Of a stretch of 39,957 nucleotides of DNA, positions 1 through 39,957 are shown in pieces. The stretch covers positions 1-39,957 of the forward strand of contig JAIVJG010000206.1 in NCBI GenBank assembly GCA_020200155.1. The letters run 5' to 3'. Under the pieces are notes generated by a model. The model did not search any database, was not told where the DNA came from, and was given only the letters and a program-made list of their open reading frames with translations. Source of the DNA: Acidobacteriota bacterium (GTDB lineage: Bacteria > Acidobacteriota > Blastocatellia > Pyrinomonadales > Pyrinomonadaceae). The position numbers and the translations under genes are program-made. The first letter of the stretch is position 1. Each line of letters opens with the position of its first letter.

Positions 1-1
1 G

Positions 2-1330
2 TTGACGACGCTGCTCGTGCCGATCTCGATTCTTTCGAGCTGGCACGCGGTCGAGAAACGGCAACTAGCCTTCTACGCGCTGATGCTGGCGCTGGAATCG
101 GCGATGATCGGCGTTTTCGTCTCGCTCGACCTGCTTGTTTTTTACCTCTTCTTCGAGGCGTCGCTCGTCCCTATGTTCCTGCTCATAGGTATCTGGGGCG
201 GCGAGCGCAGAATTTACGCGGCGGTCAAGTTCTTCGTCTATACGGCGGCGGGGAGTCTACTGATGCTCGTCGGCATCATCGCGCTCTACTACATACACGC
301 GCGGGACGTTGGATTCGGAACGTTTGACTACACCGTGCTGCTCGAATCGCTGCGGCAGGGGAAAATGTCTCTGACGCAGAACGGTGTCGCGACGACGACG
401 CAGGCGCTGCTGTTCGGCGCGTTCGCGATAGCTTTCTCGATCAAGGTTCCGCTCTTCCCACTTCACACGTGGCTCCCAGACGCGCACACAGAAGCTCCGA
501 CTGCGGGTTCGGTGATCCTCGCGGGCGTACTTTTGAAGATGGGGACTTACGGCCTGATGCGTTTTAACTTCGCGCTCTTCCCCGAAGCCTCGCGCAAATT
601 CGCGCCTGTCTTCATCGTGCTTGCCATCATCGGCATCATCTACGGCGCGCTCGTCGCGATGGTACAGCCGGACGTGAAGCGTCTGGTCGCTTATTCGTCC
701 GTCAGCCACATGGGTTTCGTCGTGCTTGGGCTGTTCTCGTTCACGGAGATCGGCATGCAGGGCGCTCTCTACCAGATGCTCAATCACGGCGTCTCGACCG
801 GCGCGCTCTTCCTTCTCGTCGGCATGATTTACGAGAGGCGGCACACACGGCAGATAGCAGAGTTCGGCGGACTCTCGAAGCCTATGCCTCTGTTCGCCAC
901 GTTGCTGATTATCACGTCGCTCTCATCAATCGGGCTGCCGCTCCTGAACGGCTTCGTCGGCGAGTTTCTCATCATGCTCGGCATGTGGACTTCGACCGCG
1001 AGCGTCACATGGCCCTGGTGGGCGTCGGGGCTGGCGGCGACGGGCGTCATCTGGGCCGCCGTCTACATGCTCTGGATGCTGCAAAGGGTACTCTTCGGGC
1101 GCGTCACGAACGAAAAAAATCGCTGGCTGCCGGACTTGAACGCGCGCGAGATAGGTTTGTTGATTCCGCTTCTCGCGCTGATGGTTTACATGGGCGCATA
1201 CCCACGGCCATTCCTGAGCCGCTCGCGCCTGAGCGTTGACGAGTTACGCACGCGCATCGTCGCGCCTGAGACGCAGAACACGTTTGAAGCCACGGAGAAG
1301 GCCGAAAACAGGCAGGCTGAGAGCAAGTGA
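2..1330 (+). CDS. nuoM: NADH-quinone oxidoreductase subunit M (5' end outside window)
   Basis: Proton-antiporter family signatures: FHTWLPDAHTEAPTAGSVILAGVLLKMGTYG (here PLHTWLPDAHTEAPTAGSVILAGVLLKMGTYG), VKRLVAYSSVSHMGFVVLG; C-terminal part followed by nuoN-like gene. Confidence 0.95.
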   Translation: MTTLLVPISILSSWHAVEKRQLAFYALMLALESAMIGVFVSLDLLVFYLFFEASLVPMFLLIGIWGGERRIYAAVKFFVYTAAGSLLMLVGIIALYYIHARDVGFGTFDYTVLLESLRQGKMSLTQNGVATTTQALLFGAFAIAFSIKVPLFPLHTWLPDAHTEAPTAGSVILAGVLLKMGTYGLMRFNFALFPEASRKFAPVFIVLAIIGIIYGALVAMVQPDVKRLVAYSSVSHMGFVVLGLFSFTEIGMQGALYQMLNHGVSTGALFLLVGMIYERRHTRQIAEFGGLSKPMPLFATLLIITSLSSIGLPLLNGFVGEFLIMLGMWTSTASVTWPWWASGLAATGVIWAAVYMLWMLQRVLFGRVTNEKNRWLPDLNAREIGLLIPLLALMVYMGAYPRPFLSRSRLSVDELRTRIVAPETQNTFEATEKAENRQAESK

Positions 1331-1371
1331 CGAATGTGCGCGCACACGTCGCGGATGGCTCAGAGGTTATG

Positions 1372-1956
1372 ATGAGAAGATATATATTCATTGTCGCACT
1401 TTTGCTCTTGATGTCGGCTGCTGGGTCGTCGCGCGCCGTCGCGCAGCAGCCGCAGGCCGGTAGCGCCGCCACGCCGCAAAAGGAAGCCGGTTTCAGATTG
1501 AAGGGTGTGGACGGCAAGACTTACGACACTTCGGAGATGCGCGGCGACGTGCTCGTCGTCTCGTTTGGCGCGACGTGGTGCACGCCCTGCCTCTGGGAAA
1601 TTGTCGCGCTCGAAGAACTCAAGGAAGAGTACAGGGGAAAGCCCGTCAGGTTTTTCTGGGTCAGCATTGACGACGAGAGGCGCACGTCTAAGTATCTGCT
1701 CCGGCAGTTCGCAAAAGATCGGGGCATGACCATCCCCGTCCTGCGCGACCCGAAGATGGAAGCGTTCCTACAATTCTCCGACACCGCGCGCATTCCCGTC
1801 ATGGTCTTCTTCGACCGCGAAGGGCATTTCGCGGCCCCCACGCGCAGGGGGATGTCGTCGGAGATTTCGGAGTACAAGCGTCTTGTGCGCGAGCGTGTCG
1901 GTGCGCTGCTCAAAATGGAGCCGGGCAAGACGATAGGCACGACTACGAGCAAATGA
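1372..1956 (+). CDS. Secreted/membrane-anchored thioredoxin-like (TlpA/AhpC-TSA type) protein
   Basis: Signal peptide (MRRYIFIVALLLLMSAAGSSRAVAQ) and WCTPC redox motif (SFGATWCTPCLWE), cis-Pro region IPVMVFFDREG; ORF track start is 1327, internal ATGs at about 1369/1372 look better. Confidence 0.85.
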   Translation: MRRYIFIVALLLLMSAAGSSRAVAQQPQAGSAATPQKEAGFRLKGVDGKTYDTSEMRGDVLVVSFGATWCTPCLWEIVALEELKEEYRGKPVRFFWVSIDDERRTSKYLLRQFAKDRGMTIPVLRDPKMEAFLQFSDTARIPVMVFFDREGHFAAPTRRGMSSEISEYKRLVRERVGALLKMEPGKTIGTTTSK

Positions 1957-2008
1957 TTATTCCGCCCGGACGTGCGGGCGGACACTCTGTGGGATTTGAG
2001 TTGATAAG

Positions 2009-3231
2009 ATGAACTTCTGTTTTGCGATCACAGCGCTTTCACCCGACGTGAGCTTCGCGCTCCTGCTACCCGAATTGATTCTGACGGTGACGGGCGTGCT
2101 GGTGATGCTGATTGACGCCTTCCTGCGGCGCTCGTCAGACCAGCGTTGGGTGACGGGCGGCCTTTCACTCGCGGGGCTGGGCGCGGCGGCAGCCTCCTGC
2201 GCATGGCTGTTTGACGCCAGTTCGAGCCTCCCCGCCTCTGCCTTCAACGGCATGATCCTGCTCGACAGGATGCGTCTTTCGTTCACGTTCGTCTTCATCG
2301 TAGTCGCCGCGCTGACGATTCTCGTTTCGATGATCTGGGTCGAGTGGGAGGGATTGCCAGCCGGCGAGTTCCACACGCTGCTTTCCACGTCTGGACGCCA
2401 GACGTTTACGAAGGCGCGCCGACGCCCGTCACAGCCTTCATGGCCGCCGGGCCGAAAGCCGCCGGCTTCGCGGCCTTCATGCGCGTCTTCCTGATTGCCT
2501 TCCCCTTCGTCACCGTCGCCACACAGACGGCGAACGTCGGCGCGCAACTGCACGAAGCATGGCTGAACGCGCTGGTCGTGCTTGCAATCCTGACGATGAC
2601 TATCGGCAACGTCGTCGCCATCGTGCAGAGCAACGTCAAGCGCATGCTGGCCTACTCTTCAATCGCGCACGCGGGCTACGCGCTGGTGGGTTTCGTCGCG
2701 GCGGGCGCGGCCACGGATGCCACACAGCAAAACGACGCCATCGCCGCAGTCATTTTTTATCTACTCGTCTACGCCGTGATGAACATGGGCGCGTTCGCCG
2801 TCGTCACGCTGATCGCGCGCAGCGGCGACCGGCGCACGGAAATCGAAGACTACAACGGCATCGGCTTTCGCTCGCCCGTGCTCTCCGTCGCGCTCTCGAT
2901 TTTCCTGCTGAGCCTGCTGGGCGCGCCGCTGACCGGCGGGTTCATGGGTAAAATCGTCGTCTTTCGAGAGGCGCTCAGGCACGACTACACCTGGCTCGTC
3001 GTCATCGGTGTGCTCAACTCGGCGGTTTCTGTATACTATTACCTGCGTCTGATCGTGGTTATGTTCTTCCGCGAGCGGGCGACCGAGTGGGGCGCGCCGC
3101 GCATCCCTGCCAGCATCGCCATCGCGCTGGTCATCACGGTCATCGGGGTGCTCTATCTGGGCATCTTCCCGAATCGCTTGATAAATGCTTTTCGCGAGGG
3201 GCAGGCAGTCGCGGTGACGTATTTGAAATAG
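2009..3231 (+). pseudogene. nuoN: NADH-quinone oxidoreductase subunit N, disrupted (internal segment missing plus frame change)
   Basis: ORF 2009-2494 is NuoN N-terminus until ...WVEWEGLPAGEFHTLL; ORF 2344-3231 resumes in another frame at FHVWTPDVYEGAPTPVTAFMAAGPKAAGF. The conserved segment normally between these two motifs is absent. Confidence 0.85.
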
Positions 3232-3305
3232 CTGCTGACTCATGGCGCGAGCGGGGCGAGATTATGACCCTCTCGCCCACGCTCTTTATTTTTGCACGGA
3301 GTTCG

Positions 3306-3872
3306 ATGAAGGCTGCGACCGGAAAACAGTTGGGCACGCAGGAAGACGCGGGGCGCGTGAAGGCTCCGTCGCGCCGCCCGACCACTGAAGAGATCGTCGC
3401 CGGCGTCAGAGAGCATCTGGGTGACGCGTGGCCTCCGCGAATTTACCGCGAGCGCGTCCTTCCGCTGCGAACGCGCTCGCACGCCATACCGCCGGCCACG
3501 AAAGGCGCAACCGTCGAGGTGCAGCACACGCTTCTGGGCGTCGAGTTGAAGGTCGGGCGACGGCGCATCTCATGCCCGGACTATGCCACGGCCCGCTATC
3601 TCGCGGTCTTCGCGCGCGCCGGTTGCGGCAACGTCGCCGTGCCCTACGACATCACAAAGATATCGAGCCTCGCGGACGAACTTGAGTCGGCCTGGCAACG
3701 CATGCTGCTCTTCTCCGATCATTCGTCCGGTGGGCGCGGCAAAAGTTTCAGTTCGCGTGTGCGGGCTGTGGTTGTTAAGGAAGTCCGGGAGGAGATTGAA
3801 AGCGCGGGGGCCGGCACGGCTATCCCTCAATTCAATCAGAACACGAGCCAGCGCCGGCGGCGCATTTCATAG
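3306..3872 (+). CDS. Conserved hypothetical protein
   Basis: ORF 3087-3872; plausible start ATG 3306 (MKAATGKQLG) or 3264; no recognised domain. Confidence 0.5.
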   Translation: MKAATGKQLGTQEDAGRVKAPSRRPTTEEIVAGVREHLGDAWPPRIYRERVLPLRTRSHAIPPATKGATVEVQHTLLGVELKVGRRRISCPDYATARYLAVFARAGCGNVAVPYDITKISSLADELESAWQRMLLFSDHSSGGRGKSFSSRVRAVVVKEVREEIESAGAGTAIPQFNQNTSQRRRRIS

Positions 3873-3939
3873 GGAACCTAAATCGTCAATCGTAAGCAGA
3901 GAAAACTGCTACCTTCTTTTGACGATTCACTTTCGACTA

Positions 3940-4929
3940 ATGATTCAAGAGCTTAAAGAACAGACGCCACTCAACCAGCCGGAGCCACTACCCTTCCCTT
4001 TCAACCAGCGGACGTTTTGCCGGTACGAAAGAATCGAGATGCGCATTGAATCCGCGCGCGTGCTCGTCGTCAACGATCTGCTGCACGAAGAGAGTGATTT
4101 GTCCGAGGTGGCTCACCGCGAATGGGGCGCGCAGGTCGCGACGCACATCGCGCAGGAGCGGCATATTTCTTCGCTTGCCGTCGAGAACATTCTCAGCAAC
4201 ATCAGACGCCTCGTCCGCCGGCCAGAGACGGAAGTGGCGCACCTCGCCGAGGTCGCCGAAGCCGTCGAGCGTTTCCGCCCGGAGGCCATCGTCCTGAGCG
4301 GCACGCTCAGCGACTTCGATTATTATAACCCCGCGATGATCGAGAGCTTCGGCCACTTCATCCGCGCGACGAAGATTCCCGTGCTCGGTATCTGCGGCGG
4401 CCACCAGTTGATCGGACTCTGCTTCGGCGCGCGCATTGTGACGCTCGACAACCGAGAGGCGCACGAGATGCGCGTCAACCGCTCGTTTGAATACCAGTAT
4501 CGTTTCATCCGCATCACCGATCCGGGAGACCCGATCTTCCACGGCATACACGATCAGGAGTCGGGTATCTGGCAGGACTATACGACTGAAGGCAACATTC
4601 TGCGCGTGTGGCAGAACCACGGACTACAACTCGACCGCGTCCCCGAAGGCTTCAAGTCGCTGGCGACCGCATATCTCTGCAAGAATCAGATGATGGTAAA
4701 GCGCGCTGGCGGCCAGCTTATCTACGCGGTGCAGTTCCACCTCGAAAAATCTTTTCAGGATTTGACACAGCACAATCCTGTCCGCGACGACCCGAACTCA
4801 CGCCGAATGCTCCGCGAGGAGGCCAGCAAACGCACACGCTGGGCACACCAGAACGAGTCGCGCGACGGGCGCATCCTCTTCGAGAATTTTCTGCGCGAAG
4901 CTTTAAAGCACAGCGCGCGAGGCGATTGA
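3940..4929 (+). CDS. Class-I (triad) glutamine amidotransferase-like protein
   Basis: Nucleophile elbow VLGICGGHQLIGLCFGA and C-terminal VQFHLEKSF (His/Glu of triad); start approximate (MIQELKEQ). Confidence 0.8.
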   Translation: MIQELKEQTPLNQPEPLPFPFNQRTFCRYERIEMRIESARVLVVNDLLHEESDLSEVAHREWGAQVATHIAQERHISSLAVENILSNIRRLVRRPETEVAHLAEVAEAVERFRPEAIVLSGTLSDFDYYNPAMIESFGHFIRATKIPVLGICGGHQLIGLCFGARIVTLDNREAHEMRVNRSFEYQYRFIRITDPGDPIFHGIHDQESGIWQDYTTEGNILRVWQNHGLQLDRVPEGFKSLATAYLCKNQMMVKRAGGQLIYAVQFHLEKSFQDLTQHNPVRDDPNSRRMLREEASKRTRWAHQNESRDGRILFENFLREALKHSARGD

Positions 4930-4959
4930 AAAACCCGCGGGCAAGAAGAATCAACCCGC

Positions 4960-5793
4960 TTACTGCTTGATACCAGTGCCGCCCGCTTTGTTGATGGGCT
5001 TTCGATAGCCGTAGCTTTCAAGCACAGCCTGCCCCTCCACGCTCAACACAAAATCCACGAACTGCCGCGCCTCTGTTTGCTTCCGCGACGAGCGAACAAT
5101 CGCTATCGCATGATCGAGCGGCTGATGTAATTGTTCGTCAACTTCAATGGCCTTGCCTTCGCCCGCCTTGACCAGCGAGCGCGGGATGAACGCCGCGTCT
5201 GCATTGCCCGTCGAGGCGAACTGTTTGGCCTGCGCGACGTTCGGCGCGTAGACGACTTTCGGCTCGACCTGCGGCCACAGATTCGACGCACGCAACGCCT
5301 CGACCGCAGCCTGCCCGTATGGCGCGAGTTCAGGCTTGGCAATCGCGATTTTGGAAATCTGTGCTCCGGCGAGGTCGCCGAGTTGATTAATTCCCCCGTC
5401 CTTCGTGTGAAGCAGCCAGAGGACGAGACTGCCGCGCGCGAACAGTGCGCGTGAATCCTCGGCCAGCAAACCTTTGTTCGCAAGCTCGTCCATATGCCGC
5501 ACGTCCGCCGAAGCGAAAACGTCGAACGGCGCGCCGCTCTCGATCTGCTGTGCCAGTTGCGCCGTCGCCCCGAAGCTCAGGATCACGCGCACTCCCGTCC
5601 GCGCTGTGAAGCGCTTCCCCAACTCTTCAAATGCTTCGCTGAAATTCGCGGCGGCGGCCACGACGACCTCATTCGCGGAATGTCCTTCTCTTTCCTGCGT
5701 GGCGCATCCGAACGCCGTGGACGCCAACACAAGGATCGCCAGTAGAATTCCTATTCGCGCACGCGCTCCAACTATCGGCTGACTATTTTGCAT
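4960..5793 (-). CDS. modA: Molybdate ABC transporter substrate-binding lipoprotein
   Basis: Lipobox-like FGCATQ; VVVAAAANFSEAFEELGKRF...GATAQLAQQIESGAPFDVFASAD typical of ModA. Confidence 0.92.
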   Translation of the reverse strand: MQNSQPIVGARARIGILLAILVLASTAFGCATQEREGHSANEVVVAAAANFSEAFEELGKRFTARTGVRVILSFGATAQLAQQIESGAPFDVFASADVRHMDELANKGLLAEDSRALFARGSLVLWLLHTKDGGINQLGDLAGAQISKIAIAKPELAPYGQAAVEALRASNLWPQVEPKVVYAPNVAQAKQFASTGNADAAFIPRSLVKAGEGKAIEVDEQLHQPLDHAIAIVRSSRKQTEARQFVDFVLSVEGQAVLESYGYRKPINKAGGTGIKQ

Positions 5794-5938
5794 ACGTGCA
5801 TCAAAGCACGCCGCGCACGTTGCGTCAAAGTAGCGTCAACTTATTTTTGCCGGCAAGAATCAACCTGTCGCTCAGGAATTTTCCTGCCGCAATTCGCTTA
5901 TTGCCGCGACCGTGGGGCGGTGCTATCTTCGACCCTCG

Positions 5939-6613
5939 ATGAGAGAGATTGACTGGTTTCCCCTCTGGCTTTCGTTAAGAGTTGCGCTCGTTTCGACGGT
6001 CATCGTCGTCTTCGCGGGAGTCGCGTTGGCCTGGCTGCTGGCGCGTCAGAGATTCTTCGGGCGGGAGGCGCTCGACGCGATTGTCACGCTACCGCTCGTC
6101 CTGCCTCCAACCGTGCTTGGTTACTACCTGCTCGTCGTGCTCGGACGCGGCGGCCCCGCCGGGCGACTCTTCGAGAGCCTGACCGGGCATCAACTTGTTT
6201 TCACATGGCAGGCGGCGGTCGTCGCCGCGTCGGTGGGCGCTCTGCCGCTGGTGGTGAAAACTTCGCGGGCCGCCATCGCGAGCGTGGACTGCGTTTACGA
6301 AGACGCGGCGCGCACGCTCGGCCACACAGAGTGGCAGGTCTTCCGCCGCGTCACGCTGCCGCTCGCCTCACGCGGGATCGTGGCGGCGGCGATGCTCGCT
6401 TTCGCACGGTCGCTCGGCGATTTCGGCGCGACGCTGATGGTCGCGGGCGACATTCCCGGACGCACGCAGACGGCCTCCATCGCCATCTACGACGCGGCGC
6501 AATCGGGGCACGACCGTTACGCCGTCACTCTCGTCCTGATCCTCTCCGCGCTGGCCTTCGCGCTCATGTATGCCACCAACCGCCTCTCGTCCGCTGGTAC
6601 GTTTAACGAGTGA
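5939..6613 (+). CDS. modB: Molybdate ABC transporter permease
   Basis: LPLVLPPTVLGYYLLVVLGRGGPAG; EDAARTLGHTEWQVFRRVTLPLA; SLGDFGATLMVAGDIPGRTQT. Confidence 0.93.
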   Translation: MREIDWFPLWLSLRVALVSTVIVVFAGVALAWLLARQRFFGREALDAIVTLPLVLPPTVLGYYLLVVLGRGGPAGRLFESLTGHQLVFTWQAAVVAASVGALPLVVKTSRAAIASVDCVYEDAARTLGHTEWQVFRRVTLPLASRGIVAAAMLAFARSLGDFGATLMVAGDIPGRTQTASIAIYDAAQSGHDRYAVTLVLILSALAFALMYATNRLSSAGTFNE

Positions 6614-6696
6614 GGCGCATTTCCTCTTCACCCTTTCGACTTGAAATGAATCAGCCTTGTGCGAAGGAACGGAGAGGAATCTGAAAGCGACTTTGA

Positions 6697-7845
6697 ATGC
6701 TTAACGTCAAGATCAGGAAAACGTTTGGGAAGCAATTCGTTGAAGGCGACTCTGCTATGCGCGAAAATGTCGAGGGCGCGAAGGACGGCTTTGTGCTCGA
6801 CGTTGATTTTGCAGCCGCGCCCGGCGTGACGATTCTCTTCGGCGCATCTGGATCAGGCAAAACCCTGACGCTGAAGTCTGTCGCCGGTCTCGCACGCCCC
6901 GAAGCAGGAATCATCAGTGTGGGTGAGGAAATCCTCTTCGATTCGACGCGCAGAGTCAGTCTTCCGATTCGTGAGCGCAGGGTCGGGTACGTCTTCCAGC
7001 ACCTCGCTCTCTTTCCGCACCTGTCGGCGCTCGCGAACGTCGAATTCCCGCTAAGCGATCTCCCCCGGCGCGAAAGAAGGGAGAGGGCCCTGGCCCTCTT
7101 GCAAAACTTTCGTGTCGAGCACGCTTCCGGACGACTGCCGCGCGCCATCTCCGGCGGCGAGGCGCAGCGCGTCGCACTGGCGCGTGCCCTCGCGAGCGAT
7201 CCGCGCATGTTGCTTCTGGATGAACCGCTCTCGGCGCTCGACGACGCCGCCAAACTCGACATTATCGCCGACTTAAAAAAGATTAATCGCGAGTTGCGGC
7301 TGCCCATCCTGTACGTCACGCACAGCCGGGACGAAGCGTTGATGCTCGGCGAGCGGGCGCTGATATACGAGCGTGGGCGTATCGTCGCTGCGGGCGAGCC
7401 GTCGGTGGTGTTAGGCGCGCCGGTTAAGGGGAGCGTCGCGCGGCTGGCCGGCGTCGAAAATATTTTCGAGGGGAGGATTGCCCGCAAATCCGCCGAGACC
7501 GGCATGATGACTGTGGAATTGTGCGGCGAGACGGGAGCAAGCTGTCGCGTCGAAATCCCGCTCGGTCGCCACGTTGAAAACGAGAGAGTGACGATTGCTG
7601 TGCGGTCGGGCGATGTCCTGCTGGCGACGGAAAAGCCGCGCGGGATTTCGGCGCGTAACGTTCTCGCCGGGCGTATCCACGCGATTGAGGAGCGGGGCGA
7701 TCAGACGCTCGTGCGCGTGTCGAGCGGCGTGCTGTGGACGGCCAGTGTGACCAAACAATCAGTCGGCGAGTTGGGTTTGGCCGCCGGCAAGGAAGTGTGG
7801 ATCGTCTTTAAAACCTATTCGTGCCGGATTCTCGACGTGGATTGA
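6697..7845 (+). CDS. modC: Molybdate ABC transporter ATP-binding protein
   Basis: Walker A GASGSGKT, signature ISGGEAQRVALARAL, Walker B MLLLDEPLSALD, C-terminal TOBE-like region. Confidence 0.93.
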   Translation: MLNVKIRKTFGKQFVEGDSAMRENVEGAKDGFVLDVDFAAAPGVTILFGASGSGKTLTLKSVAGLARPEAGIISVGEEILFDSTRRVSLPIRERRVGYVFQHLALFPHLSALANVEFPLSDLPRRERRERALALLQNFRVEHASGRLPRAISGGEAQRVALARALASDPRMLLLDEPLSALDDAAKLDIIADLKKINRELRLPILYVTHSRDEALMLGERALIYERGRIVAAGEPSVVLGAPVKGSVARLAGVENIFEGRIARKSAETGMMTVELCGETGASCRVEIPLGRHVENERVTIAVRSGDVLLATEKPRGISARNVLAGRIHAIEERGDQTLVRVSSGVLWTASVTKQSVGELGLAAGKEVWIVFKTYSCRILDVD

Positions 7846-7882
7846 AGTCCCGCGAACTGTCGCCGGATTTCCGTCGCATGGA

Positions 7883-9028
7883 TCAGAGCGCGGGGATAAC
7901 GTGGTCGCCTTTCCATTCCGAAGGGACGTTCTCCATCGTGCGTTCCATCATGCGGTCAACAACCGCCGGCAGGCTCCCCGTTTCGGCAAAGACTCTTAAT
8001 TGCTCGTCTGCGGAAGTCCCGCGTTCAAGAATAGTGTGGATGTGCTCGACCTCTTTGCGCGAGCCGAGATCGTCCAGCACGTCGTCAACGAAATCGAGCA
8101 ACTCGCGAATCAGGTCGCGCACGGGGACTTCTTTCTGCTTCCCGAAATCAATCATCTTTCCGTCGAGGCCATAGCGCACTGCGCGCCACTTGTTCTCCTG
8201 CACGAGCATTCGCCGGTAAAGGCGGAAGCCGAGATTCTTTTCGATGAGCCGGTCGAGTTTGACGACGATGGCCTGGAACAGCGCGGTGATGGCGACCGTG
8301 TCGTCCACGCGCGTCGGGATGTCGCAGATGCGGAATTCGAGTGTCGGGAAGAACGGGTGCGGGCGCACGTCCCACCAGATTTTCTTGCCGTTGTCCATGC
8401 AGTTAGTCTTAATCAGGAGATTGACGTAGCGCTCGAAGGATGAATATGAGTCGAAGTGGTCGGGGATGTCCGTGCGCGGGAATTTCTTGAAGACCTCAGA
8501 GCGATAAGACTTGAGGCCGGTGTTGAAGCCGAGCCAGAAGGGCGAGGATGTCGAGAGCGCGAGGACGTGCGGCAGGAAGTAACGTGCCGCGTTCATAATG
8601 TGGATCGCACGCTCGCGGTCGGGCATTCCGACGTGGACGTGCATCCCGAAGATAAGCAGTGAGCTTGCGACCATCTGCAACTCGTCCACGAGAAGCTTGT
8701 AGCGCGCGTCGTCGAAAATCTCCTGGTCGCGCCAGTGCGAGATCGGGTGTGTCGAGGCGGCGACGATGGCGAGTCCTTTTCTGCGCGCGAGCGCCGACAT
8801 GATGGCGCGCAGGCGCGTGATGTCCTCGCGCGCTTCCTGTACGTTGGCACAGATGCCCGTGCCGACCTCGATCATTGACTGGATCATCTCAGGCTTAACC
8901 TTCTCGCCGAGAATCCTTGTGCCCTCTTCGAGAATCTCCGAAGAGACGTGCGAGCGCAGTTCGCGCGTCTGCGGGTCAACGATCTGGAACTCCTCTTCGA
9001 TGCCGAGTGTGAATTTCTCAGGCGTCAT
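7883..9028 (-). CDS. Carboxylate-amine ligase, glutamate-cysteine ligase 2 (YbdK/COG2170) family
   Basis: FTLGIEEEFQIVDPQTREL, MHVHVGMPDRERAI, FPTLEFRICDIPTRVDDT; start MTPEKF at 9028. Confidence 0.9.
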   Translation of the reverse strand: MTPEKFTLGIEEEFQIVDPQTRELRSHVSSEILEEGTRILGEKVKPEMIQSMIEVGTGICANVQEAREDITRLRAIMSALARRKGLAIVAASTHPISHWRDQEIFDDARYKLLVDELQMVASSLLIFGMHVHVGMPDRERAIHIMNAARYFLPHVLALSTSSPFWLGFNTGLKSYRSEVFKKFPRTDIPDHFDSYSSFERYVNLLIKTNCMDNGKKIWWDVRPHPFFPTLEFRICDIPTRVDDTVAITALFQAIVVKLDRLIEKNLGFRLYRRMLVQENKWRAVRYGLDGKMIDFGKQKEVPVRDLIRELLDFVDDVLDDLGSRKEVEHIHTILERGTSADEQLRVFAETGSLPAVVDRMMERTMENVPSEWKGDHVIPAL

Positions 9029-9065
9029 GGTTCGATCTCCTCCGGCCAGTATGCCCGACCGAATC

Positions 9066-9392
9066 TCAACTGTTCGCGAGTGCTTCTTCCAACGCGGCGC
9101 GGTCTTGCTCCGGCACGCCGTGGAAGCGCACGCCCACTCCGCGCCCCGGATTGCTGTAGACGACCTCGGCGTTGCAGACCACGTCCCTCTCGCCGAGCGG
9201 GATACGCAGCGTGAGCAGCGCGCCTTCGGGTAGCTCATGTTGCGTGTTCATGTAGAGGCCGCCGGGACTGATGTCCTTGGTGCTGGCGACGCCGGTCAGG
9301 TCGGCCCCGTCGAAGAACACGTCAATGATGAGGCGCGAGCGCTCGTGCTGCCGCCGCTCGTCCTGCGGTATTTCGCTGTTGACAAAATTCAT
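9066..9392 (-). CDS. PilZ-domain protein (predicted c-di-GMP receptor)
   Basis: RxxxR (RQHER) followed by DISPGG (DxSxxG) spacing typical of PilZ; single-domain protein. Confidence 0.85.
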   Translation of the reverse strand: MNFVNSEIPQDERRQHERSRLIIDVFFDGADLTGVASTKDISPGGLYMNTQHELPEGALLTLRIPLGERDVVCNAEVVYSNPGRGVGVRFHGVPEQDRAALEEALANS

Positions 9393-9395
9393 CGC

Positions 9396-10811
9396 TTATT
9401 TTCCCCGGTCAACTTTTTTTTCGCTGATGATGAAAGTCGGAACCATCCCGCCGCCCGACGAGACGTTGGCGAGTTCGGTGGACGACAGGCGCGTGAAGGC
9501 CGAGCCGACCTTGCCGTTGAAGAGCATCGGGTCGAGGTCAACGAGTTGCTCCGCGTATAGCACGGAGCCATCCTCCTGCAAGGCCGGAAACACTTCGCGC
9601 GCCGTGCGGACGCGCTCCTGCACGATGTAATCGCCGTTCGCCAGTGCGGCGCGGACGGCCTCTTCCCACGCTATCTCGTCCGTGTTCCAACCGATGTAGA
9701 TACCGTGCCCGCCGTAGTCGTCGTTGGGCTTGAGCACGAGTTGGTCGCGGTTATTTACGATGAACGCGAGCAGGTCAACCTGTTCGCCGTGGCGCTCTGT
9801 CTGCTCCTCGCGCACGACGCGCGTCCAGGGTACGTGCCTGGCAATCGCGGCGCGCTCATCGTCGTTGAAAAGCAATGCGTAGCGCTCGTTCGTGAGCACC
9901 GCGAAGAGGGCTTTTTTGTGAATCAGCTTGGAGCGGAAGCTGTTGACCATGCAGACGGCGCGTGCGCGATAGGCGTCGAGCAACGCGGGGTGCTTCTCCA
10001 TGATCGGCAGATACTCGTTGACGAGAAGTCGCTTGTAGACGATGTCAATCTCGAAGTCGCCGGCGCGGAGTCGCCCGCCGGAAAATTTCATATCTTCGGG
10101 CGCACAGATAATCGAAGGATAGCCCTCAGCCTCGAAGTATTCTTTAAACAGCTCGAACTCTTTCTGCGTCGGCAGGCCCTTCAAGTCCACAATCGCGATG
10201 TGCGGCGTGCGTTCAGGCTTGCGCCCCAGAAACTCCTTGTAAGCTTTGGTGAGAGTTTCGAGCATCAGTGGCCGTCCCTGAAAACGGCGCAGGTTGTAAC
10301 GCTCCGCGAAGCGTTGCACGACGGGGAGCGACTGGAAAATTTCGTAAGCGGCGTCGGCGTAGGCGATGCCGGCGGGGCTTTCGCCGTTGAGTTCGACGAA
10401 ACTGTAATCGTCTTCGATGAGAAAAGAATCGAGCCGCGCCGTGGGCGAGACGGCGGCGTAGCCGGGATCAATCTTGACGAGGTCGCGCTCGATGTCTGTC
10501 AGCCCAAGCTCGTTGATGAGCGACTCGTCCTCGACCGCCGCGTCCTTGACCTTCTGAATGGCGCTCCAGACCGTTTCGCAAATCCTCGTCACCCGTGCGA
10601 AGTCGGCTTCGGTGACGAAGTGCGGGCGCAGGTAGGGCGAGAGGCGTCGCCCGCCGAAAATCAGCCTGGCGCGCTCCAATCCTTCGTCGAGCATCCGCCG
10701 CGAGCTTTCGGCGAGGTCGCCCTGCTCAAGCAATTGGTGGTAATACTCAACGGCTTCGTGCAACATGCGCGTACCCTTGCAATAAATTCTTTGACCGGCG
10801 ATTTGATACAA
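9396..10811 (-). CDS. ATP-grasp-type ligase-like protein (likely circularly permuted ATP-grasp)
   Basis: LVLKPNDDYGGHGIYIGW and YIVQERVR ATP-grasp motifs, DYSFVELNGESPAGIAYADA; start could be MLHEAVE at about 10766. Confidence 0.75.
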   Translation of the reverse strand: MYQIAGQRIYCKGTRMLHEAVEYYHQLLEQGDLAESSRRMLDEGLERARLIFGGRRLSPYLRPHFVTEADFARVTRICETVWSAIQKVKDAAVEDESLINELGLTDIERDLVKIDPGYAAVSPTARLDSFLIEDDYSFVELNGESPAGIAYADAAYEIFQSLPVVQRFAERYNLRRFQGRPLMLETLTKAYKEFLGRKPERTPHIAIVDLKGLPTQKEFELFKEYFEAEGYPSIICAPEDMKFSGGRLRAGDFEIDIVYKRLLVNEYLPIMEKHPALLDAYRARAVCMVNSFRSKLIHKKALFAVLTNERYALLFNDDERAAIARHVPWTRVVREEQTERHGEQVDLLAFIVNNRDQLVLKPNDDYGGHGIYIGWNTDEIAWEEAVRAALANGDYIVQERVRTAREVFPALQEDGSVLYAEQLVDLDPMLFNGKVGSAFTRLSSTELANVSSGGGMVPTFIISEKKVDRGK

Positions 10812-10865
10812 CGAGCGGTTTGTGACGACAAGATTAGCACAACACTCGTGGGACGGGCTAAATAA

Positions 10866-10895
10866 AAAGGCCCGGCTCTTTCGATCCGGGCTGCT
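10866..10895 (-). terminator. Rho-independent terminator of the sigma/anti-sigma/PDZ operon (minus strand)
   Basis: Reverse strand: GCCCGG-loop-CCGGGC followed by CTTTTTATTT (stem arms 10870-10875 / 10886-10891). Confidence 0.7.
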
Positions 10896-10939
10896 TTATC
10901 CAGCAACCGCGCGGGCGATGTGGATAAGATGATGGATTC

Positions 10940-12890
10940 TTATTTCAGGTCGCCGATTGAGAGCTTGATCGCAGTTCTCTGCCCCGCGCGGACTATGCCG
11001 AGCGCGAGTCTGTCGTCAATTTCGTTGCGTAATTTGCCGCGCAGCTCGAACCATCTGAAGGGTTGCCCGTTAATCGTCTCAATCATGTCGCCGGCACGCA
11101 GGCCGCTCTTCGCGGCGGGGCTTTCGGGGCGCACGGTCAAGACCAGCACGCCGCTTTTTGCGCCGAAACGGGCGGCGCTGCGGGGCGTCAGGCCGATCAC
11201 TTCGAGGCCGAGGGGTTGCCATGGACTCGCCCACATAGCGCCCGTCGGCGGCATCATCGGATACCCTGTCGCTTCGGCCATGATGCGCGCCAGTAGACGC
11301 CCGGCGCGCTTCGCTCGGAGCCGGCGGCGCTGTGACCTGTACACCTTCCGGCCCTTTGGCGACGGAGCGACGCACTACAGCCCGCGCATCTCTCAACTCC
11401 GCGCGCAGTCCGCGCGCTTCCGCCTCGGCGGTCGCGAGCGCGGGATTCTGCGTCCCGCTTAACACGACCGGCACGTTCAGAGGCGACGTCCCCTTCGCGC
11501 GCCAGATGGTGAAGTCAATGGAAGCGCCTACGCTCGACTCACGCAGCAAGAGCGAGAGGTCTTCGATGCCGCGCACTTCGCGTCCGCCGAGCCGCGTGAC
11601 GAGATCGCCGGGACGCAGTCCCGCCAGCGCAGCGGGAGTGCCCGGCGCGACCGAAGTTAAAAGCACGCCCTGCTTATCCTGTAGCAGCGGCAACAACAGT
11701 TCAGGCTTCCACCCCTTATTCAACCAGAAAGAGATTGGGAAGGTGGTGGCCGCGTCGCCGCGTGCGCCGAGCCACGGTTGTGGGACGCTGGCGCGACGGG
11801 CCAGCACGCGCGTGGCTGCCCCGTGCATCACTTCGAGCGGCACAATCTTCGTCCCTCCCACGCCGCTCTGCGCGACGATGCCGACCGGCGCGCCGGACGA
11901 GTTCGTCGCGACTGCGCCCGTCCATGCAGGGGAGATAAGAGACGCATGCGCCGTCGCCTGCATGGCCTTCCCGGAAGGCGCACGCTTCACTTCGGTCAGC
12001 AATCCTTCGGTCTGCTCCATGCTCAGGTAGATGACGCCTTCATCACCCGCGAGGCCGCTCTGCGCCCTCGTCGCGGCGAGCGGAGCCTGCGCCGGTGCGA
12101 ACAAGCGCACGCGCTGGCCGACGGTGGGAGTCTCCGTGTCGCCTTCGTCTCCCCTTGACGACAGCAGCGGCTCGGCGGCTTCGAGCAGGGACAATCCGGT
12201 CGAGGCGTCAAGGCCGATGAACTTCGCCGCGACCCTTGTGCCGTCCGCGCGCACAAGCATGAAATCGGGAAGCTCTTCCTTCGACTCTTCCGGGAACAGG
12301 CCGCGCGGGAACTGCGGTTCGGGCATTGACTCAAGCTCGACCTCGGCCTGCGGCAGACGCGCCACCACCGTCCGCCCGTCTTCCGAAACAAGTCCCGCGA
12401 CGATGTTCGTATGCACGTCCGCGATGGTCGGGAATTTATCAATCTCCAGAGAGGGCGGGCTGGTCAGTGCCAACCACGTCAGTAGCTTCCACCCGCACAG
12501 ACGGTGTACGACCGTCACAACCTGACGGGGCGGCGGCGGCGGTGCGACGGGAGAAGCAGGTGCTGTGGGCGTAGCCAATAGCCCCGGGGGCAAGGGCTTC
12601 GCGGGAGCGGCCTGCGGCGCACGCGCCGACGGAGTGGCGGCGGCGGTCGGAGACGGAGGCACGGGCTTTATGTGCGGCGCGGCGACGGGACGGCGCTTGG
12701 CTGTCGTCGCCGGCTGTCTGTCCTGAATCTCCCCAGGCTGAGGAGGAGCAGTTGGCGCGCTCCCTTCCTGCGCGCGTGCAGGCACGGCGGCGAATAGCAG
12801 AAAGACGGCGCACAGCGGCCACGCCGTAATGATGCCCCGGCGCGACGAACGTGCCGAACATCCAACTTTCTTGTGACAGTCTCTCAGCAT
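10940..12890 (-). pseudogene. HtrA-like protein with two PDZ domains, frameshifted; protease active site apparently degenerate
   Basis: ORF 11079-12890 carries signal peptide, trypsin-like fold region and PDZ1 (GVLLTSVAPGTPAALAGLRPGDLVTRLGG); ORF 10940-11344 in another frame carries PDZ2 (GVLVLTVRPESPAAKSGLRAGDMIETINGQPF); frame switch around 11300-11330. Confidence 0.75.
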
Positions 12891-12901
12891 TAAACTCCTG
12901 A

Positions 12902-13726
12902 CTACCAGATGCCCTCTTTGTCTGCGAGACGGGCGGTCGCGCGCTCTCGCAAGCGCCCGACGGAATCCTGTGCGCCGAAGCTGACGGGCTTCATCGAAAC
13001 GTAGCGCACGCCCCCGCGCTCGTCGCGCAGAACGACACGCAGTGGATCGGCGGAAGAGCTGACGGTGATGGCGACGGGCGGGACGCGGCCTGGGACTTCA
13101 AAGTTTGACGGCACTTCGCCCCTCGTTGAAATGCTCGCCCCTTTCACATCAGCGTTGATGAAGTTAACGGACTGAGCTTCGACATCGAGGCGCTTCGGTC
13201 TCGCGCCCGGTTCGTTCATAGTGCTCAGTCTCCGCTGGCTTTTAATTTTCGCGCTCGCCGGTTTGATCTCAACAGGCTCGCTTCTCTCCACGCGCAAAGT
13301 TGTCTGCACTGCATCCGCCCTTTCACTCTTGAACGGAACCACAGCGGGCGAAGTTGCGACGGGCGCGGACGGCACTTGGGCGACAGGCTGGCTCGTCGTC
13401 TCGCGCCTGAGAAAGATCGAAGTGGCGACTACCAGCGCGAAGCACGCGGCGAGCGTGATTGAGACAAGGCCGGGAACGAAGCGCGAGCGCAGCCACGGGC
13501 TGCGCTCCAGACTTTTCGCGCCGGCCATACGCGCACGCAGGCGAAATTCAAAATCCGGCGGGGCCGCGACCCTCTCAAGCTCGCCGACCAGTCGGTTGAG
13601 GGACGCACGCTCCTCGTAAAAATCGAGACAACGGCGGCACGCTGCGAGATGCGCCCGCGCCTCGCGGCTCAGTGTCGCGCCGCTTGCCGCTTCCTCCATC
13701 TCCAATATGTAAAGCTTACAGTTCAT
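12902..13726 (-). CDS. Anti-sigma factor with N-terminal zinc-finger-like motif and one TM helix
   Basis: AHLAACRRCLDF (HxxxCxxC), TM VSITLAACFALVVATSIFL; directly downstream of ECF sigma gene. Confidence 0.8.
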   Translation of the reverse strand: MNCKLYILEMEEAASGATLSREARAHLAACRRCLDFYEERASLNRLVGELERVAAPPDFEFRLRARMAGAKSLERSPWLRSRFVPGLVSITLAACFALVVATSIFLRRETTSQPVAQVPSAPVATSPAVVPFKSERADAVQTTLRVERSEPVEIKPASAKIKSQRRLSTMNEPGARPKRLDVEAQSVNFINADVKGASISTRGEVPSNFEVPGRVPPVAITVSSSADPLRVVLRDERGGVRYVSMKPVSFGAQDSVGRLRERATARLADKEGIW

Positions 13727-13744
13727 TGCTGCACCTGACTTCCA

Positions 13745-14404
13745 TCACAGATATGCTTTCAACTTGTCGCGCAGGAACGCGCGCGCGCGATTGATGCGCG
13801 ACTTGACCGTGCCCTCGCTCATCTGGAGGATGCACGCGATCTCTTCGTAGCTGCGCTCCTCCACATCGCGGAGCACGAGCGGAGCGCGATACTTTTCCGG
13901 GAGCGACGCGATGGCACGCGCTATCGCAGCACGCCTTTCGTCCTCGACGTATGCGGCATCCTGCAACGGGCGCAAGTCCGGCGGGTCAAGCTCGCACCCA
14001 GTGCCCGTCTGATCGCCGCCCTGAAAGAACGTTGTCAGCGACACCAGCCTCCGTCGTTTGCGCCGCCGCAGTTCGCTGATCGCGAGGTTCGTCGCGATGC
14101 GATAGATGTATGTCGAGAAGGCGTAGTTCGTCTGGTAACGCTCAGCCGCGCCATAGACGCGCATGAAGGTCTCCTGCGCCAGATCAACCGCCAGTTCGTA
14201 ATCGTTCGTCATCCGGTAGACGAAATTCGTAATCTGGTTGCGGTAGCGCCTGACGAGTTCGGCGAAAGCCGCCTCGTCGCCCGCGAGCGTCGCTTCCAGC
14301 AGGCCGTGATCCGAGAGCGGTTCGACAGAGGGAGACACGGACACGGAAGCCGTCCCCGTCGCCGTGGAGAACAACAGCTCGTCGGTGGATGTAATCGCGC
14401 TCAT
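13745..14404 (-). CDS. RNA polymerase sigma factor, ECF (RpoE-like)
   Basis: Region 2 FAELVRRYRNQITNFVYRMTNDYELAVDLAQETFMRVY; region 4 LPEKYRAPLVLRDVEERSYEEIACILQMSEGTVKSRINRARAFLRDKL; start MSAITSTD at 14404 preferred over 14662. Confidence 0.9.
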   Translation of the reverse strand: MSAITSTDELLFSTATGTASVSVSPSVEPLSDHGLLEATLAGDEAAFAELVRRYRNQITNFVYRMTNDYELAVDLAQETFMRVYGAAERYQTNYAFSTYIYRIATNLAISELRRRKRRRLVSLTTFFQGGDQTGTGCELDPPDLRPLQDAAYVEDERRAAIARAIASLPEKYRAPLVLRDVEERSYEEIACILQMSEGTVKSRINRARAFLRDKLKAYL

Positions 14405-14684
14405 ACAGGACAGGCGGGCTTCTTGAAATCGCGTCGAAACTTTTAAATACCGGCCATAACAGCGGCTTTTGCTGTGCGAGCAGCGCGGCGACGGAATTAT
14501 ACACCCGTAGAGCGTTCCGCCCGGATGATATACACGCCGGATGTCCGGCGCAGTTCCGTAAAAATCGCTCTTGTATGGAGACGCCTGAAGCTTTCCGCGT
14601 GATTGCCGGGCAGAGGGGAACAGCCTGCTTGACGGCGGATGAGTCGGGCACATTTTATCCACGCGTTCGCTGCGTACTCGCGAG

Positions 14685-14693
14685 TGCTATAAT
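14685..14693 (+). promoter_or_regulatory. Possible extended -10 promoter upstream of the three-gene electron-transfer unit
   Basis: TGCTATAAT (TGnTATAAT), about 100 nt upstream of the CDS at 14792; no convincing -35. Confidence 0.35.
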
Positions 14694-14791
14694 GCCGCTG
14701 CTCCTGTTGGTCAACTCCGCATCTTTGCCGGATCGGGTCAACCATTCCGGCGCGACTCCCGGCGACATCGTCCGAGCAGTTTACGTCTGTT

Positions 14792-17266
14792 ATGACGAAG
14801 CAAATCACAAAGCACAGGGACATCCTGCGCGCCATTGAGAACGTCGAGATAATCTCGGAACTGGTCGAGCGGCGCGACGGCCATTACGTGCACGAACTCG
14901 ACCTCGAAGTGATCGCCTACGGTCGCAACTACAACGGCAAAAAGGTCGGCCCCTACGTCCGGCTGTTCGAGTATGCGCCGGGCGAAGTGCTGCTCCGGGA
15001 GGGCGACTGGGGCGGTAACACTTTTTACATCTCCGTCGCGGGCGCGCTCGACGTGTACGTGAAAGACACCGCGAGCGGCGAAGACAGGAAGGTCGGGGAG
15101 ATTCCGCCCGGCACGAGCTTCGGCGAAATGTCCGTCCTCGCCGGTATCCCGCGAAACGCGACAATCCGAGTCCCGCCGGACTCGACAGCCTCCGTTCTCG
15201 AACTCACACGGCCTGCCCTCCGGCTGCTGCGAAAGTTTCCACGCTTCGGCCAACAACTCGACGCCACTTATCGCCAGCACGGTTTGGCTCGCGCGCTCGT
15301 CGAGGTCAAGCAGTTTACGGGCGACGCTTTCAGCGCAGAGCTAATCGAGAAACTCGGCCAAGCCGCGCGCTTCATGGTCTATTCCAGACACCACGTACTT
15401 TTTCGCGAAGGCGACCCGGTTGACCGCGTCGTCTTCATCCGCAACGGATGGGTGCGGCGCGTGCGCGGCATGGGTGCAGGGACGCTTGGAGTCGAACAGT
15501 TGGCCTCCGGCCTGGGCGAACAGGAAGGCGTGGACTTTCTCGGCGAGGGCAATTGCCTGGGACTCGAAGGCGTCAGCCGGGATCGGCATTGGGGCTACAC
15601 GGCGACGGTCTTACAGCGCACCGAAGCGCTCGAAGTCTCAATTCCGCGCCTGCGCGCAGACGAGCGTTTGCGCGAGACGCTGGCGCGCACCTTCGCGGAC
15701 TTCTCGCTCGCCGACGACGTTGTCTCGGTTTCCACGCGTCTCGACAAACGCGTCATCACGGCGACCGAGCGAGAGATCGCGACGGGCATCGTGGACGGCG
15801 CGAATTTGCTCGTGATGGACATGGACAAGTGCGTGCGCTGCGGCAACTGCTCGCTGGCCTGTCACAAGGTACACGGCCAGTCGCGTCTGCTGCGCCGAGG
15901 CATCCACATCGAAAGACCTTTGAAGCTCGGCGGCGTTTCGACTCAGCACGTCCTTGTGCCTTCTGTGTGTATGCACTGTCAAGACCCCGAATGCCTGACC
16001 GGCTGCCCGACCGGGGCCATCGGTCGCTTCGTCGGCGGGCAGATTGATATTGACCCGAAGACCTGCATCGGTTGCGGCGACTGCGCCACGCAATGCCCCT
16101 ACAACGCGATCTCGATGATTCAGCGCAAGCCGGACGCGCCCGCGCCTGAACCTTTCGCCGCACGCATCACAGGCTGGCTGAACCTCGCTCCCGAAAAGCT
16201 CCCGCCGCCCGTGGCGGCGACGGAAAACCTGCTCGCCGCAAAATGTAATCTCTGCGCAGGCACACGGCTTAACCCGCCGGGGGCGCGCACCGAAAGCTAT
16301 TCGTGCCAGGAGAACTGTCCCACAGGCGCGCTCGTGCGCGTCAACCCGCGCGAGTATTTCACGGAAGTCAACCAGCGCCTCGGCTTCATCTATCGCGACC
16401 AGACGCACGCCATCGGTCGCAACATCCACAAGCGCGACACGCTCGCGCGCCTCTTCCACGCATTCGGCATCGTCGCCACCATCGCCGTCGTCCTGCTCAT
16501 CGTGCGCGGGCTGCTCCGCCACGGCCTCGACGGGCGACTCGGCGACACGTGGCTGACGCTTCGATGGATTACCGGCCTCGTCGGACTCTTCGGCGTGGCG
16601 GCGGTGATGACTTATCCCGCGCGGAAACAAGTCTACAGGCGTCGTGCGGGGCCGCTCCGCTACTGGATGCTGGCGCACGTCTATCTCGGTTTGATCGCGG
16701 GCGTCGTGCTCCTGCTGCACGGCGGGCGCGCGACGGGAGGCTTGCTGACTTCAGCCCTGATGATGACGTTCGACGCCGTCATCCTCACTGGCCTCTTCGG
16801 ACTCGCATGCTACTACGTCTGCCCGCGCGTGATGACGAGCATCGAAGGCGAGCCGCTGCTCGTCGAAGACCTGCAAGCGCGACGCGCAGAGTTGCGCGCG
16901 ACGTTGTCCGACATCGCCTTCGGCAGCGGCGGGAGCCTGCACGCCTCACTCCGTAGAAAGGCGCGCGGCAGATTCCTGTCTGTCTCGTTCCTGCTGCGCC
17001 AGTACTTCAGGCGCGAGCCTTTGCCGGAGTTGCTGGCCTCTGCGCGCGGAGAATTTGAGGGCGAGGCACGAAGCCTCGACGCGGAATCGCGCCATACGTT
17101 GTTGGAAATCATCGAGGCATCCGTCACGCTGCGACGCGTTGATTCGCTCATCTACCTGCATCAACTACTCAAGCTCTGGCTCGCGCCTCACGTAGTGGCG
17201 ACTTCGCTGATGCTTGTGCTGATGCTTGTTCACGTCATTCAAGTCGTCTTTTTCGCTGTGCGTTAG
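14792..17266 (+). CDS. Fusion protein: two cyclic-nucleotide-binding-like domains, four [4Fe-4S] ferredoxin motifs, C-terminal membrane cytochrome-b-like domain
   Basis: CNB1 phosphate-cassette-like FGEMSVLAGIPRNATIRV; degenerate second CNB (LFREGDPVDRVVFIRNGWVRRV); Fe-S motifs CVRCGNCSLAC, CMHCQDPECLTGCP, CIGCGDCATQCP, CNLC...CQENCP; C-terminal TM helices with His (AHVYLGLIAGVVLLLHGG, LAPHVVATSLMLVLMLVHVIQ). Confidence 0.85.
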   Translation: MTKQITKHRDILRAIENVEIISELVERRDGHYVHELDLEVIAYGRNYNGKKVGPYVRLFEYAPGEVLLREGDWGGNTFYISVAGALDVYVKDTASGEDRKVGEIPPGTSFGEMSVLAGIPRNATIRVPPDSTASVLELTRPALRLLRKFPRFGQQLDATYRQHGLARALVEVKQFTGDAFSAELIEKLGQAARFMVYSRHHVLFREGDPVDRVVFIRNGWVRRVRGMGAGTLGVEQLASGLGEQEGVDFLGEGNCLGLEGVSRDRHWGYTATVLQRTEALEVSIPRLRADERLRETLARTFADFSLADDVVSVSTRLDKRVITATEREIATGIVDGANLLVMDMDKCVRCGNCSLACHKVHGQSRLLRRGIHIERPLKLGGVSTQHVLVPSVCMHCQDPECLTGCPTGAIGRFVGGQIDIDPKTCIGCGDCATQCPYNAISMIQRKPDAPAPEPFAARITGWLNLAPEKLPPPVAATENLLAAKCNLCAGTRLNPPGARTESYSCQENCPTGALVRVNPREYFTEVNQRLGFIYRDQTHAIGRNIHKRDTLARLFHAFGIVATIAVVLLIVRGLLRHGLDGRLGDTWLTLRWITGLVGLFGVAAVMTYPARKQVYRRRAGPLRYWMLAHVYLGLIAGVVLLLHGGRATGGLLTSALMMTFDAVILTGLFGLACYYVCPRVMTSIEGEPLLVEDLQARRAELRATLSDIAFGSGGSLHASLRRKARGRFLSVSFLLRQYFRREPLPELLASARGEFEGEARSLDAESRHTLLEIIEASVTLRRVDSLIYLHQLLKLWLAPHVVATSLMLVLMLVHVIQVVFFAVR

Positions 17267-17292
17267 GGTTGGTTTCGATTGAACAAAGTCTA

Positions 17293-18750
17293 ATGATGGA
17301 GACGCAGGCCAGCAAGTACATCATCACGCGGGAAGATTTGAACGTTGATCCCATCGCGCTCCTGACGGACGGGTTGAAGATCGGTCGTCTGCCGGGTTGC
17401 GAGTTGGTCTTGAATCACCCGACCGTGTCGCGACTCCACGCCGGGATCAACGCGGCGGACGGGCGCTTCTACGTTTTCAATTTCAGCCATTCGAGCGGCA
17501 CGACGCTGAACGGGCGAGTCATCCCCGTCGAGGAGGCGGAGGTGCTTGCCGACGGCGACGCGCTCCAGATCGGCCCTTTCATCCTCCACGCCCAACGCCA
17601 GGGCGACGCACTCAATCTACGCGTCTCGCTTCAGGTAGCGGTAAAAATCGGCGAGGTGGAAGCCCGCGACGACATTCACGCCGCATCCACACGGGCCGTC
17701 GAAGCCAAACAGGACGCGAGACTGATGAGCGGTATTTCAGACTCTTTGAGCGTCTTCTGGGAAAAGCGCAAACGCGAGGCCGGCAAGATGCAACGCCTGT
17801 CGGCGCTCAGGCCGCAGGCCCCTTCACGCGTCCTCGGCAAGGCGCGTTTCAACTGGACACCGACGCGCGACCTCGTGCGACCCTGGCCCGTCTCCGTCTT
17901 CGTCTGGGGAGTCATCGTCGTCGGACTTCTCTCCGTCGTCGCCGCCGTCGGATATACGAAGGCTTTCTCGCCCGCCCCACTCTCCGGCGCGCACGCACGC
18001 GCGACGGCGCAAGTCGCGCCCGCGATTGCCGTGCGACCAAACGCCAACTCGTGTACGACGTGCCACACGCTCAAGTCGGGCATGGAATCAAACTGCGCCG
18101 CCTGTCATCAGACGGAAGCGTTTGCAGCCACCATCACGAAGCCGCATGTGGACGCGGGCATCACCTGCGTCAACTGTCACGCGGAGCATCGTGGCGTCGA
18201 GTTCAGCCCCGCCGCCGACGGCGTGCAGGCGTGCGCGAGTTGCCACGACGACGCGAACCATCAACTCTATCGTGGGAAGCCAGTGAAGACTCCGCACGGC
18301 GGCACGTTCGGCTATCCGGTGGCTAACGGCAAGTGGGTTTGGGCCGGACTCGATCAAGCGGAGTGGGCACGGAAGCCGCCCGGCGTGCGCGAGGCGCTCG
18401 GGCGAATGGAGGACGCAGCGCATCGCCAACCCACTGCCGGCGACGCGGCAGACCGACAGCGCAGCGCGCAGTTTCACATCCTGCACCTGCACCGCGTGAA
18501 GACCGTGGAAGGTCTGCGAGGAAACAAAGACGGTGAGATGTCCTGCTCAAGCTGTCATCAATCGTTCGCGCCGATTGATCGCATCACGCCGCGCACCACC
18601 TGCGCTTCGTGCCACAACGGAAACCGCGCCGGGCGCTTTCAAAGCGTGGTCGCCGGGGATCAGCCGAACTGTGTTTCGTGCCACGTCCAGCACTTTAAAG
18701 ACGCGCGACCGTGGGCGTCATTATTTCTCGACGGAGCGCGCGGGCAATAG
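17293..18750 (+). CDS. FHA domain - TM helix - heptahaem c-type cytochrome fusion
   Basis: FHA signatures KIGRLPGCELVL, TVSRLHAGI, FSHSSGTTLNGR; TM PVSVFVWGVIVVGLLSVVAAVGY; seven CXXCH: CTTCH, CAACH, CVNCH, CASCH, CSSCH, CASCH, CVSCH; alternative TTG start 17269. Confidence 0.88.
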   Translation: MMETQASKYIITREDLNVDPIALLTDGLKIGRLPGCELVLNHPTVSRLHAGINAADGRFYVFNFSHSSGTTLNGRVIPVEEAEVLADGDALQIGPFILHAQRQGDALNLRVSLQVAVKIGEVEARDDIHAASTRAVEAKQDARLMSGISDSLSVFWEKRKREAGKMQRLSALRPQAPSRVLGKARFNWTPTRDLVRPWPVSVFVWGVIVVGLLSVVAAVGYTKAFSPAPLSGAHARATAQVAPAIAVRPNANSCTTCHTLKSGMESNCAACHQTEAFAATITKPHVDAGITCVNCHAEHRGVEFSPAADGVQACASCHDDANHQLYRGKPVKTPHGGTFGYPVANGKWVWAGLDQAEWARKPPGVREALGRMEDAAHRQPTAGDAADRQRSAQFHILHLHRVKTVEGLRGNKDGEMSCSSCHQSFAPIDRITPRTTCASCHNGNRAGRFQSVVAGDQPNCVSCHVQHFKDARPWASLFLDGARGQ

Positions 18751-18781
18751 TTAAGACGCGTCGCGCGCCACACTGAATTGC

Positions 18782-20335
18782 ATGAAAAAGGTTCAACTCT
18801 TCTTCATCCTTGCGCTGATGATTTTAATGCTGGCGGCCAACCAGTTGATTGGCGCGGCGGGACGGAATCTGCTCGGCGGCCTGCCGTGGTACGGCTGGAC
18901 GGGAGCCTGTCTTTTCCTTCTCGTCATCGGTCTCTTTTTCTCCTTCCGCGACGCGGCGCGAGAGCGACTGCTGCTTCAGTGGGGCGTTGTGCCGGACGCG
19001 TCAATAGACGAAACGAACGTCCCTCTGACCCTCGAACAACTTGAGAAGTACGACCCGGACGGGCCGGACTACCCGCACCCCGTCATCATCACCGAACGCT
19101 GCATCGGCTGCCACGCCTGCGTGGATGCGTGCCCGCACGACGTGCTCGCCATCGTCAACAACTACGCCACGCCCGTCGCGCGCGACCAGTGCATGGAGGA
19201 CACGTCCTGCCAGGTCGAGTGCCCCGTCAGCCCGAAGGCGTGCATCGTCGTCAACACGACGAAGAAGATACCGCCGCGCAAAGTTCCGAATCGCGATGCA
19301 GCTTTTATGACGAACGTGCCCGGCTGCTACATCATCGGAGATGTCTCCGGCACGCCGCTCATCAAGAACGCCGCCAACGAGGGCGCGGGCTGTCTCAGGC
19401 ACATAGCAGCCGAGTTGGGAGGAGACGAAGCGGCGCGCGAGCCGAAAGCCGAAATCGCCGTCGCCATTATCGGCGTGGGGCCGGCGGGACTCTCCGCCGC
19501 GATCACCGCGCAGACGCTCGGACTGCCTTACGTCGCCATCGAGCAGGACAGGGTGCTCGCGACGATTGACGCTTACCCGGCCAACAAGTTCATCTTCTTC
19601 AAGCCGGAGACGATGGAATCGCGCGGCGCGATTCGCGTCGAGGGGGCGGGCGCGCAACGCGAGGCGATTCTCGACGACTGGAAGCGTGCGATGGCGGAGA
19701 GCGCCGTGCGCGTGAACGAGGATGAGAGTTGCAGGTCTGTCAAAAAGGCTGCGGACGGCGACTACTTTATCGTCGAAACCGAGAGAGGTTTCGAGAAGGA
19801 GCCTGTTATCTATCGCGCACGGCGCGTCGTCCTCGCGCTGGGGAATCGCGGCACGCCGATGAAGCTGAATGTGACGGGCGAGAATCTCAAGGTCACGCGC
19901 GACGGCAGGACTGAGGACAAAGTGAAATACAGGCTGGCGGACGCAGAAGCATACAGGCGGCGGCGCATCGTCGTGGTCGGCGCGGGCAACTCGGCCATCG
20001 AGGCGGCGGTTGATCTGGTCGCGCGTCGCGACGGCAATCGCATCAGCTTTCGCCCCGAAGACGAAATCAACGAGGTCGCGCTCGTCATCCGTAGCGACCT
20101 GAAGAACGACCTCAAGTTCGAGAACAAGATGCAGGTCTACGACTGCATTGACGAGGGCAGGATGCAAGCTTTCTTCGGCACGGCGATAAAGGAGATACGC
20201 GACGGCGAAGTGGTTCTGATGAACGCGCGCACGAAGGAAGTCACGCAGACGATTCCGAATGATTACGTCTTCGCCATGATCGGCGGCGACCGCCCGACGA
20301 AATTTCTGGAATCAATCGGAATAAAAATCGGCTGA
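18782..20335 (+). CDS. Membrane-anchored ferredoxin/FAD-NAD(P) pyridine nucleotide oxidoreductase fusion
   Basis: Two N-terminal TM segments; CIGCHACVDACP plus C..C..C..CP-like CMEDTSCQVECPVSPKAC; FAD Rossmann IIGVGPAGLSAAITA; NAD Rossmann VVGAGNSAIEAAVDL; GCYIIGDVSGTPLIKNAANEG. Confidence 0.87.
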   Translation: MKKVQLFFILALMILMLAANQLIGAAGRNLLGGLPWYGWTGACLFLLVIGLFFSFRDAARERLLLQWGVVPDASIDETNVPLTLEQLEKYDPDGPDYPHPVIITERCIGCHACVDACPHDVLAIVNNYATPVARDQCMEDTSCQVECPVSPKACIVVNTTKKIPPRKVPNRDAAFMTNVPGCYIIGDVSGTPLIKNAANEGAGCLRHIAAELGGDEAAREPKAEIAVAIIGVGPAGLSAAITAQTLGLPYVAIEQDRVLATIDAYPANKFIFFKPETMESRGAIRVEGAGAQREAILDDWKRAMAESAVRVNEDESCRSVKKAADGDYFIVETERGFEKEPVIYRARRVVLALGNRGTPMKLNVTGENLKVTRDGRTEDKVKYRLADAEAYRRRRIVVVGAGNSAIEAAVDLVARRDGNRISFRPEDEINEVALVIRSDLKNDLKFENKMQVYDCIDEGRMQAFFGTAIKEIRDGEVVLMNARTKEVTQTIPNDYVFAMIGGDRPTKFLESIGIKIG

Positions 20336-20378
20336 AGACGAGACCCGGCGTAGGCTTGAAGAGATGAGCCGCGAAAGA

Positions 20379-20429
20379 GAGGCAGCACGCTCAAAAAGTA
20401 GCAAAGCGTGCTGCCTCGCAGTTTTTTTT
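20379..20429 (+). terminator. Strong Rho-independent terminator closing the 14792-20335 unit
   Basis: 13-bp perfect stem GAGGCAGCACGCT (20379-20391) / AGCGTGCTGCCTC (20405-20417) followed by GCAGTTTTTTTT. Confidence 0.9.
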
Positions 20430-20431
20430 AA

Positions 20432-20968
20432 CTATGGCTCAAGGCCGTTGGTGGGGATGGGCCGGTGAACCGAATAAGTGTAAATGTCTTCGATCTGCTT
20501 GACCTTGCTTTTGGCTTCCTCGTTGTCTGGCTGGTAGCGGAGAGCGCGACGGAAATCACCCAGTGCGTACCTGTAGAGGCGCGGGTCGCCAGCCGTGTAA
20601 TAAAAATTCCCGCGCGCCAAATACGCGGCGGCGGCGGCTTTTTTATCGGCAATGGATGCGGCGGGCGTCGTTGCCTTCGCCGTCGTCTTTTCTACTTTAG
20701 CGTCGAGTTCGGGAGTCGCGACCGGGGCTTTGTCGGGAGCATTCGACGCGGCGGGCGCGCCGTTGTTGCCGGCGTCGCCGTGCGCGGATGCGACGACGGG
20801 CGGGGCCGTCTGGTTTGAAGCAGCACTCGCGTCGCCGCTCCCGTGCGCGGAAATGGCGGCGTCCGGTGTAGGGGCGGACGGCTGCTGACCGGCAGGCCGA
20901 TTGTTGTCGCCGCACGCGATGTGCAAAACGCTCGTCGCAAATATCAGCGCTCGCAGTAAGTGTCTCAT
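20432..20968 (-). CDS. Lipoprotein with TPR-like C-terminus
   Basis: Signal/lipobox VLHIACGDNN; C-terminal YALGDFRRALRYQPDNEEAKSKVKQIE; start MRHLLRAL at 20968. Confidence 0.65.
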   Translation of the reverse strand: MRHLLRALIFATSVLHIACGDNNRPAGQQPSAPTPDAAISAHGSGDASAASNQTAPPVVASAHGDAGNNGAPAASNAPDKAPVATPELDAKVEKTTAKATTPAASIADKKAAAAAYLARGNFYYTAGDPRLYRYALGDFRRALRYQPDNEEAKSKVKQIEDIYTYSVHRPIPTNGLEP

Positions 20969-21072
20969 TCTCGCCCTGGCTGCTCCTGCCTTTTCTCTCT
21001 TCAACTTGAAACGCGAAGGCCCTTCGACGCTCGCTCTCGACAAACGTTCGTGTGCGTTGGGGTGAGGAAATT

Positions 21073-21430
21073 TTATTGACCAGTGTGGCATGCCTTGCAG
21101 GACTGAGAGGTCGGAATCTTGAGAGTCTTCCTCATCTCAGCGGCCGGCTGCTTCCGCCGCAGGCTGGTCTGTGTGATGACACTCGATGCAGGCAATCGGC
21201 TTTGTGCCGTCAATGCTGTAATTTTTGGTCGAGTGATTGGCATGATTGAAGGTCACGGCGGGAGCGTCGGCGGGTTTCTTCGCATCCGTCGCGAGCTTGT
21301 AAACTTCCTTCGGCAGCTTGGAGTCTTCGGCGATCAGCGACGCCGATCCAGACTTGAGAGACGGCAAGTGGCAGCCCGACATTTGCCCTGCAAAGACGAC
21401 GAAAGTCGCCAGCACGATGATTTTTTTCAT
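21073..21430 (-). pseudogene. Small dihaem (c3/c7-type) cytochrome c lipoprotein, frameshifted between its two haem motifs
   Basis: Frame 1 (ORF 21137-21475): MKKIIVLATFVVFAGQMSGC...FNHANHSTKNY...CIECHH; the second motif SCKACHTGQ* is found one frame over, ending at 21073. Confidence 0.75.
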
Positions 21431-21585
21431 GGTTGCCTGCATTGAGAGCCTCTTCCCTGTCGTGGAATTCTGCAAAGAATTAAGTGGGAAAGTTTCACCT
21501 TGCGCGTGGGGAGCGAAACGTATGATCTTGGTTGGGGAGAAGTTCTTGATAACGAGCTAAATCATATGCCGTGTGCAGGTGCTTG

Positions 21586-22557
21586 TCAAACTTTCTGTTT
21601 TTGAATGATTGGCTGCTGGAAGCGAAACGTCGCGCCACGATGGCAACGCTTGCAGTCGGAAAAATCATCGCCGCCGAAGGCACGGCGGTTGTCGTGGCAG
21701 GCCGCGCAACTCCGCGCACGCGCGGGCGCGAAATGCTGCGCCGGGAGCGGCGAGGCGACTTGCCTCGACTGCGGCAGCCCGGCCTTCACCGTATGGCAAT
21801 CCGCGCAATTGAGGCCCACGCGCTGGCTGTGCGCGGCGTGGCTGAAGTTGATGGCGAAGGCTCTCGCGTTCGTCGGCGTCCGCGCGTAGCGACCGGGGGC
21901 GTGGCACGCATCGCAGGAAGAGATGTCGCGCCCGCCCGACTGCGCGCCGGGCGTGTGGCACTGGTAACAGTTGGCGTGCGCGTCAAGCCCCGTCACGATT
22001 GAGAAGGCAACGCCACGCCGCGCGGGCGTGTGGCACGCGACGCAGCCCGCCGTTGGCCGCGCCGCGCCGCTCGTGTGCTGCGCGTGGTCGAACCGTGCGT
22101 TGAAACTTTTAAGCGCCGGAAACGACTTGACGGGTGGAGAGCCTGATTCGAGATTCGTGTGACAGATCATGCACATCCCGCTCTCGGCAGTGACGAACTG
22201 CTGGACGTGGCAGTCCGTGCAAGCTTTGTGTCCGGGGAGTTCGGGCCGGGGTGAGTTGGTTTCGCGCCGGTGGCAGGACGCGCACGCGAGCGCGGCGTGG
22301 CGCGGCGTGGCGTGCGAGAAGGTGGAAAAATCTTGCGCCGCATCGGGACGTGCCGCAGCCGTCAATGCAAAGCGTTCCAGTTGCCCGGCAGGCTCCGGCG
22401 CGAGCGTGCGCGTGACCGCTTTCAGCAGTGTTGAGAGCGGAAACAGTGAGCAGGCGGCGACACAAAGCAGGAGCGAGAGTGTCCGCCGCACGCGAACGGA
22501 GGGTGACTCTTCATTCGCGCACGAATATTTTCGCTTGTCTGTGTCCGGCACGTTCAT
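21586..22557 (-). CDS. Nonahaem c-type cytochrome (cytochrome c3 family-like)
   Basis: Nine CXXCH: CASCH, CTDCH, CMICH, CVACH, CYQCH, CDACH, CADCH, CAACH, CKRCH; N-terminal hydrophobic segment; FSHATPRH, FDHAQH, FSHAAH distal His. Confidence 0.88.
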   Translation of the reverse strand: MNVPDTDKRKYSCANEESPSVRVRRTLSLLLCVAACSLFPLSTLLKAVTRTLAPEPAGQLERFALTAAARPDAAQDFSTFSHATPRHAALACASCHRRETNSPRPELPGHKACTDCHVQQFVTAESGMCMICHTNLESGSPPVKSFPALKSFNARFDHAQHTSGAARPTAGCVACHTPARRGVAFSIVTGLDAHANCYQCHTPGAQSGGRDISSCDACHAPGRYARTPTNARAFAINFSHAAHSQRVGLNCADCHTVKAGLPQSRQVASPLPAQHFAPARARSCAACHDNRRAFGGDDFSDCKRCHRGATFRFQQPIIQKQKV

Positions 22558-22566
22558 CAGGAGAAT

Positions 22567-23811
22567 TTATTTCGCCTTCGGCGGCGAGACCGCGTCAAGA
22601 TGTGTTTGCGGGAGAGCCTCTCTGCCGTAGTTGAGGTGGCACTTGACGCACCGGAACGCGGGATCGGCGCGTCTCTTTTCCACCTCGATGTTAAGAATCT
22701 TTTTGGGAATCGTCGCCTTGATGTGGCAGCCCGTGCCGCCTCCGCCGCACGTCAGCAGAGGAACATTCAACGTTCGCGCGTCCAGCAGGCTGATGGCGGA
22801 GATGTTGATGTGGCAGGCCGTGCAGCCGACGTTTTCGTGCTTCGTCTCTTCGTGCCTGAAGGTAGCGACATCACGGCGCTGCCATTTCTCAAGCACGTGC
22901 GCGTCCGTCAAGCCCATCGCCGTCGCCAACTTCGGCACGGCGTCTGTGTGTGAAGGAGTCGGAGGCGCGAGCCGCACGCCGGGCAGAAGTTTGTGGCAAC
23001 CGGCGCAGTCGGACGAGAGAGGCTTTTCGCCGCCGTCCTGCCAGTGACAGTTGAAACAGGACGCGTGGCTTTCGGGCGTCGTCTTAAACGTCCCCTTCTT
23101 CATCCAGAAAGCGCCTTCCGGTAAATCCGCGGGAGGCTTGACGACATACCTCTCGCCGCCGTCGCCTTCGGGCTGGTATGTCCGGTGGCAGATCGAGCAG
23201 CTATCAATTTTTCTCGACGACTCCTGCCGGCGAAAAGAGGCGCGCACGAAGAGACCGCCCGATTCATCTTGAAAGTCTTGCTGCTGTAGCGCCATCACGT
23301 CCTGATGCCTGTCATGGGGAAAGTTCAAGCCGAACTCAGTTGCGCCTCGCTTCGCCTTCGGCCTCGCCGCGTCGAAAGTCTCTTTCGGATTGCTGAAAGG
23401 GTAGCGCGTGCCGTCGCGTGGCGAGACGTTGGAGTGACAGACGGAGCAGATGACGGGACGCGCCTCGCTGAAGAATTGCCGTCGGTGACAGTTCACGCAC
23501 GAAGGGTGATCCGGGTAGTCGGTCACGTCCGGGAAAGCCTCTTCCCTTTCGCGCACGCGCGTCCAGTTTGGCGTCGGCGCGATGTGGCAGGAACTGCAAG
23601 CCTGCCGGTGTTGCGGGGTGCGATGGGAAAATGTCGAATAGTCCGGGCGCGGCGCGCGTCTCGAAGTTTGTGCGGGCGGGCTGGATTTGGCTTGGCCCCG
23701 CTGTGTTGCGTAGGCATTCAACACGGCGGCACTCGACGACAGACGCGGCCACGCGCAGATCATCGTCGCCAGGACGATTAAAGACGCGCGCATGATTGTT
23801 GGACGATTCAT
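22567..23811 (-). CDS. Octahaem (possibly nonahaem) c-type cytochrome
   Basis: Eight CXXCH: CSSCH, CVNCH, CSVCH, CSICH, CFNCH, CAGCH, CTACH, CVKCH, plus atypical CGGGGTGCH; N-terminal signal. Confidence 0.87.
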   Translation of the reverse strand: MNRPTIMRASLIVLATMICAWPRLSSSAAVLNAYATQRGQAKSSPPAQTSRRAPRPDYSTFSHRTPQHRQACSSCHIAPTPNWTRVREREEAFPDVTDYPDHPSCVNCHRRQFFSEARPVICSVCHSNVSPRDGTRYPFSNPKETFDAARPKAKRGATEFGLNFPHDRHQDVMALQQQDFQDESGGLFVRASFRRQESSRKIDSCSICHRTYQPEGDGGERYVVKPPADLPEGAFWMKKGTFKTTPESHASCFNCHWQDGGEKPLSSDCAGCHKLLPGVRLAPPTPSHTDAVPKLATAMGLTDAHVLEKWQRRDVATFRHEETKHENVGCTACHINISAISLLDARTLNVPLLTCGGGGTGCHIKATIPKKILNIEVEKRRADPAFRCVKCHLNYGREALPQTHLDAVSPPKAK

Positions 23812-24385
23812 TCGATCTTCTGCGTAGGGGCGGGCTGCTTAGGGAAGGCGAACTCGACCGAGACCGAATAAAGCTGCCGGGGGATGGGCGGCGGCACAGT
23901 GACTTTGCAATTCCAGAGCACGTCGCCGTCTTCAAGCGGGATGAGGTTCGAGATGAAATAATCCATGAGCCGGACATTCGTGAAATACGCGGCGCCCTTC
24001 TCGTCCGTCATCACGGACTTCACTGTGCTGCCCCTCTGTGCGGCGCGGTCGAGCCATCGCGCAACTGCGCGCTCGCGCCGCTCAGGAAGGCGTCACGTTT
24101 GGGCGCGTCGCGCCAGTTGAGGACGCCGTCTTCCTGTATGTTTTTTTCGAGAAGGTAAAAGCGTTTGCGTGGAAGCGGCTTGCCGTCGCGGCCCGTGACG
24201 GTGAGTTTGATTCCGCTGAGAGCATCGGGCGCGGGCGCGGCTTCCGCTTTAACGCCCTTCGCCGTATTAACCACGCAAGAGCCGCTGGCCGGAGAAGTTG
24301 TCTGGGCTTGTGAGTGGACACAGCCGAGGCTCAGCACTAAAAGAGTCGCCTTCAGCCAAAGCGGAATTGTCAGGGCAGGCTTCAT
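23808..24385 (-). pseudogene. Secreted carboxypeptidase-regulatory-like / hypothetical protein, frameshifted
   Basis: ORF 24020-24385 (signal peptide, IKLTVTGRDGKPLPRKRFYLLEK) reads out of frame after SGASAQL; the other frame gives ARWLDRAAQRGSTVKSVMTDEKGAAYFTNVRLMDYF (ORF 23808-24023); its stop overlaps the ATG of the next gene (ATGA). Confidence 0.7.
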
Positions 24386-24403
24386 CCATTCACGCAGTAA
24401 ATC

Positions 24404-25174
24404 TCAAGTCTGAACACGAGTTTTGCTGCCCGCTCCCGCAGTTGGAGAGCCGGCTGCTTTGCGCGCTTTCTCTAACGTCTCGCGCAGGCGCGGCAAGTCC
24501 TGATTCTTCGGGTTGGCCTTTTCGAGTCGCGCGAGCGTGCGATCAGCTTCTGCGAAATCACCCTTCTTCGTCAGCGCGAGCGTCAGATTGTGCAGCGTCG
24601 GGAGGTGATCGGGTTTACGTTCGAGGACGCGTCGAAACTCCGCAATCGCCTTGTCGGTTTGCGACGGCTCGCGCACGAAATACGTGAGGCCTAGATCGGC
24701 GCGCACGTCCACGTCGTCCGGCTTTTTGGCGAGCGCCTCTTTGTACCACTGCTCCGCGACTTCATAGTGCTTCCACTCGAAGTTGACGTTGCCGAGATTG
24801 ACCAGCGTGGAATAATCGCCGGGGCGTATCTGGTTGGCGCGCGTCAGTGAATCAATCGCCTCTTCGTACCTCCCGGCCTGCTCGCTGAGGGTGGCGGCCT
24901 TCGACTGCGCGTCGAAATCCTGCGGCGCTTCCCTCGCGGCATTCTCGGCCTGCTCGGCGTCCTGTCGCAGCGTCCCCTGATCCTTGACGGAGTTCATAGG
25001 CAACTGCGGATGGTCGGGCGGCAGTTCGCCGTCAGACTGTCCGTCGAGCTTCGACGCAGACTGTCCGGCGCGTGTGGAGGATTGATTCTGATTGACGTAG
25101 ACGACGAACGTGAAGCCGATGATGTAGCCGAGCAGCACGCCGATGATGGAAAAAAGGAGGTTTTCTCTGGACAT
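24404..25174 (-). CDS. TPR-repeat protein with N-terminal TM helix
   Basis: MSRENLLFSIIGVLLGYIIGFTFVVYV; TPRs such as NQIRPGDYSTLVNLGNVNFEWKHYEVAEQWYKEALAKKPDDVDVRADLGLTYF. Confidence 0.85.
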   Translation of the reverse strand: MSRENLLFSIIGVLLGYIIGFTFVVYVNQNQSSTRAGQSASKLDGQSDGELPPDHPQLPMNSVKDQGTLRQDAEQAENAAREAPQDFDAQSKAATLSEQAGRYEEAIDSLTRANQIRPGDYSTLVNLGNVNFEWKHYEVAEQWYKEALAKKPDDVDVRADLGLTYFVREPSQTDKAIAEFRRVLERKPDHLPTLHNLTLALTKKGDFAEADRTLARLEKANPKNQDLPRLRETLEKARKAAGSPTAGAGSKTRVQT

Positions 25175-25240
25175 TCAAGTGCGGCGGCGAGTGGCGAGCA
25201 GGAGTTTTTCAACTCGCCGCTCGCCGCTCGCCACTGATTT

Positions 25241-26875
25241 TCACGCGTAAGAGTGGAGGCCCGGCAGCAGGTAGCTGACGCCGAGGTAGGTGAAGATGAC
25301 GAGCAGGAACGCGACGATGGCGAAGTACGCGGACGCGCGGCCAGTCCAACCGCGCGAGATGCGCGAGTGTAGAAACGCCCCGTATGTCAGCCATGCGACG
25401 AACGCGCCCGTCTCTTTCGAGTCCCATCCCCAGTAACGACCCCACGATTCGTTCGCCCAGATCGCGCCCGTCATCAGCAGCAGGGCGAGACCGGCGAAGG
25501 CGACGCCCCCGGTCTTGTACATGAGGCTGTCAATCTTCTCCTTGTCGGGCAGCGCCGCGCGGAGTTTGTCTGTGCGGAAGCTGAAAATGATGACGAAGAG
25601 CGTAGCGGCGAAGGCCGTGATGAGCGCGGCGAGTTCGACCGGGTTGGCGTTCAAACTCAGGAAGAGTTTCGATTGGTTTTCCTGAATCCAGTTACTGGCC
25701 CCGCGCTCAAGTTTGTCGTCGGGAATCTGCGCGGTCTGCTCCGGCGTCAGCCCTTGCTGCTCGGCCATCCAGACGCCGAACTTGTGAAACCTTCGCGCGT
25801 CCACGCAGGCCGTCCCTTCAGGTCGCTCGCCTGCGCAGACGGCGACGCTTGTGATGCCCTTGACCTGCGACACGAGCACGACGATGGCGAGCACCTGCAC
25901 GATCAGCGACGCTTTCAGCAGATAGTGACCCCAGCGTTTCGATTGCTCGTCCTTTTTCGCGACGTACCTACCGAAGAGCGCGATCACGCCGAGCAACAAT
26001 ATCCCGGCCAGTACAAGCAGCGGGCCGACGTAAGGGATGTCCGCGCGCAGGGGGAGCGGCATGCGCGGAGGGAGGAAAGTAGAAGCGGAATAAGTCGCGG
26101 TGGTAAGGATGGGGAACGTCCCGAACGTGCCGCCTATCGTCGCGATGACCGCGAGCGCGAAGATGCTCGACCAGATCGCCATCGCCTCGACCTTGACGCC
26201 GTCCTTCAGCAGATAGACGACCGCGATGGCAAAGCAGACCATCGCGATGCCGTAGCTCAGCGAAGCGATGCCGACGTGAATCGGTCGCCAGTATGAATCG
26301 AGTACCGGCGGCAGGTTGATGAATTCGCCGCCGATGAAGCGCGCGAGAATCAGCACCAGCGAAGCGAGCGGCAGAGAGATTGCGCCGAGGAAGCGGAAGT
26401 TTCGACGGTGCGCGATCAAAAGCGTCGTGATGCCTGCACCGAACGCGAACGCCAGGCTCAGGTCGTAGAGGTTCGCGAACGGGATGTAGCGGAAGAACCA
26501 CGGCATCTCGCCGCCCTGACGCGAGAGGATCGCCAGTTCGCGGTCGTGCGCGGCAATCCAGCGCACGCCCCAACTCGAAGCGTTAAAGAAGACGCCCGCC
26601 GTTGCCGTCCACAGGCCGATTTTCTGAAAGAGCGTGGACGGCGCGTAGAGGTTCGTCAGGAAGAAGACGGCTGCCGTCAGGTAACTGGCGAGCGCCAGCA
26701 TCATCAGCGCGCCGTCCGAGATGAAATGCTCCCCGCCCGTCTGCCAGCGCAGGAGCGTCAACAGGATTGCCCCGCCGACCGCGAGCATCGCCGGGAAATA
26801 AGACATCAGCGAAGAGTCTTTGATTGAAAGTTCCGGGGTGGTAAGCACCGACGGCTGACTGAGAGCTTCACTCAT
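25241..26875 (-). CDS. ccsA: Cytochrome c biogenesis protein CcsA/ResC (System II)
   Basis: WGWDSKETGAFVAWLTYGAFLHSRISRGWTGRASAYFAIVAFLLVIFTYLGVSYLLPGLHSYA and multiple TM helices; WGRYWGWD haem-handling motif. Confidence 0.93.
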   Translation of the reverse strand: MSEALSQPSVLTTPELSIKDSSLMSYFPAMLAVGGAILLTLLRWQTGGEHFISDGALMMLALASYLTAAVFFLTNLYAPSTLFQKIGLWTATAGVFFNASSWGVRWIAAHDRELAILSRQGGEMPWFFRYIPFANLYDLSLAFAFGAGITTLLIAHRRNFRFLGAISLPLASLVLILARFIGGEFINLPPVLDSYWRPIHVGIASLSYGIAMVCFAIAVVYLLKDGVKVEAMAIWSSIFALAVIATIGGTFGTFPILTTATYSASTFLPPRMPLPLRADIPYVGPLLVLAGILLLGVIALFGRYVAKKDEQSKRWGHYLLKASLIVQVLAIVVLVSQVKGITSVAVCAGERPEGTACVDARRFHKFGVWMAEQQGLTPEQTAQIPDDKLERGASNWIQENQSKLFLSLNANPVELAALITAFAATLFVIIFSFRTDKLRAALPDKEKIDSLMYKTGGVAFAGLALLLMTGAIWANESWGRYWGWDSKETGAFVAWLTYGAFLHSRISRGWTGRASAYFAIVAFLLVIFTYLGVSYLLPGLHSYA

Positions 26876-28058
26876 GATTTCTTCACCTCTAAAACTTCTC
26901 CGCTAATCGCGCCGGTCAGGCGCTTGAAGCGGTCGCCGAAGCCGAGCTTGTTGCGGTTCGTGTTTCCGCCCAGCACGACTTCAAAATTCTGCGGCCCGCG
27001 CTCCTCGACGAGCGCCCAGACGCGCTGGTGTGAGAAGAAGAAGACCGCGCCGAGCGTCATCGCCAGCATCAGGAAGCCGACGTAGACCACGGGCGAGCCG
27101 GGGTCTTTCTGAATCGAGAGAACGTGTGCCAGAGGCACTTTCTCGTAATCAACCAGCCGCCATGTGTAGCCGGCGACCGGCTTCTTCGCGATGGGCGCGC
27201 GTTCGGCCATATCCGGCGAGAAGGCGAAAGCCTTGACGGCCTCGCCCCCCGGCGGGTGAATTAAAAGTGTCGCCGCCGGGTTGGTATAGACGCTCCGCTC
27301 CGTCTCCACCTGCTCGGAGCCGAGGCTGAACTGCGCGTTGAAATCCATGAAGTCAATCCGCGTCCCGTCGGGCAGCGTCGCGGAGCCTGCGCGCGGGATG
27401 TTCACGTCCTGCGGCGCGCCGCCGCTCTCAGGCGTGACGCGGAGCGTGATGCTGCGAGCCTTGCCGTCGGCGATGAAGCTCGCCTGAAACAAACGATAGC
27501 CGTGATAGTCGTATGGCGCGTTCAGATGAATCAGCGCCTCCTGTTCGCCGTAGGCAGAGTCTTTGATCTTGACGCGGGTCAGCCAGTCGAGCGTGTTGTC
27601 CGCAGTGATCGGGCCTTCCTTCTTGATGAGCTTTTGCTGTATGTCCGTGCATTCGACGGTGAACGGAAGCGGCGTGACGGACTTCGCGATCTTGTCCACG
27701 TCGTTAACGACCTCCGTCATCTCGCTCGGTCAATCGAGGCGAGGATGATATTGAGCGAGAGGACGAGCAGCAGCACGTTGAAGTACCAAACGTGGTAGAT
27801 GTCGAAGAAGCCGAGCTTGCCGAACAGGAGCTTTGTCGCGGGCGTCAGTTGAGCGTAATACTTGTCGAAGCCCTCGACCGATTGCTGCATGACGAGCATG
27901 CCGATCATCGAGCCGATGACGAGCAGCACGAGCAGCGTGACGCCGAAGCGTACGGAACTGAGCAGGTTCAGCGTCCGCGTGATGAAAGAGGGCGATTCCG
28001 CTTTCGCGCTCCCCTGCTGCACGCCAATCTCACTTTTAGTTTCTTCTATTGCCGACAT
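26872..28058 (-). pseudogene. resB: Cytochrome c biogenesis protein ResB/Ccs1, disrupted (internal segment missing)
   Basis: ORF 27717-28214 gives ResB N-terminus (SSVRFGVTLLVLLVIGSMIGMLVMQ...YHVWYFNVLLLVLSLNIILASIDR); ORF 26872-27720 gives the periplasmic/C-terminal part (VDYEKVPLAHVLSIQKDPGSPVVYVGFLMLAMTLGAVFFFSHQRVWALVEE); the intervening third-TM/His region is absent; overlaps ccsA start by 4 nt. Confidence 0.8.
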
Positions 28059-28363
28059 TATTTTGATGAGTGACGGAGAGCCGTCTGAACCGGGCAGCAC
28101 GACATTGGATGAACAAACGCCCGACGTGATGCCACGCGCCTCTTGAAGTAAGACACATGATAGCCGAACGCGCCCTGCCCGGCAACCTGCTTGCCCGCAC
28201 TTGCACAGTGGCACGGAATTGCCCTTTTGATACTTGCTTCATCGTTATTTCCATGTTTCTCCGGCGTTCTCCAACCTTCTCATGCAGCCTCCCGGCTTCA
28301 AATGCCTGCCCCGTGTTGTTATGATTTCCGGGCGTTCAGTTTGTTGAATCATTCCGGCTCTCT

Positions 28364-29110
28364 ATGTCAAAAAATATTCTTCTTTGCAGTCTCGGCATCA
28401 TCCTCGGTTTCGTGATCGGCTTTTTCATCGCCAACGCCGTCACGCGCCCCGGCACGCCCGTCGCCCGTGCGCGTTCCGCTTCAAACGACTCGGCGGGGCC
28501 GCTCGATCCAGAGCAATCCGCCGGCGCTCTCCCACCCGGACATCCGGACATCAACGGCGCGGGCGGCGCGGACGACGAAGGCGGGAGCGCCGCCGCCAGT
28601 TCAGCCGAAGCGCAGGCCGCGATGGACAAGGCTGACCGCAGCCCACAGGATTTCGACGCGCAGATCGCCGCCGGCGATGAGTTTTACTCGTCGCGTGATT
28701 ACGGGAAAAGCGCGCTCTATTTCGACCGCGCGCTTGCGCTCAAGCCGAAAGATTTCGCGGCGCTCGTGGGGATGGCGAACACAAAGTACGACGCCAATGA
28801 TTTCGTGGGAGCTGCGAGTTATTACGAGCGCGCACTCGCAATCAAACCTGACGACCCGGACGTGCGGACGGATTACGGCAACACCTTCTTCAACCGCGTC
28901 CCGCCAGACTATGACCGCGCCATCGCCGAATATCGCAAGTCCGTCGCGATTGACCCGAACCACGCCAAGACTTGGAAGAACATCGCCGCCGCCGCGCTGC
29001 TCAAGCGAGACAAGACGACCGCCAGCGACGCCCTCAAGCATCTCGAAGACATCGCCCCGCAAAGCCCAGAACTACCGGAACTGCGACAAAGCGTCGAGAA
29101 ACTGCCCTGA
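28364..29110 (+). CDS. TPR-repeat protein with N-terminal TM helix (paralogue of 24404-25174)
   Basis: MSKNILLCSLGIILGFVIGFFIANAV; TPRs SALYFDRALALKPKDFAALVGMANTKYDANDFVGAASYYERALAIKPDDPDVRTDYGNTFF. Confidence 0.85.
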   Translation: MSKNILLCSLGIILGFVIGFFIANAVTRPGTPVARARSASNDSAGPLDPEQSAGALPPGHPDINGAGGADDEGGSAAASSAEAQAAMDKADRSPQDFDAQIAAGDEFYSSRDYGKSALYFDRALALKPKDFAALVGMANTKYDANDFVGAASYYERALAIKPDDPDVRTDYGNTFFNRVPPDYDRAIAEYRKSVAIDPNHAKTWKNIAAAALLKRDKTTASDALKHLEDIAPQSPELPELRQSVEKLP

Positions 29111-31118
29111 GCGGACGGGCGGCGATGCTTCCAACGAGTTCGCCGTTTTTGTAGAGCGGGATGCTGCCGGCGAATATCTGTATGCCGTTCGCCAGTTGAG
29201 GAATCGTCGAGCAGCGCACGTTAGCCCCGCCGATGGCCGCGAGTAAATTCGCCTTAATCAAATCGAGTTGCAGTCCCGTGTTGAAGACGCTCCACTCGGA
29301 AATTTCCGTGCTGAAAGGGCCGGCGGGATTCGGGTTGAGGCCGTCGGGGTAGAACGGCCTGTGCAGGAATCCGACAGCGCGGTCGGAGAACGCCACAGCG
29401 CCGTCGAGCATGAGACGGTCGCTGTTCGCGCGGTCAACGTAACTGCCCATCCCGGCCCCGCGCAACAGCGTCGCCGCGTTGCGATTTGTGAAGAAGGCCG
29501 CCGTGCGCGCTTTCTGCACAGACACGTCGAAGCCGAAGACCGGCGCATCCGTCGTGCGGAAGATTCCCAGAACGATTCCGTCCGCATCCACGACGGCGAT
29601 GCTGACGCGCGCCTGGCTGCCGAGCGGCTGCCGGATTGCGGCGCGGGTTATTTCCGCCTGCTGTGCCGCCTGCGCGATGATGCGCCCCACGTCCGCCGTC
29701 GTCAGCGAGTTCGGCGATACCGAGGCGCTGCCGTTGAAGGGAAAGAAGCGCGTGTCAATCGCACCGCTGACGCCGCCGACCGACGCGGGCACGAATGACG
29801 AAGGCTGCGCGCCTTGAATCGGGTAAGACGAATTGACCGCGCCGGGCAGACCGGCGAAAGGCAACGTGGACGGGCGCGGCGCGTCCGTGTCCGTCACGCT
29901 GAGATATGCGAGGCGGACGCCGCCCACCAGTATGTTGTCGCCGCGAATGAGCGACGGCGGCTCGAATCCACGCGCGGCGGCGACGGCGATTTGTTCCTCG
30001 AAGGGCTTGTCAAAATCAGCAGGGTCTTTATCCAACGCGTAAACGCCGTCGCCCTCAATGCCGACGCCGCCCACCGCGACGCCGTTTTTGTAGAGCGGCG
30101 AACTGCCGGGGTCAGCCGAGAGGCCGAGCGGCAACGACGGCTTCTTGATGTCGCCGCATGGCAGCGAAGAAAACTGCACGCCGAAGAGAGGGCCGCCCGG
30201 TTGAAAGTCCACGCGCGGCGGAAAGTGTTCCTGAATGATGAAGCCTGCGGTGCGCGTCGTGAAGGCGTTGCCGCCGGTGCTGAAGAGGCTGGCCGTGCCC
30301 GCCTTCGAGATGGCCGCCAGCGACGCAGGGACGCTCAGGCCTTCCAACCCGCGCCCCGGTTGGCCGCCGCCGCGTATCTGCGTCGTGGCTGCCGCGCCGT
30401 TCATGTCGAAGACGCCGAGCACGTTTCCTTCCCTGTCCGTCACCGCCACCGTCACCGCGCGATTGAGCGCGACGGCGGCGGAGACGGCCTGCGCGATCAC
30501 GGCCTGAACTTCGACGGTCGTCAGATTCCCGGCGGTGTCGGGGTTGGTGTTCGGCGTCGGCGAGACAACAGCAGCCGGGGCCGGCGTCGGCACGGCCCCG
30601 CTGTCGTCCGGCAAGCCGCCGCCGACGTGGCCGATTCCAACGCGCACGCGATTGCTGGCGACACCTTGATAAGTCACACGCACCAACACATCCCCCACGT
30701 CGCCCAACTCATCATTGAGTTTGACGACGACCGAACTCATCCACTCCTGCCCCGGCACAGGCCCGACGTGCTCGACCGCGAGCGTGTAGATGCGATGCGC
30801 GCCGTCCTCCGCATCCGCAGTCACGCCGGAATAATCTCCTGCCGCGTCCAGTTGGAGGTTCATCGCGAAGAGCATCACGCGCGTGCGATTGTCCGCGCTC
30901 AAACGAACCGGAGAAGCAAGCGCGAACGGCTCGCGCAGGCGCGTCACCGAATCGAGCGCGACGGCGCGCGTCGTCGTCGTTTCGCTGAGCAGGACTGGTC
31001 TGTTGAATTGGGCGGACGCGGGCGGAGTGGGCGAACTCAATGCAAACGCCGGCAGGAGCGCGATGGCGGCATACAAGGCCAACCGATACCCGCGCAAAAG
31101 TGAAACGTGGCTGTTCAT
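29034..31118 (-). pseudogene. Secreted protein with two GlcG/HbpS-like (haem-binding protein family) domains; C-terminus apparently truncated
   Basis: LTTVEVQAVIAQAVSAAVALNRAVTVAVTDREGNVLGVFDMNGA and LTTADVGRIIAQAAQQAEITRAAIRQ..VSIAVVDADGIVLGIFRTTDAPVFGFDVSVQKARTAAFFT; GSIPLYKNGELVGSI then loses similarity to the first copy (SSPLYKNGVAVGGVGIEGDGV...). Confidence 0.7.
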
Positions 31119-31338
31119 GCAGATGATGCGACGGTCTTCGTCGAGCGTATGCGAAGGTTCGCGGCACAAATGTAGCACCTCCTTTTTCCGCGTCAAGTTT
31201 TTCCTTGCCGGTCGAATAAAGCTCGCGCGCACGGGCTTCGCGCACTCCGCTATCAATCCAGCCCGCGCGGGAATAATTTTATTGCCTCCGGTACATTCGC
31301 CGTGCTACAAGGCTCGTACCTTGCACCCGCGTGAACGA

Positions 31339-33594
31339 ATGACCCGAATCTTTCACAGAAGAAGGATGCGACCTACTTTTCTTCGACTGGAAGCGCCTAC
31401 GGCACGACGGTTGTCGCGGAGGCCGGGCGTGCCCTCACTCTCTTCAGGATTTCGCCTGCCGTGTCTGGCGCTTCTTCTTCTCCTCGTCTCCGCACCGTGC
31501 GTTTACGGACAGGGGCGTGGGCATCTGGCGGGTAAAGTCCGGGAACCCGGCGATGCGGCAACAACTCCGGCGGGCGGCGTTGAAGTCGTGGCCGTCAATC
31601 AAGTGAACGGGCGGATTTTTCGCGCACGCGCAAGGCCGGACGGCAGCTACGTCCTTGAACTTCCCGCAGGCGCGTACCGCGTGAGCCTCAAAGCTCCCGC
31701 GAAAGCTAATTTCGTGAGCGGCGGGAAGTACGGCCCGCTCGCACTGCCGCGCGGCGCATTCGTCGAAAACATCTCCGTCGAGGCGGGCAAGGAAACCGCG
31801 CTCGATATTCCACTGGCGAAGAGCGAGCCTCAACCCTCCGCTCAAACTGCGCGCGTCGTCCCGAAGGCCGCCGGGAATGAACGTCCGCTCGGCCACGCAG
31901 GCGCTTCGAGCGTCGAGACCGAAGCGCCGACGAGGGCTGGCCGCGTGCCCATGCGCGACCGCTGGCGAATTGGCTTTCCCGAATACGAACGCTACGGCAG
32001 CGTCGCCGCCGGGCGCGACATTCCTTTCAAGAAAGGCCACTGGTACGACCCCTACAACCAGAACGTCTTCAAAGGCGACTATCCGATCTTCGGCCAGCAC
32101 GTTTTTATGATCCTGTCCGGCGTCAGCAACACTGTCGTCCAGCAGCAGCGCACGCCCACGCCCTCGAACGTCAGCAGCGCACGCCCCGCGAGCGCCGAGT
32201 TCTTCGGCAAGCCGGAAGTCCTCGCCGCAAGCGAGCTTTTGCAGTTCACCTTCGAGATGTTCAGCGGCGACACCTCGTTCAAGCCTCGCTCATGGGCGAT
32301 TAAAATTTCGCCGACCTTCAGCATGCCGAACTACGTGCGCGCACGCGAGACCGGCATCGTCAACATTGACCCTCGTCGCGGCACTTCACGCACCGACACG
32401 CAATTCTCCCTCGAAGAAGCCTTCGCCGAAGTGAAGCTTGAAGACGTGAACGCGAACTACGATTTCATCTCCCTGCGCGCAGGCATACAGCCTTTCGTCT
32501 CGGACTTTCGCGGCTTCATCTACACCGACAACAACCTCGGCGTGCGCGTCTTCGGAGGCTTCGGCAACAATCGCTACCAATTCAACCTCGCCTACTTCGC
32601 GCAGCTTGAGAAGGACACGAACAGCGGCCTCAATCGTTTTCGTCGCCGGCGGCAAAACGTCTACGTCGCGAATATTTTTCGACAGGATTTTCTGGCGAAG
32701 GGCTACACGGGCCAGTTGAGCTTTCATTTCAACGACGACCGGCGCGGCGTCGAGTTCGACCGCAACGGCTTTCAGGTTCGTCCCGCCGTCATCGGCGACG
32801 CGCGGCCACACTCCATCAAAGTCGGCTATCTCGGATTTTCAGGCGACGGCCACGTCGGGCGTCTGAACCTTTCCAACTCTTACTACTTCGCGCTCGGCAG
32901 CGATTCGCGCAACCCCGTTGCCGGTCGCAGCACGCGCGTCCGTTCGCACATGGCCGCCGTCGAGGCTTCCGTTGATAAAGACTTCATGCGCTTGCGCGGT
33001 TCGTTCTTCTTCGCCTCCGGCGACAGGAATCCGACCGACGGCAAAGCGACGGGCTTCGACTCCATCCTCGACGATCCGAACTTCGCCGGCGGGCAGTTCT
33101 CTTTCTGGAATCGCGTCGGCATCCCGCTCGCCGGAACCAACGTCGGACTGGTGCAGCCGCTCAGCCTTCTTCCAAGTTTACGCAGCAGCAAAATTCAGGG
33201 ACAGGCCAACTTCGTCAATCCCGGCATACTGATCTACAACGCCGGCTTCGACATCGAAGTCACGCAGCGCGTCAAAGCCGTCTTCAATTTTAACCACCTG
33301 CGCTTTCATCGCACCGAGCCGCTTGAGTACGTGCTGTTTCAGAATCACATCCGTCACGACATAGGGCAGGACTTCAGCCTTGGCATCGCATACAGGCCGT
33401 TGCTCATCAACAACGTCACGCTGACCTTCGGCGCTTCGACGCTCAGTCCGGGGCGCGGCTTCCGCGACATCTACACAGATCGAACGCGCAACTGCCCGCC
33501 GAACGTCCGCGACTTCTGCGCGCCCGATGGAATTGTCATTGATCCGAAGAAACCTTTGTACGCGCTTTTCGCGCAGGCCAGATTTGTTTTTTAG
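31339..33594 (+). CDS. Outer-membrane beta-barrel protein with N-terminal carboxypeptidase-regulatory-like domain
   Basis: Signal peptide (LALLLLLVSAPCVYGQ); CRD-like PDGSYVLELPAGAYRVSLKAPA; alternating barrel strands in the C-terminal part, terminal ALFAQARFVF (C-terminal Phe). Confidence 0.78.
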   Translation: MTRIFHRRRMRPTFLRLEAPTARRLSRRPGVPSLSSGFRLPCLALLLLLVSAPCVYGQGRGHLAGKVREPGDAATTPAGGVEVVAVNQVNGRIFRARARPDGSYVLELPAGAYRVSLKAPAKANFVSGGKYGPLALPRGAFVENISVEAGKETALDIPLAKSEPQPSAQTARVVPKAAGNERPLGHAGASSVETEAPTRAGRVPMRDRWRIGFPEYERYGSVAAGRDIPFKKGHWYDPYNQNVFKGDYPIFGQHVFMILSGVSNTVVQQQRTPTPSNVSSARPASAEFFGKPEVLAASELLQFTFEMFSGDTSFKPRSWAIKISPTFSMPNYVRARETGIVNIDPRRGTSRTDTQFSLEEAFAEVKLEDVNANYDFISLRAGIQPFVSDFRGFIYTDNNLGVRVFGGFGNNRYQFNLAYFAQLEKDTNSGLNRFRRRRQNVYVANIFRQDFLAKGYTGQLSFHFNDDRRGVEFDRNGFQVRPAVIGDARPHSIKVGYLGFSGDGHVGRLNLSNSYYFALGSDSRNPVAGRSTRVRSHMAAVEASVDKDFMRLRGSFFFASGDRNPTDGKATGFDSILDDPNFAGGQFSFWNRVGIPLAGTNVGLVQPLSLLPSLRSSKIQGQANFVNPGILIYNAGFDIEVTQRVKAVFNFNHLRFHRTEPLEYVLFQNHIRHDIGQDFSLGIAYRPLLINNVTLTFGASTLSPGRGFRDIYTDRTRNCPPNVRDFCAPDGIVIDPKKPLYALFAQARFVF

Positions 33595-36500
33595 ATGAAC
33601 ACCATGCAGCCACACGGACGGAAGGCGCGAAGAGAAAGAGTTGGAGACTGGATGCGACGGTTTAATTACATCGAAAGCGTCAAGCTTTTCTTTTTCCTCT
33701 CGGCTCTCTGCGCCGTGCTCGCGCTGAATCTGAACGGTGCCGGCTTCGCCGCCGGGAGCGACGAGGCGAAGCCTGCCCGGACGAGTGAGAAGAGTTTCAG
33801 CACAATAGCGCGGTCGCCGCTTGAGCCGGTCGCCGCGCACTCTCGCCGCACGCAAGCGCCCAGCGCCGGTGCGTCTCAGGCACGCGCGAACGAGCCGCAG
33901 GCGGAAGGCTGCATCAGTTGCCACGGGCAGACCGAGCCGATGCACAGGACGCGCGACGGCAAGCTCAAAGATGACGGCACGGATGCTCAGAATCTGACCT
34001 GCACGTCGTGCCACGGCGGCAATCCTTTCGCGCGGATTGACGGAGCGGCAGGGACGGCAAGTATTCGAGCGCCAATCCTGAGCGCACCAACGCACTGCTC
34101 GCCGCAGAGAGCCGCGAGTTCGTCCGCTTCGTCAACCCCGGCGACCTGCGCGTCGCAGACCTGACGTGCAGCTCAAACGGCTGCCACGTCAGCGAAGTGC
34201 GTGCCGCGTCGAGCAGCATGATGCGGCACGGCGCGATGCTCTGGGGCGCGGCGCTCTACAATAACGGCGGCTACCCTCTGAAGGATACGCGCTTCGGCGA
34301 GAGCTACGGCGAAGCGACGGGTGCGCCCGAAAGAATCATCCAGATGCCGCAGCCTTCTCCCGCCACGCGACGCTGGATGGGCGTGCTCGATTTCCTCGAT
34401 CCGCTGCCGCGTTGGGAAATCTCGCAGCCCGGCAACGTCCTGCGCGTCTTCGAGCGCGGCGGCAAGCGACGACTCGAAGTCGGTTTGCCCGACCGCGAAG
34501 AAGAACCCGGCAAGCCGGACAAGGGCTTGAGCGCACGCGGCTTCGGCACGCTGCAACGCACAGACCCCGTCTACCTCGGCATCCAAAAGACGCGCCTGCT
34601 CGACCCGACGCTCAACTTCCTCGGCACGAACGACCACGCCGGAGATTACCGCTCGTCCGGCTGCACGGCCTGCCACGTCGTCTACGCCAACGATACGAGC
34701 GTTATCCATTCGAGTCCGGTCTGGGCGCAGTTCGGCAACCGCGGGACGACCGCGACCGGCGATGAGCAACTCAAAGTAAAGAAAGATGAGCCGGGGCATC
34801 CCATCCGTCACCAGTTCACCAACCAGATTCCCACTTCGCAGTGCATGACCTGCCACATGCATCCCGGCACGAACATGTTGGCGACTTTTCTTGGGCTGAC
34901 TTGGTGGGATAACGAGACAGATGCGAAAGCGGCGGGCATGTATCCACATAAGCAACGCGATATTTCTTCCGAGGAAGAATACGCAAAACTTGATCGCAAC
35001 CCGGAGGGCGCGTCTGTGCGCGGCAACTGGTCGAATCCTGATTTTCTCAGGAAGACCGGCACCGGAGAAATTAACGCGAAGATGGAGCGCACGCAGTTCG
35101 CGGATTTTCACGGCCACGGCTGGCTCTACCGCGCGGTCTTCAGGAAAGACAGGGAAGGCCACCTGCTCGACACGAACGGCGACCGCGTGAAGGATGCGAG
35201 CGCGTCGAAACTCAAAGAGGCTGTCGAGTATCGAGACACGGACAACGACGACGCGACCGGCCCGCAGCCCGGCGTGCCCGTCCATCTCAAAGACATACAT
35301 CTTGAGAAGGGTATGCACTGCGTTGACTGCCACTTCCAACAGGACGCGCACGGCAACGGCATTCTCTACAACGAGCCGCGCGCCGCCATTGAGATTGACT
35401 GCATAGACTGTCACGGCACGATCAGTGCGCCCGCCACGCTCGTCACCTCCGGCCCGGCCTCCGGCCTCAATCTCGCAGACCCATCGGAGGGTCAGAGCGA
35501 GAGGGACGGCAACTATCAAAAAGGCAAGGGCCGAAATCTCGCCAGCGTCCGCGAGTTGAAAACTCCTTTCACGCGCATGAGCGGCGGGCGCGCCGTGCCC
35601 ATTCCCGTCTTCCAGAGAATCGAAAGAGATGTGGATAAACAGGACTCCACGGGAAAACAGGTGAAACTCCACGCGGGCGACATTATCCAAAACTCTCTGA
35701 TCGAGCCGGGGCGCTGGTGGCGCGTCAAGCAGACAGCCTACACTGTCACAAAGACGCAGGGGCACGAGCAGGATTACAACTGGCGCTCGGCCTACGCCAA
35801 GACCGTCCGCATCAATGACGACAAGATGGAAACGTGGGGCGACGTGCCCGCCGACGAGCGCAAACTCGCGCACGACAACAGCCGCATGACCTGCTATGCC
35901 TGCCACTCTTCGTGGATGACGAGCTGCTTCGGCTGCCATCTCTCGATGCGCGCCAACGCAAAGATGCCCAACCGCCATAACGAGGGCGATCTTTCGCGCA
36001 ACTTCACCACGTACAACTATCAAGTGCTGCGCGACGACGTGTTCATGCTCGGCGTGGACGGCACCGTCACGGGCCACCGCATCGCGCCCGTGCGCTCGTC
36101 TTCCGCCGTCATCGTCAGCTCGCAAAATCAAAACCGCGAGTGGATTTACTCGCAGCAGCAAACCGTCTCAGCCGAAGGCTTCGCCGGGCAGGCTTTCAAC
36201 ACGCACGTCCCTCACACCGTCCGCGCGAAGGAGACGAAGACCTGCGCGGACTGCCACGTCTCCGAAAAGAAAGACAACAACGCCTGGATGGCGCAGATGC
36301 TTTTGCAGGGCACGAACTTCGTCAACTTCATGGGCCGCTACGTCTACGTCGCAGCCGGCGACGCGCTCGAAGCCGTCCCCGTCACGGAGCACGAAGAGCC
36401 GCAGGCCGTCTTCGGCAGCACGCTTCACGAAGTCGCCTATCCCGACAACTTCGCCGCCTTCGCCCGTCGCGGGCGCGAGTTGAAAGATTCATACGAGCAC

Positions 36501-37811
36501 GCCGGCAATCCGAAGGTGCTGGGAGTGCAACTGCGCGGTGAGTACGTTTGCGTGGCGGCAGGCGAAGGCGGCCTGCGCGTCTACGATGTCGCGCAGATTG
36601 ACCACAAGGGATTCTCCGAACGCATCACGACCGCGCCCGTCTCACGCTTCGGCCAAAAGTTTTGGGTAGACACAAAGTACGCTACCGCCGTCGCCGCGCC
36701 CTCGACGTTGGCGATTGACCCTGCGCGCCATCGTCTGACGGGCGACGGCAGATCAATTGATCCGGCGGAGGCGAAGCGCCTGTGGGACGCGTGGGAGAAA
36801 CTCCCCGCACAGGAGCGCGCGAGGAAGCCCGCGCCGCTCATCAACGAAGAGCAGCCGGTTCACCCGCTCTACGCATATCTCTACGTGGTGGATAAGTACG
36901 AAGGCTTGATTCTCGTCAACGCCGCGACGCTTCTGGACGGCGACCCGCTCAATAATTATCTGAAACGCGCCCTGACTTTTAATCCAGACGGCGTGCTCAA
37001 CGATGCCAACAACATCACCATCGCGGGCACGCGCGCATACATCACGACGAGCAGAGAGCTTGTCGTCGTCAACCTCGACGACCCGCTCAACCCGCGCATC
37101 GAAGCACGCATCGGCGCTCCCGAACTGAAGCGTCCCAACTCCGTCGCCGTCCAGTTCAGGTACGGCTTCGTCACGGACGAGGAAGGTCTGAAGGTGATAG
37201 ACCTGACCGATCCCGCACGCGCCTTCGTCGTCCGTGACGCGCACGTTCCACTCGCGCACGCGCGCGACGTGTACGTGGCGCGCACCTACGCATACGTGGC
37301 AAACGGGCCGGACGGCATCGCGATTGTTGATGTCAAACAGCCTGAGAGTTTGCGCCTCTACCAGAACTTCAACGCCGGAGGTGAATTGAACGACACGCGC
37401 CAGATAAAAGTGGCGATGACCAACGCCAGCCTCTTCGCCTACGTCGCCGACGGCAAAAACGGCCTCCGCATCCTTCAGTTGACCTCGCCGGAGACGATGC
37501 CGACCTACGCAGGATTCAGCCCTGCCCCCGAACCAAAACTGATCGCCACCTTCCGCACGCGCGGCGCGGCGCTCGCCGTCTCGAAAGGTCTCGACCGCGA
37601 CCGCGCGGTGGATGAGAGCGGCAACCAGTTGGCCGTCTTCGGGCGGCGCGGCGCGCGTCCATTCAACTTTGAAGAGATGCAACGCCTCTTCCTGCTCGAC
37701 GGAAAACTCCGCACCGTGCTCGACGTGGATGAGTTGAAAGAACCGCCTCCGCGTCTTCGCAACCCGACAACTGCGGCCACGAATGCGGCGAAGGTTGCAG
37801 GCCGGGATTAA
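33595..37811 (+). pseudogene. Large multihaem c-type cytochrome with C-terminal LVIVD/beta-propeller-like repeats, frameshifted near N-terminus
   Basis: Frame 1 (33595-34164): signal, CISCH, CTSCH. Other frame upstream of 34197: [44 protein letters not shown], then CTACH, CMTCH, CVDCH, CIDCH, CYACH, CFGCH, CADCH, then repeats [88 protein letters not shown]. Confidence 0.85.
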
Positions 37812-37890
37812 AGTTGGATTCTGATAGGAAACTCTGTGCTGATCGCTCGCGGCGGCTGAATGCGTGCGCGGGATTGAATGTTTGCACGTT

Positions 37891-38769
37891 TCAGCGGACT
37901 GCCTTCATCCACCCCACACACTTCTCTAGTTCAGCGCGCATCTCATCCGCAGACGCGTGATGTATGCGCCCGTGGCCGGGCAAGACCCACTCAAAACGGT
38001 AAGCCGGCAGGCGCTCCATCGAGCGCGTCTGCGCTTCCCACGAGTACCAGCATGTGCTTCTGAAAGCCGTCAGACACTCGCGCGTGGGCGACCACGCGAG
38101 GTGATCGCCCGTGAACAGGTACTTGTCTTTGTAGAGCAGAACCATGTGCCCGCGCGTGTGCCCCGGCGTCGGGATGATGACGAGGTCGTCGTCGAGTTGC
38201 GTTTCGTCTTCGCCCTCGACGATGCGCTCGACGCCGTGCCGGGCGGCGTTGTCGTCCGTGTGCATGACACGCTGCGCTCCGAATTTTTGTGCGAACTTCA
38301 CATGGTCGGCCACGTCGTCGCGGTGCGTGAGGAAGATTGTGCGGACGCCGCCGAGCGCATTAATCTTTTTGACCAACTGGCTGGCGTAGCGCGGCGAATC
38401 CACGAGCACGTTGCCGCCCTCTGCATCCGGGCGCACGATCAGGTAGCTCCACGCGCCGAAACTCGACTCGGCGGTGAAGCCGCAGAAGTAGATATTGGCG
38501 TCAATGAGTTCGGGGAAGGAATCAATGCCGATCCGCGCGTTGTGCCGCTCCGTCGCGCCGATTGACCCCGTCGGACACGCGACCAGCGACATCAACGCGC
38601 GTTTGATTTCCTCTGCCGTCGCCGGCTGGCGATAGACGCTCGACTGCTCGCCGTGGTCGCGGAACGTGTCGGGCGCAATCTGCCGGCAGGCGTCGCAATC
38701 AATGCACGTCTCGTCCACGAAAAAATCGCCGGCGATGTTCTCCGGCAAGCGCCGGGATGGGTCGGCCAT
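37891..38769 (-). CDS. Ferredoxin - metallo-beta-lactamase-fold hydrolase fusion
   Basis: N-terminal CIDCDACRQIAPD...CPTGSIG; MBL-like LTHRDDVADH (HxxDxxDH variant), PGHTRGHMVLLYKDKYLFTGDHL, VLPGHGRIHH; start MADPSRR at 38769. Confidence 0.85.
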   Translation of the reverse strand: MADPSRRLPENIAGDFFVDETCIDCDACRQIAPDTFRDHGEQSSVYRQPATAEEIKRALMSLVACPTGSIGATERHNARIGIDSFPELIDANIYFCGFTAESSFGAWSYLIVRPDAEGGNVLVDSPRYASQLVKKINALGGVRTIFLTHRDDVADHVKFAQKFGAQRVMHTDDNAARHGVERIVEGEDETQLDDDLVIIPTPGHTRGHMVLLYKDKYLFTGDHLAWSPTRECLTAFRSTCWYSWEAQTRSMERLPAYRFEWVLPGHGRIHHASADEMRAELEKCVGWMKAVR

Positions 38770-38773
38770 AACG

Positions 38774-38986
38774 TCACCGTTGCGACTCCCGCTGTTGCCG
38801 GCCCGCACGTCGAAGCTCCTCGGCGAAAGCTTGCAATCTCATCAGCTTCTCGAAGCGCTCCTCGACGGAGAGACGCAGGTTCTCGCGGAGCAAGGTGCGA
38901 TCCACGTCTTTCTTATAAGCCTCGATAACCGGGTCGTATGCGTCGTTGGCTTCGGTTCTCCCTGTAGATGCCATAATCTCCGACAT
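38774..38986 (-). CDS. Small conserved hypothetical protein
   Basis: MSEIMASTGRTEANDAYDPVIEAYKKDVDRTLLRENLRLSVEERFEKLMRLQAFAEELRRAG; charged helical protein; immediately upstream of the MBL gene. Confidence 0.55.
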   Translation of the reverse strand: MSEIMASTGRTEANDAYDPVIEAYKKDVDRTLLRENLRLSVEERFEKLMRLQAFAEELRRAGRQQRESQR

Positions 38987-39058
38987 GCTGTCGCGCGTCC
39001 TCCTGATGCGAGGATTATAACATCTCAATCAATCGCCACAGGTCGCGACAAGCATCCT

Positions 39059-39949
39059 TCACTTCCCCAATCCGTCAATCAGTATTTCGGATAGCCGCGA
39101 CATCAGCAGCAGGGCCGGGTTGTCGGGCGTCCAGTTCGCTTCGGGCATGTCGTCGCAGGTAATCGCGAGCGCGATGCGCCCGCGCGGGTGGTAGATAATG
39201 CCGACGTTGCTGCGGAGCGCGTCGAGCGCGCCGGACTTCGTCGCGGCGGGGATTTTCCAGAGTCCGCGCCAGATGCCTTCGCGACCCTGCTCCCGCTTCA
39301 TCAGGTCGAGCATGTCTTTCGAGACGGAGGGACTGGCGATCTCGCCCCGCTCAAGTTTTTCCAACAGCATGACCATCTCGTGCGGTGTGCTGCGCCCCAG
39401 CCCGAAGCGCTTGTTCTCCGCCTTCTTCCCCTCCTCGCTGTCGCCGCCTCCGCTGATCTTCCGCATCGAACGCGTCTCGGTGAAGCCGAGCGAACTCATG
39501 CGCGCGTTGACCGCGTCGGTGCTCAGGTAGTCGAGCACAAGGTTGGTCGCAGTGTTGTCGCTTAACGTCATCATCAGCGTGACGGCGTCGCGCAGTGTCA
39601 GTCGCAGCCCGTCCGCGAACTCCGGCAGGATGCCTGCGCCGCTGACCTTCTTCTCTTTCGTCAACACAAGCTCGTCCGTCCACTTCGCCTTGCCTTCGGC
39701 GACGCGCGCGAACGCTTCGACCATTATCGCGACTTTGATGGTGCTGGCCGTCCGCACGCGCTCGTCGCCGCCGAGCGTGTACGTCGCGCCCGTGTCGAGA
39801 TTCTTCGCGTAGAGCCAGACGTTGCCGTTGAAGCCCGCGACCTCCGCGCGGACACGCCTGTCCAGCCACGCGGGCGGCGCGTGCGCGGCGGCTTTCGCTG
39901 GCAGTTCTTTGCTCATCCCGCCCGGCGCTGTTGTGCTCTGTGCCCTCAC
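39059..39949 (-). CDS. Class A beta-lactamase-like serine hydrolase (may extend beyond window)
   Basis: STIK (SxxK), SDN, KSG motifs in the correct order and spacing; start at window edge uncertain. Confidence 0.8.
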   Translation of the reverse strand: MRAQSTTAPGGMSKELPAKAAAHAPPAWLDRRVRAEVAGFNGNVWLYAKNLDTGATYTLGGDERVRTASTIKVAIMVEAFARVAEGKAKWTDELVLTKEKKVSGAGILPEFADGLRLTLRDAVTLMMTLSDNTATNLVLDYLSTDAVNARMSSLGFTETRSMRKISGGGDSEEGKKAENKRFGLGRSTPHEMVMLLEKLERGEIASPSVSKDMLDLMKREQGREGIWRGLWKIPAATKSGALDALRSNVGIIYHPRGRIALAITCDDMPEANWTPDNPALLLMSRLSEILIDGLGK

Positions 39950-39957
39950 ACCGAGCG

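Follow-up and report, generated by a model that had tools for sequence, protein, structure and literature searches.

The window, by which we mean the whole stretch of DNA analysed (39,957 bp), probably encodes most of a porin-cytochrome conduit that is conserved in the class Blastocatellia, a reading that draws on gene content, motifs, synteny, co-occurrence and gene fusions. The window is an entire contig (C113) of a MAG of 312 contigs that is 92% complete, and it comes from a soil Acidobacterium. Three plus-strand genes (the trio t1, t2 and t3) face a minus-strand arm of cytochrome and Ccs genes, and a probable barrel gene and a large LVIVD cytochrome gene lie beyond that arm (Table 1). Blastocatellia are common in soils, and the class includes the phototroph Chloracidobacterium, to which three two-replicon genomes (G046, G050 and G054) look similar; to our knowledge, the class is absent from textbook lists of electron exchangers. 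In a sample of the phylum, t1 was found in 11 of 199 genomes at E <= 1e-60, and all 11 belong to the window's class. The named relatives that carry t1 are Pyrinomonadaceae, Blastocatellia and unclassified Acidobacteriota MAGs.

Table 1. Features of the window, by position
Feature	Position	Strand	Description
Sigma-70 family factor and downstream gene (possible anti-sigma)	12902-14500	-	conserved beside the trio
t1	14792-17266	+	two cNMP-binding domains, four [4Fe-4S] sites, 5-TM C-terminal domain
t2	17269-18750	+	FHA domain, TM, seven CXXCH
t3	18782-20335	+	two N-terminal hydrophobic segments, 4Fe-4S domain, YpdA-like FAD/NAD(P)H oxidoreductase
Bidirectional terminator hairpin between convergent units	20372-20432	both	U8 tract on the + (trio) side
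Small TPR-type lipoprotein	20432-20968	-	start at 20968 conserved; longer ORF open from 21091
c7/class III cytochrome	21066-21430	-	interrupted near 21140 by a deletion of ~239 bp; tetrahaem (198 aa) in relatives
Promoter TTGACA-N17-TATGAT upstream of the c7 gene	21561-21589	-	sigma-70-like, 11/12
Nonahaem cytochrome	21586-22557	-	9 CXXCH
Octahaem cytochrome	22567-23811	-	8 CXXCH
Hypothetical protein, N-terminal hydrophobic segment	23808-24385	-	deletion of ~208 bp near 24056
Membrane-anchored TPR protein	24404-25174	-	TPR (Pfam)
CcsA (System II), 544 aa	25241-26875	-	Cytochrom_C_asm (Pfam), WWD motif present
ResB, two ORFs (27717-28058 and 26872-27720)	26872-28058	-	ResB (Pfam); split by a deletion of ~337 bp
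Divergent TPR protein, conserved neighbour	28364-29110	+	
HbpS-like haem-binding/degrading protein	29034-31178	-	recurrent neighbour
Probable outer-membrane beta-barrel	31333-33594	+	N-terminal CarboxypepD_reg domain
Large LVIVD multihaem cytochrome	33595-37811	+	N-terminal hydrophobic segment; 9 CXXCH here, 9-10 in relatives
Class A beta-lactamase-like gene (Beta-lactamase2)	39059-39949		contig end

An earlier note on this DNA had described the minus-strand genes as a single operon of eight genes, separated by short gaps or four-nucleotide overlaps. The run of open reading frames is present, with ATGA overlaps between the ResB and CcsA genes (26872-26875) and between the hypothetical and octahaem genes (23808-23811). 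The ResB, CcsA, TPR and cytochrome assignments made in that note agree with Pfam (ResB, Cytochrom_C_asm, TPR and class III/c7), and its estimate of about 19 haem sites matches the 19 CXXCH motifs (8 + 9 + 2) counted on the minus strand. A terminator shared by the facing units had also been proposed, and the hairpin found there, of 13-14 bp, is far more stable than shuffled sequences on both strands (z = -5.1 and -5.7). One assignment had to be changed: the "dihaem" cytochrome is a truncated tetrahaem protein, whose intact relatives carry four CXXCH. The c7 gene starts 155 bp past the nonahaem gene and is preceded by a conserved sigma-70-like promoter inside the run; transcription of all eight genes as one unit is therefore not established. 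A comparable TTGACA-N17-TATCAT promoter lies 153-162 bp upstream of the c7 gene in three other genomes (L034, L093 and L102), and no such promoter was seen upstream of c7 in two further loci, which were scanned over different lengths. The arm may thus comprise two transcription units, with the last two genes (c7 and lipoprotein) forming a unit of their own.

The convergent layout of trio and cytochrome/Ccs arm recurs in G010, G018, G025 and G001, in G034 and on the JAFAZX and JAIVJI contigs, and rearranged forms in which trio and cytochromes are still linked are found in G006 and in G040, which belongs to another family. The cytochrome genes are convergent with the trio in most Pyrinomonadaceae and co-directional with it in G040, G037, G044 and G056. 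Synteny extends over the full contig in G010 (C114), G025 (C213) and G018 (C106), except for the block 29034-37811, of which the barrel and the large cytochrome are on a separate contig in G010. The linkage between the arm and the trio, on which the "one redox island" of the earlier note depended, is thus recurrent in several layouts, and the island is supported. It also extends further than the earlier note had drawn it: judged from the sequences, the barrel and the large cytochrome (31333-37811) belong to the unit proper as well. Co-occurrence and distance were counted in 60 genomes, with start positions taken from strong matches. The barrel is present in all 34 genomes that have the LVIVD cytochrome, and the two are at most 30 kb apart in 33 of them. 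Both the barrel/LVIVD pair and t1 are present in 33 genomes, t1 only in 3, the pair only in 1 and neither in 23 (Fisher p = 2.5e-12, not corrected for phylogeny). In G037, G044, G048, G049 and G056, the barrel, the LVIVD cytochrome, cytochromes of octahaem and nonahaem size, t1 and a fused t2-t3 form one co-directional run, which in three of these five genomes also holds a tetrahaem gene.

These data also bear on an alternative that we consider unlikely, in which trio and cytochromes work together as a redox module of periplasm and inner membrane (e.g., in redox sensing or in periplasmic reduction linked to NAD(P)H) and the barrel and LVIVD cytochrome are a separate system that merely co-occurs with it. 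A separate module would explain why the pair and t1 are on different contigs in G010, G034, G041, G045 and G053, and why G006 and G036 have t1 and cytochromes and lack a barrel match; in G040, the pair lies ~30 kb from the trio. However, it accounts poorly for the presence of t1 in 33 of the 34 genomes with the pair and for the single co-directional runs of all parts in five genomes.

The 16 invariant cysteines of t1 make up its four [4Fe-4S] sites, and the protein has a match to Fer4_11 (PF13247). Two WX3HX13H motifs (residues 625-643 and 796-814) lie on predicted helices 3 and 5; both are found in all 27 t1 sequences examined, with their four histidines invariant, and so is an [ST]GxxG motif on helix 4, in which T is commoner than S. 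The structure model of t1 is of low confidence (pLDDT 56). In t3, CIGCH is an Fe-S motif. In the 20 loci around t1, t1 and t2 always occur together, and t3 is with them in 17. In five loci (L113, L116, L121, L170 and L171), t2 and t3 are fused into one protein of 1060-1110 aa with the order FHA-TM-seven haems-TM-4Fe4S-FAD, a layout that gives the topology needed by the conduit model. Among the papers searched, we found none that joins an FHA domain, cyclic nucleotide binding and a multihaem cytochrome in Acidobacteriota. The sigma-70 family factor and its neighbour are kept next to the trio in several genomes and are possible regulators.

The beta-barrel fold is probable, as judged from a C-terminal ...FVF-type signature and from 26-36 amphipathic strands, compared with 17-22 in shuffled sequences. 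A single-sequence model of the barrel reached a pLDDT of 28.7, and a profile search against solved structures, MtrB-type barrels included, gave no sequence match. In G048, G049, G056 and G057 (loci L170, L171, L172 and L121), a tetrahaem class III domain with four CXXCH is fused to the barrel N-terminus; no such fusion was found in the window's family. Among 14 aligned LVIVD cytochromes, four carry ten CXXCH; the other ten carry nine, together with a single C-X3/4-CH, and this atypical motif sits in the same stretch as the extra CXXCH of the others (L164, L166, L167, L170-L172, L174, L177, L113 and L121). A match of the LVIVD N-terminus to octahaem nitrite reductases covered only ~58 residues and was set aside as generic haem packing. 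None of the papers searched dealt with LVIVD together with multihaem cytochromes. The HbpS-like protein is a frequent neighbour of both the barrel and the cytochromes.

From these features, we infer a path for electrons, its direction and its gating. NAD(P)H or ferredoxin would reduce the FAD/Fe-S protein t3, which would pass electrons to the four Fe-S clusters of t1 and from there, through two b haems in the five-helix domain, to the seven t2 haems on the periplasmic side; the five-helix domain may also be a meeting point with quinones. Electrons would then move from t2 through the periplasmic octahaem, nonahaem and tetrahaem cytochromes to the outer-membrane barrel, which would hold or contact the large LVIVD cytochrome, and the latter would meet the extracellular substrate. 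Electrons are more likely to flow outward than inward, and the cNMP and FHA domains would act as gates along the way. More tentatively, the conduit may serve the Blastocatellia at large as an extracellular route with an NAD(P)H/ferredoxin-linked entry at the inner membrane through t3, gated by cyclic nucleotide at the two cNMP domains of t1 and by phosphorylation at the FHA domain; t3 is fused to the periplasmic cytochrome (t2) in some families. Should the conduit function as proposed, metal, humic or electrode respiration could be tested for in soil Acidobacteriota, and the cluster would be an electron exit possibly gated by second messengers.

The earlier note had further held that the operon carries its own Ccs system, specifically serving these cytochromes. 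This now appears very unlikely, even though 15 of the 60 genomes have ResB-CcsA no more than 30 kb from the nonahaem gene and 9 have it within that distance of t1. The check that the note had proposed, for a second ccs/res system in the genome, returned only this locus and a HemX beside HemA: searches with PF05140 and PF01578 found one copy each of ResB and CcsA in the assembly, and that HemX is the sole other Cytochrom_C_asm match. A candidate second Ccs at G000:C155 was rejected as this same HemX, and neither a second housekeeping Ccs nor System I was found by these two profiles in the 92% complete assembly. In addition, PF13442 gave eight matches, seven of them above the curated cut-off, on seven other contigs, so that other c-type cytochromes are encoded elsewhere in the genome. 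CcsA is present in 53 of 60 relatives with no correlation with the trio (p = 0.23), and the five compact loci (G037, G044, G048, G049 and G056) are without Ccs. In a CcsA tree of 18 rows, several forks of which are unresolved, a dedicated clade was looked for and rejected; the two copies in G006 are sisters, as are the two in G015. The conserved internal promoter also argues against the operon as first described. On this sequence evidence, ResB-CcsA looks like the general haem-attachment machine of the genome, co-located with some of its largest users, and the Ccs linkage is a side feature of the cluster. As in System II, ResB and CcsA are adjacent and overlapping and CcsA has the WWD motif; the differences are that CcsA is long here and that ResB is broken, being intact in relatives only. 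No ResA/CcdA-type gene was found in the operon.

The break in ResB is one of several on the contig. Compared with syntenic relatives, ResB lacks ~113 residues (113-225 of the G010 counterpart) and changes frame, and the deletions estimated in the ResB, hypothetical and c7 genes are all out of frame; in G010, the short word TGGCT flanks the stretch deleted from the hypothetical gene. The ResB junction lies at about 27724 and that in nuoN at about 2383. The large LVIVD cytochrome has a frame break near 34035, where the frame is open in relatives. Outside the cluster, nuoN (2000-3228) has a deletion of ~400 bp and a frameshift, with residues 141-267 of the G010 protein absent, and nuoM (1-1309) is intact, as are CcsA, the octahaem and nonahaem cytochromes and the trio. 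These breaks are most likely assembly errors, because nuoN and the large cytochrome on the same contig are also broken; since two control contigs of the same genome (37 kb) showed no clear lesion, such errors would have to be local. Decay specific to the operon, the first explanation considered, was dropped as the main reading because nuoN is broken alike. We regard as improbable that the locus is decaying in this organism, with genuine deletions in ResB, the hypothetical gene, c7 and the LVIVD cytochrome. In favour of decay, redox-cluster genes hold four of the contig's five clear lesions and the control contigs show no clear one; against it, the lesion in nuoN of complex I is of the same kind, and the cytochromes, CcsA and trio genes just named are intact. 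Moreover, loss of the only ResB in the assembly would disable every c-type cytochrome, yet other c-type cytochromes exist, which favours an artefact.

The nearest known systems, judged by motif and description, include PCC3 and PCC4. Like the window, they combine a porin and multihaem cytochromes (outside the cell, in the periplasm or both) with a 5-TM inner-membrane protein bearing two WX3HX13H; in PCC3/PCC4, this protein also has SGxxG and was proposed to bind two b haems (He et al. 2017, PMC5566968). In PCC4 subgroup II, an Fe-S (pfam13247) gene adjoins the gene of the inner-membrane protein (PMC5566968), whereas here the corresponding Fer4_11 match is within t1, which fuses the 5-TM domain to Fe-S and two cNMP domains and has FHA-cytochrome and YpdA-like partners. 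The extracellular cytochrome of PCC3 has tens of haems and low-complexity repeats, in contrast to the 9-10 CXXCH and LVIVD repeats here; PCC4 has no extracellular cytochrome; here a large cytochrome with an N-terminal hydrophobic segment adjoins the barrel and may lie outside the cell. MtrCAB, MtoAB and PioAB likewise use a barrel and multihaem cytochromes to span the outer membrane, but the window gave no MtrB-type barrel match, and none of the operon cytochromes matched the DmsE/MtrA-type family. The barrels fused to a c-type cytochrome domain recall Cyc2, a fused cytochrome-porin, but Cyc2 is described as having one haem (Keffer et al. 2021, as cited in PMC10654088) and the fused domain here is tetrahaem class III. 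The proposed NAD(P)H/ferredoxin-linked, gated entry would also differ from CymA, CbcL and ImcH, which are quinol dehydrogenases. In a 2026 metagenome study of ghost-rock (cave), group 1 PCCs pair a porin with an adjacent large decahaem cytochrome of 4-5 kbp; 7 of 11 also have a gene for a ferredoxin-NADP+ reductase close by, and Acidobacteriota are among the PCC-bearing MAGs (PMC13264449). As compared by that description, the conduit of the window probably belongs to group 1; cNMP/FHA proteins, an LVIVD domain and Ccs linkage do not appear in the part of the description available (PMC13264449). A barrel gene, recognised by its sequence signature, stands beside a multihaem cytochrome gene, as in porin-cytochrome conduits generally, and the best reading of the window is a conduit of this known kind in a variant that is new.
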